A stretch of 64,000 nucleotides of DNA. Origin: Ruminococcus sp. GTDB taxonomy: Bacteria > Bacillota > Clostridia > Oscillospirales > Ruminococcaceae. Under the pieces are notes generated by a model. It did no database searches. It saw only the letters and a program-made list of their open reading frames with translations, and was not told where the DNA came from. Location: contig JAAVHJ010000008.1 of the NCBI GenBank assembly GCA_014799805.1, forward strand, positions 1-64,000, given 5' to 3'. The number at the start of each line of letters is the position of its first letter. Positions within the stretch are counted from its first letter, which is position 1. Of this stretch, positions 1-64,000 are shown piece after piece. Position numbers and translations under genes: made by a program.

Positions 1-180
1 GTATGGATAAAATGCAAAATGTTCAAAAATCGCCTTAGTATCTTTTTTATTTTTATTTTTTAGCAGTATTTAAAATTCCGAAGATGCTTACCTAGAGGCT
101 ACTAGATAAGATAGCTATCTATTTTTCATAAGAAAGTTTATTCATGTCAAGAAAAATATGGGAGATTTATGATTTAGTGA

Positions 181-209
181 TTGACTTATTTTTCAGATTG
201 TTGTATAAT
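181..209 (+). promoter_or_regulatory. Sigma-A type promoter of hsdMSR
   Basis: TTGACT at 181-186 and TATAAT at 204-209 are 17 bases apart, 24 bases before the hsdM start. The 180 bases to the left hold no reading frame or repeat that I can support. Confidence 0.85.
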
Positions 210-232
210 AAGAATAGAATGGAGGTTATAAA

Positions 233-1768
233 ATGATAACAGGTGTCATTAAGAATAAGATAGATAAAATTTGGACGGATATATGGGCAGGCGGTATCAC
301 CAATCCGTTGACAGTGATTGAACAACTCACCTATTTAATGTTCATTCGTTCTCTTGATGAGAAAGAACTTGAAACAGAGGAATTTGCTAATCTGACGGGT
401 GAAACGGCTGACTTGATTTTTCCGCAGTCAGAAACAGGGCAGTCTATGCGTTGGAGCAAATTCAAAAATAGAGATTCTCGTGAGATATTTGATTTAATTT
501 CTCAGCGTGTTTTTCCGGCTGTCAAGAAGATGAAGTACGGCAAATTGCCTGATTTTAATGATAATGGTGAACTGATTGAAGTCCCCGACCGTGAAGAAGT
601 TGGACAGATGCAGACTGCATTCACCAGATATATGGATAGTGCGGTATTTGTGATCCCAAGTCCTCAGGTATTACAAAAGATTATTACTGGATTGGAAGAT
701 TTATATGAGCATGATATTGCTGACCTTGATATGCAGGGAGATTTATATGAGTATATGCTCGATAAGTTAGCGACTTCTGGAAAGAACGGACAATTCCGCA
801 CGCCTAAGCATATCCGTGAAATGATGGTGGAGCTGATTCAGCCAACTCCTGAGGATTTAGTTTGTGATCCGGCTTGCGGAACGGCTGGCTTTCTGATTTC
901 AGCAGCAGAATACATCAGAAAGCATTATGAGGGTACTATGTCCGAAGAACAATGGACTGCCTTTGAAACTAAGAGCTTTTCCGGCTACGATACTGACCAA
1001 ACTATGCTTAGAATCTCTGCTATGAATCTGATGTTGCATTCTATTACGAATCCTGATATTGCCTATAAAGACAGTGTTTCAAAGCAGAATGATATCAGCG
1101 GAAAATTCACAGTTGTTCTTGCAAATCCGCCGTTTAAGGGTTCTGTTGATGCGGAAAGTATCAACGATAATCTGAAAGCTGTTACTAACACAAAGAAAAC
1201 AGAACTCCTTTTTCTTGCGTTGTTTCTCCGACTACTCCAGAAAGGTGGAAGATGTGCGTGTATCGTTCCTGATGGCGTACTGTTCGGCTCGTCCAAGGCT
1301 CACAAATCTATCCGTAAGGAGCTGATTGAAAATCATCAGCTGAAAGCCGTTATTTCTATGCCAAGCGGTGTTTTCAAGCCGTATGCAGGTGTTTCAACGG
1401 CGGTACTTGTATTTGTAAAAACAGGTGCAGGGGGTACAGATAATGTTTGGTTTTATGATATGAAAGCGGACGGTTTTTCCCTTGATGACAAACGCACAGA
1501 AATTACTGAAAATGATATTCCTGATATTATTTCCCGTTTCCATAATCTTGATGGCGAAAAGGACAGAGAACGCACGGAGCAGAGTTTTTTTGTGCCGAAG
1601 CAGGAACTTATTGAAAATGATTATGATTTATCGATAAACAAGTATAAAAAAACGGAGTATGTAGCGGTTGAATATCCCCCGACTTCTGAAATTATGACAG
1701 AGCTTAATGATTTGTATAAGAATCTGGGTGGTATGCTTTCAGAGTTGGAGGGATTGCTGAATGAATAA
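233..1768 (+). CDS. hsdM: Type I restriction-modification, DNA adenine methyltransferase subunit
   Basis: Modification subunit of a type I restriction-modification complex; it transfers methyl groups from S-adenosylmethionine to N6 of adenine and, with HsdS, marks host DNA. The 511 residues have the usual order: N-terminal helical HsdM domain (about 1-150), then the N6-methylase domain with the SAM motif DPACGTAGFL starting near residue 212 and the catalytic NPPF near residue 298. The start has GGAGG ten bases upstream of ATG. The stop overlaps hsdS by eight bases, so the two are translationally coupled. No anticodon nuclease gene of the PrrC kind is inserted in the locus. Confidence 0.96.
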   Translation: MITGVIKNKIDKIWTDIWAGGITNPLTVIEQLTYLMFIRSLDEKELETEEFANLTGETADLIFPQSETGQSMRWSKFKNRDSREIFDLISQRVFPAVKKMKYGKLPDFNDNGELIEVPDREEVGQMQTAFTRYMDSAVFVIPSPQVLQKIITGLEDLYEHDIADLDMQGDLYEYMLDKLATSGKNGQFRTPKHIREMMVELIQPTPEDLVCDPACGTAGFLISAAEYIRKHYEGTMSEEQWTAFETKSFSGYDTDQTMLRISAMNLMLHSITNPDIAYKDSVSKQNDISGKFTVVLANPPFKGSVDAESINDNLKAVTNTKKTELLFLALFLRLLQKGGRCACIVPDGVLFGSSKAHKSIRKELIENHQLKAVISMPSGVFKPYAGVSTAVLVFVKTGAGGTDNVWFYDMKADGFSLDDKRTEITENDIPDIISRFHNLDGEKDRERTEQSFFVPKQELIENDYDLSINKYKKTEYVAVEYPPTSEIMTELNDLYKNLGGMLSELEGLLNE

Positions 1769-2942
1769 GAGGAAAACTGTTAAACTTGGAGATATTTGTG
1801 ACATACTGAATGGATATGCTTTCAAAAGCAAGAATTATGTTGATTCTGGAATTAGAGTAATAAGAATTACAAATGTACAAAAGGGATATATTGAGGATTC
1901 TAATCCACAGTTTTATCCATTTGAAACAAGAAAAGATATTGAAAAATATATGCTATATAGTGGAGATTTATTAATGTCATTGACTGGTAATGTTGGTAGA
2001 ATTGCTATACTTACAGACAAATTTCTTCCTGCTGCACTAAATCAGCGGGTTGCTTGTATACGTCTAAAGGAGAATTCTCCAATTGATAAACGATTACTTT
2101 TCAACATGCTAAATTCTGATTTTTTCGAACAACAATGTATATTATCATCAAATGGTGTTGCTCAAAAAAACATGAGTACAGAATGGCTTAAAGAATATCA
2201 ACTTCCAATATTTGATATTGAAATACAACAATTAATAACTTCAACTCTCGACAAAGTAACCCACACTATCGACCTTTGCAATCAGATAATCGAAAAGCTG
2301 GATTTGCTTATTAAAGCGAAGTTTGTGGAGATGTTTGGGGATTTAATTCATAATAAGCAGAAGTGGATTACCTGTAGTGTTGGAGATATTGCTGAAACAG
2401 TTGACCCTCAACCAAGTCACAGAACACCTCCTATTGTTTCTAATGGAATCCCCTATATCGGAATAGCAGAGTGCAACTACAATACACAAACCATAGATTT
2501 TACAAATGCGAGAAAAGTCGGAGTCAATGTGTTAGAAGAACATATTAAAAGATATAGTATTTCCGAAGGCGATTTTATAATTGGTAAAATCGGCACAATT
2601 GGGAAACCATTTTTTGTTCCTACTGACCGTACTTATACACTGTCGGCAAACACAGTTCTTATTCAACCAAATAAAATAAAAATTAACTCTCAATTTTTAT
2701 TCGCTATATTTCAGTCTGAATATATGAATAGAATAATTGATATAGAAAAAAAGTCAACATCTCAGCCAGCTTTTGGTATACAGAAAGTAAGAGCAATTGA
2801 GATTCCTCTTCCTCCACTTGACTTACAAAATCAATTCGCCGCCTTTGTAAAACAGACCGAAAAATCAAAATCAGCAGTGAAACAGGTGCTTGAAAAGGCT
2901 GAAACGCTTAAAAAGGCACTTATGCAGGAATATTTTGGATAA
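1761..2942 (+). CDS. hsdS: Type I restriction-modification, specificity subunit
   Basis: DNA-recognition subunit that directs HsdM and HsdR to a bipartite target. The 393 residues show two target-recognition domains (about 1-150 and 205-345), each followed by a helical spacer: the central one contains IIEKLDLLIKAKFVEMFGD and the C-terminal one KSAVKQVLEKAETLKKALM. These two spacers are almost the same, also at DNA level, as those of the orphan hsdS at 26509-27600, while the recognition domains differ. The gene overlaps hsdM by eight bases and is 14 bases from hsdR, so it is the middle gene of the operon. Confidence 0.95.
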   Translation: MNKRKTVKLGDICDILNGYAFKSKNYVDSGIRVIRITNVQKGYIEDSNPQFYPFETRKDIEKYMLYSGDLLMSLTGNVGRIAILTDKFLPAALNQRVACIRLKENSPIDKRLLFNMLNSDFFEQQCILSSNGVAQKNMSTEWLKEYQLPIFDIEIQQLITSTLDKVTHTIDLCNQIIEKLDLLIKAKFVEMFGDLIHNKQKWITCSVGDIAETVDPQPSHRTPPIVSNGIPYIGIAECNYNTQTIDFTNARKVGVNVLEEHIKRYSISEGDFIIGKIGTIGKPFFVPTDRTYTLSANTVLIQPNKIKINSQFLFAIFQSEYMNRIIDIEKKSTSQPAFGIQKVRAIEIPLPPLDLQNQFAAFVKQTEKSKSAVKQVLEKAETLKKALMQEYFG

Positions 2943-2956
2943 TAAGAGGTGATACT

Positions 2957-5900
2957 ATGTCAAATTTTGTATTTTTATCTAAAACAGAAGAATATAAGCT
3001 CTTTTCTGCCGCAGCAATAGAAGCTGAAAAAATTTTTGTAACCTCTCCGGCAATGTGTGCAGTGGGTTGCCGTAAAGCTCTGGAGCTTGCTGTTAAGTGG
3101 GTGTATTCTGCTGATACGACAATTCATATGCCCTATAAGGATAATCTGCAATCACTGATACATGAGCCATCATTCCGCTTTGCTCTGGATAGTCAGACAT
3201 GGGGGAAACTGCCGTTTATCATCAAGCTTGGCAATCTCTCAGTACATACGGAAAGAGCCGTAAGCAAAGCAAATGCGTTACTTTCCTTGCAAAGTCTGTT
3301 TGAGTTCATTCAATGGCTGGATTATTGCTATGGAGCAGATTATGAAGAACGGTATTTTCAGCCTGATCTGATTCCAACGGAGAAATTTGCAATCGACACA
3401 AAAAAGATGAAAGCACAGGAAGCACTGATTGAACAGAAAGACAGCGAAATCAAGGCATTGCAGAAGAAGATAGCAGAAATGTCAGTAAAATTGACTGCTG
3501 AAAAGAAAGAAAAGCAGGAAACTCGTAGATTCTCATCTCATGCCAGTGAATTTGAGACCAGAAAATGCTATATTGATGTTGACTTGAAGCTGATGGGCTG
3601 GAAATTTGAGGGTACTGATGCGGATGTCTGGGAAGAATATGCTGTGAACGATATGGGCGGTATACAAGGAAAAAAAGGCTATGCTGATTATGTGCTTCTG
3701 GGTCGTGATGGTCTGCCCCTTGCTGTCATTGAAGCAAAACGCACAGGCAAAGACCCGAATAACGGCAGAAAGCAGGCTGTATTATATGCGGATTGTTTAG
3801 AGCGTAAATTCGGACGCAGACCAATGATTTTCACTTCTAACGGCTTTGAAACTTATTTTTGGGATGATTTCACTTCTCCGCAAAGAAGAGTAAGCGGATT
3901 TTTTACAAAATCCGACCTTGAAAAGCTGATGAATCGCCGTGAGACTCGCAAAAGGCTGAATCAGATTGCCATCAATGACAAGATTACTGACCGCTATTAT
4001 CAGAAAGGAGCTATCCGAGCTGTTTGTGAGCATATTGAAAAGGGTTTTCGCAAGGCTTTGCTTGTGATGGCAACAGGTACAGGCAAGACTAGAACAGCTT
4101 CAAGTCTGACAGATGTTTTAAGTCGTGGGGGATATGTAACAAATATACTTTTTCTTGCTGATAGGACTGCACTTGTAAAACAGGCAAAAGACGATTTCAA
4201 GCAATATCTTCCCGATATGTCATTATGTAATCTTTGCAGTAATAAAGATGATAAGAATGCTAGAATTATATTTTCTACTTATCCTACAATACTCAATGCA
4301 ATTGACAGTGCAAAAACAAAAGACGGCAATCCAATATTTTCACCAGCACATTTTGACTTGATTATTATTGACGAAAGTCATAGAAGCATTTTCAAGAAAT
4401 ACAGGGTAATATTTGAATATTTTGATGCAATCATGGTTGGATTGACTGCTACTCCGAAAGTCGATGTTGACAGGAATACATATGATTTCTTCGAGGTAGA
4501 AAATGGTGTTCCGACATATGCTTATGATTATGAAACCGCAGTCCAAAAAGACCATGTTCTTGTGCCATATTATAATTATGAAGTGAAGCTGAAATTTCTT
4601 GACGAGGGTATCACTTATGATGAGCTTTCCGAAGAGGACAAGGCAAGATATGAAGAAGATTTCGCAGAAGATGGCTATATTCCTGATTTTATTTCCTCAA
4701 CAAAGCTGAATCAATTTGTATTTAATGAGAACACTGTAGATATTGTTCTGCAAGACCTGATGGAGCGTGGAATTAAAGTTGCAGGTGGTGACAGACTCGG
4801 CAAGACGATTATATTTGCTCAGAATAAAGATCATGCGGAATTTATTATCAAACGATTCAATGCACTTTATCCACAGTATCACGGGAATTTCGCCCAACGT
4901 ATCACCTGTGATGATAGTTATGCGCAGACAGTAATCGAGGATTTTAAGGTACCCGATAAAATGCCAATTATCGCTGTTTCCGTGGATATGATGGATACAG
5001 GTATTGATGTTCCGGAGTGCGTGAATCTTGTATTTTTCAAGAAAGTACGTTCAAAAACGAAGTTCTGGCAGATGATCGGAAGAGGGACAAGACTCTGTAA
5101 AGATTTAGGCTGTATAGATGCTATTGATGGAGAATATACGGACAAGTGCAGATTTCTGATTTTTGATTACTGTGGTAACTTTGAGTATTTCAGACAGCAT
5201 AAAAACGGCTATGAGACGGCGGAAACCAAATCATTAACTGAAAATATTTTCTGTAAGCAGATACAACTGATCTATCATTTGCAGGAGAGTGCTTTCTCAG
5301 ATATGGAGTATCAGACTTTTCGTAGTCATTTAGTAGATATTTGCTATCAGGATATATGTAACTTATCCTATGATCTGGTATCCGTTCGCCTGAAAAAAGA
5401 ATATGTGGAGAAGTTCAAACAAGCTGACAGTCTTATATCGCTCTCTGAAATGGATAAACATGAACTGATTAAGCAGATTGCTCCACTGATTACACCCAAA
5501 GATACAGATGAGTTTGCAAAGCGTTTCGATAATTTTATGTATAGCTTAATGCTTGCGAATATAGACCAGCTTCCAGGACTGAAATATCTGAAAAAACAGC
5601 TTTGTCAAACTGCTTTACTTCTTGAAAGAAAAGCAGCTATCCCACAAGTACAGCAAAAAATGGATATTATCAAGGCTATTCAGACAGATGACTTCTGGAA
5701 TAGTATTAATATTCTCACATTGGAAAGAATACGTTCTGAACTCCGTGACCTGATGCAATTTCTTAGCAACGATAAAATTCATAAGATATTTACGAATCTT
5801 TCTGATACTGTAATAGACCCCCAAGAAGGCAATGTTTTAGATGCTGCTTATGATTTTGAGGATTACCGAAAGAAAGTCAACCGCTATGTAGAAGAGCATA

Positions 5901-6322
5901 AGAATGATGCTGTTATCTATAAGCTAAATCATAATCTTCCACTGTTTCAGGCAGATTATGATGAACTGGAACGAATCCTTACACAGGAACTCGGCGATAC
6001 TGAGGATTATCAGCGTGAATATGGCGATACGCCTTTTGGTCTGCTTGTACGGAAAATTGCGAAACTCGATCACGATAGTGCTATGTCTGCATTTTCGCAA
6101 TTTATCAATGACAGCTCGCTGAATCAGCAACAGATTGAATTTATCCTGAAAATCATCAATCATATCGAGAACAATGGATATATCGAAGATGTGAAGATAC
6201 TGATGAAACCGCCATTTGATAAGCCTTACAGCTTTATCAAGATGTTTGACCCGAAAACAAGAGCTATGATTATTCAGACAATTGAGAATATTAAAAACAA
6301 TGCCCTGCAAGTGGCAGCTTAG
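2957..6322 (+). CDS. hsdR: Type I restriction endonuclease subunit with N-terminal DUF4145-like domain
   Basis: Translocating and cutting subunit of the restriction complex. Residues about 20-140 resemble a DUF4145 domain, followed by a coiled coil (about 145-190). The nuclease domain has the PD-(D/E)xK pattern D244 ... E259-A-K261 within PLAVIEAKR. The motor follows: Walker A with GTGTGKT near 370-376, DESH near 472, helicase C motifs with ATPK and MIGRGTRL, and an EcoEI-type helical C-terminal domain. At 1121 residues it is full length for this subfamily. RBS GAGGTGA precedes the ATG. The motifs needed for both activities are present, so the system is probably active. Confidence 0.95.
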   Translation: MSNFVFLSKTEEYKLFSAAAIEAEKIFVTSPAMCAVGCRKALELAVKWVYSADTTIHMPYKDNLQSLIHEPSFRFALDSQTWGKLPFIIKLGNLSVHTERAVSKANALLSLQSLFEFIQWLDYCYGADYEERYFQPDLIPTEKFAIDTKKMKAQEALIEQKDSEIKALQKKIAEMSVKLTAEKKEKQETRRFSSHASEFETRKCYIDVDLKLMGWKFEGTDADVWEEYAVNDMGGIQGKKGYADYVLLGRDGLPLAVIEAKRTGKDPNNGRKQAVLYADCLERKFGRRPMIFTSNGFETYFWDDFTSPQRRVSGFFTKSDLEKLMNRRETRKRLNQIAINDKITDRYYQKGAIRAVCEHIEKGFRKALLVMATGTGKTRTASSLTDVLSRGGYVTNILFLADRTALVKQAKDDFKQYLPDMSLCNLCSNKDDKNARIIFSTYPTILNAIDSAKTKDGNPIFSPAHFDLIIIDESHRSIFKKYRVIFEYFDAIMVGLTATPKVDVDRNTYDFFEVENGVPTYAYDYETAVQKDHVLVPYYNYEVKLKFLDEGITYDELSEEDKARYEEDFAEDGYIPDFISSTKLNQFVFNENTVDIVLQDLMERGIKVAGGDRLGKTIIFAQNKDHAEFIIKRFNALYPQYHGNFAQRITCDDSYAQTVIEDFKVPDKMPIIAVSVDMMDTGIDVPECVNLVFFKKVRSKTKFWQMIGRGTRLCKDLGCIDAIDGEYTDKCRFLIFDYCGNFEYFRQHKNGYETAETKSLTENIFCKQIQLIYHLQESAFSDMEYQTFRSHLVDICYQDICNLSYDLVSVRLKKEYVEKFKQADSLISLSEMDKHELIKQIAPLITPKDTDEFAKRFDNFMYSLMLANIDQLPGLKYLKKQLCQTALLLERKAAIPQVQQKMDIIKAIQTDDFWNSINILTLERIRSELRDLMQFLSNDKIHKIFTNLSDTVIDPQEGNVLDAAYDFEDYRKKVNRYVEEHKNDAVIYKLNHNLPLFQADYDELERILTQELGDTEDYQREYGDTPFGLLVRKIAKLDHDSAMSAFSQFINDSSLNQQQIEFILKIINHIENNGYIEDVKILMKPPFDKPYSFIKMFDPKTRAMIIQTIENIKNNALQVAA

Positions 6323-6380
6323 ATTTGATGCCATTTCATCTGATGTATAGAGAGTAAGATAATTTGAATATAGTTTGTTT

Positions 6381-6424
6381 ACCGCAGAATAGAGTTTGTC
6401 TGTTCTGCGGTTTTATTGTTTTTT
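6381..6424 (+). terminator. Intrinsic terminator after hsdR
   Basis: ACCGCAGAA (6381-6389) pairs with TTCTGCGGT (6403-6411), followed by a T-rich run. It lies about 60 bases after the hsdR stop. Confidence 0.85.
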
Positions 6425-6434
6425 CATTAAACAC

Positions 6435-6489
6435 GGATAATTATCCCGAAACATAATCTATTGTAATTTATACTGAGATGTGATATGAT
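6435..6489 (+). promoter_or_regulatory. Shared upstream box plus promoter (copy 1)
   Basis: A 26-nt box (6435-6460) begins with the perfect palindrome GGATAATTATCC and runs straight into -35 TTGTAA (6461-6466), 17 bases before -10 TATGAT (6484-6489). The same box with the same spacing precedes promoters at 9028 and 14171. It lies before RNA ligase relic 1 and should now drive the 287-aa gene at 6751. Confidence 0.7.
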
Positions 6490-6527
6490 AATTTTGATAA
6501 GAATCAGTCCAAGAAGGAAGGGGTATC

Positions 6528-6735
6528 ATGTTAGAACACATACGATACATGGATATTCAAAATTATCGTCAAGATATTGCAGGTACTTTAGCTTGATAAG
6601 AAGAAGGTTCATGCTGTTCTGGGGAACAATCTAAGAATCTTCGGAGAGTGGCTTGTTAAGCATGTACTATCATATCCTGTAGATACAGTCAAGATTTTAA
6701 AGGAAATCATTATAATAGAAGATACATCATGCTAG
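6528..6735 (+). pseudogene. RNA ligase relic 1 (internally deleted)
   Basis: Decayed copy of the RNA ligase found intact at 14239. From ATG 6528 it reads MLEHIRYMDIQNYRQDI, like the ligase N-terminus MLKHKHYMDIEVLK. From 6592, in another frame, it reads LDKKKVHAVLGNNLRIFGEW and LVKHVLSYP, matching LDKELVKLVLGDKLRMFGEW and LVKHTVKYP (motif III region). It then jumps to TVKILKEII, the C-terminal end seen also in relic 2. The nucleotidyl-lysine motif KIDGSN and motifs IV and V are gone. The upstream promoter is kept, and the relic now forms the 5' leader of the next gene. Confidence 0.8.
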
Positions 6736-6750
6736 AAAGGAGGAATTGAG

Positions 6751-7614
6751 ATGCGTGAAGAAAAAATAATAGTTGATGGTATAAATGTATATCTTGATGA
6801 TGGTGTGAGAAAGTGGGCTTCAGCAAGACGTCCGTATTATCGCCTTAGGAGAAAGCGAGTTACAGAACAGCAAGCCTTTGAAATCATTCGTCGGGCGGAT
6901 ACGTTCTTTTCGTGGTATCTTAAACTGGATAGTCATTATGAGGAGTGTATCCGTGATTTAAATTTCAACATGTGGTGGTTTGCTTCAAATCATTGTCCAG
7001 AAAAGTACGGTTGGATACACCCTAGTGGGGTGGTAGGACTGAATGGAATCACTCAAAAATATCCGACAGTGAATGAATTTATTGAGGAATGGTCAACCTA
7101 TATCAGGAATTTTCCATTTCTGGATTTGGTGATCGGTGTAACCTGTTGGGATGAGCAGTGTCCGGAACGCTGGGAAGAACATGGAAAAATCTATAAGTTG
7201 CCTTACAAGGAATTCAAGGAGCAATCAAATATACTTGATTTTATAGATCTGGAAAGAAGACGGTTCGAGGAAGCGGTGGAGCTGGGTATTTGGGTGCATG
7301 ATGGAATTATTGAAATCATGAATGCAGAGAGAGCCGTCGAAGTTTACCTGAGGTATGAAAAACAATATGAGGAGCAGAACAGAAGAATATACATGCCTGA
7401 ATACTATTCTAATTTCCAGCCAGATATTGTCACAAGAAATTATTTACATCGATGTCTTGCTGCCTATGGCATTGCTGACCCAGAAAAGCTGATTCAGGAA
7501 AAAACCAGTCCATACCAGACTGAAAATTTGAAAGACGACATTTATTCAGATAATCATAATTCTGATAAAGATGATTCTGATATTGAAAGAGGTGACAAAC
7601 AATCTCCTGTTTAA
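6751..7614 (+). CDS. Protein of unknown function (287 aa)
   Basis: I do not recognise this family. It is a soluble, charged protein rich in Trp, Tyr and Arg, with no signal peptide or membrane segment. The N-terminus is basic (RRPYYRLRRKR near residue 28), the middle is aromatic (NMWWFASNHC, GWIHPSG) with a conserved-looking TCWDEQCPERWEEHG stretch near residue 137, and the last 25 residues are an Asp/Ser-rich tail. AAAGGAGG sits seven bases before the ATG. It lies directly behind RNA ligase relic 1 and under the ligase-type promoter, so it may belong to the same regulon; that link is inference. Confidence 0.75.
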   Translation: MREEKIIVDGINVYLDDGVRKWASARRPYYRLRRKRVTEQQAFEIIRRADTFFSWYLKLDSHYEECIRDLNFNMWWFASNHCPEKYGWIHPSGVVGLNGITQKYPTVNEFIEEWSTYIRNFPFLDLVIGVTCWDEQCPERWEEHGKIYKLPYKEFKEQSNILDFIDLERRRFEEAVELGIWVHDGIIEIMNAERAVEVYLRYEKQYEEQNRRIYMPEYYSNFQPDIVTRNYLHRCLAAYGIADPEKLIQEKTSPYQTENLKDDIYSDNHNSDKDDSDIERGDKQSPV

Positions 7615-7654
7615 CTGTTGTTTTAATATATTTTATGTTGTTCTGATATTTAAT

Positions 7655-7700
7655 AAATCTGTTTTCATATAATTTAATTATGAAAACAGATTTTTGGTTT
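7655..7700 (+). terminator. Intrinsic terminator after the 287-aa gene
   Basis: Fifteen-base arms (7655-7669 and 7679-7693), AAATCTGTTTTCATA against TATGAAAACAGATTT, followed by TTGGTTTT. Confidence 0.8.
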
Positions 7701-8485
7701 TATTCAGATGTTTTCTATGTTTGTTTCGATATTTTCTATCATCATTTTGATATTTGATAAATCTGTTAAAAGAAATAAAATACGTGAAGGAAGTTTTTCT
7801 GTGCATGTGACGATGTTTTTTATCGTTGATTTAATTTGTGATAAGGCTGTTAGAAGTTTTATGATTTTATTTTTACATTTTATTTCTTTGAAGTCACTTT
7901 TTAACAATTTGTTTCAAGTGATGCTTTATATAAAGCGATTTTTTTTGTTATTGTATGCATTTATTATTTTTGTTCTGACTTTTTTAATATTAATGAAATA
8001 GGGATATCAGTTTTGTTTCAATATTTTATGAATTTATTTTAAGATAAAATAATTGAATTTACATTTTTTAACTATTCATAAGAGCATTTGGCATTAAAGA
8101 TGGCTTTCATGAGCCTTAATGGTGGGGGTATCAGTCTTGTTTTGATGTTTTATAAAGTTGTTTGGATAAGAAAATATTTTGAAGTGATATTTTTTAAACT
8201 TATAGTAATGCTTAAAAAAAAGAATCCTGATATTTTTCACCTGCTAAGGAAGTCAATATTTAAGATGATGACAAAAATGATTTATGCTTTTGGACTTGTG
8301 TCACTTTTGATTAAAAAAGGACATAAATTTATGATGGATTATCCATCGAATTGAGTCTTTCTGTTCCAAAAATCCGTAAATTATATTGAAAAACCCTTTT
8401 TTCAAAAAATTCAAAAATAATAAGTGATGTAAAAATAAAACAAAGAACAGGAATGTGTCACAAAAAAACAGCTCCGGATAATAAA
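7701..8485. other. AT-rich gene-poor stretch with degenerate repeats
   Basis: About 800 bases with no gene I can support. Two open frames (7708-8001 and 8088-8354) encode Phe/Ile/Leu-rich peptides without ribosome sites and look like products of T-rich composition. Similar segments recur: TATCAGTTTTGTTT at about 8006 and TATCAGTCTTGTTT at about 8130, each followed by similar T-rich sequence for some 70 bases, with a third partial echo near 16143. It may be the remains of duplicated sequence. Confidence 0.5.
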
Positions 8486-8517
8486 ACCGCACTTACTCCG
8501 TATTAAGTAAATGCGGT
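8486..8517 (-). terminator. Terminator of the XRE gene
   Basis: ACCGCA (8486-8491) pairs with TGCGGT (8512-8517), and the inner TTAC/GTAA also pair. T runs on both strands (AAAA to the left, TTTTTT to the right) make it potentially bidirectional. It lies just after the minus-strand XRE stop. Confidence 0.8.
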
Positions 8518-8523
8518 TTTTTA

Positions 8524-8862
8524 TTATCTTTTTGCAAGTCCATCCAGGTAGGCTTTGAAAAGCTGTTTGTCAGATTTGCAGAGCGTCCGATAAGTTTCTA
8601 TAATATCACGTTCATCTGTGGAGAGCATGTCAGAGTTAGCAACAATCGGGGTATCCGGTTCAAAAAACTGCGACAGTGTTATCTGAAAACCACTGCATAT
8701 TTTTTCCAGTGTCAGAACGCTTGGAACAGTGTTTCTGACAAAAATATTGTTAAGAGATGAATACGCAATATCAGATTCTTTTGCAAGACGATAGATTGTC
8801 CAGTGACGTTCCTGCAAAAGCTGATTCATACGTTCTGTAACGAAATTTGATTCTAATTCCAT
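8524..8862 (-). CDS. XRE-family helix-turn-helix repressor
   Basis: A 112-residue DNA-binding regulator of the Cro/C1 type. Residues about 5-62 form the HTH (MNQLLQERHWTIYRLAKESD, then SLNNIFVRNTVPSVLTLEKI), followed by a short C-terminal helix region. AAGGAG lies ten bases before ATG 8862; the longer frame from 8886 has no ribosome site and would start inside the operator palindrome, so 8862 is preferred. It is transcribed away from the 97-aa gene at 9079, with a perfect palindrome just upstream, suggesting autoregulation. It may also control the boxed promoter at 9002-9056, but the box and the palindrome differ. Confidence 0.88.
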   Translation of the reverse strand: MELESNFVTERMNQLLQERHWTIYRLAKESDIAYSSLNNIFVRNTVPSVLTLEKICSGFQITLSQFFEPDTPIVANSDMLSTDERDIIETYRTLCKSDKQLFKAYLDGLAKR

Positions 8863-8886
8863 AATGGTTTTACTCCTTGCTTTCAT

Positions 8887-8908
8887 AATAATAGTATATA
8901 CTATTATT
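8887..8908. promoter_or_regulatory. Perfect 22-bp palindromic operator of the XRE gene
   Basis: The 22 bases 8887-8908 are fully self-complementary (arms AATAATAGTAT and ATACTATTATT). They cover the likely -10 TATACT of the minus-strand XRE gene, 25 to 46 bases before its start codon. Such a site is the usual binding place of a dimeric XRE repressor. Confidence 0.7.
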
Positions 8909-9001
8909 TTAAAGCAAATCAGGATATTTGTGTAGGTGTAAAACTGAGTGATATTTTTTGCTTCTCATTATGATAATATCCATCACAGTGTCAGATAATG
9001 C

Positions 9002-9056
9002 GGATTAAATTCCTGAACTATAATCCCTTGCAACTGCGTTAAAGTGTTGATATAAT
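9002..9056 (+). promoter_or_regulatory. Shared upstream box plus promoter (copy 3)
   Basis: The 26-nt box 9002-9027 begins GGATTAAATTCCTGAA, followed directly by -35 TTGCAA (9028-9033), a 17-base spacer and -10 TATAAT (9051-9056). Layout matches the copies at 6435 and 14145 base for base. It drives the 97-aa gene. Confidence 0.75.
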
Positions 9057-9078
9057 ATGGGAAAAAGGAGCTGATTCT

Positions 9079-9372
9079 ATGAGTAAACAAAAATGCAGTT
9101 TAGTCTATTTCCGCAAATATTCTGATTTCTGTTTTCAGACAGAGGATGGTTTTAAGATCCGGGTTGCTGAGAGCAAGGACAATCAGACAGAAGTTTTCGT
9201 GGAGTATTGCGGTATCTCACGCAAGACTGTCATCTTTCAGCAATGTGCATTGGCGGTATTTCGCAAGGTGTCCCCTACTGACTGGATCTGCGGAAATTCA
9301 GGGTATCTGGTACAGCTTTATAAGCAGAAACAGTGCGTATCATGTCAGAATATTGAAAACTTTTCAAAATAA
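9079..9372 (+). CDS. Small protein of unknown function (97 aa)
   Basis: Not recognised. It is a soluble, slightly basic protein with six cysteines (C6, C18, C44, C56 and a C-terminal CVSC at about 87-90) and an alternating beta-like pattern (FKIRVAESKDNQTEVFVEYC), perhaps a small beta-barrel. AAAAAGGAG lies nine bases before the ATG. It has its own strong promoter with the regulatory box shared by the RNA ligase operon, and is divergent from the XRE repressor. A role as an RNA-repair accessory or a stress protein would be guesswork. Confidence 0.75.
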   Translation: MSKQKCSLVYFRKYSDFCFQTEDGFKIRVAESKDNQTEVFVEYCGISRKTVIFQQCALAVFRKVSPTDWICGNSGYLVQLYKQKQCVSCQNIENFSK

Positions 9373-9385
9373 TATTAAAAAACGC

Positions 9386-9414
9386 TTGACATTATTTCTA
9401 TATTGAGATATAAT
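9386..9414 (+). promoter_or_regulatory. Consensus promoter of the exported-protein operon
   Basis: TTGACA (9386-9391), 17 bases, TATAAT (9409-9414): a perfect sigma-A match. It lacks the upstream box of the ligase promoters. Transcripts would carry a leader of about 210 bases containing ligase relic 2. Confidence 0.85.
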
Positions 9415-9454
9415 ATAAATAGCTCTGCTGAGAAGCGGTTCTAAGCGTTGAAAT

Positions 9455-9637
9455 AGTGAGGGTATTGTCATCAGACAACAAGTAGAGAAAATATTTTTTT
9501 GACTTGTGCAGGATTGTATTAAAGAAGCACCTCACATTGTTTATCAGATTCATAAATTTGGTACTCATACACACCAAATTACAGTAAAGATTTTAAAGGA
9601 AATTATTAAAGATAAAAATATGAGGTGTATATTTTGA
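9455..9637 (+). pseudogene. RNA ligase relic 2 (C-terminal pieces)
   Basis: In one frame, broken by TGA at 9500-9502, it reads SEGIVIRQQ, then VEKIFF-stop-LVQ, then DCIKEAPHIVYQIHKFG and ITVKILKEII. The intact ligase has GEGIVIKKQ (motif IV), VEKILYKLV and DCVKEVPEVVNQIENFG plus IRLAKEILKK at corresponding places. The DNA GTGAGGGTAT and GTCAT are also shared. So motif IV and two C-terminal segments remain, joined by deletions, and the N-terminal half is missing. It overlaps the first bases of the lipoprotein gene that follows. Confidence 0.8.
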
Positions 9638-11913
9638 GAAGATACGAATCGACAGTATTAGTGACAGCGATGGCAATTCTGAGCAGCTGTATTCTATGCG
9701 GATGCAGTAAAGAAAATGAATCAGAATCCACTGCACAAACTCAGGAGACTGTAGCAACACAAGCGATGGCAATACTTGAAACAGTGGTTCAAGAAACGGA
9801 ACAGGAAACTGAATCAGCGTTTGAGAGTGAACTTGAATTATATGAGGATATTCTTCAGCATCCAAAGAATTATTCTGAAATATGGCAGAAGTATACTGGT
9901 TCTATCGAGTATAGTATTATTGACATTAACCATGATGAACGGTATGAGTTAATTATTGTAGAGCCGATAGATATTTCATCACATGTGATTCAGCAGTTTA
10001 CTATTGTCATGCCAAATCTGAATGAACTGGAATATATCAGTCCTGATGAAAGTAATATGATGAATTATTATACATTCTACGACACAGGAGTGATGAAAAC
10101 TACCACAGCCGCTGGAAATTTCACTGTAAGATTCTATTATGATACAAAAGACGGAAGTTACTGGCTCTCAGAGATGACTAGTGAGGATGAAATGCAGCAT
10201 GTATGGCTCGGAGATGTGAATGCCGAAGAATATACAGAACCTGAATCTTATTTATTTGAAGGAGAATCTGCTGAGAAGAAACTTGCAGAACTGACAGCAG
10301 GTACAGAACTTGATATACCATTTTATGCTTATGATTTGCAGCATCCAGAGGATATTACTTCATTGAGTATTGTAGAAGATATTGATTCTATCCGTCAGAC
10401 ATGGGATAAGTTCTTGCAGGAAAATAGGAATCATCTGGGTACTTCCTCAAATGAGTATGCAATTCTGTATATTGATGATGATGACAGTCCGGAGATATTG
10501 GTTCATTCTGACGAGCCAGAACCAGGAGTCAACAATCTGTATACTATTGGAACGGAATATGTATATTATGTGATGCAATTTGATGAAGGACTCGGTATAC
10601 GTTTCAGTGGCTACAGTGAGAAAGAGAATTTATTCTGGACAGATGAGGGCAGTGGCGACGGATGGGGTTCGACATTTTATCGCTTAGAAGATGGTTTACC
10701 TGTCAAATTAGACTGTTTTTTAGCAATAAGTGGTGGAGAGCAAATGCATTTTTATTTGAATGATATAGAAGTATCAGAGTCAGAATTTTCTCAAAAATAT
10801 AATGCATATCCACATGACAGCAGTTCAGATTATACATTTCTTTCACACTCGGAATTTCAGAATCAGATTACAAAACTTTTGCCATCACAACCGAATAACA
10901 CTAGCAATACTACGAATCATTCCTCTGATGATGGCTGGAAAGATGCCTATCTGCAAGTAATTGATGAGCTTACTGCACAGATGACAAAATATACAGCACC
11001 ATATGAAGGGGCATTAATGTATATAGATGATGACAATATCCCAGAGATGTATTTCTGTACAAATATGAATCCAGGGGAAGTTTATGGAGGAATTTATACT
11101 TATCAGAATGGTGAGGCGGTACTAGTACATGAAGTTAGCAATCGTGAGTTCTACTATGGTCATAAGGAAAAAAATGGTGAGTTTGCTACTCATGGCTGGA
11201 ATACTGATTCTGAATATATGACTTTTTTCACTATGAACGGAACTACACGAAAGGAAAATAATAAGTTTATCTGTAACGTGGATACAACTGCCCATAGTTA
11301 CACAGTTAACGGAAATGATTATTCTGAGTCAGAATATACAAATAAACGCAGTGCGGAAGAAGACGGTTTTATTTGTGCTGAGATAGTGGATGCGGATAAG
11401 CTAAAAGCCAAAATCAGTACAGAAGAAATTAGCACAGCTCCGCAGATATCTACTATTTCCGGTACAGCAGAAACAAAGTATCTAATTTGTACAGATGCCG
11501 TAACATGGGATGAGGCAGAACGTCTTTGTGAACAGCGAGGTGGACATCTGGCTTATATTAAGACAAAAGCGGATTATGATGCGATTATTTCAGCATTGGA
11601 TACTACCAAACTTCGCTATCTTTGGGTTGGGGGTACTTCAAAGCAAGCTGGTGGTGTATGTATCGGAAAATGGACAGACGGCAGCAGTATGACCTATATC
11701 AATGAGAATAATTTATGGTTCAATGGTGAGCCATCCGGATATGATCCGAAAGCGTCTAATTACGACTATGAGCCGTATATTATGCTATGGAACATTAAGG
11801 AACAATGGAGTTTCAATGATAACAGTGATGTCGCTCTTGATACATACAAGCATGAATATTTCGGTTATATATGCGAGTTTGATTCTGCTTCATCTGGTAT
11901 AGAGATTGAGTAA
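9634..11913 (+). CDS. Lipoprotein with Ca-binding-like repeats and C-type lectin domain
   Basis: Surface lipoprotein of about 759 residues. TTG 9634 is chosen because GAGGTG lies six bases upstream; a GTG at 9625 is the alternative. The signal sequence ends in the lipobox LCGC. An acidic linker follows, then a module (about 70-260) shared with the next protein, several acidic strand motifs (IIDINHDERYELII, LYIDDDDSPEILV, MYIDDDNIPEMYF) that resemble Ca-binding loops, and a C-type-lectin-like domain from about residue 625 (WDEAERLCEQRGGHLAYIKT ... WFNGEPSG ... YICEFD). Carbohydrate or surface binding is likely; no catalytic motif is seen. The next gene starts 18 bases later in the same operon. 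Confidence 0.8.
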   Translation: MRRYESTVLVTAMAILSSCILCGCSKENESESTAQTQETVATQAMAILETVVQETEQETESAFESELELYEDILQHPKNYSEIWQKYTGSIEYSIIDINHDERYELIIVEPIDISSHVIQQFTIVMPNLNELEYISPDESNMMNYYTFYDTGVMKTTTAAGNFTVRFYYDTKDGSYWLSEMTSEDEMQHVWLGDVNAEEYTEPESYLFEGESAEKKLAELTAGTELDIPFYAYDLQHPEDITSLSIVEDIDSIRQTWDKFLQENRNHLGTSSNEYAILYIDDDDSPEILVHSDEPEPGVNNLYTIGTEYVYYVMQFDEGLGIRFSGYSEKENLFWTDEGSGDGWGSTFYRLEDGLPVKLDCFLAISGGEQMHFYLNDIEVSESEFSQKYNAYPHDSSSDYTFLSHSEFQNQITKLLPSQPNNTSNTTNHSSDDGWKDAYLQVIDELTAQMTKYTAPYEGALMYIDDDNIPEMYFCTNMNPGEVYGGIYTYQNGEAVLVHEVSNREFYYGHKEKNGEFATHGWNTDSEYMTFFTMNGTTRKENNKFICNVDTTAHSYTVNGNDYSESEYTNKRSAEEDGFICAEIVDADKLKAKISTEEISTAPQISTISGTAETKYLICTDAVTWDEAERLCEQRGGHLAYIKTKADYDAIISALDTTKLRYLWVGGTSKQAGGVCIGKWTDGSSMTYINENNLWFNGEPSGYDPKASNYDYEPYIMLWNIKEQWSFNDNSDVALDTYKHEYFGYICEFDSASSGIEIE

Positions 11914-11931
11914 GATAGAAAGGATATAGAG

Positions 11932-13977
11932 ATGAGAAAAAAGATAAAAAGAGGAATCGCTAGATTTACCGCTGGATTGATAGCGATAACTAGTATTCCT
12001 ACACTAGTTAGTGCAGAATATGCTGATACATGGAATGGAATCAATCCTGATATTAACAGTGATGGAGAAATAAATGCATTAGATGCATCATATGTACTGG
12101 TCTATGCTGCTGAGAACGGTGCAGGCAATGTCAGCAGTTTTGAGGAATATATGACAAATTACTTTAGTTCAGGTACAGAATGGCAGTCATTGTATTTAGA
12201 TGTCATTGATCAGTTCGGTGATTCTCATGCCGAAGAAAATTTACCATGGCAGTATAAGCTTGCCTATATTGATACAGATGATATTCCTGAACTTCTGGTA
12301 ATGTGCTATGGTGAGGTACATTATTATACAGTTGATAACAATGAAGCAATTGAATTTCTTACTTCTGTGGCACAAGCACCATATTTATCTATGGGAACAA
12401 ATGAGTATTGTGGGTATATTCCTAAAAGTGGTATCATTTTGACCACTTCTCCGCATGCCTTAAGTCATTCAAACGGTTCTGATGATTTTGTATATTCCCT
12501 GAAAAACGGCAAGGCTGAACTGATTGCCACATATGTAACGGAGCTTGCTGGAGAGTCTAACAGTTATGAATTTAACTATTATATTGATGGCGAACAGGTT
12601 ACGGAGAGTGAATTTAACGAAAGTTTAAGTGTTTATTTTTCTCAAATTGATATGGATGAAACAACACTGTCCTATGATGAGCTCAAAACAGAACTTTCTA
12701 TTGTGTCGGATACGAGTACTTCTAGATCATCTGAGAATATCAATCCTGACCTTAATGGTGATGGTGAGATAAATGCATCAGATGCATCTTATATCCTGGT
12801 ATACGCAGCTGAAAACGGTGCAGGTAATATCAATAGATTTTCGGAATTTATGGAGCAGTATTTCGGAGAAGGTACACAGGAAACAGTCAATTGGTGGATT
12901 TCGTATGCGGACAGAATTAAATCCTATGGCAGTGATACAGACATGCAGTTTGCATTTATCTATTTGGATGATAATGATGTGCCTGAACTGTTGGAATTTG
13001 ATTCTAACAATCAAGCTATGATTACTTTTGTGAATGAAGATTCCTGCATAACTTCTGAGAATATATATTATCTATATGGTTCTGGATATGATGAAAGACA
13101 AGGAATTGTTTATTGTTTTGAAGATCTTGGTGGTGAACTCTTATATACTGCAAAACTGTACGAAAGTGAGCTTGAGGAGCATCAATTCCAAAGTATTCCT
13201 TTATCTGATGATTACGGCTTGACAGGTGAATATGATTACTATATTGATACAATTCAGGTGACAAAAGTTGAATATGAACAGCTCCGCAGTGAATTTATTC
13301 ATGAAGATGCAGAACATACATATCTTAGTTCTTTAAATCGTATGACCTGTTCCGAAGCTCTTACCTATCTGGATAGCTTTACCCATCAGGATGAAGTTTT
13401 CAATGATGAGCTTGCTTTGTTCGATGACATATTAAGAAATCCAGAGTCTTATCCAGAGGTATGGAATATCTACAATAAGAATGATGCTATTTCCTACAGT
13501 GTTATTGATCTGGATGGAAATGGACAATATGAATTGATTATCGGAAATTTGCTATTCTCAGGCAGTTATACTTCGATGACAGTTGTTCAATTGTCATCAA
13601 ATGAAATCAAGATCAGTCATCCGAAAGATTTATTCGGTCAGTTGACATTTTTTGATAATGGTGTTATTCTGGCTGATTTCAGTGGTTCAACCATCAATTA
13701 TTTTACGTTCAATATCACTGATTTGAGCGGATGGTCTGCTTATACTGAAAAGCTTGCTATAGATACATATGAGTTCTATGCTTATCCCTGTAATCCAGAA
13801 ACCGGAGAAATTTTTGAGGATAAAATGCTGACGGGAAAAGAGGCAGAATTGAAAATAGCAGATATCTGCTCCAGTACTCCGCTTGATATGCAATTTACAG
13901 AATATGATCTTTCTGATCCGGATAGTTTTAATACACTGATTGTAATTGACAATCTTGACGAAATTCGTCTGACATAG
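11932..13977 (+). CDS. Secreted protein with two separated dockerin-like repeats
   Basis: A 681-residue exported protein: basic start, hydrophobic core and VSAEY signal-peptidase site near residue 30. NPDINSDGEINALDASYVL (about 36-54) and NPDLNGDGEINASDASYIL (about 268-286) are dockerin-type calcium loops with their helix, but they lie 230 residues apart instead of next to each other. Each is followed by a module with YIDTDDIPELLVM or YLDDNDVPELLEF. The last 190 residues (ELALFDDILRNPESYPEVW onward) align with residues 70-260 of the preceding lipoprotein and end where that module ends. The two genes thus share ancestry and probably a surface function, unknown in detail. Confidence 0.78.
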   Translation: MRKKIKRGIARFTAGLIAITSIPTLVSAEYADTWNGINPDINSDGEINALDASYVLVYAAENGAGNVSSFEEYMTNYFSSGTEWQSLYLDVIDQFGDSHAEENLPWQYKLAYIDTDDIPELLVMCYGEVHYYTVDNNEAIEFLTSVAQAPYLSMGTNEYCGYIPKSGIILTTSPHALSHSNGSDDFVYSLKNGKAELIATYVTELAGESNSYEFNYYIDGEQVTESEFNESLSVYFSQIDMDETTLSYDELKTELSIVSDTSTSRSSENINPDLNGDGEINASDASYILVYAAENGAGNINRFSEFMEQYFGEGTQETVNWWISYADRIKSYGSDTDMQFAFIYLDDNDVPELLEFDSNNQAMITFVNEDSCITSENIYYLYGSGYDERQGIVYCFEDLGGELLYTAKLYESELEEHQFQSIPLSDDYGLTGEYDYYIDTIQVTKVEYEQLRSEFIHEDAEHTYLSSLNRMTCSEALTYLDSFTHQDEVFNDELALFDDILRNPESYPEVWNIYNKNDAISYSVIDLDGNGQYELIIGNLLFSGSYTSMTVVQLSSNEIKISHPKDLFGQLTFFDNGVILADFSGSTINYFTFNITDLSGWSAYTEKLAIDTYEFYAYPCNPETGEIFEDKMLTGKEAELKIADICSSTPLDMQFTEYDLSDPDSFNTLIVIDNLDEIRLT

Positions 13978-14088
13978 AATGAGATTTTACAAAAAATATA
14001 GATTATCTGGGAAGTATGCAATTCTGTTATGTGAATGATATAAAGGTCTCCATTGCTAGCTGAATACCAGACCTATACTTGAGTATTA

Positions 14089-14128
14089 ACCGCATTACCA
14101 GAATGTTTTCGGGTACTGCGGTTTTTAT
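14089..14128 (+). terminator. Terminator after the exported-protein operon
   Basis: ACCGCATTACC (14089-14099) pairs with GGGTACTGCGGT (14111-14122, one bulge), followed by TTTTATATTTC. Confidence 0.75.
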
Positions 14129-14144
14129 ATTTCTTGAGCAATAA

Positions 14145-14199
14145 GGATTTTATTCCGGAAGCAGAATCACTTGAAATTTACATTATAATATGCTATAGT
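14145..14199 (+). promoter_or_regulatory. Shared upstream box plus promoter (copy 2)
   Basis: The 26-nt box 14145-14170 begins GGATTTTATTCCGGAA; -35 TTGAAA (14171-14176), 17 bases, -10 TATAGT (14194-14199). Same order and spacing as at 6435 and 9002. It drives the RNA ligase-Thg1-like operon. Confidence 0.75.
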
Positions 14200-14238
14200 A
14201 TATTTACTGAGAATAATTTTACAAAGGAGGAAAAAATA

Positions 14239-15150
14239 ATGTTAAAACATAAGCATTACATGGATATCGAAGTGCTGAAACCTGAAATGAAAGACATGTT
14301 TCATGAAGGCGACAAGATTATCATACAGGAGAAAATTGATGGTTCAAACGTCAGCTTCCAGTATGACAGCGAAACAGATTCTATTCAGTGCTTTAGCCGT
14401 AATCAGATACTTTCTGCTGAAAATACGCTGAAAGGTTATTATGAGTGGGTACAGAAACTTGACAAAGAGCTTGTAAAGTTGGTTCTCGGCGACAAACTGC
14501 GTATGTTTGGAGAATGGCTTGTAAAACATACTGTAAAGTATCCGGAGAAGCGTTACAATACAGTGTACTGCTTTGATGTTTTCGATACGGAAAATAAGTG
14601 TTGGCTTGCACAGAATGAGGTAAAAAGTCTGGCAGATAAGCTTGGTTTGAATTATGTTCCGGTTTTCTATGAGGGCAAATTTACCGCTTGGGAGGATTAT
14701 AATTATCTTGTAGGCAAGACAGAAATGGGCGGAGAGCTTGGTGAGGGTATCGTCATTAAGAAACAGAATAATCTTTCAGATAATATTGCGTATACGAAAA
14801 TTGTACACGAGCGTTTTAAAGAGGTATGGAAGAAAGTTCGCCATCATTCAGAAAGTTCCGAAGAGAAACGTGAGAAGAAACGTCTGGAGGAGCTGACAGA
14901 GACCATTGTAACACCTGCGAGAGTGGAGAAAATTCTGTATAAACTTGTGGACGAGGGTATTCTACCGGAGGATTTTTCTATGAAAGATATGAAAATGATT
15001 TACAAGACACTTCCATCAGCGGTATATCACGACTGCGTTAAGGAAGTACCCGAAGTTGTAAATCAGATTGAGAATTTCGGCAAGTTCTCAAATAGCATTT
15101 GCATAAGACTTGCAAAAGAGATTTTAAAAAAGAGGGAGGATGTAATATAA
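14239..15150 (+). CDS. RNA ligase, Rnl2-like nucleotidyltransferase family
   Basis: ATP-dependent ligase that seals RNA 5'-phosphate and 3'-hydroxyl ends through a lysine adenylate. ATG 14239 is chosen for AAAGGAGG nine bases upstream, giving 303 residues. All nucleotidyltransferase motifs are visible: I K32-IDGSN, III FGEW with E92, IIIa VYCFDVFD (109-116), IV GEGIVIKK (168-175) and V with K187 in YTKIVHERF. A helical C-terminal domain (about 200-303) is family-specific. It is the first gene of an operon; its stop overlaps the Thg1-like start by one base. Two decayed relatives lie at 6528 and 9455. RNA rather than DNA specificity is inferred from family likeness. Confidence 0.88.
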   Translation: MLKHKHYMDIEVLKPEMKDMFHEGDKIIIQEKIDGSNVSFQYDSETDSIQCFSRNQILSAENTLKGYYEWVQKLDKELVKLVLGDKLRMFGEWLVKHTVKYPEKRYNTVYCFDVFDTENKCWLAQNEVKSLADKLGLNYVPVFYEGKFTAWEDYNYLVGKTEMGGELGEGIVIKKQNNLSDNIAYTKIVHERFKEVWKKVRHHSESSEEKREKKRLEELTETIVTPARVEKILYKLVDEGILPEDFSMKDMKMIYKTLPSAVYHDCVKEVPEVVNQIENFGKFSNSICIRLAKEILKKREDVI

Positions 15151-15920
15151 TGGGTGATAATCTTGGCGACCGAATGAAAGGGTACGAAAATATTACAAGA
15201 TACTATCTTACACGCAGAACACCTGTAATTATACGTCTTGACGGCAAAGGATTTCACAGCTTTACAAAGGGATTTGTTCGCCCTTTTGACGATATTCTGA
15301 CAAATGTTATGTATCAGACTATGAAAGAACTGTGTGAAAACGTTGAGGGTTGTGTAATAGGCTATACGCAGTCAGACGAGATTTCTCTTGTAATGTGCGA
15401 TTATCAGAAACTTGATACAAACGCATGGTTCAGTAACGGACTGCTTAAAATTTGCAGTATTACTGCAAGTCTGGCAACATCTGCATTTAACAAATATTTC
15501 AGAAAAGCGGTAGAAAATACGGATGGTATATACAAAAAAAGAATTGATAAAGCAAATTTTGACAGCAGGGCTTTCAGTATTCCAAAAGAGGAAGTAAACA
15601 ATTATATGATATGGAGACAGCAAGACGCAATCCGTAATTCTATTCAGGCAACTGCTCAGGCATATTTCAGTCACAGTCAGCTATTGGGTGTAAACTGCAA
15701 TAAGGCAATAAAAATGCTTCTGTCTGAAAAAAATATTGACTGGAATGGATTTCCATTGAGTTTGCAGAGAGGAGTTTGTTGTATCAGAAAGCCTTTTGTA
15801 ATCAATGAGGGTACGGCTAATGAAGCACTGAGAATGAAGTGGGTACTTGATATGGAAATCCCATTATTCACTGAGAAACGAGATTATATTGAAAAAAGAA
15901 TTTATTTTGAGGGTGTATAA
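15150..15920 (+). CDS. Thg1-like protein (3'-5' RNA polymerase / tRNA repair)
   Basis: Template-directed 3'-5' nucleotide addition to the 5' end of RNA. The 256-residue protein has RLDGKGFHSF with metal ligand D31 and YTQSDEIS with D76/E77, the numbering known from Thg1. Where eukaryotic Thg1 has HINNLYN after WRQQD, this protein has WRQQDAIRNSI (155-165), typical of bacterial Thg1-like proteins that repair truncated tRNA 5' ends rather than add G-1 to tRNA-His. Start ATG overlaps the ligase TAA by one base, with GGGAGGA upstream. The coupling to an RNA ligase implies a two-step repair: 5'-end restoration, then sealing. Confidence 0.9.
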   Translation: MGDNLGDRMKGYENITRYYLTRRTPVIIRLDGKGFHSFTKGFVRPFDDILTNVMYQTMKELCENVEGCVIGYTQSDEISLVMCDYQKLDTNAWFSNGLLKICSITASLATSAFNKYFRKAVENTDGIYKKRIDKANFDSRAFSIPKEEVNNYMIWRQQDAIRNSIQATAQAYFSHSQLLGVNCNKAIKMLLSEKNIDWNGFPLSLQRGVCCIRKPFVINEGTANEALRMKWVLDMEIPLFTEKRDYIEKRIYFEGV

Positions 15921-15921
15921 T

Positions 15922-16119
15922 ATGTATGATCACTTTATCGGAAAGTCAAAATTTTATGAAATAAAATCTCTTATACAAGATTATATCGACTATGGAAAAG
16001 AATACAATGGTTTAAGTTTAGAAGAAATCGGAGACAGAGCGTTTGAATATTATCAGAATGGGGATATGAGTTCTTCGCAATATGATTATCTTATCAGCAT
16101 GATTGAAGACTGGGAATAG
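15922..16119 (+). CDS. Small acidic protein in the RNA-repair operon (65 aa)
   Basis: Third gene of the ligase operon, one base after the Thg1-like stop, with GAGGGTG seven bases before the ATG. The 65 residues are acidic and mostly helical (KSLIQDYIDYGKEYNGLS, EEIGDRAFEYYQNG, SSSQYDYLISMIEDWE), without membrane segment or metal motif. I do not recognise the family. Its tight coupling suggests an accessory or regulator of the two enzymes. Confidence 0.75.
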   Translation: MYDHFIGKSKFYEIKSLIQDYIDYGKEYNGLSLEEIGDRAFEYYQNGDMSSSQYDYLISMIEDWE

Positions 16120-16403
16120 TTTTATTTTTTATCGTTGTACTGATATATTTTGAATTGACATTTTTTAATCCTGTTTTATGGATTCAATGAAGATGTTTTT
16201 CTTCTGCGTTAAGAAAAAAGTAATATTTATGATTAAATCCATGGAGTCTGTCTGTGTCTATTTTATGGACGTAGTTTTTATCGCAGGATGATCATAAATT
16301 ATGGTGTATCATTCATTAAATCCCTGAATTGCAAGAAATTTTCTGACGATTCATAAATTTTAAGAATAATGAATGGTGCAAAAACAAGAAAGAGGGTATA
16401 AAA

Positions 16404-17054
16404 ATGTCACAAAATTTTTTCAGTTGTTTATTCGAAACAGAGCAGAGACTAAAAGATAAACTACCAGAGGCACGAAGCGAAAATCATGATCTGTCCCTGA
16501 AAACAATTGGAGTATTAAAGCAGTTCGTCAACTCTTGCAAGTGGAATGATACAGAAAAAACTCGTTTGATGATAAGAAATATTCATCGAAGAGCTGTAGA
16601 TACTGCTAAAATTTGCAATGTGTCTCCGCATACTGTCAGAAGTGCGAGAAGTCAAGCTTCTAAAAAGCTTTTTCGATTGTTCGGTGAAGATGTGTTCAAT
16701 AAAATCATGAATGGAGACAGAGAGCTTTGTAATAGAACACTGGCACTGATATATGCAATCAGTTTTGGATATGATCGTGTCGAAAATTACATGCCTGAGG
16801 CACTTCTGAGAAAGCTGGAGTCACAGCAATCAAGTATTGATGTTAAATTCGCTCCTGAAGAACTTAGTGATGTGATTAGATTTCTTGGACGTTTCGACTT
16901 GATCGCAATGCAGAAACAACTTGAAAAGTTAGATCAAGAAAAACTGATGTATGTATTTGAAATTCTGAAAGACGACTTATTATTAGATGATGGCGAGCAA
17001 AATGTGAATATGTTGAAATTATCTATTTTGAACCAAATTATGAAGTATAGGTAG
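16404..17054 (+). CDS. Helix-turn-helix protein of unknown role (216 aa)
   Basis: Residues about 55-90 (RRAVDTAKICNVSPHTVRSA and following) look like a LuxR/sigma-region-4 type helix-turn-helix. The rest is helical, with a Leu/Glu/Lys-rich C-terminal third that could mediate dimerisation. No membrane segment. AGAGGG lies eight bases before the ATG. A weaker relative of the 26-nt box lies 65-90 bases upstream (16313-16338). It could be the regulator of the boxed promoters, but nothing in the sequence proves it. The 284 bases before the gene hold nothing else I can name. Confidence 0.75.
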   Translation: MSQNFFSCLFETEQRLKDKLPEARSENHDLSLKTIGVLKQFVNSCKWNDTEKTRLMIRNIHRRAVDTAKICNVSPHTVRSARSQASKKLFRLFGEDVFNKIMNGDRELCNRTLALIYAISFGYDRVENYMPEALLRKLESQQSSIDVKFAPEELSDVIRFLGRFDLIAMQKQLEKLDQEKLMYVFEILKDDLLLDDGEQNVNMLKLSILNQIMKYR

Positions 17055-17238
17055 AAATCAAAATAGTCAGAAACAAATGATTTTTGGATAAATAATATAA
17101 ATAGTGGAATTAATTTTAGTGAATTTGCAACTTGAAAATTATATATATTTATGGTAAGATAAATATGCACTAATGTTGGAGTTGCTGAATCATCATTTTC
17201 TGAAAGTAATGCCATACTGGTGCGAATTTCCGTGATTT

Positions 17239-17280
17239 GTTCCCGACAGATACTATGTGTATCTGTTGGGAACTATTTTT
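17239..17280 (+). terminator. Strong terminator, first of a tandem pair
   Basis: Arms GTTCCCGACAGATAC (17239-17253) and GTATCTGTTGGGAAC (17259-17273), one mismatch, followed by TATTTTT. Confidence 0.88.
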
Positions 17281-17300
17281 GTAGCTACTGATATTCTAAA

Positions 17301-17347
17301 AATTCCTGTTGAACCGTAGAGATGGTTCAGCAGGAATTTTTATTTTG
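17301..17347 (+). terminator. Strong terminator, second of a tandem pair
   Basis: Arms AATTCCTGTTGAACC (17301-17315) and GGTTCAGCAGGAATT (17324-17338), followed by TTTATTTTG. With the hairpin at 17239 it separates the cargo from the integrase module. The bases 17348-17520 hold no gene I can support. Confidence 0.88.
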
Positions 17348-17525
17348 TCATACAAATTAGCCCTGTTGTGTAAAAAAATGTCATACAATTTTATTAATTA
17401 TTTTTAATGACTTACTAATAGTCATATATGATATTGCTTTTGTTACACTATACTATTCATCAGACGTAATCTGCGAAGCACAATATTTAAGCAATTATAT
17501 GATTGAAAATCAATCACATTCTTAA

Positions 17526-17554
17526 TTGTTTTTTGAATAGAATAGAAATATAAT
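17526..17554 (+). promoter_or_regulatory. Promoter of the 78-aa gene
   Basis: TTGTTT (17526-17531), 17 bases, TATAAT (17549-17554), 62 bases before the start codon. Confidence 0.75.
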
Positions 17555-17615
17555 GCTAGTCAAAAGACAAATAGTATGATTTAAATGCATGTATTGCAAG
17601 AAAGGAGTAATTGTT

Positions 17616-17852
17616 ATGACAGAAACAAAAATATGTGCCTTAGATTCTTCGGCATTAAGCAAACAGGAACATAAAAATTCACAGTGTTCGAAAGATGTTT
17701 ACAAAGGAAAGAAAACTAGAAAGATACATACATACGATAAAGAAACAGGATATCACATTACATCAGTATTTCCAGTATTGAGCCCAGAGGAATGCAAAGA
17801 ACAGGCTGTTAATATCACAGCGGAAATTATAGCTCTGATGAAAGAAAACTGA
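17616..17852 (+). CDS. Small basic protein next to the integrase (78 aa)
   Basis: Not recognised. ATG 17616 has AAAGGAG eight bases upstream; the longer frame from 17589 has none. The middle is very basic (YKGKKTRKIHTYDKETGYHI) and the end forms a helix (SPEECKEQAVNITAEIIALM). Its place directly before the serine integrase, with its own promoter, makes a recombination directionality factor possible, but there is no sequence proof. Confidence 0.7.
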   Translation: MTETKICALDSSALSKQEHKNSQCSKDVYKGKKTRKIHTYDKETGYHITSVFPVLSPEECKEQAVNITAEIIALMKEN

Positions 17853-17868
17853 TCAGTAAAAATATGAC

Positions 17869-17897
17869 TTGCTATTTTGAAAATAGTATGTTATAAT
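17869..17897 (+). promoter_or_regulatory. Promoter of the integrase gene
   Basis: TTGCTA (17869-17874), 17 bases, TATAAT (17892-17897), 39 bases before the integrase start. Confidence 0.75.
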
Positions 17898-17936
17898 TAC
17901 AAACAAGTATGAATTATGAGTAGGAGGAATAGCGAA

Positions 17937-19490
17937 ATGATTGCAATTTATGCAAGGCAGTCTGTTGACAAAAAAGATTCTATTAGCATTGAAATGCAGA
18001 TTGCAGATTGTCGTAAAAAAGTAATAAATCATTCTGAAATTAAAATTTATCAGGATAAGGGCTTTAGTGGTGCGAATACTGACAGACCTGAATTTCAACA
18101 TCTAATGAATGATATTAGCAAAGGCAGAATCCAGAAAGTTGTTGTTTATAAACTAGACAGAATCAGCCGTTCATTATGTGATTTTATGAATATTCAGAAA
18201 CGATTCAATGAGTATGATGTTGAGTTTATCAGTGTACATGAAGATTTTGATACTAGCACACCAGTTGGAAAGGCAATGCTCAATATTCTTATGGTATTTG
18301 CAGAGTTTGAAAGAGAAACCATTCAAGGACGTGTCAAAGAGGCATCTTATGAACGAATGAAGCAGGGATTTTTTGTTGCAGGAATTGCCCCTGTTGGCTT
18401 TCGGAAAGTGTCAATGAAGATTGCTGGCAAGAAGACGCATTGTCTGGAGGCTGATCCCAATACAGAATGGGTGATTCGTGAGATATATGAACTCTACGCA
18501 AAACAAGATACCAGCATCGGCAGTATCGTAAAAAAGATCAATCAGAATCTGGAATATTATGGATTCCCAGATGCAGTATCCAACATCAGAATCAGCAGGA
18601 TACTGAGGAATCCTGTTTATGTGAAAGCTGATGCAGATGTATATCAGTATCTGGAAAGCAAAGGAGCTGATATAGTAGATGATATTGCTGAGTATAATGG
18701 TACAAGAGGATGCACACTTTATGGAAAAAGAAAGAATAAGACAGTCAGCAAGTTTACAGATCTGAATGGAGCTTTTGCAAAGCTTGGATGGCATGAAGGC
18801 TTGATATCTGGAAAACAGTGGTTAAGAGTACAATATAAACTTGACAATAATAAACAAGTGAAGAATTCTGGCAAAGGTACTCATAGTTGGTTGTCGGGGA
18901 TTGTAAGATGTGGGTATTGTGGGTATGCTATTATAATTGTAGATGGACAGTCCACAGGAAGAAAATATGTGAATTGTGGTGGCAGAAAGGATAAGAAAGG
19001 TTGCGAACGTAAGAAAGGGATTATTTTTGATGATATTGAAAAAGCAGTGGAAAATGATTTGCTGAGTCATATGATGCAGTATCAATACATTAGGGAGTCT
19101 AGACAGAAAAATCATGAACAGGAAGTGAATCAATACAAAATAGAGTTACAAAAAGTAGAAAAGGCAATTAAAAATATTGAAGAAAAAATTCTTATGCTTG
19201 AAGCTGATCAATTTGCAATGACGATAGGGGTATTTAATAAAAAGCTGGAGGAACTGTATACTCAAAAACAAGCCATCGAGCAGAAGATCATACAACTTAG
19301 AATGATAGATACAGAAGAAATTTCAGATGATGCTATTGAGAAGTATCTTGCTTCATGGAAAGATCTGAACATAGAAGAAAAAAAAATAATTGCCAGATTA
19401 TTTATTCATACAGTATATGTGAAGAACGATGAAATTTGCATTAATTACCGTATTAATCTAAATAATCAGACACAAAAAGATAATAATTAA
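17937..19490 (+). CDS. Large serine recombinase (element integrase)
   Basis: Site-specific recombinase that inserts and excises the element through a phosphoserine intermediate. The 517 residues start at ATG 17937 (AGGAGG nine bases upstream). The N-terminal resolvase domain (1-140) has the catalytic serine S9 in IYARQS and the arginines of YKLDRISRS. A recombinase domain (about 155-290) follows, then a zinc ribbon (CGYCGYAI ... CGGRKDKKGCER, about 320-350) and the long coiled coil (about 380-450) that controls direction. It reads toward the asnB junction only 75 bases away, the usual place for such an enzyme. Confidence 0.95.
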   Translation: MIAIYARQSVDKKDSISIEMQIADCRKKVINHSEIKIYQDKGFSGANTDRPEFQHLMNDISKGRIQKVVVYKLDRISRSLCDFMNIQKRFNEYDVEFISVHEDFDTSTPVGKAMLNILMVFAEFERETIQGRVKEASYERMKQGFFVAGIAPVGFRKVSMKIAGKKTHCLEADPNTEWVIREIYELYAKQDTSIGSIVKKINQNLEYYGFPDAVSNIRISRILRNPVYVKADADVYQYLESKGADIVDDIAEYNGTRGCTLYGKRKNKTVSKFTDLNGAFAKLGWHEGLISGKQWLRVQYKLDNNKQVKNSGKGTHSWLSGIVRCGYCGYAIIIVDGQSTGRKYVNCGGRKDKKGCERKKGIIFDDIEKAVENDLLSHMMQYQYIRESRQKNHEQEVNQYKIELQKVEKAIKNIEEKILMLEADQFAMTIGVFNKKLEELYTQKQAIEQKIIQLRMIDTEEISDDAIEKYLASWKDLNIEEKKIIARLFIHTVYVKNDEICINYRINLNNQTQKDNN

Positions 19491-19554
19491 AAATAATCGT
19501 CAGGATATAATAGTATCAATTTTTATCTATATCTAGCCAAAAATATATTTTTAC

Positions 19555-19575
19555 TTTTATATCCTTTCTTGATAG
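19555..19575. other. Predicted right attachment site (attR) within asnB
   Basis: In-frame similarity to asparagine synthetase (LLDRKDRMSM type) begins at about TTTCTTGATAGA (19565-19576) and is absent to the left, where a stop (TAG 19511) occurs in the same frame. The crossover must lie near here. The matching left site is outside the window, so the core dinucleotide cannot be fixed. Confidence 0.5.
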
Positions 19576-20002
19576 AAAAGACCGTATGAGCATGTGGAAT
19601 GCCTTAGAAGTTCGTGTGCCGTTCTGTGATTACAGAATTGCACAGTATTTATATAATATTCCTTGGGAATTCAAAGAATACAAAGGTTATGAAAAAGGCT
19701 TATTGCGAGAAGCAATGAAAGATTATTTACCCGAAGAAGTGCTTTGGCGTAAAAAGAGCCCTTATCCAAAAACGCACAATCCAAATTATCTGATGACAGT
19801 TACAAAATTACTAGAAGACCGTTTGCAAAATCCAGAAGCACCAATTTTGCAGATAATCCGCCGTGAAGCTTTAGAACAGCTCCTATATGGCAATGATAAT
19901 ATTCAATTTTATGGGCAATTAATGACAAAGCCACAAACAATTGCTTATTTTTATCAATTAGATTATTGGCTGGAAACTTATCAAATTAAAATTAATTTAT
20001 AA
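19565..20002 (+). pseudogene. asnB: Asparagine synthetase C-terminal fragment (interrupted gene)
   Basis: The frame FLDRKDRMSMWNALEVRVPF, then EYKGYEKGLLREAM and EVLWRKKSPYPKTHNPNYL is the C-terminal part of glutamine-hydrolysing asparagine synthetase (synthetase domain). Only about 145 of the usual 600 or so residues remain; the N-terminal glutaminase domain and the ATP pyrophosphatase motif SGGxDS are missing. The cut coincides with the end of the integrated element, so insertion inactivated the gene unless excision restores it. A 138-aa product from ATG 19586 would not be enzymatically complete. Confidence 0.88.
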
Positions 20003-20010
20003 TATAAAAA

Positions 20011-20038
20011 AATTCTGCTAGCAGCTACTAGCAGAATT
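20011..20038. terminator. Bidirectional terminator between asnB and the GH8 gene
   Basis: Perfect 11-bp stem (AATTCTGCTAG / CTAGCAGAATT) with a six-base loop, flanked by A and T runs on both sides. It serves the converging asnB and GH8 transcripts. Confidence 0.9.
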
Positions 20039-20046
20039 TTTATTTA

Positions 20047-21483
20047 TTATTTCAGAAATGCATATTTCATTAAGCAAAAATCATAAATATTAATTTCCTG
20101 ATTACTATCAAAATCCCCTGCTTGCCAATTTGCTAATTCACCGTTCCCATGCAACCATTTTTGTAATATAATAATATCTAATATATTAAATTCACCATCT
20201 GCATTGACATCACCCATGATAAAATTATCTTGCTTATTATCATTTGTATCAGGTGTTATCCAACCACCATCATCTGAAATTAAACATAATAATTTAATCG
20301 TATCACCATAATAGACATCATCGCCATAATGAATAATTACATCACGCAATGCATCATGCCATTCTGTATTATCTGTGCAATTAGACGCAATCAAAAATGG
20401 TGCAGTAAAACACAAGTCTGAATAATCTTCAACTGCTGTGCCATCTAATTGATAACCTGCCATAATTTCCCAAGGGTCATTATTCGTATCAGAAATTATA
20501 AAATTAGTAATGTTTTCAGAAAATTGCTTTGCTATGCTATTATTATTTATCATATAATCCATGCCAATTCGCCAAGGTGTACGACAAGCATTATAATAAT
20601 AACAGCCGTCATATTCACTCTCTAAAAAATCAGCTCCAGCAGGGACAAATTTGCCTGTTTCGTCCCGAATTACAAAATCAGGTAAGATACCATTTTGATA
20701 TTCTGCTGTAATTTCTGTGATAATCTCATAAGTAGTATCATAAACTTTTAGCCAATTCTCATCACCAGAAACTTCTGCAAATACAGGCAAATAATACATA
20801 ATAAAATCAGAAGTTCTTGTTGCATGATAATAAATTTCAGAACTATCGCATTCAGAAACCCAATCACCAAGTGTTAATATCCAATATTCATGATTGACAT
20901 CATATTGCATAATATCAGAAATCATAGCTTTTGCTTCATCAAGATAATTAATTTCGCCGTCACTGCCCCAAATAGAATCTGCTAATAATAATGCATAAGC
21001 AATATCCATGTCGCCGTCAGTTGCAGAATCACAATAACCACCTGTCATACTGCCTTCTTCTGCACCATCAATTAAAGCCGTTCCGTTATCACATTGTTGC
21101 CATGACATCAGATGTGAACCAATGCTGCTGGGGTGGGCTTTATAGAATCGATACATGCCATCAAAATAGTTTTTCGCATTTTCATCGTATTCAGCCATTT
21201 CTGCAAAAATTAACATGCCATAGCCATGGGCTTCTGAAACAGTTACTGCAACAGATTGATTATTACCAGAATATTTTTCTTCACTGTACCAGACATAATA
21301 CTGTTCTTCATCTGTTACATAAGTATCTTGTGCTAAATATTTTTCTTTCCATTCCTGATAAAAATTTACCGTATCTTGCGATAAATTGTTTATATCTCTA
21401 GCACAAGCATTGACAGCAAAACTAAAATTACTTGCTACGATTCCTAAAGCTGTCACAAAGCTAACTATTTTATTTCTTTTCAT
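20047..21483 (-). CDS. Dockerin-bearing GH8 glycoside hydrolase
   Basis: Secreted glucanase or xylanase of family GH8. A signal peptide (1-27, ending VNACA) is followed by the (alpha/alpha)6 catalytic domain: general acid E84 in SEAHGYGM and the SATDGDMDIAYALLLA motif (153-168) with the Asp residues of the active site. The C-terminal 60 residues form a type I dockerin with two calcium loops (GDVNADGEFNILD, GDFDSNQEINIYD), so the enzyme is meant for a cellulosome. GGAGGG precedes the ATG. It is the last gene of a three-gene cluster with the DUF4291 and SGNH genes. Confidence 0.93.
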   Translation of the reverse strand: MKRNKIVSFVTALGIVASNFSFAVNACARDINNLSQDTVNFYQEWKEKYLAQDTYVTDEEQYYVWYSEEKYSGNNQSVAVTVSEAHGYGMLIFAEMAEYDENAKNYFDGMYRFYKAHPSSIGSHLMSWQQCDNGTALIDGAEEGSMTGGYCDSATDGDMDIAYALLLADSIWGSDGEINYLDEAKAMISDIMQYDVNHEYWILTLGDWVSECDSSEIYYHATRTSDFIMYYLPVFAEVSGDENWLKVYDTTYEIITEITAEYQNGILPDFVIRDETGKFVPAGADFLESEYDGCYYYNACRTPWRIGMDYMINNNSIAKQFSENITNFIISDTNNDPWEIMAGYQLDGTAVEDYSDLCFTAPFLIASNCTDNTEWHDALRDVIIHYGDDVYYGDTIKLLCLISDDGGWITPDTNDNKQDNFIMGDVNADGEFNILDIIILQKWLHGNGELANWQAGDFDSNQEINIYDFCLMKYAFLK

Positions 21484-21498
21484 AAAAAATAATCCCTC

Positions 21499-22059
21499 CT
21501 ATGTTTCTGGAAAATAAATTTTTTCTTGTGGCAATAAATCACCAATATTTAAGCCGTTCTGTTTTTTATTTCTTAAATCTATTACAAATTCTGTAATATC
21601 CTGAATATTCACAATCCAGTTTTGTACATAATTTTTAACTGCTTGCCCTCGGAGTCCTATTTGTATCGAACGATAATTTAACGCATTGCCATAAATATCC
21701 CGTTCAGGGTCCCACTGTACCCGAATATCAGAATTTTTAACTTGTTCCTGCCATTCTTGATAAGATAAATTATTTTCAATTGCAGAATAACTTGATACAA
21801 TTGCATTTTTTAGAATTTCATCAAAAGCCTGACGCTTTATATCAATTGCTAGAATATGCTCTTGATTTTGTTTCAACCCCCAACCGCAACGATACATCAT
21901 CCATAAAAAAGACGGTTTTATCCAAGTCATGCGAGTTAATTTAAAATTTTTTCCAAATGTTCCTAACTGAACAGCTTCTTTTGCAATCTTAGAATGATAC
22001 GCCTGATACACACGAATTGTATTCTGATTATAAACGGCTCTGATTTCTTTGTAATTCAT
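21499..22059 (-). CDS. DUF4291 family protein
   Basis: Cytoplasmic protein of 186 residues with the family signatures IRAVYNQNTIRVYQAY near the start, TRMTWIKPSFLWMMYRCGW in the middle and QWDPERD near residue 116. The family has no assigned function that I can state with certainty. It sits between two dockerin-bearing secreted enzymes with gaps of 11 and 15 bases, so all three are probably cotranscribed, although it lacks a signal peptide. Confidence 0.85.
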   Translation of the reverse strand: MNYKEIRAVYNQNTIRVYQAYHSKIAKEAVQLGTFGKNFKLTRMTWIKPSFLWMMYRCGWGLKQNQEHILAIDIKRQAFDEILKNAIVSSYSAIENNLSYQEWQEQVKNSDIRVQWDPERDIYGNALNYRSIQIGLRGQAVKNYVQNWIVNIQDITEFVIDLRNKKQNGLNIGDLLPQEKIYFPET

Positions 22060-22070
22060 ACTAAAACCTC

Positions 22071-23297
22071 TTAATTAGAAGATTTTAACACCAGTTTTTT
22101 CAATAATACAAAGTCATAAATATTTACAATGCCATCATCATTTATATCACTGCATAGAAACGCCGTTTCATTAATATGCTCTTTTCCAATCAGATATTTT
22201 TGTAATAAAATAATATCTTGCAAATCAACAATTCCATTAAGAGAAATATCACCCTTTATAAAAGCTGGCACTGGTACTTCTTCCGAAGATTCTTGTGTAG
22301 ATTCAGTTACATTTTCAGAGCTATCCTGTGTAGATTCCGTCACATTTTCAGAACTATCCTGTGTAGATTCCGTTATGTTTTCAGAACTATCCTGTGTAGA
22401 TTCCGTTACGTTTTCAGAACTATCTTGTGTAGGTTCAGGAATTGTCACATTGCCATTCAAATAAGTAGTATTTAATAAATTAGCCCAATACATACCCATT
22501 TTTTCATAGCCTGCTTCATTTGGGTGAACACCATCATATAAATCTGTATTCTGGTCTACCACACTGTGAATATCTCCAAAAGCAACACGTTCGCCCTTAG
22601 CCTGTTTTTCTGCCACAAGCTCACGAATAGAATTATTATAAGCATCAATACTGCCCTGTACTGCATTTGTAAATCCTTCTGGGTCTGCATTATAATCGAT
22701 TCCATAGCTCCAAAGCCAGTCATAACGTTCAGCAATATTAATATCTGGAATTGTGGAAACATATAACATATCATCTTTGCCGTCCATACTTGCTAAAATT
22801 GTAGTAATTAAATTTTCCAGACGGTCTGTAATACCAGTATTATAATTACTTAAAATATCATTTGTACCAATTTGTAATAATACAACATCAGGGTCATAGG
22901 CTTCAATCATATTTTTGCCATCGCCATAATCTTCCTGAATGGTTTCTAAAATTCCCTGACGGGTTTCCGTGCCTGTCATGTACTGAATCGCATAACCGCT
23001 ATAGCCAGCATAATTTCCATCATAAGTGATATTTTCGCCATTATAACTAAATGATTCTGTATCACTACCTTTTGGACCTACCATATCAATATTAGAATAG
23101 CCTTGTTTTTCTAATTCATGATAGAGATATTTCCGATAGCCGCCACTAGTCCAATAACCATCTGTGATAGAATCGCCTAATGACATGATTTTAACTGTTT
23201 TTTCAGATTGTTCTTCTGGAAATACTGTCAAAGAACTTGTTGCACAAACAGCACAGGCAATTGCTGTCAATGACGCAGTTAATTTTCTCATATTCAT
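22071..23297 (-). CDS. Dockerin-bearing SGNH/GDSL esterase
   Basis: Secreted esterase, likely removing acetyl groups from plant polysaccharide (CE3-like). A signal peptide (about 1-25) is followed by the SGNH domain: block I SLGDSITDG with nucleophile S43, block III QIGTND, block V DGVHPNEAG with the Asp/His pair. Next is a linker of 11-residue repeats (DSSENVTESTQ), then a C-terminal dockerin (GDISLNGIVDLQD and SDINDDGIVNIYD). AAAGGAAG lies before the ATG. It is the first gene of the cluster with DUF4291 and GH8. The substrate is not determined by the sequence. Confidence 0.92.
   Translation of the reverse strand: MNMRKLTASLTAIACAVCATSSLTVFPEEQSEKTVKIMSLGDSITDGYWTSGGYRKYLYHELEKQGYSNIDMVGPKGSDTESFSYNGENITYDGNYAGYSGYAIQYMTGTETRQGILETIQEDYGDGKNMIEAYDPDVVLLQIGTNDILSNYNTGITDRLENLITTILASMDGKDDMLYVSTIPDINIAERYDWLWSYGIDYNADPEGFTNAVQGSIDAYNNSIRELVAEKQAKGERVAFGDIHSVVDQNTDLYDGVHPNEAGYEKMGMYWANLLNTTYLNGNVTIPEPTQDSSENVTESTQDSSENITESTQDSSENVTESTQDSSENVTESTQESSEEVPVPAFIKGDISLNGIVDLQDIILLQKYLIGKEHINETAFLCSDINDDGIVNIYDFVLLKKLVLKSSN
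22284..22440. repeat. 33-bp tandem repeats in the esterase linker
   Basis: About five copies of a 33-bp unit encoding DSSENVTESTQ (Thr/Ser/Glu-rich linker). Copies differ by only a few bases, so the length may vary between strains. Confidence 0.85.
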
Positions 23298-23330
23298 GCG
23301 ACATCTTCCTTTCTTAAATTAAATGATTCT

Positions 23331-23371
23331 AATAAAACCCTCATTTTATTGATTTTTATGAGGGTTTTATT
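23331..23371 (-). terminator. Terminator after aspS
   Basis: Fourteen-base arms (23331-23344 and 23358-23371; AATAAAACCCTCAT and its complement) with T runs in both directions. Confidence 0.88.
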
Positions 23372-23387
23372 AATTTACTAATTAAAA

Positions 23388-25163
23388 TTATTCTTTAGGC
23401 TTTACCATAATGCCCAATACATCAAGATTTTCTTTCTCAACAGGTGACGGACAAGCACTCATGATTTCCGAAGCGTCTTTTACTTTAGGGAATGCCACAA
23501 CATCACGCAAACTTTCTGCTTTACACAGCAACATAGCTAATCTATCAAGTCCAATGCCCAAACCTCCATGCGGAGGCGCACCATAATGATAAGCTTCTAC
23601 TAAAAATCCGAATTTCGCTTGAATTTCTTCATCAGTTAAACCTAATGCTCTGAACATTTTCTGTTGCAATTCATAGTCTGTAATACGCATAGAACCTGAA
23701 CTTAATTCAATGCCGTTTAATACTAAATCATAAGCTTTTGCAACAACTTTTTCAGGATTAGATTCTAAATATTGCAAACATTCATCTTCAGGCATTGTAA
23801 ACGGATGATGCATAGCAAGCCATGTCTGAGAATCTTCGTCCCATTCAAAAAACGGAAATTGCGTAATCCATAAGAAATTTAATTTATCTTCTGGAATCAT
23901 ATTTAATTTCTTTGCAACTTCTAAACGCAATGCACCTAATACAGGAAGTGTAATGTTATTTTTATCTGCAATAAATAAAGCCACATCGCCTTTTTCGCAA
24001 TTAATTCTAGTTAAAATAGTTTGCATGTCTTGTTCAGAGAAAAATTTTGCAAATGCACAAGTTGGCTTTTCGTCAGCCCAACGAATAAATGCTAAACCTT
24101 TTGCACCGATACCACGCACAAATTCTGTTAATTTATCAATTTCTTTTCTGGATAAGATTTTCACAGCATTTTTTGCGACAATACAACGCACACTGCCACC
24201 AGATTTCACAGCATTAGCAAACACACTAAAATCAGAATCTTTTACCAAATCTGAAATATCTTGTAATTTCATATCAAATCTGGTATCAGGCTTATCAGAG
24301 CCGTAATCATTCATAGCATCTGCATAAGACAATCTAGGCAACGGCAAAGATACTTCTTGTCCCAGAACATCTTGAATTAATTTCTGTACAAAGCCTTCTG
24401 TTAATTTTAAAATATCTTCTACGTCCATAAAAGACATTTCTAAATCAATTTGTGTAAATTCTGGTTGTCTGTCTGCTCTTAAATCTTCGTCTCTGAAACA
24501 TCTTGCAATTTGAATATAACGCTCCATACCTGCAACCATAAGCAATTGCTTATAAATCTGCGGTGATTGTGGCAACGCATAAAATTCACCTTGATGCACT
24601 CTGGACGGAATTAAATAATCTCTTGCACCCTCTGGAGTAGATTTCATCATCATGGGCGTTTCGATTTCGATAAAATCATTTGCATAAAAATATTCTCTTG
24701 CACATTTGGCGATTTTATGACGCATAATTAAATTTTTCTGCAAAACGGGTCTTCTTAAATCCAGATAGCGATATTTTAAACGCATTTCTTCGCCTGCGTT
24801 TGTTTCGTTCATAATAACAAATGGCACAGGTTCGGCTTTTGCTAAAATTTTAATTTCTTCGGCAATAATTTCAATATTACCAGTTTTCATATTTGGATTA
24901 ATATCCTGACGAATTACAGATTTGCCTTTTACAAGCAATACATATTCATTTTTGCAGGATTCTGCTTTCGCAAAAATTTCTCTATCTGTTTCATCATTAA
25001 ATACTAACTGCACTTCGCCGCTTCTGTCTCTCAGCACAATAAAAATTACTTTATTTTTATTTCTGATATATTGCACAAAGCCACCAACGACAACTTGCAT
25101 ATCAGGTTCTGTGACTTCTCCGCAACCATGTGTACGTCTTAAATTTCCCATAGATTCAGCCAT
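23388..25163 (-). CDS. aspS: Aspartyl-tRNA synthetase
   Basis: Class II synthetase that charges tRNA-Asp (possibly also tRNA-Asn). The 591 residues have the bacterial layout: OB-fold anticodon domain (1-105), catalytic core with motif 2 (FRDEDLRADRQPEFTQID), the bacterial insertion domain (about 290-410) and motif 3 (GLGIGLDRL near 537). AAGGAG lies before the ATG. It follows hisS by 13 bases, a common pairing. Confidence 0.97.
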   Translation of the reverse strand: MAESMGNLRRTHGCGEVTEPDMQVVVGGFVQYIRNKNKVIFIVLRDRSGEVQLVFNDETDREIFAKAESCKNEYVLLVKGKSVIRQDINPNMKTGNIEIIAEEIKILAKAEPVPFVIMNETNAGEEMRLKYRYLDLRRPVLQKNLIMRHKIAKCAREYFYANDFIEIETPMMMKSTPEGARDYLIPSRVHQGEFYALPQSPQIYKQLLMVAGMERYIQIARCFRDEDLRADRQPEFTQIDLEMSFMDVEDILKLTEGFVQKLIQDVLGQEVSLPLPRLSYADAMNDYGSDKPDTRFDMKLQDISDLVKDSDFSVFANAVKSGGSVRCIVAKNAVKILSRKEIDKLTEFVRGIGAKGLAFIRWADEKPTCAFAKFFSEQDMQTILTRINCEKGDVALFIADKNNITLPVLGALRLEVAKKLNMIPEDKLNFLWITQFPFFEWDEDSQTWLAMHHPFTMPEDECLQYLESNPEKVVAKAYDLVLNGIELSSGSMRITDYELQQKMFRALGLTDEEIQAKFGFLVEAYHYGAPPHGGLGIGLDRLAMLLCKAESLRDVVAFPKVKDASEIMSACPSPVEKENLDVLGIMVKPKE

Positions 25164-25176
25164 AATTTACAACTCC

Positions 25177-26469
25177 TTAATTTAAATTCATTGCTAATCT
25201 ATCTGCAATTTCAATCTCTGAAAAATGCTTGACAAAATCATTATCTAATTTAATAGCAATTTTTTCCCCAGATTTCATATTTTTTAAAACAGCTTCATTT
25301 TGTTCTAATTCATTATCGCCCAGTACTAACACAAATCTGGCATGAATTTTATCAGCATATTTCATTTGGGCTCTTAAACTTCTGCCCATCACATCAGTTT
25401 GTGCAGAAATGCCCTCACAACGGAGCTGTGCTGTAAATTGCATCGCTTTTGCATTTGCGGATTCGCCCATAGGAACAAAACAAATATCACAAGCATTAGA
25501 TTCTGATAAATTTACGCCCTGATTTTTGAGTGTTAATAACAAACGCTCTAATCCCATGCCAAAGCCAAGTGCTGGTGTAGGCTGACCACCTAATTGAGCA
25601 ATTAAGCCGTCATAACGACCACCGCCGCAAATAGTTCCTTGTGAGCCAATATCCGTTGTTACAAATTCAAATACTGTTTTTGTATAATAATCTAAACCTC
25701 TGACAATTCTAGGATTTACAGAATATTTTATATTTAATAAATCCAGATTTGCTTTTAAATTTTCAAAATGCGTGTTACAATCTTCACATAAATAATCTAA
25801 AATCACAGGGGCATTTTTTGCAATTTCCTGACAAACAGGACTTTTGCAATCTAAAATTCGCATTGGATTTTTTTCCAGACGCTCTTGACAAGTTTCACAA
25901 AGTTGTTCTTTAGAACTAGAAAAATAATCTTTTAAAGCCTTATGGTAATTTTTTCGGCATGCAGGACAACCTATGGAATTAATATTTAATTCTATTCCTG
26001 TTAAGCCTATCTGGTCAAGAATTTGCTTTGCAAGACTGATAACTTCTGCATCTGCACTTGGCAAACCAGAACCTGCCATTTCCACACCAAACTGGTGAAA
26101 TTCTCTTAATCTTCCTGCTTGTGGGCGTTCATGTCTGAAACAGGATAGAATATAATATACTTTTTGTGGCAAAGCTTCATTCAGCAAGCCATTTTGGAGC
26201 ATTGCTCTGATAGTTCCTGCTGTGCCTTCAGGTCTAAGCGTAAATTTAGATTCTTTTGCAGAAACTGTATACATTTCTTTTTGTACAACATCTGTTGTTT
26301 CACCAACGCCACGGCAAAACAGCTCTGTTTGCTCAAAAGTCGGGATTCTGATTTCTTGAAATCCATATACATTGGCAGTTGTTCTTAGAAAGTTTTCAAG
26401 ATTCTGCCAATCACGACTAACAGACGGCAAAATATCTTCTGTGCCGTTCGGTCGTTTTAATAAACTCAT
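25177..26469 (-). CDS. hisS: Histidyl-tRNA synthetase
   Basis: Class II synthetase that charges tRNA-His. Motifs: RPEGTAGTIR (motif 2 region), CFRHERPQAGRLREFHQFG, the histidine signatures LDYYTKTVFE and GGGRYDGL, and motif 3 GFGMGLERLL, with a C-terminal anticodon-binding domain. ATG 26469 is preferred to an upstream TTG (26487) because GGAG stands ahead of it and the protein then starts in the usual way (SLLKRPNGTEDILP). An orphan hsdS gene lies 39 bases upstream, so hisS may depend on transcription through it. Confidence 0.95.
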   Translation of the reverse strand: MSLLKRPNGTEDILPSVSRDWQNLENFLRTTANVYGFQEIRIPTFEQTELFCRGVGETTDVVQKEMYTVSAKESKFTLRPEGTAGTIRAMLQNGLLNEALPQKVYYILSCFRHERPQAGRLREFHQFGVEMAGSGLPSADAEVISLAKQILDQIGLTGIELNINSIGCPACRKNYHKALKDYFSSSKEQLCETCQERLEKNPMRILDCKSPVCQEIAKNAPVILDYLCEDCNTHFENLKANLDLLNIKYSVNPRIVRGLDYYTKTVFEFVTTDIGSQGTICGGGRYDGLIAQLGGQPTPALGFGMGLERLLLTLKNQGVNLSESNACDICFVPMGESANAKAMQFTAQLRCEGISAQTDVMGRSLRAQMKYADKIHARFVLVLGDNELEQNEAVLKNMKSGEKIAIKLDNDFVKHFSEIEIADRLAMNLN

Positions 26470-26508
26470 TTCAATTTCACACTCCAATTATTTCATAATT
26501 TTTCTATG

Positions 26509-27600
26509 TTATCCAAAATATTTCTGCATAAGTGCCTTTTTCAGCGTTTCCGCCTTTTCCAGCACCCGTTTCACTGCTGATTTTGATTTTTCGGTTTGTT
26601 CTGCGAAGTCGGCAAATTTCTGTTGAAGTTCAAGGGGTGGAAGAATTATTTTACGCTTTTGAAAATCTTTAAAATCAATATTATCTGCCGTCACTGCTCT
26701 AACTCTTTGCAAAATATCACTTTCAATTGATTTAAAATAATGCAACATAAATTTTACAATAATTTTATCATTTGGCACAAAAGCCTTCATATCCTGATTA
26801 ATGGTAACAGGAACACTGTTGATTGCAATTGGCAATGTATGTTTTAATATTCCACTTCTTATTACCATAAGAACAGATTCAGATGGAATAAATTTTACAG
26901 AACTATTCTCAACAGCTTCATATGTTATATGGTCTATGCTGTCACTTATTATTTCTGATTTCATATCTTTTGGAGAAATCCATACAATATCACCTGTAAA
27001 ATATTCTGGATGACTTTTAGATGGTGTCCCTCCGCCGTAAATAGCTTTACAAACATCAGTAATACAGACAGTATGCCATTTCATGGAATTATTAATAGCA
27101 TCTCCAAACATCTCTACAAATTTCGCTTTAACAAGCAAATCTAACTTTTCAATTATCTGATTGCAAAGTTCAATAGTGCAAGTTACTTTGTCGAAGATTG
27201 AAGCTATTTGATGCTGTTGTTCAAGAATAGGAAGATTCAATTCAATCTCTTCAATATAGCCTTTTGAAATATGCTTTATTCCTGCACCCTTAAATCCATT
27301 TTGCAGAATATGTATATTTCCAGATAAATATTGATAAACAAGTTTAACACTAAAGTCATTTCTTTTTGCAAAAAACACAATACAATCTGTTGATGTTGAA
27401 AATGGTTCATTACAGTAATGTATACTTGCATTGCCACCTGTACCAAAAATTAAAGCTTCACTATGATATAATGCCTGATTATAAAATTTAGTTTGCATAT
27501 TACTTGAATTGAAAAATTTATACTTTCCAAAAACAAGCCCATCACCAGCTTTAATTTTAGATTTTTTTTGTGCCTCAAAATAATCACTAAATTTATTCAT
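26509..27600 (-). CDS. hsdS: Orphan type I specificity subunit
   Basis: A 363-residue HsdS without adjacent hsdM or hsdR. Two recognition domains are separated by the spacer IIEKLDLLVKAKFVEMFGD and closed by KSAVKRVLEKAETLKKALM. Both spacers match the element's HsdS (1761-2942): at DNA level the last 87 bases differ at five positions and the central 102 bases at 15, while the recognition domains are unrelated. It can therefore probably join the element's HsdM/HsdR and change the target. AAGGAG precedes the ATG. It stands between mgsA and hisS, an unusual place that suggests transfer. Confidence 0.93.
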   Translation of the reverse strand: MNKFSDYFEAQKKSKIKAGDGLVFGKYKFFNSSNMQTKFYNQALYHSEALIFGTGGNASIHYCNEPFSTSTDCIVFFAKRNDFSVKLVYQYLSGNIHILQNGFKGAGIKHISKGYIEEIELNLPILEQQHQIASIFDKVTCTIELCNQIIEKLDLLVKAKFVEMFGDAINNSMKWHTVCITDVCKAIYGGGTPSKSHPEYFTGDIVWISPKDMKSEIISDSIDHITYEAVENSSVKFIPSESVLMVIRSGILKHTLPIAINSVPVTINQDMKAFVPNDKIIVKFMLHYFKSIESDILQRVRAVTADNIDFKDFQKRKIILPPLELQQKFADFAEQTEKSKSAVKRVLEKAETLKKALMQKYFG

Positions 27601-27627
27601 TTAGTACTCCTTGAACCATTTACTTCC

Positions 27628-27663
27628 TATGCCTCTGAATTTTAATTACTATCCAGAGGCATA
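27628..27663. repeat. Inverted repeat between mgsA and the orphan hsdS
   Basis: TATGCCTCTG (27628-27637) and CAGAGGCATA (27654-27663). A T-rich run follows only on the plus strand, so it is not a clear terminator for mgsA. It may mark the edge of the inserted hsdS. Confidence 0.6.
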
Positions 27664-27691
27664 ACAGTCTTATTTTTTAATTTTTTTAAAA

Positions 27692-28093
27692 TTACAGAGA
27701 CGGACTGCCAATTTCCCGCCAGTCCAAATCGCCTCTTTCTAAAGCCATAATTAAAGCTTCTGCTGTTGCAATATTTGTTGCCATAGGAACATTATGCACA
27801 TCACACAAACGCAATAGCGTCATGTCATTAAATTCCGTTGATCTTGGATTCGGGTCACGGAAAAATAATAACACATCAACTTCATTGCAGGAAATTCTTG
27901 CTGCAATCTGCTCACCGCCACCTTGTGAACCGCTAAAATATTTCCGTATTGGCAAGCCTGTTGCTTCACCTACAACTTTTCCTGTTGTACCTGTGGCACA
28001 TAAATCATATCTTGACAGAATGCCACAATATGCAGTACAAAACTGTATCATCAATTCTTTTTTGGCATCATGTGCAATTAAAGCAATTGTCAT
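27692..28093 (-). CDS. mgsA: Methylglyoxal synthase
   Basis: Converts dihydroxyacetone phosphate to methylglyoxal and phosphate, a bypass of lower glycolysis. The 133 residues contain the family landmarks ALIAHDAKK, GTTG, SGSQGGGEQIAA, FFRDP and HNVPMATN. AAAGGA precedes the ATG. It lies downstream of the minD-like gene, an arrangement also known next to mre/min genes in Clostridia. Confidence 0.95.
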   Translation of the reverse strand: MTIALIAHDAKKELMIQFCTAYCGILSRYDLCATGTTGKVVGEATGLPIRKYFSGSQGGGEQIAARISCNEVDVLLFFRDPNPRSTEFNDMTLLRLCDVHNVPMATNIATAEALIMALERGDLDWREIGSPSL

Positions 28094-28135
28094 AACTTAA
28101 CATCATTCCTTTCTACCGCTGGAGCGGTTTATTTC

Positions 28136-28879
28136 TTATTTAATCACCAGCGGAACTTGTTCGCCAGTCAATCGCTTGGAAATAGCATCAAATGCCGCCA
28201 GACTTGGGGCATCTACTGGAAGAACTTTTCCTTTTCCAGTTGCTTCTTTCAACATGAAATCATCAGGAATCACGCCTAAAAGCTGAATTCCTACTGTATC
28301 AATAATTTCGTCCAGATGATGAATCATATGACTGCGAATTGTTTCTGGACTGACTTTATTAATAATTAATCTCTGTCGTTTATTGCCACGAGTATAAAAC
28401 TCATCTGACATCATAGTAGCGTCACGAATACAAATTGGGTCAGGTGTTGTCACAACTAGAATTAAATTTGCCTGTTCCACAATATCAAATACATGGGAAC
28501 TGATACCTGCACCAGTATCAATAATAATAAAATCATAAAATTTTCTAACACTTTTGCAAATATCTACGACCTGTTTTGCAGTTACTGTCATAAATGGGTC
28601 TTTGGGAGCACATAAAATTTCCAAATTACTTGCAGATGGTACACGGGTTACAGCATCTAAAATAGGCATTTTTTGCTTTAACACATTACCTAAATCATAA
28701 TTTACATTACCATTCATACCAAACATAATATCTAAACAACGCAACCCGAAATCAAGTTCAATAATCAGTGTTCGGTGTCCTTGTTTTGCAAGTGTATAGC
28801 CAATCCCATAACTAATAGATGATTTACCAGTACCACCTTTGCCCGAAGTAATTGCAATCAATTTTGGTTCTTTTGCCAA
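28136..28879 (-). CDS. MinD-like ATPase
   Basis: Deviant Walker ATPase of the MinD/ParA family, probably for placing the division site. SGKGGTGKSS (12-21) is the deviant Walker A, ELDFGLRCLD the switch I region and IIIDTGAGI Walker B. Start is TTG with AAAGGAGG nine bases upstream. The C-terminus (RLTGEQVPLVIK) lacks the classical amphipathic membrane-targeting helix of MinD, and no minC or minE is adjacent. It may be a MinD relative with another partner. It has its own promoter at 28945-28972. Confidence 0.85.
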   Translation of the reverse strand: MAKEPKLIAITSGKGGTGKSSISYGIGYTLAKQGHRTLIIELDFGLRCLDIMFGMNGNVNYDLGNVLKQKMPILDAVTRVPSASNLEILCAPKDPFMTVTAKQVVDICKSVRKFYDFIIIDTGAGISSHVFDIVEQANLILVVTTPDPICIRDATMMSDEFYTRGNKRQRLIINKVSPETIRSHMIHHLDEIIDTVGIQLLGVIPDDFMLKEATGKGKVLPVDAPSLAAFDAISKRLTGEQVPLVIK

Positions 28880-28944
28880 ACAGAACGCCTCCTTTCCAAA
28901 TTGGTCAACATATCACAAGTATCTATCAAATATACTTAATTATA

Positions 28945-28972
28945 ATTATAGCACAAATATGAATTTTGTCAA
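28945..28972 (-). promoter_or_regulatory. Promoter of the minD-like gene and mgsA
   Basis: On the minus strand TTGACA (28972-28967), 16 bases, TATAAT (28950-28945), 65 bases before the TTG start. Confidence 0.8.
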
Positions 28973-29053
28973 ATTTATTTAGGGCATTTGCTATATTTTT
29001 GTGAAAATCGTTAAATTTCAACTTACAAAATTAGGAATTTCAACGAAAAAATA

Positions 29054-31432
29054 TTATTCTCCATCATCTTCATTGTCTCTATCATCATTACGATTTCTAT
29101 TATTATTGTTTTGATGGTCATCATCATCACGATTTCTATTGCTACTGTTTTGATTGTCATCATCATCATTACGATTTCTATTGCTACTGTTTTGATTGTC
29201 ATCATCATCATCACGATTTCTATTGCTACTATTTTGATTGTCATCATCATCATGATTTCTATTGCTACTATTTTGATTGTCTTCATCATCATCATCATGA
29301 TTTCTATTGCTACTGTTTTGATTGTCATCATCATCACGATTTCTATTGCTACTGTTTTGATTGTCTTCATCATCACGATTTCTATTGCTACTGTTTTGAT
29401 TGTCTTCATCATCATCTTCATTATCACTATCATCGTCTTCATCTTCGTTATAAATTTCATCGTAGAGCTCTAAAATAGAACGAATCATATATTTAGAATA
29501 TTCTCCACCTTCTACAACACCAGCAAAAGCAATTTTAGGGTCATCTGTTGGTGCATAGCCAATAAACACAGAATCCTGATAATGACTATCTGATTGTGGT
29601 GTACCAGTTTTAATAGCGACTTTATAGCCCAGATTCTGGAGTGAATATTTTGACGGAAAACTATTGCCAGAAGCCATAATCATACCTTGTTCAATTGTTT
29701 CATATACATCATCATATTGCAAATCAATTCTGGAAGCAACAGTAGGCTTTGTTTTCTTAATACATTTATTTTGACTATAATCCCAGATGCTATCAACTAA
29801 ATACGGCTCATAACGAACGCCCTCATTTGCAATAGTACAGGCTACACAAGCCAATTGCAAAGGCGTTACCATAGTTTCACCATTACCAATACCCGCCTGC
29901 AATACTTGTCCAGCCGTCCAGTCAATCCCTAATTTTTCATATTGTTCTGGAGTCGCCATATAACCAGTAGAATCTATTGTTTCAATTCCTGTATTTTGAC
30001 CAATGCCATATAAATTAGCATATTCTGTAATTTTATCAATATTCAACATTTTAGATAATTCATAAAAATAGGAATTGCAAGAAACCATTAATGCCCTTGG
30101 TACAGCAATATTACTATGAAAACCTGTACAATGAAATGTTACATCAAAATATTGATAATCTTTTTGGCAATAAAAAGTTGTATTACCTGTGACAATTCCC
30201 TCATTTAAACCAGCGGTTGCCGTAATCGTCTTAAAAGTTGAACCAGGACGATATAAACCCATAGTCACACGGTTAAATAATGGCTGACCTGTATCATTTA
30301 TCAAATCTTCATAATTTTCAGAATATAATTTCAAATCATAAGTCGGTGCAGTCGCCTCACCGAGAACAGCTCCTGTTTTCGCATCTAAGACAACTAAAGC
30401 ACCATTATTAATTACATTGCCGTCTTCATCTTTTTTCATATTATAGCCACTGAAATCATCAAGAAAATTTTCCAGAATTTCCTGTAATCCTCTTTGAAAT
30501 TCGCTATTAATTGTCAATTTTACTGTATTTCCAGAAATAACGGGCTCTGTAATTTCATCTGAAATTAATTCACCTTTTTCAAATACAATTTTTCTAGTTC
30601 CCTCTGTGCCTTGCAATTCTTCTTCCAAGGCTTTTTCAATACCACTTCTGCCAACAATTGCGTCCATAGAATAGCCCTTTGCTTTATATTCTTCTGCATC
30701 TTCAGCATAAATAGGACCTGTTGTACCAATCTCATGTGGAATCACATCACCAATTTCAATCCTGCGTTCTGGAATCTGTTCAATCACAACACCGTTTAAC
30801 TGCAAAGATAATTGCGAAATTTCCGTAACAACATCCATAGATAATTCATCTGCGACTTGAAATTTATTTGTCATAGAAAAATCATATTGCAACATCGCAT
30901 AACGCAGACCTGCAATCATGCGTTGTTGTCTAGGTGTATAATTTTCTGAAATTTCATAACTTTCACATAAAATTTCCATGCAGTCATCAGCCGTTGCATA
31001 GTTATTCACACCGATTTTTTTTTTCATGGCATTTAATTCATCATCTGATACATCAACACGGAACCGATAAGGCGAATTTAACGAAATTGGCAATGTATCA
31101 GACCATTCTGTCTTAGAATCTGATAAAATTTGCACCAATCTTAATAAAATTTCATTTGCTTTCTGATTATCAGACGGAAAATTTGCTTCATCAATCATCA
31201 CAGCATAAGTTACATGATTACCAACAATGACATTTCCCTCTGCGTCAATAATTTCACCACGGGTTGCAGAAATTTTCTGTGTATAAACTGACTGTACAGA
31301 CGTATCTTTATGATAGCTATCTGATTCGACAACCTGAATTTTCATTAATCGCAATGCACAAAAACAAGTACATGTCAGCACTAACAGCACTGACAGTACA
31401 ATTTTGACATAATCTGAAATATCTCGCATCAT
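29054..31432 (-). CDS. mrdA: Penicillin-binding protein 2 (elongasome transpeptidase) with repeat tail
   Basis: Class B PBP that cross-links peptidoglycan in the elongation complex with MreBCD. A short cytoplasmic start and one membrane segment (about 11-30) are followed by the PBP dimerisation domain and the transpeptidase: RPGSTFK with nucleophile S398, SCN, and KTGTP. At 792 residues it is longer than usual because of a tail (about 665-792) of Asp and Asn/Ser/Arg blocks: seven exact NQNSSNRN units plus one variant, separated by Asp runs. The tail would lie outside the membrane; its role is unknown. Last gene of mreB-mreC-mreD-mrdA. Confidence 0.93.
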   Translation of the reverse strand: MMRDISDYVKIVLSVLLVLTCTCFCALRLMKIQVVESDSYHKDTSVQSVYTQKISATRGEIIDAEGNVIVGNHVTYAVMIDEANFPSDNQKANEILLRLVQILSDSKTEWSDTLPISLNSPYRFRVDVSDDELNAMKKKIGVNNYATADDCMEILCESYEISENYTPRQQRMIAGLRYAMLQYDFSMTNKFQVADELSMDVVTEISQLSLQLNGVVIEQIPERRIEIGDVIPHEIGTTGPIYAEDAEEYKAKGYSMDAIVGRSGIEKALEEELQGTEGTRKIVFEKGELISDEITEPVISGNTVKLTINSEFQRGLQEILENFLDDFSGYNMKKDEDGNVINNGALVVLDAKTGAVLGEATAPTYDLKLYSENYEDLINDTGQPLFNRVTMGLYRPGSTFKTITATAGLNEGIVTGNTTFYCQKDYQYFDVTFHCTGFHSNIAVPRALMVSCNSYFYELSKMLNIDKITEYANLYGIGQNTGIETIDSTGYMATPEQYEKLGIDWTAGQVLQAGIGNGETMVTPLQLACVACTIANEGVRYEPYLVDSIWDYSQNKCIKKTKPTVASRIDLQYDDVYETIEQGMIMASGNSFPSKYSLQNLGYKVAIKTGTPQSDSHYQDSVFIGYAPTDDPKIAFAGVVEGGEYSKYMIRSILELYDEIYNEDEDDDSDNEDDDEDNQNSSNRNRDDEDNQNSSNRNRDDDDNQNSSNRNHDDDDEDNQNSSNRNHDDDDNQNSSNRNRDDDDDNQNSSNRNRNDDDDNQNSSNRNRDDDDHQNNNNRNRNDDRDNEDDGE
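29075..29436. repeat. Tandem repeats encoding the Asp/Asn tail of PBP2
   Basis: About eight units of 39-48 bases built from ATTGCTACTGTTTTGATTGTC-like blocks and CATCAT runs, coding NQNSSNRN plus (D)n on the minus strand. The unequal Asp run lengths indicate slippage or unequal crossing over. The unit is coding, so it is not CRISPR. Confidence 0.9.
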
Positions 31433-31453
31433 AATAACAACACCCTTAACATA

Positions 31454-32020
31454 TTAATCCGAATCTGTGGACAAATTCATTTTTTCTAATTTCTGAATTC
31501 TATGACTTCCGCATCTTTCAGCAATTTTTTTAATTAAAAAATAAAATACAAATGCTGAAAGCACTGTCATAATACCACTTGGCAAAATATATTTTTCCAG
31601 AATTTTATCCGAACCCTCATAATCCCAGATTGCATAATAAAATATATAATCCATAAAGCTTTGTATCACGACACAAATTACAGTTAAAAATAGCATATTT
31701 AATAATTTTTGTTTTAATAAATATCGATATAATAGCGAAACACCAGTGCAACAGATGACTAATAAAATGCCATTACAGCCAATTAATTTCCCACATGCAA
31801 TATCTAATAATAGACCGCAAACAGCTCCCACAGACATTGCCTGCACTTCTCCTGTATGAGATGCAATGCACAATGCTAACGGAATTAATAACAATGGCTT
31901 GCGATAACTTCCAGACGTTTCCAATAAATAACAAACAAAAATCAAAAAAATAAATATCATCCATTTTTTCACTTGTAGTATCATATATTTTTTTTTCTGA
32001 TTTTTAACGCTAATCTGCAT
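31454..32020 (-). CDS. mreD: Rod-shape determining protein MreD
   Basis: Polytopic membrane protein of the elongasome (188 residues, about five membrane segments). Identification rests on hydrophobicity and on its place between mreC and mrdA; sequence motifs are weak in this family. Its start lies inside the end of mreC (11-base overlap). Confidence 0.88.
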   Translation of the reverse strand: MQISVKNQKKKYMILQVKKWMIFIFLIFVCYLLETSGSYRKPLLLIPLALCIASHTGEVQAMSVGAVCGLLLDIACGKLIGCNGILLVICCTGVSLLYRYLLKQKLLNMLFLTVICVVIQSFMDYIFYYAIWDYEGSDKILEKYILPSGIMTVLSAFVFYFLIKKIAERCGSHRIQKLEKMNLSTDSD

Positions 32021-32870
32021 TAAAATTTTCCGCCTTTCCGTTAAAATCTGTAATCACAACAACCATGCTTAAATTTTTCAAATCAGAAGCTGGTTCAATT
32101 GCAGCATAAGCTGTTAATCCTGTATCGTCCATTGCAACATCTTTTACATAACCGATAACATAGCCCTCAGGAAATAAACCATTTTCCCCTGTTGTTAAAA
32201 TAATTTTTTCTTTTTTCAGACTGGTATCTTTATCAAGATATTCTAATTTACAAAGTCCGTCCATCGCAAGGGAAATACTTCCTGTTAAAATGCCTTTCTC
32301 TCTTGAGGCACTGGTACAGGCTGAAACTGACAAATCAGGTGATAAAATCGTTGTTACTTTTGAAGTATGTTCTCCAAGCTCTGTAATCACACCAACAAGC
32401 CCTAAATCACTCACAACAGTATCATATAAGCTAACACCATCTTCTGACCCGCCGTCAATCATAAAAGACCCATAGACATCATTTGTCACATAACCTATCA
32501 CATCAAATGGAGCTGTCATAGAATAATCATCATGTTTTTCTTTAATTCCAATAAATGCTTGTAGTCTTTCCAATTCTGCTTTCGTGTCTTCATAATCTGC
32601 AAGTTCTGTATGGATTTTATTAATTTCCTGTCGCAATTCCCTGTTTTCTTCATAATAACTTTCTGCATTACGATATAAATCTAATACATATTCTACCTTT
32701 TCAGAAATCGCATTAGAAGCTTTCTGAAATGGTGCAATTGCAGTCTGAAATAAACTAACAGCTCCGATTGTATAACCGCCAACAAATACTGCATATAGCA
32801 TAATCCCAATCAGCAATGCAAGCAAACAAAGCATAATTCTAAATTTTATACTTTTCAGAAAATTCATCAT
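32010..32870 (-). CDS. mreC: Rod-shape determining protein MreC
   Basis: Bitopic protein that links MreB to the periplasmic-side cell wall enzymes. One membrane segment (about 10-32), a coiled coil (about 55-105) and the beta-rich domain (IGYVTNDVYGSFMIDGGSEDG, and VVSDLGLVGVITELG) are visible. AGGTGA precedes ATG. Second gene of the mreBCD-mrdA operon. Confidence 0.93.
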   Translation of the reverse strand: MMNFLKSIKFRIMLCLLALLIGIMLYAVFVGGYTIGAVSLFQTAIAPFQKASNAISEKVEYVLDLYRNAESYYEENRELRQEINKIHTELADYEDTKAELERLQAFIGIKEKHDDYSMTAPFDVIGYVTNDVYGSFMIDGGSEDGVSLYDTVVSDLGLVGVITELGEHTSKVTTILSPDLSVSACTSASREKGILTGSISLAMDGLCKLEYLDKDTSLKKEKIILTTGENGLFPEGYVIGYVKDVAMDDTGLTAYAAIEPASDLKNLSMVVVITDFNGKAENFNAD

Positions 32871-32881
32871 ATGCTGTCACC

Positions 32882-33904
32882 TTATTTCTCATAATATTTT
32901 AAATATTCTACAAGCGTATCCTGATATTTTTCCATATTTTCCAGTACTTTTCCAGCACCTTCCGCAACACAGTCTAACGGATATTCGGCAATATAAACAG
33001 GAATTCCTGTTTCACGATTAATTAATTTATCAAGTCCCCGCAATAAAGCTCCACCGCCTGCCAGCGTGATACCTTGGTCAATAATATCTGCTGATAATTC
33101 TGGCGGTGTTTCTTCCAGTGTAGATTTAATCGCATCTAATATTCTTGATAATGGCTCTACCATCGCATCACGAATTTCTGCCGAAGAAACATTTACATTT
33201 TCAGGTAAACCATTTAATAAATTTCTGCCTTTAATTTCCATAGAATCTTCATTTTCACCTGGAAATGCTGACCCTATTGTTAATTTTACATTTTCCGCAG
33301 TTCTTTCGCCAATTAATAAATTATATTTTTTCTTCACAAAATTCATAATTGCCGCATCAAAAGCGTCACCTGCACATTTTACAGAATGTGAAGTGACAAT
33401 ACCACCCATAGAAACAACAGCAACTTCACTTGTGCCACCGCCAATATCCACAATCATACTGCCCGTTGGCTCTATCGTTGGTAAACCAGCACCAATTGCC
33501 GCTGCCATAGGTTCTTCAATAATAAATACTTGTTTCACACCAGCACTTTCAGTTGCCTCTCTTACAGCATTTCTTTCCACAGACGTTACACCAGACGGAA
33601 TACAAATAATGACTCTTGCTTTTGTAAAAATATGTCCTTTCAGAGCTTTATGAATAAATTCCTGCAACATTGTCACAGTCAAATCAAAATCTGCAATAAC
33701 GCCCTCTTTTAATGGTCTGACTGCCACAATAGAACCTGGTGTACGTCCGATAATTTGCTTTGCATCTTTGCCAACATATCTTGCTTTTTCTGTGCGGGTA
33801 TTTACCGCTACAACTGACGGCTCACGAAGTACAATTCCTTTGCCACGCATATATACCAGTGTATTCGCCGTGCCTAAATCAATGCCAATATCCTTTGTAA
33901 ACAT
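32882..33904 (-). CDS. mreB: Rod-shape determining actin MreB
   Basis: Bacterial actin that guides wall synthesis along the cell side. The 340 residues show IGIDLGTANTLVY (phosphate 1), IGRTPGSIVAVRPLKEGVIAD, MIVDIGGGTSEVAVVSMGG (phosphate 2) and LAGGGALLRGL (adenosine). GGAGAG precedes the ATG. First gene of the operon, with its own promoter. Confidence 0.96.
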   Translation of the reverse strand: MFTKDIGIDLGTANTLVYMRGKGIVLREPSVVAVNTRTEKARYVGKDAKQIIGRTPGSIVAVRPLKEGVIADFDLTVTMLQEFIHKALKGHIFTKARVIICIPSGVTSVERNAVREATESAGVKQVFIIEEPMAAAIGAGLPTIEPTGSMIVDIGGGTSEVAVVSMGGIVTSHSVKCAGDAFDAAIMNFVKKKYNLLIGERTAENVKLTIGSAFPGENEDSMEIKGRNLLNGLPENVNVSSAEIRDAMVEPLSRILDAIKSTLEETPPELSADIIDQGITLAGGGALLRGLDKLINRETGIPVYIAEYPLDCVAEGAGKVLENMEKYQDTLVEYLKYYEK

Positions 33905-33954
33905 GTCTTCTCTCCTTTTGTTCTCTCTTATCTAAAAAATAATTCTATAAAAAT

Positions 33955-33983
33955 ATTATACCATGATTTTTATCCAGAAACAA
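33955..33983 (-). promoter_or_regulatory. Promoter of mreBCD-mrdA
   Basis: On the minus strand TTGTTT (33983-33978), 17 bases, TATAAT (33960-33955). Confidence 0.78.
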
Positions 33984-34039
33984 GTTTTTTTTTATATTTT
34001 TTTATCTATTCTGAAAATATTTTTTTAAATTTCAAAAAC

Positions 34040-34312
34040 TTAGCCAAAAAGCGTTTTAGAAACTTTCGGATAGCATAAAATTCCTACTAAAATCATAATA
34101 ATTTCTGAAACTGTAACATGTATTTGAAAACCAAGTGTAATGACAAATACTTTTAAATTAATATCAAACGTAGAAATACCAATATCAAATGTTTTTCCAA
34201 GCCACTCAATGCCACCAATTGTTCTTGAAAAATCTCCGATTAAACTGCCTAATATGACAGCAGCTAATAATATTGCGAACATTAACATTCCTTTTAGCAC
34301 GCCTTGTTGCAT
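34040..34312 (-). CDS. DUF4321 membrane protein
   Basis: A 90-residue protein with two hydrophobic segments (about 6-25 and 60-85) joined by a loop, in the pattern of DUF4321, a small family found near mre genes in Clostridia. ATG 34312 is chosen because AAAGGAG lies nine bases upstream. Function unknown; neighbours suggest an envelope role. Confidence 0.8.
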   Translation of the reverse strand: MQQGVLKGMLMFAILLAAVILGSLIGDFSRTIGGIEWLGKTFDIGISTFDINLKVFVITLGFQIHVTVSEIIMILVGILCYPKVSKTLFG

Positions 34313-34343
34313 GTAATTCAACTCCTTTTATTAATTAAAAACT

Positions 34344-34784
34344 TTACTGCAAGCCACTTGACCCAAATCCTGAAGTGCCTCTTTCTGTTTCATTGAGCTG
34401 ATTCACTTCTAAAATTTCTGGAAATACTACTGGTGTGATTATCAGCTGTGCAATTCGCATACCATGTTCTATGATAAAATCCTGTTCACTGATATTATGC
34501 AAAGGAATCATCCATTCCCCCCGATAATCACTATCCACAACACCAACTGCATTTGCAAGCGTAATACCAAATTTTGATGCCAGCCCAGAACGAGGAAATA
34601 TCAGCAAAGCAATTTCCTGTTCTGACGGCTGAGACGCAATTCCCAACGGAATCATTACTGTTTCATTTGGTTTTATCATAACTGATTGATCTAAACAAGC
34701 ATATAAATCTGCCCCTGCACTATATTTTGTTGCACGTTTTGGCAAAATAGCATTTGGCTTTAATTTTTGAAAATACACTTGCAT
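34344..34784 (-). CDS. dut: Deoxyuridine triphosphate nucleotidohydrolase
   Basis: Hydrolyses dUTP to dUMP and diphosphate. The 146 residues contain the five trimeric dUTPase motifs: SAGADLYA, FPRSGLASKFGI, NAVGVVDSDYRGEW, RIAQLII and ERGTSGFGSSG. The start shares one base with the stop of the upstream U32 gene, so the two are coupled. Confidence 0.96.
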   Translation of the reverse strand: MQVYFQKLKPNAILPKRATKYSAGADLYACLDQSVMIKPNETVMIPLGIASQPSEQEIALLIFPRSGLASKFGITLANAVGVVDSDYRGEWMIPLHNISEQDFIIEHGMRIAQLIITPVVFPEILEVNQLNETERGTSGFGSSGLQ

Positions 34785-36823
34785 TAAATAAATCCTCCTT
34801 TGAAATATAATCCATTTGTCCGATTTGCAGGAATTTTTTTAACATGATTTTCATAGGCATTTAAAATTTCCTGTATTTGTTCTGACGTTTCTTCTGTAAA
34901 ATAAAAATCCCAGTAATCTAAATTTAAAAAATCCTGTAATTTATCTGCCAAAAATAATAACTCAGAATTTAATAATTCCTGATACTCTGAATTACATAAC
35001 AACGGAAATTTTCTGCCCGTTCTATCAATTAAAAAACAGTTTTTATGCCGACAACCGTCTTGTGCTTTAATCGGACACAACCGCAACAACATCATAGGCA
35101 ATCTACCATAAAGAAAAACGCCACAGGGCAAAACTTGTGTTAATTTTTTTAAAACTTTTGCCCGCAACTCATAAGAAGCTGTAATATCTTGTAAACCTTG
35201 TTCTTGTAAACAATATGCTGTAACAGAATTTGTACAGTTCAGCCCAAAACCGCCATGCAGGACAAAACCAATTTTTTTGCCGATTTTAATATCAGCAAGA
35301 TTATGACAAATTAAATGCCGATAGCCTTTTTGATAAAAATGCTGTAATTTTTTCTGATAATTTACTTCATTTGCAATAATTCTTGGAGATTCCAACCAAA
35401 TCGACAAATTCGGCTGAAATTTTTCTGCCAAAAATAAAGGCAGACAAATGATATTATTTTTTGAATTTTTTAATAAATATTCCATTTGCAAAGCTGTTCT
35501 AATATGCAAACGTTTCTGAATAGAATTTTTTTGTATCGTTCTTTTGGGAATTATTAATAAATTATTTTCTGATATCTGATAATTGGGCTTTTTCTGACGT
35601 AAAGCATTTATTTGTTCTACAGCATCTCTTCGCAAAGCGTTACACTGTGAGGCAGATAATATTAAATCATCTGGATTTTCTAATTTTACTTCACGGCATT
35701 GATAAATAGTTCCGCCTAATTTCTGCAAATATTTTTTTAATCCCTCTGTTTGCAAAGGCATTTTTTCAGCCAATTCTGGCACAGCTCCTTGAATCATTGC
35801 ATGATTGCCTTGCCTATCAGAAACCTGTAACAAAGCGGGCTGTTCTTTTTGTAATTTTAAACTAAAATCTAATTCTGTTATCACTCTGGGCTTTTGATAA
35901 CTAGCTTGAATCTTAGAAAATACTTGTTGTCCAGCAAGTACATCTTCCTTACGCCGATAGCCGAACATAGCCTGTTTTTTTCCAGTAAAATAACCATCTG
36001 TGAAACCACTTCTTGAAAAAACAGATTGCAATAATTTCATATCAGGCTGTTCACCGTTTAAAGCCATTCTAAGAGCCGTTACTGCACAAGCAACATATTC
36101 AGGACGTTTCATTCTGCCTTCAATTTTAAACGAATCTACACCGATTTGTTTTAATAAATTTACATGTTTGACAAGACTTAAATCTTTCAGAGATAATGCT
36201 GATAAATAATTTCCCTCTGGTGTATGCCAAGGTAAACGGCAAGCTTGTCCGCATTTTCCTCTATTGGCACTTCTTCCGCCCACAATTGACGAAAAATGAC
36301 ATTGTCCAGAAACGGACATACAAGTTGCACCATGTACAAATACTTCTGTTTCGACAGGCAATTTACAAATTAATTTTAAATCTTCACAAGATAATTCCCT
36401 TGCGAGAACCACTCTGGAACAACCTAATTTTTTTGCCTGCAATGCACCCTCACAGGTATGAATACTCATCTGTGTAGAAGCATGCAGTGGCAAATCAGGA
36501 ATGATAGAATTTATTATTTTTAATACACCCAAATCCTGTACAATACAGGCATCAATGCCAGATTCTACAGCTTGCCTGATAAACATTTGAAAATTTTCTA
36601 ATTCTGAATCTGTCAAAAGCGTATTGACAGTTAAATGTAACTTTGCATGATATAAATGACATAATTTACATGCCTGTTCCAATGCAGGCAAATCAAAATT
36701 AACGGCACTGTTTCTGGCAGAATAATCTTTTGCACCAACATAAACAGCATCTGCACCACAGCGAAGTGCAGCAATTAAAGCTTCCATCGTTCCAGCTGGT
36801 GCTAAAATTTCTGGATTACGCAT
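34784..36823 (-). CDS. U32 family peptidase-like protein (RlhA type)
   Basis: Long U32 protein (679 residues). Residues 1-300 have the core: ALRCGADAVYVG, VHGATCMSVSGQCHFSSIVG and NRGKCGQACR with the conserved cysteines. The second half is DUF3656-like, as in RlhA, which is known in E. coli for 23S rRNA cytidine hydroxylation, so an RNA-modification role is more likely than proteolysis. The gene overlaps zapA by eight bases. A shorter paralogue lies at 58571. Confidence 0.88.
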   Translation of the reverse strand: MRNPEILAPAGTMEALIAALRCGADAVYVGAKDYSARNSAVNFDLPALEQACKLCHLYHAKLHLTVNTLLTDSELENFQMFIRQAVESGIDACIVQDLGVLKIINSIIPDLPLHASTQMSIHTCEGALQAKKLGCSRVVLARELSCEDLKLICKLPVETEVFVHGATCMSVSGQCHFSSIVGGRSANRGKCGQACRLPWHTPEGNYLSALSLKDLSLVKHVNLLKQIGVDSFKIEGRMKRPEYVACAVTALRMALNGEQPDMKLLQSVFSRSGFTDGYFTGKKQAMFGYRRKEDVLAGQQVFSKIQASYQKPRVITELDFSLKLQKEQPALLQVSDRQGNHAMIQGAVPELAEKMPLQTEGLKKYLQKLGGTIYQCREVKLENPDDLILSASQCNALRRDAVEQINALRQKKPNYQISENNLLIIPKRTIQKNSIQKRLHIRTALQMEYLLKNSKNNIICLPLFLAEKFQPNLSIWLESPRIIANEVNYQKKLQHFYQKGYRHLICHNLADIKIGKKIGFVLHGGFGLNCTNSVTAYCLQEQGLQDITASYELRAKVLKKLTQVLPCGVFLYGRLPMMLLRLCPIKAQDGCRHKNCFLIDRTGRKFPLLCNSEYQELLNSELLFLADKLQDFLNLDYWDFYFTEETSEQIQEILNAYENHVKKIPANRTNGLYFKGGFI

Positions 36824-37187
36824 TTGGAATTTTATCTTTCAGCTTTTTTAATTTTAAATTATTTTCAAGCTGTTCTATTTTAGAGCGAAGTATTTTAATT
36901 TCTTTTAATGCAACATCCCGTTCCAGTCTTGCCTGTCCTGCTTCATCGGCATAAATTTTCATCTGTTCAGAAATTTGTTCCATTTGTTCATGGGCTTTAT
37001 TTAAATCATCAAGTGCCGACAAAGCAACCATAACTGCGGCATTATACTGTGAAACATTCATTTTATCCATAGAATGATTCAATTTTGCTTCCAGCATTCT
37101 TGCAAGTCCATAGACATAATTAGGTGCTTCTGCTGTCTGCATGACATAATCTTTCCCACAGATAACAACTTTTACTTTATTTAGCAT
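36816..37187 (-). CDS. zapA: Cell division protein ZapA
   Basis: Promotes FtsZ bundling at the division ring. From ATG 37187 it has 123 residues: a small beta-rich head (KVKVVICGKDYVMQT), the helix NYVYGLARMLEAKLN and a long C-terminal coiled coil. The longer frame (from GTG 37220) runs into lexA and is unlikely; AAAGGA lies 14 bases before ATG, a long spacing. Confidence 0.85.
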   Translation of the reverse strand: MLNKVKVVICGKDYVMQTAEAPNYVYGLARMLEAKLNHSMDKMNVSQYNAAVMVALSALDDLNKAHEQMEQISEQMKIYADEAGQARLERDVALKEIKILRSKIEQLENNLKLKKLKDKIPNA

Positions 37188-37197
37188 AATAAAATTA

Positions 37198-37731
37198 TCA
37201 TTCCTTTCGTTCAAACTCACGAACCAAAGCGACTAATGCCCCCATAATAAAATAATCTGAATCAGAATTATTATTATTTTGGCATCTCAAATCAATTTCA
37301 CCATTTTCATCATAAACTAAAACATATTTTCCCTGTGCAGACTGTTCTGCAATCAAATAATCATGTTCTAAAATATTTAATTCTGGTATATTTTCTTTTG
37401 CACGCACAGCAAATAATAAATTCTGATATTTTCTGGTTGGTGTATAATTAAAATAATCACAAATATTTTCTGTATCAAGAAACATTGTTCCTGATTTTAC
37501 ATGTTCAATCACAGGAATTCCTATTTTTTCTTTAATTACAATTGTTCTGTTTTTACTAGAATCCATATTAATTTTGCCATCTGCTTTTAATTTATGCAAA
37601 TATCTATGCACTGTAGAAGTAGAAGCAATATTTGTACCTTTACAAATTTCACGTACAGACGGTGGCACAGTTTCTTTTTGAATATAATCCCGAACAAAAT
37701 TTAAAATTTCATCTGCTTTTTTCTGATTCAA
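37198..37731 (-). CDS. LexA-like repressor without catalytic serine
   Basis: The N-terminal 65 residues are a LexA winged helix (MNQKKADEILNFVRDYIQKE, then PPSVREICKGTNIASTSTVH). The C-terminal domain follows the S24 fold, but the active site is altered: where LexA has G-[DM]-S-M the protein has KENIP, so the nucleophile is Asn or absent, no Ala-Gly cleavage site is visible at IEHVKSGTMF, and the catalytic Lys region reads YDENGEIDLRC. Self-cleavage on RecA stimulation is therefore doubtful. Start is TTG with AGGAGG nine bases upstream. It lies between murC and zapA. Confidence 0.85.
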   Translation of the reverse strand: MNQKKADEILNFVRDYIQKETVPPSVREICKGTNIASTSTVHRYLHKLKADGKINMDSSKNRTIVIKEKIGIPVIEHVKSGTMFLDTENICDYFNYTPTRKYQNLLFAVRAKENIPELNILEHDYLIAEQSAQGKYVLVYDENGEIDLRCQNNNNSDSDYFIMGALVALVREFERKE

Positions 37732-37755
37732 AATAAATTCCTCCTATATGATATA

Positions 37756-39168
37756 TTATATTTCTTTCAATTTTTTCAAGAGCATGTTAGCGACTTTATT
37801 AATATCACCGCAACCCATTGTTAAAATTAAATCTCCAGCTTGTGCATTCGCAATGACATAATTGCAGACATCTTCAAAATTCTGATATTTTCTTTCGTCT
37901 GTATATTCCGCTTGTTCATCCTGCGGAAAATAAACTGCATTGTTCATAATTTCAGCAAGATTTCTAGTATAAATATCATAAATATTTTTTTCACGGGAAC
38001 CCATAATATCTGTTAATACTGCAATATCTGCAATTTCTAAAGCCCTTGCAAATTCTTCTAAATGCTGAACCGTTCTGGAAAACGTAAACGGCTGAAAAAC
38101 TGCCCAGATTCGCTGATAAGGCATTTGCTTTGCAGCTTTTAACGTAGCTGTTAATTCTGTCGGGTGATGTGCATAATCATCTGCAATGGTAATGCCATTA
38201 ATTTCGCCTTTGATTTCAAATCTTCTGCCCGCACCTCTGAATTCAGCTAATCCTTGTGCAATTGCTTCAAACGGAATGCCTAATTTATCACAAGCGGTTA
38301 CTGCCGCCAAAGAATTTAAAATATTATGCTCCCCAGCAACTTGAATTGTAATTCTTCCCAGAGTTTCACCATTCTTTAAAACTGTATAAGCCATTTTTGA
38401 ACCCATGTGTGCAATATCAACAGCTCTGTAATTATTATTTTCCTGATATCCGAATGAAATTAATTCTTTGTCAGTAATACCGGAAATTGCTTTTCGTGTA
38501 TTTGCATCATCGCCATTATAAATAATAGATTTCGTTGTTAGCTCACAAAATTTATGAAATGATTTAATAATATTATCCACAGTTTTAAAATAATCCAAAT
38601 GGTCAGCATCAATATTTAATATCACTGCAATATCTGGATATAATTTCAAAAATGTATCCACAAATTCACAGGATTCACAGACAAAAATATCACTGGACCC
38701 TGCACAGCCACTCCCGCCAATACAAGGCAATTTTCCGCCAATAAAAGCCGATAAATCAATTTTTGCTGTATATAAAATTTGTGCTAACATTGCTGTTGTC
38801 GTTGTCTTGCCATGTGTACCAGACACACACACGGCATTAGAATACCAACTGCTGACAATGCCTAATAATTCACTTCGTTCTAAAACAGGCACACCAGAAT
38901 TTTTTGCCGCAATTAATTCTGGATTATCTTCCATAATTGCAGCCGTATGCACAATTAAATCTGCACCAGCAATATTTTCTGCTTTTTGCCCAAGCGTAAC
39001 AGGAATGCCCATATTCCTAACTGCTTGCAACGTTTCCGTTTCGTTATTATCCGAACCAGTCAAATAAAAACCTTTCGCATGAAGTATTTGTGCAAGGGGA
39101 TACATACCCGAACCACCAATGCCAATCATATGAATATGGTTTTTTTTGTCTAAAATTGATTTGTTCAT
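37756..39168 (-). CDS. murC: UDP-N-acetylmuramate-L-alanine ligase
   Basis: Adds L-Ala to UDP-MurNAc in peptidoglycan synthesis. Landmarks: IGIGGSGMYPLA (N-terminal nucleotide fold), SGTHGKTTTTAML (ATP loop), NIDADHLDYF and DDYAHHPTELTATL. ATG 39168 follows AGGTG, giving 470 residues; the GTG at 39177 is an extension. Confidence 0.96.
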   Translation of the reverse strand: MNKSILDKKNHIHMIGIGGSGMYPLAQILHAKGFYLTGSDNNETETLQAVRNMGIPVTLGQKAENIAGADLIVHTAAIMEDNPELIAAKNSGVPVLERSELLGIVSSWYSNAVCVSGTHGKTTTTAMLAQILYTAKIDLSAFIGGKLPCIGGSGCAGSSDIFVCESCEFVDTFLKLYPDIAVILNIDADHLDYFKTVDNIIKSFHKFCELTTKSIIYNGDDANTRKAISGITDKELISFGYQENNNYRAVDIAHMGSKMAYTVLKNGETLGRITIQVAGEHNILNSLAAVTACDKLGIPFEAIAQGLAEFRGAGRRFEIKGEINGITIADDYAHHPTELTATLKAAKQMPYQRIWAVFQPFTFSRTVQHLEEFARALEIADIAVLTDIMGSREKNIYDIYTRNLAEIMNNAVYFPQDEQAEYTDERKYQNFEDVCNYVIANAQAGDLILTMGCGDINKVANMLLKKLKEI

Positions 39169-39330
39169 AAAATACACCTAATTTCTTCTTAAAATTTACA
39201 TATTTTTCATTTATAATGTTTATACTGTTTTCTTATCACAGAAGGCAATATTTTTTAGAATAGAATGCCCAAATTGTGACAAACTATACAAGATAATCCA
39301 GAAAACAGTATCATGATAGGAGGTAAATTT

Positions 39331-39624
39331 ATGGAAATCACAGACATTAAAATCCGCAAAGTCATCACAGAAGGTCGTTTACGTGCCGTGGTCTCAATTA
39401 CATTAGACCAAATGCTCGCTATACATGACATCAAGATTGTACAGGGAGACACAAGGCTATTCATTGCTATGCCAAGTCGTAAAGATGAAAACGGCATTTT
39501 CCGTGATATTGTTCATCCAATTATGCCAGATGCAAGAAAAATGATTGAAGAAAGCATTCTTGATGCTTACCAGAAACATCTTGCACTTGTAGAAATTGAT
39601 GCACAAGAAACACAAATTGACTAA
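39331..39624 (+). CDS. spoVG: SpoVG-family regulator
   Basis: Small RNA/DNA-binding regulator of the SpoVG family, linked to sporulation and septation. ITDIKIRKV at the start and the family signature FIAMPSRKDENGIFRDIVHP are clear. 97 residues from ATG 39331, with TAGGAGG eight bases upstream. Single gene followed by its own terminator, divergent from murC; no clean sigma-A promoter is seen in the 150 bases between them. Confidence 0.94.
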   Translation: MEITDIKIRKVITEGRLRAVVSITLDQMLAIHDIKIVQGDTRLFIAMPSRKDENGIFRDIVHPIMPDARKMIEESILDAYQKHLALVEIDAQETQID

Positions 39625-39653
39625 GCGTGAATTCTTACATGTCATGTTATGCA

Positions 39654-39681
39654 GGAACGGCTGTTGCCGTTCCATTTTTTT
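39654..39681 (+). terminator. Terminator after spoVG
   Basis: Perfect 8-bp stem GGAACGGC/GCCGTTCC (39654-39661, 39666-39673) with TGTT loop and ATTTTTTT. Confidence 0.92.
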
Positions 39682-40228
39682 ATGCTTCCTGACTTTTCAT
39701 AACAGCATATTTCAAAATTGCAATCTGTGTTTTCGCATCTGGAAATTCGCCATTTAATACTTTAGAAACAGCTTCTGTAAAAGGCATTTTTTCCACATCT
39801 AAAAATTCATCACTATCTAAATCTTGATTGCCAAAATGCAAATCTTTTGCCAAATACATGTGAATGACTTCACTGCAATAAGCAGGCGTAGGAAATAATT
39901 TTCCCAGATAAATAAAACTATCTGCTGTACAGCCACATTCTTCTAATAATTCACGTTTTCCGCAAGCTTCATGATTTTCACCGTATTCTAATTTTCCAGC
40001 AGGTAATTCTACTGTAACAGCTCCATGCGGATAACGGAACTGTTTCACAAGCAAAATTTCTTCTTTGTCTGTTAGAGCCAGAATGCAAACGCCTCCAGAA
40101 TGTCTGACTACTTCACGAAATGCTTTTGAACCATCTTCTAACAGCACATCATCTTTTTCAACATGAATAATTTTTCCCTCAAATATCAAATTGCTATTTA
40201 AAGTCGTTTCATTCAGATGATTTGTCAT
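39680..40228 (-). CDS. NUDIX hydrolase, ADP-ribose pyrophosphatase type
   Basis: Hydrolyses nucleoside diphosphate sugars, probably ADP-ribose. The 182 residues contain the NUDIX box GKLEYGENHEACGKRELLEE with the metal-binding Glu residues, and a typical beta-rich N-terminus (FEGKIIHVEKDDVLLEDGS). Its start overlaps the end of the YfhO gene by 20 bases. Confidence 0.93.
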   Translation of the reverse strand: MTNHLNETTLNSNLIFEGKIIHVEKDDVLLEDGSKAFREVVRHSGGVCILALTDKEEILLVKQFRYPHGAVTVELPAGKLEYGENHEACGKRELLEECGCTADSFIYLGKLFPTPAYCSEVIHMYLAKDLHFGNQDLDSDEFLDVEKMPFTEAVSKVLNGEFPDAKTQIAILKYAVMKSQEA

Positions 40229-42659
40229 GTTGATACTCTCCTTTCAAATGATTTAAATTTTTATTCTGCAAATACTGAATATAAGCTTTTGACGCTCTTA
40301 CACCATCTACAGATAAATAGCTAGTATTTTTTATCATTTTTTTCTGGTTTTTTCCAATTGGCAAAACACAATATAAAATAAATAATAAAATTCCAATCAG
40401 TGTTATCAATGCCCCTGTTTTCAAGCCTGTTAATTCATAAGAAAATACAATTTCATTTTCTCCTGCTTCACAGCGAACCGCCATAAAGCCATTACTCACT
40501 TTTTCAATTACTACAGGCTGATGATTAATTTCTGCTGTCCAGCCTTTCTCATAAGGCACACTGAAAAATACAAGTTTTGGCTGTTTTAAATTAATACTTG
40601 CCGAAAAGCCATCAGAATCATAATTAAAATTCTCACAAGCTTCATTGGCATGTGCTTTACAAGATGTTAAATACTGGTCTTTGCTTAAATCTAAATTTTC
40701 TGGATTTTCAATTTCTGTGATAATATCAGAATATAATTCTGCTTGTTCCTGATTTAAAATTAATGCTTGTATTAACATTCGTTCTTTTGCAAGTTTTTCC
40801 GTATTTTCTAAATTTTCTTCTAAAATATAATTCTCATACGTAAAACCCATGGGAATAAAATAATTATTTTTATAAATTGCAAATCCATTTTCTGTTCTGT
40901 CATAAGCAAAACCAGCTAAATCTAATTCTTTTGTTTGTTCTTCATCTGTTTTCTGAAAATAATATTTTACAGAGAATAATCCTCTTAGTGTATAATATTC
41001 TGTTTCAGCACGGGAGGCAACATCTCTGTTAATCCCAATACTATGATAAAATTCCATAATAGACGGACTCACAACACTCTGAAAACATCGCATATTAGAC
41101 AATCCCCAGAACATAGGATAATTATCATAATTTTCTGAAATATCAATTCTGAAATAATCTTCTTCATCTGCTTCATAAGAAATACTTAAATTTTCTTTGC
41201 CATGAATCGCCGTATGAATATAATTTTCAGCATTTGTTCCAATTGCTTTGCCAAAATATACAATCGTACAGGTACATGCAACACATGCAACACTTGTCAA
41301 TAAAATTGCTTGATTCTGGAATTTTTGTTTTTGCTTGCGTAATTTACAGATATATTCTGCTCCAGCCAAACAAATTACACTCACAGCAAGTGTAATCCAA
41401 AAATAAACAGGAATACTTGCAAAAGCAAAAAATTTAATTTCATCATCTTGTTTCACAGGCAAAACAGAAATGATTCCAAATAAAATTAGCATAATACCAC
41501 TTGTCAGCAAGCCTGTTTTAAAATTAATTTCTATATTATCTAAAGCATGTGCTGTCATCATTGCCATAATTAACACAGGCATATAAAACCATCTTGCATA
41601 ATAAGACGCATTAAATAAATAAAACATGCTGTTTAATACAGGTACAAAGGCACATAACATGCAAATATAAATTAAAATACTTGCCCAATGCTTTTTTCTG
41701 TGATTTATAAAAGCAATCACACCTGCCATAGAAAACAATGGCAAATAACCGCCAATAGATGCCCATTTTGAATAATCACTAGAAAATAAATTTGTTCTTG
41801 CAGGTGCATCTGGTATCATGAAAAAACTTTGTATAATTCTAATAATTTTAGTTTTATCATGATATAATAGCATATCTTGTCCAAATAAATATTCAGATAC
41901 ACGGCTATTATCTAATACAGCCAGACCTGCTGGGAGCAATACCACACAAGCAATGCAAACGCCTAATATTGCTTCTAGCAATAATATAAAAAAATTTTTC
42001 CAAGTAATTATAATATCTTTACAGCATAATCTCACTAGAAAATAAATTATCAAAAATACAGCCTGTCCAGTAAAGAAAAAATAATTAATTACTGCCATGA
42101 GGGTAACACTCAAAGCAAAACAGCCTTTTCTATGATTTCTTAAATATTCTTCCATAGCAATTAGCATTAACGGAAAAAATGCTGTTACATCTTGAAAATG
42201 ATTAAAAAACAGATTAAATATTTGAAATCCTGAAAATGCATAAAGCAAACCGCCAATCACTGCAATATTTTGATTTTTCACAAAATACCTGATATAGCCG
42301 TAAGCTGTCAGAGAAGCTACACCATGTTTTAAGCATAATAACCATGGAATCGCATATAATACTAATTTTTCAGGTAATAATACAGTCAGCCAAAAAAACG
42401 GACTTCCTGTTAAATAAAATGCATAAGACCCTAAAAAACTACTGCCTAAATCTGTGTACCAATTCCAACCAAGCAATCCCTGATTTCTGACTGCATCATT
42501 GGCAAGTTGATAAAACGGCAATTGTTGTGATACAAAATCTCCATAATAAATAAAATATCCATGGTCAATGATAATTAACGGCAATAAAACAATCAATAAA
42601 CAAAAAAATCCTAATCCAAATGCAAGTAAATATTTTTCTTTTTTTTGCTGTTTCAGCAA
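40209..42659 (-). CDS. YfhO-family membrane glycosyltransferase-like protein
   Basis: Large integral membrane protein (816 residues from TTG 42659) with about twelve membrane segments and a C-terminal extracellular beta domain near residues 690-770, in the manner of the YfhO family (GT-C fold; in other Firmicutes linked to glycosylation of wall or lipid polymers). GGAGGTGA lies seven bases before the TTG, better than any site before ATG 42701. A specific substrate cannot be named. Confidence 0.85.
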   Translation of the reverse strand: MLKQQKKEKYLLAFGLGFFCLLIVLLPLIIIDHGYFIYYGDFVSQQLPFYQLANDAVRNQGLLGWNWYTDLGSSFLGSYAFYLTGSPFFWLTVLLPEKLVLYAIPWLLCLKHGVASLTAYGYIRYFVKNQNIAVIGGLLYAFSGFQIFNLFFNHFQDVTAFFPLMLIAMEEYLRNHRKGCFALSVTLMAVINYFFFTGQAVFLIIYFLVRLCCKDIIITWKNFFILLLEAILGVCIACVVLLPAGLAVLDNSRVSEYLFGQDMLLYHDKTKIIRIIQSFFMIPDAPARTNLFSSDYSKWASIGGYLPLFSMAGVIAFINHRKKHWASILIYICMLCAFVPVLNSMFYLFNASYYARWFYMPVLIMAMMTAHALDNIEINFKTGLLTSGIMLILFGIISVLPVKQDDEIKFFAFASIPVYFWITLAVSVICLAGAEYICKLRKQKQKFQNQAILLTSVACVACTCTIVYFGKAIGTNAENYIHTAIHGKENLSISYEADEEDYFRIDISENYDNYPMFWGLSNMRCFQSVVSPSIMEFYHSIGINRDVASRAETEYYTLRGLFSVKYYFQKTDEEQTKELDLAGFAYDRTENGFAIYKNNYFIPMGFTYENYILEENLENTEKLAKERMLIQALILNQEQAELYSDIITEIENPENLDLSKDQYLTSCKAHANEACENFNYDSDGFSASINLKQPKLVFFSVPYEKGWTAEINHQPVVIEKVSNGFMAVRCEAGENEIVFSYELTGLKTGALITLIGILLFILYCVLPIGKNQKKMIKNTSYLSVDGVRASKAYIQYLQNKNLNHLKGEYQHDKSSE

Positions 42660-42730
42660 ACTATCACCTCCAAATTGGAAATTTTTAAAAACTTCCTGCA
42701 TATAGTATATAGGGCATGAAAATAATAAAA

Positions 42731-43222
42731 TTATAAAAAAGCAATATTGGCAAGAATACCTTGCTCTGAAATGTCCAATAATGCATAGCTATATTTCAAA
42801 TCTCCTCTGGGACAGCCTAAACTCCCTGGATTGATAATATATAGCCCATTTTCATAATGACATTCTCTCACATGTGTATGCCCATACAGCAAAATATCTG
42901 CTTGTAATCTTCTTGCTTCATGAATGATTCTTGCTGTGCTGTATTTTACTTGAAAATAATCTCCATGACACGCAAAAATTCTATGTTCATAAGGCAATGC
43001 TAAATTCAAAGTCCTGATGCTGTTGCTTAATAAACCAAAATCACAGTTACCTTTTAAACAATAAAATTTTTCTTCAAGCAAAGGCAACTCACAAAATAAA
43101 CGATTTAATTCTCGTTCACCATCTCCCAAATGAATAAACATATCAGCGTCTTTATGAAGTGTAACAACCTGATGTAATTTCTCAAATGCACCATGCGTAT
43201 CGGATATGACAATAATTTTCAT
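42731..43222 (-). CDS. YfcE/MJ0936-type metallophosphoesterase
   Basis: Calcineurin-like phosphoesterase of 163 residues. The metal ligands are visible: ISDTHG, HLGDGE, KGNCD, CHGD and YGHTHV. ATG 43222 is chosen (GGAGG seven bases upstream). The family hydrolyses phosphodiesters; the substrate is unknown. Divergent from the small-gene cluster at 43305. Confidence 0.93.
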   Translation of the reverse strand: MKIIVISDTHGAFEKLHQVVTLHKDADMFIHLGDGERELNRLFCELPLLEEKFYCLKGNCDFGLLSNSIRTLNLALPYEHRIFACHGDYFQVKYSTARIIHEARRLQADILLYGHTHVRECHYENGLYIINPGSLGCPRGDLKYSYALLDISEQGILANIAFL

Positions 43223-43254
43223 AAGCATTCCTCCTATCTAGTATATTATAACAC

Positions 43255-43281
43255 AAACTGTAAAAAATTACAATACAGTTT
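43255..43281. promoter_or_regulatory. Inverted repeat in a divergent promoter region
   Basis: AAACTGTA (43255-43262) and TACAGTTT (43274-43281) lie 24 bases before the 81-aa gene and 33 bases from the phosphoesterase start. Possible operator; alternatively a 5' RNA hairpin. Confidence 0.4.
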
Positions 43282-43304
43282 TTGTGAAAGAAAGGTGTTT
43301 TTTT

Positions 43305-43549
43305 ATGGATCATATTAATCAGCAAAATTTAGACGGCTTATTAAAAGTCGTTAGTCAAAAATTAGGCATTCCGCCTGAACAGCTTCAACAAGAATTAAAA
43401 GCAGGAAAATTTGATAATGCAATCAAAAACATGAGCCAGTCTGACGCAAGTAAATTTCAACAGGCAATTAAAAATCCTCAAATCGTTGAAAAACTCATGA
43501 GTACACCACAGGCAAAAGCAATTTATCAGAAATTAACAGGCGGTCAATA

Positions 43550-43550
<1 letters not shown>
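43305..43550 (+). CDS. Small helical protein (81 aa), unknown
   Basis: Soluble helical protein (NLDGLLKVVSQKLGIPPEQL and ELKAGKFDNAIKNMSQSDA) with no known motif that I can name. AAAGGTG lies eight bases before ATG. Its stop overlaps the next start by one base. First of four small genes that end with a BofA-like gene. Confidence 0.75.
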
Positions 43551-43909
<359 letters not shown>

Positions 43910-43941
43910 ATTAATAGTATTATATTTAAGAGGTGATAGGC

Positions 43942-44238
43942 ATGGCACGTTATCCACAACAAAGTTTTGATGCAATGCGACAAGATGCAATTCGGCGTTC
44001 TAAAGAAATGCAACGCCGTGCTATGCCTCCATTACCTCCAGAATCATTTTCATCTATGCCACCAAAACCTAAACCAAAATCAGACCTGCTGGAACATTTG
44101 CATTTATCAGAAGATTTAAAAAAAATGCTTACTGATTGGGACGGCGAAAAATTAGCTTTGTTAGCATTATTATATTTGCTCTACAAAGAAGGTGCAGAAT
44201 TAGAATTATTAATTGCAATTGCATATATTATGCTATAA
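43942..44238 (+). CDS. Small Pro-rich protein (98 aa), unknown
   Basis: Starts with a basic helix (ARYPQQSFDAMRQDAIRRSK), then a Pro-rich linker (MPPLPPES, PPKPKPKS) and ends with a hydrophobic stretch (LALLALLYLLYKEGAELELL) that could be a membrane or packing helix. ATG 43942 has AGAGGTGA upstream. Third gene of the cluster. Confidence 0.72.
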   Translation: MARYPQQSFDAMRQDAIRRSKEMQRRAMPPLPPESFSSMPPKPKPKSDLLEHLHLSEDLKKMLTDWDGEKLALLALLYLLYKEGAELELLIAIAYIML

Positions 44239-44258
44239 TAACATAATATTATAGCATA
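44229..44258. repeat. Inverted repeat at the end of the 98-aa gene
   Basis: Arms TATGCTATAAT (44229-44239) and ATTATAGCATA (44248-44258), overlapping the stop codon. No T run follows. It may be an operator or promoter element for the BofA-like gene (it contains TATAAT). Confidence 0.5.
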
Positions 44259-44282
44259 GTATTAACACAAGGGGCGAAAATA

Positions 44283-44546
44283 ATGGATTTTTTAAGAAAT
44301 TATTTTTATTGGCTATTATGGATAGCAGGCATTTTATGTCTTTTGATTTTTTATTTCTTTCATAAAAAACGTATCAGAGCATTTTTATTAGGCAGTAGTA
44401 CAGGATTAATTTTATTATTTTTATTACATTTTTACGGCGAAACAATTGGCTTTGCACCGACATTATGCACAACAAATTTATTAACATGTGGTATATTTGG
44501 CATACCAGGGGTGGCATTATTAATTTTAACACAGGCTTTTTTATAA
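44283..44546 (+). CDS. BofA-like membrane protein
   Basis: 87 residues with two to three membrane segments and the C-terminal GIFGIPGVALLIL signature of the pro-sigma-K processing inhibitor BofA family. AGGGGCGA lies before the ATG. In sporulating Bacilli BofA restrains SpoIVFB; the role in this lineage is inferred. Last gene of the small-protein cluster, hinting that the three unknowns may act in sporulation or envelope control. Confidence 0.8.
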   Translation: MDFLRNYFYWLLWIAGILCLLIFYFFHKKRIRAFLLGSSTGLILLFLLHFYGETIGFAPTLCTTNLLTCGIFGIPGVALLILTQAFL

Positions 44547-44558
44547 TCATATCAATAA

Positions 44559-44598
44559 AAAAACTGCTCCCATGCCATTGGCAATGAGAGCAGTTTTT
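44559..44598. terminator. Bidirectional terminator between bofA-like gene and rplL
   Basis: AAAAACTGCTC (44559-44569) and GAGCAGTTTTT (44588-44598), with inner CATGCCA/GCAATG pairing; A and T runs on both sides. Confidence 0.9.
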
Positions 44599-44619
44599 AT
44601 TTTAATCATACTAGAAATC

Positions 44620-44985
44620 TTACTTGATTTCGATAGTTGCACCAGCTTCTTCGAGCTTAGCCTTGAGTTCTTCAGCTTCAGCCTTAGAAATGCCTTCTTT
44701 CAAAGCCTTAGGTGCTTCTTCTACAACAGCCTTAGCTTCTTTCAGACCAAGACCGAGAACGTCTTTAACAGCTTTAATAACAGCCATTTTCTTATCGCCG
44801 AAAGATGTAAGAACTACGTCAAATTCTGTCTTTTCTTCAACAGCTGCTACTGTACCTACAGGAGCTGCTGCAACTGCTGCTGTTACGCCGAATTCTTCCT
44901 GAATTGCTTCTACTAATTCTGCCAATTCCAGAACTGTGAGAGCCTTAATATCTTCAATAAACTTTTGTGTTTTTTCAGATGCCAT
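44620..44985 (-). CDS. rplL: Ribosomal protein L7/L12
   Basis: 121-residue stalk protein: N-terminal dimerisation helices, Ala/Val hinge ([18 protein letters not shown]) and the factor-binding C-terminal domain ([20 protein letters not shown]). AAAAGGAG before ATG. Cotranscribed with rplJ. Confidence 0.97.
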
Positions 44986-45077
44986 GATAAAAATCTCCTT
45001 TTCAAAAAATTTAAATAATAATTTTAATTACTTGTTTTAGGCTACAAGCTTAGCACATTTCGCATAAATCAAAAAAC

Positions 45078-45590
45078 TTATGCAGTTTCTTCTGGTGCCT
45101 GGTCTTTGTCCACAACAGCCTGCAATAATGCAGCCAATTTCTGAATAGGACCTTGCAGAGAACCAACCAATTGGGCAAGCAATACATCTTTGGACGGAAT
45201 TTTAGACAGAGCCAAAATTTTCGTTTCGTCAAAATATTCACCCTCAACAGAACCTGCTTTTAATTTGAAGTTTTCAGATTTTTCAGCAAATTCACCCAGA
45301 ATACGAGCTGGGGCTGTCTGGTCAGTTGCAGAAACTGCAATAGCAGTTGTACCATTCAGAACATCATCAAAATCTGTGATACCGTTTGCATTAAATGCAC
45401 GCTTCAACATTGTATTTTTTTCAACAAAATACTTTACATCAGCTTCACGAAGTTCTTTTCTTAATTTTGTATCCTGTTCTACAGTAATACCTCTGTAATC
45501 AACGAGAACAACAGAAACACTGTTTTTAAATAATTCAGACAATTCTGCAACTCTTGCTTGCTTAGATTCAAGAACCTTTGCACTTGGCAT
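45078..45590 (-). CDS. rplJ: Ribosomal protein L10
   Basis: Stalk base protein that anchors L7/L12 (170 residues from ATG 45590; GGAGG nine bases upstream). VVLVDYRGITVEQDTKLRKE and VKYFVEKNTMLKRAF are typical. L10 with L7/L12 normally represses its own mRNA through the leader upstream. Confidence 0.96.
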   Translation of the reverse strand: MPSAKVLESKQARVAELSELFKNSVSVVLVDYRGITVEQDTKLRKELREADVKYFVEKNTMLKRAFNANGITDFDDVLNGTTAIAVSATDQTAPARILGEFAEKSENFKLKAGSVEGEYFDETKILALSKIPSKDVLLAQLVGSLQGPIQKLAALLQAVVDKDQAPEETA

Positions 45591-45604
45591 AAACATTCAC
45601 CTCC

Positions 45605-45750
45605 ACATAGCAATGTAATATAACGCATCGTATGGAGAACAAAAACTCCCCTGTAAAGCACAGAGGAGCAGAAAAAGCTTGATAAATCAATCTTAATTGC
45701 ACTCCTCGGTTGGATTTATGATTGCTATCTACCAACTGTCTTTAGAATAC
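45605..45750 (-). ncRNA. L10 leader (autoregulatory 5' UTR) with attenuator
   Basis: The minus strand carries the L10-binding pattern (AAGACAGTTGGTAG, AATCCAACCGAGGAG, GCTCCTCTGTG) followed by the hairpin CTCCTCTGT/ACAGGGGAG (45646-45668) and TTTTTGTT, an intrinsic terminator. This is the known ribosomal L10 leader; bound L10(L12) favours termination before rplJ. Confidence 0.88.
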
Positions 45751-45759
45751 GACTTTGTT

Positions 45760-45788
45760 ATTATAGCATATCTTAACATATTTGTCAA
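45760..45788 (-). promoter_or_regulatory. Promoter of rplJ-rplL
   Basis: On the minus strand TTGACA (45788-45783), 17 bases, TATAAT (45765-45760): full consensus. Confidence 0.9.
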
Positions 45789-45809
45789 GTGTTTTTTCAA
45801 AAAAATTTT

Positions 45810-46694
45810 TTATCCTGGATTCTCAGAATTTTCAGCATTCTGAGAATTATTATTATTATTATTATTCTCTTCTATGGGAATATCAAGCATTAAATTATTA
45901 TCACTGCTTGTTACTTTAGGCAATACACCGTCCCATTTATCAATTTGATTATATACAAGAACTTTATTAGACAACGATTCTTCAATTAATTTATTTGCAT
46001 CAGCCTGTGCCTGTGCTTTTGTCAGAATTGCTTCTGCTTCTGCATTGGCAGCAATGACTTTTTTTTCAGCTTCTGCCTCTGCAATTACAATTTGCTGTTT
46101 TTGTTCTGTTTGCGTTTTTAACAAATTCTGTTCTGCAACTTGTTTTGCTTCAATAGCGGCATTAAATTCTTGTGAGAAATCAAAATTGACGATATTAAAT
46201 TTTTCAATATAAATTCCATAATCATTTAATTTAAAATCTAAATCTTCTTTTACTTCTTCTCCAACCGTCATACGTTCTGTGATTAATTCTTCTGCTGTAT
46301 ATTTTGCAGTAATAGATTTCATGCATTCCTGCACAATGGGAGTAATTAAAATCGTTTCATAATCTGTCCCGACATTCTGATACATTTCAGCAGATTTATT
46401 TGCTACTAAACGATAATTTACAGCAATTGTACTGCTTACTGTTTGTAAATCTTTTGACACAGCGGAAGCAGGAGATTCATAGACTTGAATTTTATTAGAA
46501 ACTACCTGCACATCTTGCACAAGTGGTACTTTCAAATGAAATCCTTCATCAAAGCTTTTAGAAACTTCTCCCAGTGTGATAACAACTCCTGTGTGACCTG
46601 CTGGCACAATCGTTGCCGCATCTAGTACCAGAACTACAGCTAAAATTGCAATAATAATTCCGATTGTAATTTTTGCTGATTTTGCTTTATTCAT
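45810..46694 (-). CDS. SPFH/prohibitin-family membrane protein
   Basis: 294 residues: one N-terminal membrane anchor (about 9-30), SPFH domain (VPAGHTGVVITLGEVSKSFD, DVQVVSNKIQVYESPA) and a long coiled coil rich in Glu/Ala/Lys (about 165-245), as in HflC/prohibitin proteins that scaffold membrane proteases. The tail has seven Asn encoded by a repeated AAT codon (45846-45866). ATG 46694 is preferred (GAGG seven bases upstream). Confidence 0.88.
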   Translation of the reverse strand: MNKAKSAKITIGIIIAILAVVLVLDAATIVPAGHTGVVITLGEVSKSFDEGFHLKVPLVQDVQVVSNKIQVYESPASAVSKDLQTVSSTIAVNYRLVANKSAEMYQNVGTDYETILITPIVQECMKSITAKYTAEELITERMTVGEEVKEDLDFKLNDYGIYIEKFNIVNFDFSQEFNAAIEAKQVAEQNLLKTQTEQKQQIVIAEAEAEKKVIAANAEAEAILTKAQAQADANKLIEESLSNKVLVYNQIDKWDGVLPKVTSSDNNLMLDIPIEENNNNNNNSQNAENSENPG

Positions 46695-46722
46695 CACAAA
46701 ACCTCATTTCTTGCTATTAATT

Positions 46723-47601
46723 TTAAATTTTTTTACTCGTCAAATCAATCACAGACGGCGAATTTCTACGGTTTTGTAAATTTTTTTCTTTTTTAAATCT
46801 GCCGTCTTGAATTAAATCATAAACTGCTTTTTCGTCATTTTCAGACAATGCAGTCTTATATTTCTGCAAATTCGCAATTAAAATATCTATTTCCTGCATT
46901 AAGCTAGCCTTATTTTCCATAAATAAGCCTGTCCACATGTCCTCATTCATAGTGGCAATTCTAGTCATATCATGAAAACTGCCGCCTGAAAAACCGCTTT
47001 CTAATTCTAATACAGGACTTTGCACATAAGCACTGGAAACCACATGTGCAAGCTGTGAAGTATAAGCAATCATTCTGTCATGCATTTCAGGTGTTGTGAT
47101 AACAAATCTGCGAAAACCAATTTGATGTGCAAAATTTTTGACTTCTGCAATCACATGTTTTGGGGTATTTTCTAAAGGAGTAATAATAAAATTTGCCCCC
47201 TGAAATAACCCTTCATCAGAAACATCAAATCCAGCACGTTCTTTCCCTGCCATAGGGTGTGTACTCAAATAAGAAACTTGGTATTCTGCACAAAGCTTTG
47301 TCATTTCTTCAGGCAAGTCTGTTTTCACACCACTGACATCAATTATAATAGTCCCTGCTGATATCGTTTTAATATATTTTTTCACCCATTCACGCACCAA
47401 ATCAGGATATAAGCAAACAATAATCAAATCAAAATGACTGCAATCATCTTGTACAATTCCATCAATGGCATGTTCAGCAAGGGCTTTTTGCAAAGTTTTC
47501 TGACTTCTGTTCCAACCATAAACACTATGGTCAGTATAGGCATGAACGGCTTTGCAAATAGAACCACCAATCAGACCCATTCCAGCAACTAAAATTTTCA
47601 T
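46723..47601 (-). CDS. tyrA: Prephenate dehydrogenase
   Basis: Oxidative decarboxylation of prephenate to 4-hydroxyphenylpyruvate (tyrosine synthesis). NAD-binding GMGLIGGSICKAV at the start, STHPMAGKERAGF and the helical C-terminal domain (SGGSFHDMTRIA) are typical. Overlaps the preceding repeat-protein gene by four bases. AGGAGG before ATG. Confidence 0.93.
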   Translation of the reverse strand: MKILVAGMGLIGGSICKAVHAYTDHSVYGWNRSQKTLQKALAEHAIDGIVQDDCSHFDLIIVCLYPDLVREWVKKYIKTISAGTIIIDVSGVKTDLPEEMTKLCAEYQVSYLSTHPMAGKERAGFDVSDEGLFQGANFIITPLENTPKHVIAEVKNFAHQIGFRRFVITTPEMHDRMIAYTSQLAHVVSSAYVQSPVLELESGFSGGSFHDMTRIATMNEDMWTGLFMENKASLMQEIDILIANLQKYKTALSENDEKAVYDLIQDGRFKKEKNLQNRRNSPSVIDLTSKKI

Positions 47602-49394
47602 ACAGAAACCTCCTGTTTTTTCACCTTTTTTATTCTTTTATAAACAGTTACTTTCTTTTTTGTTTTTGGCTGTATCATAGGGATTTCAGGTTCCGTAACT
47701 GGTTTTATATCAGGCTTTGCTTCAAGTTTTTGTGTAACAGCCTCAATATCTGATATTAATGCATCAATTTTTTCTGCTTCTTCAGCAGATTTTTTTTCTT
47801 TCTTCGGCTGTAGTCTTGGAATTTTTTCTTCTGTAACAGATTTCTTTTTCTGTTCTGTCACAGATACAGCATCTGATTTTATTTTTGATTTTTTCGATGT
47901 ACTTTTTTTCTTTGGCTGTTCTGTCACAGATTCCACATCTGATTTTGTTTTTGATTTTTTCGATGTACTTTTTTTCTTTGGTTGTTCTGTTATAGATTCC
48001 ACATCTGATTTAGTTTTTGATTTTTTTGATGTATTTTTCTTCTTTAGTTGTTCTGTCACAGCTTCCATATCTGATTTTGTTTTCGATTTTTTTGATGTAT
48101 TTTTCTTCTTTGGTTGTTCTGTCACAGCTTCCGTATCTGGTTCTGTTTTCGATTTTTTTGATGTATTTTTTTTCTTCGGTTGTTCTGCCGCAGATTCCAC
48201 ATCTGATGTGATTGCAACAGGAGTTTTTTTCTGCTGCTTTTTTCGTTTTGGAACAGGTTTATCTTGTTGTTCTGTCAATTTAACTGTCTGTAACAAAGTA
48301 GTTTGTTCAAAGCTCAAATCTGGTATATTTTCTTCTTTTGGTGTCATCAGTACCTCCGTAATCATCTGTGTTTCTAAAAATTCTGGATTAGAATTTTCTT
48401 CTGATTCTATTACAGAATCATTTTTCTGCACATCACGTTGAAATAAATTTTGCATCATTCCAGAAATTTTATAAAAAAATCCAGCTTGTTGCTTGGAATC
48501 TTCTTTTGAAGTTTCAGAAACTGGCTTTATATCATCAGATAGCATATCTTTTTGTAATTCTTCTGTAATTTTCAAAAAACTAGTATCCTGAGATGACATC
48601 TCAGGAATTTCAGGCATATCTGATAAAACTGGTGTTTCTAATGTTTCGACATCTTCAAATACTTGCTGGAATTCATCTGACGCATTTTTTTCAGATAATT
48701 CAGATAATTCATCTTCCCAATTCTGAATATTTTCTGGTTCAGGTTCAGAAACCTGTATAACAATTTCTTCTTGTTTTGCATCTTCCGCCTGTTTTTTCAT
48801 CTGTTCACGAATTTTAGCAGCTCTTTTCCGAACTTGTTCTTTTCGGATTTGTTCAGGTGTTTTAGGTGGCACAGACGCAAGCGTTTTTTCTAGCTGCTCC
48901 TGTCGGAGCTGTTCAACAACTCGGGTATCCCTTGGAATATCTGGCGGCAAATCTTCTTTAATTTCAATACGAAAATTTTTTTTGGGCGATTTTTTCTGTG
49001 AAGAATCCGTAATTGCTTTTTTCTTTTTTTTACTGGATTGATTCACAGATTTTTTGTCTGTTTTTGCAGTTGGCTTTCGCTCTGTGTCTGGTTTTGGCAT
49101 AGCATCTTCTAAAAGCCTGTCATGCATACGCACAACAGGATTTTGAGAAGGTTCTTCTGAAAAATGACTAACAGGTTCAGGCTCAGTAACAACTTTTTTC
49201 CGTTTTGGTGGTTTGCTATAAACTGGCTTAGGAACAGGGGTAACTTGTTCTTGTTCCTGATTCATTTTTTCAACGATTTTATCAACATGTTGTCTGGAGC
49301 GTTCACTTGCAGTAGATATATTTTTTGGTAATTTTTCATCTTCAGGCACTAGACCATTTAGTAAATCATTAATTTCATGCACTTTTCTTTTCAT
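47598..49394 (-). CDS. Lysine-rich repeat protein (598 aa), unknown
   Basis: Long, disordered-looking, highly charged protein. No signal peptide, membrane segment or catalytic motif. Residues about 10-320 are Glu/Lys/Pro-rich with coiled-coil stretches (TPEQIRKEQVRKRAAKIREQ); residues about 400-515 hold five 22-residue repeats of the type EQPKKKNTSKKSKTKSD; the end is again Lys/Glu-rich. It may bind nucleic acid or membranes through its positive charge, but no family is recognised. It sits between proA and tyrA in one operon. Confidence 0.75.
   Translation of the reverse strand: MKRKVHEINDLLNGLVPEDEKLPKNISTASERSRQHVDKIVEKMNQEQEQVTPVPKPVYSKPPKRKKVVTEPEPVSHFSEEPSQNPVVRMHDRLLEDAMPKPDTERKPTAKTDKKSVNQSSKKKKKAITDSSQKKSPKKNFRIEIKEDLPPDIPRDTRVVEQLRQEQLEKTLASVPPKTPEQIRKEQVRKRAAKIREQMKKQAEDAKQEEIVIQVSEPEPENIQNWEDELSELSEKNASDEFQQVFEDVETLETPVLSDMPEIPEMSSQDTSFLKITEELQKDMLSDDIKPVSETSKEDSKQQAGFFYKISGMMQNLFQRDVQKNDSVIESEENSNPEFLETQMITEVLMTPKEENIPDLSFEQTTLLQTVKLTEQQDKPVPKRKKQQKKTPVAITSDVESAAEQPKKKNTSKKSKTEPDTEAVTEQPKKKNTSKKSKTKSDMEAVTEQLKKKNTSKKSKTKSDVESITEQPKKKSTSKKSKTKSDVESVTEQPKKKSTSKKSKIKSDAVSVTEQKKKSVTEEKIPRLQPKKEKKSAEEAEKIDALISDIEAVTQKLEAKPDIKPVTEPEIPMIQPKTKKKVTVYKRIKKVKKQEVSV
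47867..48196. repeat. 66-bp tandem repeats in the Lys-rich protein
   Basis: Five units of 66 bases encoding 22 residues each (EQPKKKxTSKKSKTKSD plus five variable). Copies are close enough at DNA level for unequal crossing over. Confidence 0.88.
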
Positions 49395-49400
49395 AAATTA

Positions 49401-50651
49401 TCAGCTCCGAATCTGACCATTTCCAGTAATACGATATTGCGTAGTCGTCAAAGCAAGTAATCCCATAGGACCCCTTGCATGCAATTTCTGTGTAGAAATT
49501 CCAATTTCTGCACCAAAGCCAAATTCTTCACCGTCTGTAAATCTCGTAGACGCATTGACATAAACAGCCGAAGAATCAACAGAATTCAAGAAATATTCTG
49601 CATTTGCCATATCTTGTGTGACAATACTTTCTGAATGATGTGTGCTGTATTTCAAAATATGATTCACAGCTTCTTCTACATTTTCAACAATTTTAATTGC
49701 AATTTCATAATTAGAATATTCTTTGAAATAATCTTCTTCTGTTGCCAGAATCACATTATCACCAAGAATTTTTTTAGTCTTTTCACAACCATGAATGATT
49801 ACTTGATGGGTAGCAAATGCTTTTTGTATTTCAGGTAAAAATTTTTCTGCAATATTTTTATTGACAAGCAATGTTTCAATTGCATTGCAAACAGACGGTC
49901 TTTGTGTTTTAGCATTATCTGCAATTGCAACAGCCATTTTTAAATCTGCACTTTCATCTATGTAAACATGACAATTGCCAGCACCAGTTTCAATTACAGG
50001 CACAGTGGCTTGTTTGACAACAGCTTGAATTAAACCTGCTCCACCCCTGGGAATTAATACATCAAGATAACCATTTAAACGCATCATATCTGCCGCTGTT
50101 TCACGGTCCGTTTTTTCTACCAGCTGCACTAATTCTGCTGGCAATCCAACACTTATTAAAGCCTTTTGCATGACTTTCACAAGACAAGTATTAGAAAAAA
50201 TGGCTTCTTTACCGCCACGCAAAATAACGGCATTGCCAGCTTTTAAACATAATACAGCTGCATCTACAGTTACATTTGGACGGGATTCAAATATAATCCC
50301 AATCACACCCATTGGCACACGTACTTGACGAATTCTAAGCCCATTAGGACGAATCCAACCACGCACTTCTTCGCCAATCACATCTTCCATGCCAGCAACT
50401 TTCAGCACAGCATTTGCAATATTTTGAATTCTGATTTTATCTAATTTCAATCTATCTTGCATGGCAAGGCTCATGTTATTTTTGACAGCAAGTTCTAAAT
50501 CTTTCTGATTTGCAGAAATAATTTCTTCTGTAGCATCTAATAATGCATTAGAAATTGCTTCTAAAGCCTGATTTTTTAATACAGCCCCTGCTTTTGCAAT
50601 CACATGACTAGCTTGCTTTGCCTTTTGTCCTAATTCTTCCATATAATTCAT
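49401..50651 (-). CDS. proA: Gamma-glutamyl phosphate reductase
   Basis: Second step of proline synthesis. 416 residues from ATG 50651 (AAAGGAG ten bases upstream). Aldehyde dehydrogenase fold with the catalytic cysteine in TQRPSVCNAIETLLV and the signature GFGAEIGISTQKLHARGPMG. Directly downstream of proB. Confidence 0.96.
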   Translation of the reverse strand: MNYMEELGQKAKQASHVIAKAGAVLKNQALEAISNALLDATEEIISANQKDLELAVKNNMSLAMQDRLKLDKIRIQNIANAVLKVAGMEDVIGEEVRGWIRPNGLRIRQVRVPMGVIGIIFESRPNVTVDAAVLCLKAGNAVILRGGKEAIFSNTCLVKVMQKALISVGLPAELVQLVEKTDRETAADMMRLNGYLDVLIPRGGAGLIQAVVKQATVPVIETGAGNCHVYIDESADLKMAVAIADNAKTQRPSVCNAIETLLVNKNIAEKFLPEIQKAFATHQVIIHGCEKTKKILGDNVILATEEDYFKEYSNYEIAIKIVENVEEAVNHILKYSTHHSESIVTQDMANAEYFLNSVDSSAVYVNASTRFTDGEEFGFGAEIGISTQKLHARGPMGLLALTTTQYRITGNGQIRS

Positions 50652-50667
50652 AATAAAATAACTCCTT

Positions 50668-51465
50668 TCATGATTTTGCAGCTGGAAAATAAGTTCCAAT
50701 CTGTTCACCGTCAAATAATTTATATAAATCTTCGGGATTTCTACCGTTCATAATAACCATATCTACGCCAGCAGTTGTTGCAATTTTTGCCGCTGTAATC
50801 TTAGTTGCCATACCACCAGAACCTAAACTACTTCCTGCACCACCAGCAAGATGTTCTATACTATCATCAATTTGATTCACAACAGAAATCATTTCTGCAT
50901 TTTGATTTTTATGCGGGTCTTCTGAATATAAACCGTCAATATCTGACAAAATAATTAATACTTCTGCACCAACAATTGACGCAACAATTGCAGACAGGGA
51001 ATCATTTTCACCTATTTCAAGCTCTAATTCATCAATTGCGACTGTATCATTTTCATTGACAATTGGCACAACACCCATTGCTGTGAGTGTATCAACAGCA
51101 TTTCTCACATTGTCTACCCTATCTGGCGTACTAATAATTGTTTTCGTTAATAAAATCTGTGCAACTGTCACGCTATATTTAGAAAACATTTCATCATACA
51201 CATGCATTAATTCGCATTGTCCAACTGCTGCCGCTGCTTGTTTCGTTGGTGTATCTTTGGGACGTTCTTTTAGATTTAATTTCCCGACACCAAGACCCAC
51301 TGCACCAGAAGAAACTAAAATAATTTCATATCCAGCGTTTCGTAAATCTGCAAGTACTCTTGTTAAATTTGTCATACGGCGAATATTTAATTTTCCAGTT
51401 TTATGTGCCAAAGTCGAAGTCCCTAATTTAATCACAATCCTTTTTTTATTTTTTAAATTTATCAT
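50668..51465 (-). CDS. proB: Glutamate 5-kinase (no PUA domain)
   Basis: First step of proline synthesis; phosphorylates glutamate. Amino-acid kinase fold with VIKLGTSTLA, SSGAVGLG, NENDTVAIDEL, DIDGLY and GGMATKITAAKIA. 265 residues: the C-terminal PUA domain of the E. coli enzyme is absent, as in many Firmicutes. ATG 51465 with AAAGGA upstream; TTG 51474 is less likely. Confidence 0.95.
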   Translation of the reverse strand: MINLKNKKRIVIKLGTSTLAHKTGKLNIRRMTNLTRVLADLRNAGYEIILVSSGAVGLGVGKLNLKERPKDTPTKQAAAAVGQCELMHVYDEMFSKYSVTVAQILLTKTIISTPDRVDNVRNAVDTLTAMGVVPIVNENDTVAIDELELEIGENDSLSAIVASIVGAEVLIILSDIDGLYSEDPHKNQNAEMISVVNQIDDSIEHLAGGAGSSLGSGGMATKITAAKIATTAGVDMVIMNGRNPEDLYKLFDGEQIGTYFPAAKS

Positions 51466-51480
51466 AAATTTCAAATCCTT

Positions 51481-52446
51481 TCAATTTACTTGATTTATCG
51501 GCTTGCCGTTTAAATAACATTCTAAATTATGCACAACAATTTTAATTAATCTATCACGGGTTTCAACCGCAGACCACGCAATATGAGGCGTTATCAAGCA
51601 ATTTTTTGCAGTTTTTAACGGCGTATCTGGAGACATTGGCTCTTGTACCAGAACATCAATACCAGCACCAGCTAATTTATTTTGATTTAATGCATTTGCT
51701 AAATCCTGTTCGCAGATAATTCCACCCCTAGCCGTATTAATTAAATACACCGTAGGTTTCATAAGTGCAAGTGTTTTTTGACAAATCAAATTTTCTGTCT
51801 GTTCCGTCAACGGACAATGAATGCTAATAATATCAGCAAGTTTAAAAATTTCTTCTTGAGAAACAAATTGATAGTTACAATTTTCTGAATTTTCTGGAAT
51901 CGTTCTTGTATTTACAATCACTTGCATACCAAAAGCTTCAGCAACTTTTGCAACACGTTTGCCAATACTGCCATAGCCAATAATACCAAATATTTTACCA
52001 TATAATTCATGTACTGGATAGGGAAAATAAGAAAATACTGGACTTCTTTCCCATTCGCCTTTTTTCACGGCTTCATGATATTTTGGCATATTGCCTGCTA
52101 AATCTAACAACAACGCAAATGTATGCTGTACCACCCCATAAGTCGAATATTCTCCAGCATTGCAAACTGTAATATTTTTTTCTGTTGCTGCTTGTATATC
52201 AATATTATTATAACCTGTTGCAAATAAGCCAATATATTTCAAATTTTTACATTTTTCTATGACTTCTCTAGTAATTGGCGTTTTATTACATAGCACAATA
52301 TCTGCATCTGCAATTTTTTCTGCAACTTCCTCAGGCTTTGTTGTCCCGTTGCAAATGACTTGACCAAATCTTGAAAATTCATGTTCAATTTGCTTTTGCA
52401 TATCAGGTAACGCAAGTGTATCTCCGTCAGGAATGACAATTTTCAT
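51481..52446 (-). CDS. D-2-hydroxyacid dehydrogenase
   Basis: 321-residue NAD-dependent dehydrogenase of the glycerate/phosphoglycerate type: Rossmann GIIGYGSIGKRVAKVAEAFG, LINTARGGIICEQDLANAL, and catalytic Arg/Glu/His in TARGG, IDVLVQEP and LITPHIAW. The substrate (hydroxypyruvate or other) is not fixed by sequence. Start shares a base with the stop of the upstream membrane protein. Confidence 0.9.
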   Translation of the reverse strand: MKIVIPDGDTLALPDMQKQIEHEFSRFGQVICNGTTKPEEVAEKIADADIVLCNKTPITREVIEKCKNLKYIGLFATGYNNIDIQAATEKNITVCNAGEYSTYGVVQHTFALLLDLAGNMPKYHEAVKKGEWERSPVFSYFPYPVHELYGKIFGIIGYGSIGKRVAKVAEAFGMQVIVNTRTIPENSENCNYQFVSQEEIFKLADIISIHCPLTEQTENLICQKTLALMKPTVYLINTARGGIICEQDLANALNQNKLAGAGIDVLVQEPMSPDTPLKTAKNCLITPHIAWSAVETRDRLIKIVVHNLECYLNGKPINQVN

Positions 52447-52775
52447 TAAATTTCCTCCTGCTCATTTGCCCGTTTTATTTCTTCTTGTGTTTCTGAATTT
52501 TTAGATTTTTTATCTTTATCTACAGTAAGAGATAATATGAAAGCCAAAAATAATGCGATAAATTCAAATACACCAACACCATAAAATAACGTTATGTTAT
52601 CCTGTGCGATATACGGCAACAACGTACACGGAAATGCGATTGCTAATACTAAATAATACTTTTTTCGATAGCGAATAAACTGCATGCCAAATATTAAAAT
52701 TGACAACAATGCTAAAAATACATGCAACCCTGTTTGAATCGGAAACAAACTATTAATAACTTCTGTTTTTTCCAA
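52446..52775 (-). CDS. Small membrane protein (109 aa), unknown
   Basis: Three hydrophobic segments (about 14-33, 39-56, 60-84) and a charged cytoplasmic tail. TTG start with AGGAG upstream. First gene after the promoter at 52823-52851, so it heads the transcription unit of the dehydrogenase and proBA. Function unknown. Confidence 0.78.
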   Translation of the reverse strand: MEKTEVINSLFPIQTGLHVFLALLSILIFGMQFIRYRKKYYLVLAIAFPCTLLPYIAQDNITLFYGVGVFEFIALFLAFILSLTVDKDKKSKNSETQEEIKRANEQEEI

Positions 52776-52822
52776 AATTATCAGCTCCTAATTTTTATGA
52801 TTTATTTTTTATTTATGCTATT

Positions 52823-52851
52823 ATTATATCACAAATAAATTCTAATTGCAA
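52823..52851 (-). promoter_or_regulatory. Promoter of the 109-aa gene, hydroxyacid dehydrogenase and proBA
   Basis: On the minus strand TTGCAA (52851-52846), 17 bases, TATAAT (52828-52823). Confidence 0.75.
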
Positions 52852-52869
52852 TAGCAAGAATTTATTTTT

Positions 52870-54606
52870 TTATCCTGCGAATTGACTTTGATATAAACTT
52901 GCATAATAACCGCCTTGTTGCATCAGCATATCATGATTACCCTGTTCCATAATATTACCGTCCTGCATAACAAGAATCCAGTCCGCACTGCGAATAGTAG
53001 ATAATCTATGTGCAATAATAAAACTTGTTTTACCTTGCATTAATGTTTCAAAAGCTTTTTGAATTCTGTGTTCTGTTCTTAAATCAATGCTACTAGTCGC
53101 TTCATCTAAAATTAACATAGGTGGATTTGTCAACATAATTCTGGCAATACATAATAATTGCTTTTGTCCCTGCGATAAGCCTGAATGATCAGAAATAACA
53201 GTATCATAACCATTTGGCAAACGCTTAATAAAGCCATGTGCATGAGCAGAACGTCCAGCTTGTTCAATTTCTTCACGGGTGGCATTTGGCTTGCCATAGG
53301 CGATATTTTCTGCAACTGTTCCTGTAAAAATCCACGTTTCCTGTAATACCATGCCAAATTGTTTTCTTAAGCTATCACGGGTTAAATTTTTAGTTGACTT
53401 GCCATCTAGTAAAATTTCGCCTTTTTGAATCTCATAAAATCTTAATAATAAATTAATAATAGTCGATTTTCCACAGCCTGTTTTGCCAACAATCGCTATT
53501 TTCTGTCCTGTGTGGGCATGCATGCTAAAATCTTGAATTAATTTTTTATCTTCTGTATAAGAAAATGCAATATGACGAATTTCTAAATCACCATGACAAG
53601 AAGTTAATTTTTCAAAATTAGAATCATCTGGTTCTGATGGCGTATCAAGTATTTCAAATACTCTTTGTGTACAGGAAATTGCATTTTGCAATTCTGCAAA
53701 CACACCTGAAATTTCATTAAAAGGCTTTGTATATTGATTGGCATAAGTTAAAAAAGTTGCTAATTCTCCAACAGTCATAACGCCAATCCAAGGCAACGTA
53801 CCAACAGCACCTAATGCACCAACTGTGCCAACTGCGGCATAAATTAAATTATTCACAAATCTAGTTGCTGGATTACTAATAGACGCAAAAAATGTTGCTT
53901 TTAACCCTGCTTCGCCTAATTCTTGATTTATATTTGAAAATCTTTGTTCTGCACGGTCTTCATAAGCAAATGCTTTGACAAGTTTTTGATTGCCAACAAG
54001 TTCTTCTGTCAATGCACCAATATTGCCACGCAATGCAGATTGTTTCTGAAATGCATCATGTGATAATTTTGTAATTTTGGTAGCAACTAACAAAGAAATA
54101 GGTGTCATGATAACAACAATTAAAGCAATTTTCATATTAATCATTAGCATTAAAATTAATACACCTAAAATTGTCACAATGCCTGTAAATAATTGTGCAA
54201 AGCCCTGTAACAAGCCGTCAGATAAAATTTCAATATCAGAAATCACTCTTGCAATCATGTCACCTCTTTGATTGCTGTCAATATAAGAAATTGGCAATTC
54301 TTCTAATTTTACTGTTAATTCAGAACGCAGATTTTTTACGGTTCCAAATGCAAGTTTATTAATAAACAATCCCTGTAACCATTGAAATAAGCCACTAATA
54401 CAAACAGTCAGTGCTAAAACAATTACAATTTTTATTAATCCTGCAAAATCAACATGATTTTCTGCAATAGTAAAATCAATGGCTTTTCCAATCAAAAGTG
54501 GTGCAATTAAAGACAAAGAAATGCCTATTAACGTACAAATAATTGTCAATATAAAATATCCCAGATAAGGCCTGCAATATTTTAAAATTCTAAAAATAAT
54601 CTTCAT
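52870..54606 (-). CDS. ABC exporter half, catalytic NBD
   Basis: 578-residue half-transporter: six membrane segments (1-320) and a nucleotide-binding domain with Walker A GKTGCGKST, Q-loop QETWIF, signature LSQGQKQL and Walker B LILDEATSSID with the catalytic Glu present; switch His in IAHRLST. Pairs with the next gene (11 bases away). Such heterodimers export drugs or lipids; the substrate is unknown. Confidence 0.93.
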   Translation of the reverse strand: MKIIFRILKYCRPYLGYFILTIICTLIGISLSLIAPLLIGKAIDFTIAENHVDFAGLIKIVIVLALTVCISGLFQWLQGLFINKLAFGTVKNLRSELTVKLEELPISYIDSNQRGDMIARVISDIEILSDGLLQGFAQLFTGIVTILGVLILMLMINMKIALIVVIMTPISLLVATKITKLSHDAFQKQSALRGNIGALTEELVGNQKLVKAFAYEDRAEQRFSNINQELGEAGLKATFFASISNPATRFVNNLIYAAVGTVGALGAVGTLPWIGVMTVGELATFLTYANQYTKPFNEISGVFAELQNAISCTQRVFEILDTPSEPDDSNFEKLTSCHGDLEIRHIAFSYTEDKKLIQDFSMHAHTGQKIAIVGKTGCGKSTIINLLLRFYEIQKGEILLDGKSTKNLTRDSLRKQFGMVLQETWIFTGTVAENIAYGKPNATREEIEQAGRSAHAHGFIKRLPNGYDTVISDHSGLSQGQKQLLCIARIMLTNPPMLILDEATSSIDLRTEHRIQKAFETLMQGKTSFIIAHRLSTIRSADWILVMQDGNIMEQGNHDMLMQQGGYYASLYQSQFAG

Positions 54607-54617
54607 AAATAGCCCCC

Positions 54618-56330
54618 TTACTGCATTTGTGAATGATAAATTTCCTGATATACTCCACAGGATTTTAATAATGCATCATGAGTCCCTTTGCCAACGCATG
54701 CCCCATCATCTAATACTAAAATTAAATCTGCATGCATAAGCGAAGTTGCCCGCTGTGAAATAATGACTTTTGTCATATTTTTGCATTGTTCTTTTAAAGC
54801 TGTCCGCAATTTTGCATCTGTTGCATAGTCTAATGCACTCATACTGTCATCTAAAATTAAAATTTCTGGCTTACCTGCTAATGCCCTTGCAATCGTTAAT
54901 CTTTGTTTCTGTCCGCCAGAGAGATTTCTACCACCTTGTACAAGATGTGTATTTAAACCATATTGCAATTGATTGACAAATTCAGAAGCCTGTGCAATAT
55001 CTAAAGCTTTTTGCATATCTGATTCTGAAATATTCTCATCAGCCCATTTTAAATTTTCTGCAATTGACCCTGTGAATAATACTGCTTTTTGTGGCACTAA
55101 GCCTATTTTTTTATTTAATGCTTTTAACTGATAATTTTTAATATTTTTTCCGAATACTTGTACTTCACCCTGCGTGACATCATAACTTCTGTAAATTAAC
55201 CCTGCAAGTGTTGATTTTCCTGAACCCGTACCGCCGATAATTCCCAAAGTCTGCCCTTTTTTTATTTCAAAATTAATATTTTCTAAGATACTATCTCCAG
55301 CTCCTGCATAAGAAAAATTAACATGATTAAATTTAATTGCAATTTCTGAATTTGCACTATCGGACAATTCTGAACCGTCTTGCATAGTAGATACGGTTTC
55401 TAATACTTGTGCGACACGAATCGAAGACGCTTGTGCTTTTGTTAAAATAACAACTAAATTTGCAAATGCAATCATAGCTAATAAAATCTGTGTCATGTAA
55501 TTTGCAAATGCTGTTAAATTACCTTGTGTTAATCTGCCTGTATCCACATGTACGCCACCGAACCATAACACAGCGACTATGCCTAAATTAATTACAATAA
55601 AAGTCAATGGATTCAATACAGCAGAAATTTTTCCGACTGTCAACATACTTTTTTCTAAATCTGCACATTCGTCAGCAAAAGCTTTTACTTCTTGTTTTTG
55701 GCGTGAAAACGCTCTGATTACACGAACGCCCTCAAGATTTTCACCAGTATGTCGGGCGATATTATCTAATTTTTTTTGATTTTTTGTATATAACGGAATT
55801 GTCTTGCTCATAACAAAATATAATAAAAATCCTATAATAGGTGCAATTGCAAGAAAAATCAGAGATAATTTTGCATCTATGATAAATACCATGACAATTG
55901 CACCAATAATTAAAAATGGCGTTCTTGATGCAAGTCTGATAAACATATTAACACCAGATTGTGAAGCAGTGACATCATTTGTAATTCTGTTAATTAGCGT
56001 AGAAGTGCCTAATTTATCTAATTCCGTACAAGACAAGCTATTAATATGCTGGTACAATGCTTTACGCAAATCAGCTCCATAATGAAACGCACATCTTGCT
56101 GCCAGATACTGACATGTAATGGCAAAGCACATGCCACAAATGCCTAATACTACAATTAATGCACACATTTTGCCAATATAGCTAGTATTATTTTGACTAA
56201 TGCCATTATCAATAATTTTTGCCATGACAATTGGCACTAGTAATTCAAAAATCGCCTCTAGTAATTTGAACAGAGGCCCTAGAATTAATTCTAGTTTATA
56301 AGGCTTTAAAAACCGAAATAATTTTTGCAT
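54618..56330 (-). CDS. ABC exporter half, degenerate NBD
   Basis: 570-residue half-transporter from ATG 56330 (AAGGAGG upstream). Walker A GGTGSGKST and signature LSGGQKQR are intact, but Walker B reads LILDDSMSALD: the catalytic Glu is Asp, and the switch position reads SQRATS instead of a His. This is the degenerate half known in heterodimeric exporters such as BmrCD and TM287/288. Confidence 0.92.
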   Translation of the reverse strand: MQKLFRFLKPYKLELILGPLFKLLEAIFELLVPIVMAKIIDNGISQNNTSYIGKMCALIVVLGICGMCFAITCQYLAARCAFHYGADLRKALYQHINSLSCTELDKLGTSTLINRITNDVTASQSGVNMFIRLASRTPFLIIGAIVMVFIIDAKLSLIFLAIAPIIGFLLYFVMSKTIPLYTKNQKKLDNIARHTGENLEGVRVIRAFSRQKQEVKAFADECADLEKSMLTVGKISAVLNPLTFIVINLGIVAVLWFGGVHVDTGRLTQGNLTAFANYMTQILLAMIAFANLVVILTKAQASSIRVAQVLETVSTMQDGSELSDSANSEIAIKFNHVNFSYAGAGDSILENINFEIKKGQTLGIIGGTGSGKSTLAGLIYRSYDVTQGEVQVFGKNIKNYQLKALNKKIGLVPQKAVLFTGSIAENLKWADENISESDMQKALDIAQASEFVNQLQYGLNTHLVQGGRNLSGGQKQRLTIARALAGKPEILILDDSMSALDYATDAKLRTALKEQCKNMTKVIISQRATSLMHADLILVLDDGACVGKGTHDALLKSCGVYQEIYHSQMQ

Positions 56331-56462
56331 AAAAAAATTTTCCTCCTTAAATATCGCAATCTTTTTTCTATTATACACTATCTGAAAATATTTTGCAACT
56401 AAAAATATTTTATATGCATATTTTTTCTTTTTTAGCCAAAGCTATGAACGGAGGTGGTATTT

Positions 56463-57353
56463 GTGAGAGAATCAAATAGCAAAACGAAAAAACACAAAGC
56501 CCGACATTTTAGTTTTTATTTCGTCATGTTGCTTTGTATGGTAATGGTTAGCATTGCCTGCTGGTTTGCGTACGCACAGACAAAAAATCAGCTTGTATTA
56601 GAACTGGATTCTGCCGTAAATTCTATCAGTGATATTGAAGTCATGGAAATGGAAACAGCAATTCCTAGAACAACAATTCCTGTTACTGAACCAGAAACAG
56701 AGCCAGAAACTTTCATAACACAACCCGTTGCCAGTATTCAGCAATTGCAGACTGCACCAACAGAAACCCAGCCCGTCACACAACCTGTTATGATAATAGA
56801 CGCTCCCGAAACTGCACCTGTTATTATCGTAGAAACACAGGAAAATACAACAGAAACTACTATTACAGTCACATCTGCAAAACCAGCATGTTATCCCTTA
56901 GCAGGTGAAATCATAGAACCATTCAGCAACGGAGAGCTTGTAAAATCTGCAACAACTGGTGTCTGGCAATCTCATAATGGTATAGATATTGCAGGAACAC
57001 TTGGCGATACAGTCTGTGCTATGGACGCAGGTGTGATTGAAACAATTGAAAATCATCCGCTTTGGGGTGTGACTGTAACAATTGACCATCAAAACGGAAT
57101 CTACAGCCGTTATTGTAATTTAAATACTGGCTTAACTGTCAATGCTGGTGACAGAGTAGAAGCAGGTACAGTAATTGGTGCATTAGGTGATACAGCCGAT
57201 ATTGAAAGTGCTTTAGAAACACATTTGCATTTTGAAGTATTACGAGGCGAAATTTATATAGACCCTGTAGCTTATATTGGGGAGACACAACCAACTGAAA
57301 ATACTGAAATTACTGAAATTACAGAAACAACAACGGCAGAATCTGCCGATTAA
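56463..57353 (+). CDS. M23 family cell-wall peptidase
   Basis: Membrane-anchored protein of 296 residues from GTG 56463 (GGAGGTG six bases upstream). One membrane segment (about 18-42), a Thr/Glu/Pro-rich linker and an M23 domain with zinc ligands in HNGIDIAG and the second pair HLHFEV. All metal ligands are present (HxxxD, HxH), so it may be active or act as a regulator as in SpoIIQ-like proteins. Single gene, divergent from the ABC pair. Confidence 0.9.
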   Translation: MRESNSKTKKHKARHFSFYFVMLLCMVMVSIACWFAYAQTKNQLVLELDSAVNSISDIEVMEMETAIPRTTIPVTEPETEPETFITQPVASIQQLQTAPTETQPVTQPVMIIDAPETAPVIIVETQENTTETTITVTSAKPACYPLAGEIIEPFSNGELVKSATTGVWQSHNGIDIAGTLGDTVCAMDAGVIETIENHPLWGVTVTIDHQNGIYSRYCNLNTGLTVNAGDRVEAGTVIGALGDTADIESALETHLHFEVLRGEIYIDPVAYIGETQPTENTEITEITETTTAESAD

Positions 57354-57360
57354 ATAAAAA

Positions 57361-57391
57361 CAGCCTGAGAAATTTAAATTTTCTCAGGCTG
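57361..57391. terminator. Terminator between the M23 and CPBP genes
   Basis: Twelve-base arms CAGCCTGAGAAA/TTTCTCAGGCTG (57361-57372, 57380-57391); T-rich to the right and A-rich to the left. Confidence 0.88.
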
Positions 57392-57422
57392 AACTTGATT
57401 TTAATTTAATTTTTATTTAATT

Positions 57423-58094
57423 TTAATTTAGAATAGTAACTAGAATATCCCAAAGCATATGCACACCAATTGTTACCCAGATATTTTTAAAATATAGCAT
57501 AGTCCAACTGAAAAATATGTTTAATAAAATAATCATGATAAAACTAAAACTTGTCATATAGGCAATAAAATTGCCATATAAAATCCAAATCGGAAAATGA
57601 ATACATAAAAATAATATCGCATTCAAACCAATTGCAAAATTTTTATTTTTCTGATTCATACTAGCATTTAATAGCCATGCTCTGAATACTAATTCTTCTG
57701 TCACGCCTACAAATACAAACGCAATACATTCTTGTAAGCCCTCAGCACGAAAATAAAACCCATTATGACTAGCTACAGAATTTATGATACAAAAAGCAAT
57801 TTCTAAGCAAAATACAAGTAGGACTTCTTTCATATCTACTGGATTTTTAAATAATTTTTTAGCAGGAATATATAATTTAGCATCAAATTTTTTGATTAAA
57901 ATTAATGCAGGAGCTGTCCAGCATAAATTTTTCAAAATCCAATCAAATATAATTTGGGATAATACAGAACCATCTGCAATGACTTGATTCAAAGCAGGGT
58001 GAATGATTAATTCTGCAATTGTCCAAACTGCATAAAACAGCACCAGAAAAATAATATAAATTTTCTGAAAATTATTTAATTTATGATTACTCAT
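57423..58094 (-). CDS. CPBP-family intramembrane protease
   Basis: Polytopic membrane protein (223 residues from ATG 58094) with the CPBP/Abi motifs: EELVFRAWL (motif 1, EExxxR), and the His residues in FLCIHFPIW and IGVHMLWD. Prenyl-protease-like; roles in bacteriocin self-immunity or envelope processing are known for the family, not proven here. Overlaps the upstream gene by eight bases. Confidence 0.88.
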   Translation of the reverse strand: MSNHKLNNFQKIYIIFLVLFYAVWTIAELIIHPALNQVIADGSVLSQIIFDWILKNLCWTAPALILIKKFDAKLYIPAKKLFKNPVDMKEVLLVFCLEIAFCIINSVASHNGFYFRAEGLQECIAFVFVGVTEELVFRAWLLNASMNQKNKNFAIGLNAILFLCIHFPIWILYGNFIAYMTSFSFIMIILLNIFFSWTMLYFKNIWVTIGVHMLWDILVTILN

Positions 58095-58551
58095 ATTTTT
58101 CTTTATGTAAAGCAAAGGCTTTTTCAAATGCTTCATTTCCAATCACAGGAACTATCCCATAATTATTATGCCCTTCATTTTCCCAGCCACACAGAAAAGC
58201 CAAACTTGAAAAACCTTGTTCTGCTTTTTCCAGTGTATAAAATCCTGCACAAGCTTTATGTTCTTTAAAAAATAAATAGGCTTGATAACATTGTGGACTT
58301 TCCAGAGGCTCAAAAAATGTAATCACAATTGCATACCAAGTATCATCCATTTTTAAAAATTCAATTTTAAAATCCTGTTCTGTATAAGGACTAATAATTT
58401 GACTATCTTTGCACATATTTTGAAAAATTTCAAATAAAATATTTCTATTTTGCATTAGGCTAGCAACTAAATCATATTCTTCACTAAAAAATGCCTTTGG
58501 CAAAAACTGATGTTCAAAATAATAAATTAAGCTATTTAAATCTTTAAACAA
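58087..58551 (-). CDS. Unknown protein (154 aa)
   Basis: Soluble protein with alternating helix and strand (FKIEFLKMDDTWYAIVITFF, ESPQCYQAYLFFKEH), no motif recognised. TTG start with AAGGAGG nine bases upstream. Coupled to the CPBP gene; 19 bases after the U32 gene. Confidence 0.75.
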   Translation of the reverse strand: MFKDLNSLIYYFEHQFLPKAFFSEEYDLVASLMQNRNILFEIFQNMCKDSQIISPYTEQDFKIEFLKMDDTWYAIVITFFEPLESPQCYQAYLFFKEHKACAGFYTLEKAEQGFSSLAFLCGWENEGHNNYGIVPVIGNEAFEKAFALHKEKYE

Positions 58552-58570
58552 ATTTATTCCTCCTTGTATT

Positions 58571-59827
58571 TTATTTTATTTCTGATTCTTCTGGAGCTGG
58601 GTTTTTGACAGGCAATCTGATAATACTATTTTTAGGAAATTCTATTTCACATGGAAAAGAAAACTTCATCATAGCATGATTCACAGTCTGAATTTCTTCA
58701 CCGTCTGCATTATAAATTTTATCTAATTGCAAGACAACAGGCTTTTGCTTTGGTGCTAAAATTTCAACAGTGTCACCAGCAAAAAATCTATTTCTTTGTG
58801 TAGCATAAACCATACCGTTTTCGCAATTATTAATAATTCCTACAACATCACAAGAGCTAATATAACCACTATTTTCATAATATTGACATGCATTAGGATG
58901 TCCAAAGAAAAAACCTGTGCAATATCTTCTGTGACTGACTTTAAATACTTCATTATGAATCCATTCAGGCAATTGATAATTATCAGGATTTTGTAAATAA
59001 TAATCCATTGCCATGCGATACGCATTTGTAATGACAGAAACATAATAAGCCGATTTTGCCCTGCCTTCAATTTTAAACGAAGTTACACCTGCTTCTGCAA
59101 GTTTATCTAAATGGTCAATCATACACATATCTCTTGCATTGAAAATATAAGTCCCCTCTGGAGCTTCTTCAATTTGCATAGGCAATTCAGGACGTTTTTC
59201 TTCTGTAAGATAATATTTCCAACGGCACGGCTGTGCACATGCACCACGATTTGCATCTCTGTCTGTAAAATACGCAGATAATAAACATCTTCCCGAAAAA
59301 GACACACACATTGCACCATGTACAAATACTTCTAATTCCAAATCTTCAGGAATATTTTTTTTAATTTCTGCAATTTCCTGCAAAGACAATTCTCTTGCCA
59401 ATACAACACGTCTGGCACCCATTTCATATAAAGCATTCGCCGTTGCATAATTTACAATTCCAGTTTGTGTCGACATATGAATTGGCATTTTGGGAGCAAG
59501 TTTTCTAACTGCCTGAAATACACCTAAATCTGCAATAATTAACGCATCAACACCTGCATTTACAGCATTTGCAATAAATTCTGGTAATAAAGCAAGTTCC
59601 TGATTTCTAGGCAATGTATTTACAGTCAAATATACTTTTACATGTTTGGCATGAGCAATTTTAACAGCTTCACAAAGCATTTCGCTATCAAAATTAGGAG
59701 CTCCTGCACGCATGCCAAACATTGTACCACCTAAATAAACAGCGTCAGCTCCAAAATCCAATGCAAATAATAATCTTTCCTTATCACCAGCAGGTGCAAG
59801 TATTTCCGTATGCTGATTTACTATCAT
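58571..59827 (-). CDS. U32 family peptidase-like protein (TrhP type)
   Basis: 418 residues with the U32 core: LDFGADAVYLGG, VHGAMCVSFSGRCLLSAYF and NRGACAQPCRW with conserved cysteines, plus a C-terminal beta-barrel (DTVEILAPKQKP). Shorter U32 proteins of this kind (TrhP) serve in tRNA uridine-34 hydroxylation, so RNA modification is the best guess. GAGGGTGA before ATG; the start lies two bases after mltG. Confidence 0.88.
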   Translation of the reverse strand: MIVNQHTEILAPAGDKERLLFALDFGADAVYLGGTMFGMRAGAPNFDSEMLCEAVKIAHAKHVKVYLTVNTLPRNQELALLPEFIANAVNAGVDALIIADLGVFQAVRKLAPKMPIHMSTQTGIVNYATANALYEMGARRVVLARELSLQEIAEIKKNIPEDLELEVFVHGAMCVSFSGRCLLSAYFTDRDANRGACAQPCRWKYYLTEEKRPELPMQIEEAPEGTYIFNARDMCMIDHLDKLAEAGVTSFKIEGRAKSAYYVSVITNAYRMAMDYYLQNPDNYQLPEWIHNEVFKVSHRRYCTGFFFGHPNACQYYENSGYISSCDVVGIINNCENGMVYATQRNRFFAGDTVEILAPKQKPVVLQLDKIYNADGEEIQTVNHAMMKFSFPCEIEFPKNSIIRLPVKNPAPEESEIK

Positions 59828-59829
59828 AA

Positions 59830-61083
59830 TTATTCACCCTCTGGTTGTGCGAGAGCGTCAGCCTCGGCTTGTTGTTGTTTTACCATTTCAATATTGGCAT
59901 TATGTTCTTCTAAATTTCTTGCAAAATAAGTAACACCGGTATCAATATTCGCATAAAAATAGAAATAATCTGTTTCATTCGGATATAAAACTGCATGAAT
60001 CGCAGAGATACCAGGATTGCCGATTGCACCGGCAGGAAGTCCGACACACACATAAGTGTCATATGCATCATAAATTTGCTGATTGTCTAATTCAATATTA
60101 GGCCTAATAATCTCTGTCACATATTTAGAAGTTGGGTCTGATTGCAGTTTACCACCGCCAAAATCTTCAGGATATTTTAAACGATTCCAGAATACAGAGG
60201 CAATACTTGGCATTTCTTCATCATTAGCGGCTTCTGCCTGTACCATAGAAGCAAGTATAATCACTTCATCAAGTGTAGTCCCAAGTTCATCAATTCTGGC
60301 ATAATCTTCCTCTGTCATTTTCAAATCAAAATTCATATAAATTTTACGACATACCGCTTCAGGTTCCATTTCTTCATAGAACGTATACGTATCAGGGAAG
60401 AAATAGCCTTCTCTTGCGTAAAATTTCAGTCTGCTTGTAGACTCAGGCAAATAATTTTCAAATTCATAACCAAAACCGCCAGTATTAAAATAATATAAAA
60501 ATCTATCTGCATTACAAATATTATTTGCCTCTAATTTCTGTGCAGCGTCATATAAGCTGATTCCCTCTGGAAACATGACATCAACAACAGCTTGTTCTTC
60601 TACGACATCAGGACTTTTTTTCAATTCATCAATCAAAGTTTCATATGCCATAGATGCACTGATTTCATGATTACCAGCAACATAACTAGCATCCGCTTTG
60701 CTTAATCTTGAGAAATAAATAAACGCTTTGGGAATTTTAATAATTCCATCTTCATATAAATTTTCTGCAATTTCGGCAGTTGTCGCACCCTCTGGAATAG
60801 TAAACAAAACTAATTTTTGTGAACCGTTAATTCCTAACATATCTTTGCCGATTTCAATAATACCAATTGCCAAAGAAATAGAAATTACAAATACGAGTGT
60901 TAGCATAATTAAAACGCCATAAATTCTAATACTTCCATGTTTTTTTTGTTTTCTTTTCTTTTTTTTCTTCCCAGAATTTGACTTTTTGTGACCAGAACTA
61001 TTACTAGAAGTCCTTTTCGGTTCTGTTTGCACAGGTTGGTCAATACTAATTTCACCAAGTGCATTTTCAGATTTAGAAATCAT
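59830..61083 (-). CDS. mltG: Endolytic murein transglycosylase MltG
   Basis: Cleaves nascent glycan strands near the membrane. Basic N-terminal tail (KKSNSGKKKKKRKQKK), one membrane segment (about 52-75), LysM-like domain (FTIPEGATTAEIAENLYEDG) and the YceG catalytic region with Glu in ASMVQAEA and FWNRL, LQSDPTSKY, and the late motif YFYFYA. ATG 61083 follows GGAGGG directly after the cyclo-ligase stop. Confidence 0.93.
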   Translation of the reverse strand: MISKSENALGEISIDQPVQTEPKRTSSNSSGHKKSNSGKKKKKRKQKKHGSIRIYGVLIMLTLVFVISISLAIGIIEIGKDMLGINGSQKLVLFTIPEGATTAEIAENLYEDGIIKIPKAFIYFSRLSKADASYVAGNHEISASMAYETLIDELKKSPDVVEEQAVVDVMFPEGISLYDAAQKLEANNICNADRFLYYFNTGGFGYEFENYLPESTSRLKFYAREGYFFPDTYTFYEEMEPEAVCRKIYMNFDLKMTEEDYARIDELGTTLDEVIILASMVQAEAANDEEMPSIASVFWNRLKYPEDFGGGKLQSDPTSKYVTEIIRPNIELDNQQIYDAYDTYVCVGLPAGAIGNPGISAIHAVLYPNETDYFYFYANIDTGVTYFARNLEEHNANIEMVKQQQAEADALAQPEGE

Positions 61084-61084
61084 A

Positions 61085-61660
61085 TTACCCTCCATTAGAT
61101 TCAGTTATTATCACATCTACATAACAGTCATGCAATTCACAAGGCAGATTTTGCATTAACATACTATCATAGCAAATGCCTATTTTATGCAATTCTGGAT
61201 ATTGATACAAAAATCTGTCATAATATCCTCCTCCACGTCCAAGTCTTTTTCCCTGTCTTGTAAAAGCAAGTGCTGGCACTAAAATAATACTGTTACTTGT
61301 TAATTCAATTGGATAGTTATTAACAGGTTCAGGAATACCGAATGCGCCCGATTGAATTTCTTCGGAAAATAAATTTTTTATTTCATAAAACATCATATTG
61401 CCCTTATAGGACATATCACATTTTGGCAATGCAATTTTTTTGCCTTGTCTCAGCATTTCGGAAATAAATTCCTGTGTCGCAGGTTCTTCTGGCATCGCAT
61501 AATAACATAAAATCAAATCAGCTTGTTGTACCCATGTATTTTTGCATAAATTTCTAAAAATTTTTTCATCTGCCTTTTTTTTTATCAATTTATCCTGTGT
61601 TTTTAAAATTTTCCGCATTTCCTGACGAATTTGTCTTTTTTGCTCTGTAATATTTAACAT
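61085..61660 (-). CDS. 5-formyltetrahydrofolate cyclo-ligase
   Basis: Converts 5-formyl-THF to 5,10-methenyl-THF with ATP. 191 residues, with the signature GKRLGRGGGYYDRFL and the ATP-site Lys/Arg in the N-terminal helix (KRQIRQEMRKIL). Six bases downstream of the DJ-1 gene; weak ribosome site. Confidence 0.94.
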   Translation of the reverse strand: MLNITEQKRQIRQEMRKILKTQDKLIKKKADEKIFRNLCKNTWVQQADLILCYYAMPEEPATQEFISEMLRQGKKIALPKCDMSYKGNMMFYEIKNLFSEEIQSGAFGIPEPVNNYPIELTSNSIILVPALAFTRQGKRLGRGGGYYDRFLYQYPELHKIGICYDSMLMQNLPCELHDCYVDVIITESNGG

Positions 61661-61666
61661 AATAAT

Positions 61667-62215
61667 TTAATGCTCTGGATAACAAATACTAGCTTTAATT
61701 TTAAAAGCTTTTTCGGGACTTGTTAAAACTTCTGCCAATTTTAAACCAAATGGCACAGCAACGCCAGCACCCTGTGCTGTGATAATAAAATCACTCTGTA
61801 CAACAGAATTTTCAGAAATAACAGCACCTGTTAATTCTGCTTCAAACCCTGGATAAGCAATTGCCTGTTTGCCATTTAATAAATTTTTATGCCCCAAAAT
61901 AGACGGAGCTGCACAGATTGCACCGATATAAATTTCACGCTCCGCACAGAAATCAATCACAGTTTGCACTGTTTCTGATTTTTCAAGATGTAACGTCCCA
62001 GGCATTCCTCCAGGAAGTACAATCATTTCTAAATCATTGCCAAGTACAATTTCAGATTCTGTCAAATCTGCTTGTACTACAATACCATGAGAACCCGTGA
62101 TAATTTTTCCGCCAACACCAACAGTTTGTACCTGTTTGCCAGCACGCCTTAAAATATCCACAGGTGCAAGTGCTTCGATTTCTTCAAAACCGTTTGCTAA
62201 AAATACATAAATCAT
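61667..62215 (-). CDS. DJ-1/PfpI family protein
   Basis: 182 residues from ATG 62215 (AAAGGA upstream). DJ-1 fold with FLANGFEEIEALAPVD, VLPGGMPGT and the reactive cysteine in IGAICAAPSIL. Deglycase/stress protein family; exact activity uncertain. Confidence 0.92.
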   Translation of the reverse strand: MIYVFLANGFEEIEALAPVDILRRAGKQVQTVGVGGKIITGSHGIVVQADLTESEIVLGNDLEMIVLPGGMPGTLHLEKSETVQTVIDFCAEREIYIGAICAAPSILGHKNLLNGKQAIAYPGFEAELTGAVISENSVVQSDFIITAQGAGVAVPFGLKLAEVLTSPEKAFKIKASICYPEH

Positions 62216-62301
62216 AATACAAATTCCTTTCAGATTTAGCATATCCATTTTAAAATATAATATGCTTTTAAATTTTTTCTAAATTTTTCCATATTTAAAA
62301 A

Positions 62302-63075
62302 TTAACTTAATTTTGCCTTTAATTCCGCATATTCTTGACGAACCGCTTGGCAATTACCGCAAGTCATTTTTCCTTCTGGACATGTACCCGCACAACAGGC
62401 GGGTCCTGCATTTGCAAATAATGCTTTTGATACAGGATATACTTCTTTTAACATTGCTTTGGCAAGTTCTCTAATTTCCCATTGTGCCCTGTTGCAACAT
62501 CTTAGTTTAAAAAAATGTCGTAACTCTCTTGCATTCATAGTCATTACCATTTTTGTTTCACTTGCATTCGGCAATACAAATCTAGCATCTTCAATCGCTT
62601 TTTTTTCCGCTTTTCGTTTGGCTTCTTGTTCAGAAATTCCCTGCTTTAAAAAATCTGCATAATGCTTTTTTTCTAAAATTTCTGCTAATTCCTGATAAGA
62701 AGTTACACAATTTTGCATTGTTTTCTGATATAATGCCAAAGCCTCTGGAATAGATTCTATTTCTGGTGGTGTAATATAAATAAAATTTTTTAATTTTACA
62801 TAACGCTGACTTTGTACAGAAAAGCTTGCTAGCCTATGTCTTGTAATTTGTGCAAGCAAAGACCTTGACACACCTTCCACCGCAAAAGTAAAATTTGCAT
62901 GTTCAATCGGACTTTCATGCCCGATTTTACTTAACATTTCGACAAAATTTTCTGCTTTGGCTTCATCCATATCATCCATTAAATCCATTGCACCAGTATG
63001 AGAGTAACATAACTTTGCTGCTGCTGCAACAACTTTATCTGGCTGAACTGTATGAGCGATTAATTTCACTTTCAT
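62302..63075 (-). CDS. thyX: FAD-dependent thymidylate synthase
   Basis: Makes dTMP from dUMP with methylene-THF, FAD and NADPH. 257 residues with the ThyX motif RHRLASFSVQSQR (RHRxxSxxxxSxR) and ESPIEHANFTF. The C-terminal CCAGTCPEGKMTCGNC cysteines are an extension. AAGGAG before ATG. Confidence 0.96.
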   Translation of the reverse strand: MKVKLIAHTVQPDKVVAAAAKLCYSHTGAMDLMDDMDEAKAENFVEMLSKIGHESPIEHANFTFAVEGVSRSLLAQITRHRLASFSVQSQRYVKLKNFIYITPPEIESIPEALALYQKTMQNCVTSYQELAEILEKKHYADFLKQGISEQEAKRKAEKKAIEDARFVLPNASETKMVMTMNARELRHFFKLRCCNRAQWEIRELAKAMLKEVYPVSKALFANAGPACCAGTCPEGKMTCGNCQAVRQEYAELKAKLS

Positions 63076-63175
63076 AAAAAATATCTCCTTATCGTCATAG
63101 ATTCCTGTTTATTATAGCATATTTTTCTGATTTCGTCAATGGTTTGCCAAAAAAAGAATATTACTAAATTTAAGC

Positions 63176-64000
63176 TTATTTAGAAATTTTTATAATATTG
63201 CGATACCTAGCCATTAATTTTTTAATTCCTACTTTATCAAAGGCAATTTCTAACAGACAATCTCTGCCAATTGGCTTTGCACTTATTACAATGCCATCTC
63301 CAAACACTGCATCATGAATCCATTCACCAACTTCAAATACTTGATTCACATTGCCAGCTGAAAGATTCGGCTTTTTTACAAAATACATAGATTTTTGAGA
63401 TGTATTTTCTATTTTTGTTATTTCAGTATTTTGGCATTTTTCAAAACAAATATATTCTTCTGGAATTTCTGTTAAAAATCTTGAAATTTCATTATTTCGA
63501 TAACCGCCAAAAATCAGGCGACTTTGCACATGGAGCAAATATAAATATTTTTTTGCTCTTGTAATTGTTACATAAGCAAGCCTGCGTTCTTCTTCCAGTT
63601 CTGATTGTTCAAATGCACTTCTGGCAGATGGAAAAATATTTTCTTCCATGCCAACTGCAAAAACAGTATCAAATTCAAGACCTTTTGCAGAATGCATCGT
63701 CATGAGAGTAACAACATCTTGTTCAGTATTATTTTTATCTGCATCTGTATATAATGCCATTTCTTCCAGAAATTCTTCCAGTGTTGGATTTTCATGCGAC
63801 CGCACATAATCTACAATATTAGAACGAAATTCTCTTACATGTTCTATACGTTCTTCGCCGTCTTTGCCATCTGCTTTCAGCATATCTAAATATCCTGTTT
63901 TTTCCAGCATAAAATCAAAAAATTCTTCCAGTGACAATTCAGAAATTTTTTCTTTCAATTCCTGCATAAGATATGCAAATTGCGTTAATACTGCGGTTCT
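63176..64000 (-). CDS. UvrD/PcrA helicase, C-terminal part (cut by window end)
   Basis: The frame stays open to the window edge (continues upstream of 63967), so this is the end of a larger gene. Helicase motifs V and VI are visible: VTLMTMHSAKGLEFDTVF and EEERRLAYVTITRAK. The C-terminus (EVGEWIHDAVFGDGIVI) is the PcrA-type Tudor-like tail. Superfamily 1 3'-5' helicase for repair and replication restart. Confidence 0.93.
   Translation of the reverse strand, partial: RTAVLTQFAYLMQELKEKISELSLEEFFDFMLEKTGYLDMLKADGKDGEERIEHVREFRSNIVDYVRSHENPTLEEFLEEMALYTDADKNNTEQDVVTLMTMHSAKGLEFDTVFAVGMEENIFPSARSAFEQSELEEERRLAYVTITRAKKYLYLLHVQSRLIFGGYRNNEISRFLTEIPEEYICFEKCQNTEITKIENTSQKSMYFVKKPNLSAGNVNQVFEVGEWIHDAVFGDGIVISAKPIGRDCLLEIAFDKVGIKKLMARYRNIIKISK

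Follow-up and report, generated by a model that had tools for sequence, protein, structure and literature searches.

What does a gene for an ATP-dependent RNA ligase do when it overlaps one for a Thg1-like protein (TLP), i.e. a predicted 3'-5' RNA polymerase, and do the two enzymes serve the repair of broken RNA in the bacterium that carries them? The question is raised by a three-gene cassette (ligase, TLP and a gene for a 65-aa protein) at 14239-16119 on the + strand of the window, i.e. the whole stretch of 64,000 nucleotides from Ruminococcus sp. analysed here (Table 1).

Table 1. Features of the cassette and its surroundings in Ruminococcus sp. GCA_014799805.1, contig JAAVHJ010000008.1 (window 1-64,000, forward strand)
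Feature	Position	Strand	Basis
Type I restriction-modification genes hsdM, hsdS and hsdR, cargo in the same putative element	233..6322	+	
Promoter-like site TTGAAA-17-TATAGT, TG before second hexamer	14171..14199	+	Consensus match only
ATP-dependent RNA ligase, Rnl2-like, 303 aa	14239..15150	+	Pfam, residue conservation, model
Thg1-like protein (TLP), 256 aa, predicted 3'-5' RNA polymerase	15150..15920	+	Pfam, conserved residues, structure match
65-aa protein, lineage-restricted, predicted three-helix	15922..16119	+	ORF, searches, model
Terminator-like stem-loop	16252..16274	+	1 found against 0.8 expected in shuffles, i.e. chance level
216-aa protein, weak HTH similarity below Pfam cut-off	16404..17054	+	Pfam
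Large serine recombinase, probably the element's integrase	17916..19490	+	Pfam; phrog_95 integrase, E 4.6e-93
CTTGA common to both broken asnB ends, probable crossover site	19568..19572	+	
3' part of interrupted asnB	19571..20002	+	Sequence comparison; 5' part broken off on contig C40

The ligase, the Thg1-like protein and the small gene

The ligase and TLP reading frames overlap by one base (TAATG) and a one-base gap separates the TLP frame from that of the 65-aa protein, in agreement with the preliminary description of three overlapping or abutting genes. An AGGAGG precedes the ligase ORF at 14225-14230. The promoter scan is weak evidence, with 17 sites in the region against 9.9 expected in shuffles, and an Rfam scan of 13900-19700 returned nothing at gathering score. 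The 216-aa protein has relatives (40-42% identity) downstream of the ligase-TLP pair in loci L008-L010.

The assignment of the first two proteins to the RNA ligase and Thg1 families proved correct, both Pfam matches lying over the curated cut-off. The ligase matches PF09414 (RNA_ligase) with an E value of 1.2e-30 and 107 bits (cut-off 27). Among the 121 best-scoring family members, K32, D34, G35, R54, E92, E169 and K187 are invariant apart from gaps in at most two rows (K32, D34 and G35 in 119/121, E92 in 120/121, E169 and K187 in all 121), and K174 is found in 120/121, with one change. We take these residues to belong to the nucleotidyltransferase motifs I (KxDG), III, IV and V, so that conservation across the family agrees with the complete motif set claimed earlier. 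The predicted model consists of a nucleotidyltransferase domain (residues ~1-198) and a helical C-terminal domain (~207-302), and its top Foldseek match, over the whole length, is T4 RNA ligase 2 (2hvr), with an rmsd of 16-18 and VIA-align rows mainly in residues 1-198, so that the alignment bears chiefly on the first domain and hardly on the C-terminal one. T4 RNA ligase 2 (2hvr, 2hvq, 1s68) shares the ligase motifs and may share the two-domain plan; in contrast, identity is only ~16-17%, and the score for the Rnl2 equivalog model TIGR02307 (26.5 bits) falls far below its cut-off of 197, which is why we name the protein 'Rnl2-like'. Among phage families, phrog_548 matches residues 6-298 (E 1e-49); searches with the single ligase sequence against viral contigs and against the PDB were not productive. 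From its sequence, the enzyme is predicted to be a ligase of the nick-sealing type that seals RNA.

TLP matches PF04446 (Thg1) with an E value of 9.2e-32 and 110 bits (cut-off 29.2), and D31, S75, D76, E77, R162, N163 and S164 are invariant in the 121 best-scoring family members, D31, D76 and E77 being the three metal-binding acids of the Thg1 catalytic domain. WRQQDAIRNSI starts at residue 155, and a string search of the protein did not find HINNLYN, the motif of true Thg1 according to the available part of a review (PMC6471195); this search and the family conservation agree with the metal residues and the missing motif read from the sequence at the outset. Among solved structures, the Bacillus thuringiensis TLP comes closest, with residues 3-253 aligned at an E value of 6e-66. 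As far as the available text of its description goes (PMC3701042), that enzyme (4kgk, 4kgm) shares the metal-binding acids and the RNS motif, and its K43 takes part in 5'-end activation. It differs from the window TLP, which has R at the corresponding residue 44 and is adjoined by a ligase gene. K is found there in 116/121 family members and R44 in four others besides the window's; the change is conservative, and the K43 equivalent is not known as a defining residue of all TLPs. The phage family phrog_4717 matches at E 2e-87. By sequence, TLP is predicted to add templated 5' nucleotides in the 3'-5' direction; what bacterial Thg1-like proteins act on in nature was described as open in the consulted part of the 2019 review (PMC6471195).

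Both enzyme genes are under selection. For the ligase, dN/dS is 0.05-0.10 against L008, L010 and L011 and 0.20 against L016; for TLP, it is 0.07-0.14 against L008, L010 and L011, 0.14 against L012 and 0.12 against L013. Silent sites are saturated in the L017 comparisons and for the TLP of L016, as they are in the sole comparison for the 65-aa gene, i.e. with L016.

The third gene is of a different standing. The 65-aa protein matched no Pfam family above cut-off, and its search gave three relatives, including a near-copy (98%) that has no source. Among the TLP neighbourhoods searched, only L016 holds a relative (next best E 0.35), and the viral contigs searched held none. A structure predicted from five sequences has three helices (mean pLDDT 85.8); its best PDB hit (E 0.65) stayed short of the threshold of E 0.001, and its fold therefore gives no function. 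The proposal of a small gene that accompanies the ligase-TLP pair was not borne out: as it is present in 2/9 genomic cassettes and has few relatives, we rejected it as a core partner.

A putative mobile element at asnB

Downstream of the cassette, the serine recombinase gene adjoins a split asnB. The two parts of asnB are contiguous in seven of eight same-genus genomes, where the two query pieces are always 18 bases apart; for the remaining genome (L244), the stretch examined gave no match to the 3' part. Because the recombinase adjoins a gene that is interrupted here and uninterrupted in these seven relatives, we infer a mobile element that entered asnB and whose part on this contig would be window 1 to ~19567. 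The end of contig C40 likely belongs to the same element. The mobile setting suggested beforehand is thus upheld by the recombinase and the empty site in relatives.

In addition to the restriction-modification genes, the cargo includes genes for one C-type lectin and one dockerin protein at 9625-13977. The same part of the window contains remnants of another ligase-like gene at 6583-6702 and 9503-9616, each a short match to the ligase family, and a 29-nt direct repeat (93%) at 6684-6712 and 9580-9608, one copy at each remnant. Upstream of their cassettes, L009-L011 likewise carry relatives of the 97-aa gene and the large secreted proteins that precede the cassette here (window 9079-13977), so the stretch shared with these loci may exceed the repair genes.

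Distribution and coupling of the two enzyme genes

Among 38 genomes of the genus, TLP was found in three and the ligase in two, i.e. the window's own and one with the same DNA as L025, both with TLP beside the ligase. Among 295 genomes of the order, Thg1 was found in six and a PF09414 match in 36, four of which were judged RNA ligases (strong score, short ORF), the rest falling mostly in ORFs as long as those of DNA ligases. Thg1 and a strong ligase match occurred together in the window's own genome alone; in G285, another genome with Thg1, the PF09414 match is weak and lies in a 660-aa ORF, again as long as that of a DNA ligase. Among 391 genomes of the class, the ligase profile matched in seven and Thg1 in five, both only in the window's. 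From these counts, in which several genomes are incomplete, the genes appear rare and patchy. Named phage records (n=50,697, some phages present twice) gave 272 ligase and 127 TLP matches, and TLP matched in 21 of 72,556 plasmids.

Coupling was analysed in the best 80 of 164 genomic stretches with a TLP relative and in the best 80 of at least 584 viral ones. For the neighbouring genes, HMM families were built from clusters made in this analysis, and each took its name from the Pfam match of a single example, which for macro and RlaP scored just under the cut-off. Within 3 kb of TLP, the best 80 genomic loci held this ligase in eight, in line with the co-occurrence predicted by the preliminary description, an OB-fold RNA ligase in four, RtcB in four and a PNK-like gene in 11. 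The best 80 viral loci held this ligase in two (one a weak fragment), the OB-fold ligase in six, RtcB in none and a PNK-like gene in 14. Seen from the ligase, TLP is near in 2/23 viral ligase loci, a count that led us to reject a constant pairing of the two genes in phages. The RtcB-family genes lie in L021 (abutting), L036, L057 and L080, and in L007 the Thg1-like gene is immediately preceded by a gene (1892-3358) that joins a PNK-like domain to BspA-type leucine-rich repeats. Of the best 80 viral loci (L088-L167), 38 are on contigs of at least 100 kb.

A within-locus control compared genes near TLP (up to 2 kb) with those far from it, with p values uncorrected for the number of families. For this ligase the genomic near:far ratio is 9:0 (p 1.4e-4), a figure in which the close kin L008-L011 make up four of eight loci and L009 counts twice. 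Genomic ratios are 6:1 for macro-like and 4:0 for PARG genes, and viral ratios 10:5 and 16:6 for two phosphoesterase clusters and 8:4 for RlaP-like genes. No enrichment near TLP was seen for the OB-fold ligase (genomic p 0.52, viral p 0.91), RtcB (p 0.27) or PNK-like genes, nor for macro-like genes in viruses (5:6).

The gene order is ligase-TLP in Ruminococcus and L051, and TLP-ligase in L025, in L095/L207 (one phage contig) and in L215 (a phage contig). Identities of ligase and TLP to their relatives run in parallel. A quickly built tree of 91 rows, of which only 11 are viral, requires at least five changes of the pairing label and 16 of that for any ligase kind; it leaves out L009, whose sequence is too short, and scores L113 as unpaired for its weak ligase fragment. 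A claim of five independent pairings was rejected, since the parallel identities are equally compatible with an ancient linkage followed by losses. The next closest TLPs, in L012-L015, are without the ligase. There, TLP is followed by a different gene of 171-174 aa (c46, no Pfam above cut-off), which L016 also has; a small resolvase gene follows as well in L013 and L014. Regardless of their history, the coupling of the two genes is loose and pairing is not obligatory.

Some relatives are richer than the window cassette. L016 carries the ligase (cut by the contig end), TLP, the 65-aa relative, a metallophosphoesterase, a microbial PARG and a second metallophosphoesterase, followed by an RNase_T exonuclease, an unnamed protein and an AraC regulator. 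L017 has ligase, TLP, phosphoesterase, PARG and phosphoesterase with a divergent HTH gene, and L051 has ligase, TLP, PARG and phosphoesterase. By sequence family, these extra genes resemble end-healing and ADP-ribose-removal enzymes and would have been joined to the core pair. The window cassette is without the phosphoesterase and PARG genes of these loci; two PARG genes lie elsewhere in its genome. On contig C4 of that genome (L268 2306-6222), a full Pnkp (kinase, phosphoesterase and ligase domains) overlaps a Hen1 gene, i.e. a second, chromosomal RNA-repair operon, and host Pnkp and Hen1 could prepare RNA ends.

A predicted role in RNA repair

RNA repair systems, reportedly treated by Burroughs and Aravind in 2016, offer several points of comparison. 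In the part of their paper available, Anantharaman, Iyer and Aravind (2010; PMC2904730) report bacterial Thg1 neighbourhoods with PNK, MACRO and, in some cases, RNA ligase genes, and propose a repair role. The suggestion that the coupling might be undescribed is therefore not supported as regards its kind; ligase-Thg1 coupling is not new as such, and the cassette represents a new form of an arrangement already on record. Like those neighbourhoods, the window has a Thg1-family gene beside an RNA ligase gene, and its richer relatives also share their macro-fold (PARG) and phosphoesterase genes. In contrast, the cassette is without PNK (Pnkp being elsewhere in the genome), its Rnl2-like ligase overlaps TLP, a serine recombinase is nearby and the 65-aa gene is added. 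Going by the accessible text of PMC4411300, Pnkp-Hen1 and Pnkp1-Rnl-Hen1 repair is likewise ligase-based, with both Pnkp and Hen1 in this genome, whereas the cassette itself has neither and carries the predicted 3'-5' polymerase instead. Jumbo-phage repair sets also include Thg1 and Rnl-type ligases; the portion consulted of that survey (PMC7824862) describes no overlapping ligase-Thg1 pair, calls Thg1 'sporadic', whereas Thg1-like genes are common in the viral contigs searched here, and proposes restoration of lost nucleotides. A search of open-licence papers for Thg1 with RNA ligase in Ruminococcus, or for a Thg1-like protein with a nick and RNA ligase 2, found none. As far as these papers show, what is new is the overlap of an Rnl2-like ligase gene with TLP at a putative element integrated in asnB, the extension of the pair by PARG and phosphoesterase genes, and the small gene.

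Our preferred reading, to which we give a probability of roughly 0.55, is that the ligase-TLP pair, likely mobile, would mend structured RNA, in all likelihood tRNA, that has been cut or has lost nucleotides at its 5' end. Nucleases would first cut the RNA; 5'-phosphate and 3'-hydroxyl ends would be prepared by host Pnkp or, in the richer relatives, by the phosphoesterases; 5' nucleotides lost opposite a template strand would be restored by TLP in the 3'-5' direction; and the ligase would seal the nick.

Against this reading count the loose coupling of the two genes and the arginine at TLP residue 44. In addition, the last two steps may not follow directly from one another. According to the text available of PMC6471195, the nucleotides that TLPs add are restricted to Watson-Crick pairs, and from ends of this kind the 5' pyrophosphate is removed inefficiently. 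A filled end would therefore keep its 5' triphosphate, which a ligase like this one would be expected not to join, and sealing of a filled gap would need a pyrophosphohydrolase. Separate use of the enzymes is therefore a serious rival, which we consider possible and on balance unlikely: the ligase would reseal 5'-P/3'-OH cuts, TLP would restore 5'-shortened tRNAs, and the two would come together only as genes gathered by phages or mobile elements. Apart from the triphosphate, this would suit the loose coupling across genomes and phages, the varied mixture of PNK-like, phosphoesterase, macro-like, RlaP-like and ligase genes at viral TLP loci, and phages FADO and G, in which both genes are present and far apart. 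The overlap of the reading frames, the parallel identities and the near:far bias in genomic loci argue for a joint function instead.

Less probable again is a phage-derived counter-defence module that undoes the tRNA nucleases of the host or of rivals during element movement or phage attack. Both proteins match phage families, TLP relatives are encoded in the viral stretches counted above, 5'-end restoration by TLP has been proposed for jumbo phages (PMC7824862, in the part available), and type I restriction-modification genes lie in the same putative element. Against it, no nuclease partner, including an anticodon nuclease, was recognised among 14 ORFs scanned in window 1-19.6 kb, the set of libraries differing between ORFs, and PADLOC 2.0.0 (2023) gave no family for the three cassette proteins at E 0.01. 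That the genes are decaying cargo without function is very improbable: the ligase-gene remnants and L009, where the ligase and TLP frames are interrupted, possibly by assembly error, would fit decay, whereas the dN/dS values of 0.05-0.14 and intact catalytic residues do not. Lastly, addition of G-1 to tRNA-His as by eukaryotic Thg1, the function for which PF04446 is named, with the ligase incidental, can be dismissed as least credible of all, since the tRNA-His gene of this genome encodes G-1 opposite C73, so that its maturation is not the purpose of TLP, and a search of the 38 genomes of the genus, of which many are incomplete, found no TLP in 35. The encoded G-1 and the nearest solved structure also sustain the earlier placing of TLP with the repair type.

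Returning to joint repair of RNA by the ligase and TLP, it is tempting to speculate on a stricter form, rather unlikely as it stands, in which the pair is a mobile reverse gap repair system: TLP would fill along the template, the Rnl2-type ligase would close the nick and make tRNA or rRNA whole, the cargo would shield the host from RNA-cutting effectors of immunity or of rivals, and the 65-aa protein would be an optional adaptor. If true, this would be the RNA mirror image of polymerase-plus-ligase DNA gap repair. With a minimal ligase-TLP pair, a TLP that is dispensable for tRNA-His and end-healing enzymes present, the function of TLP becomes testable as templated 5' rebuilding plus sealing. 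Coupled rebuilding and sealing would mend breaks with lost nucleotides, beyond the reach of plain cut-and-reseal systems.
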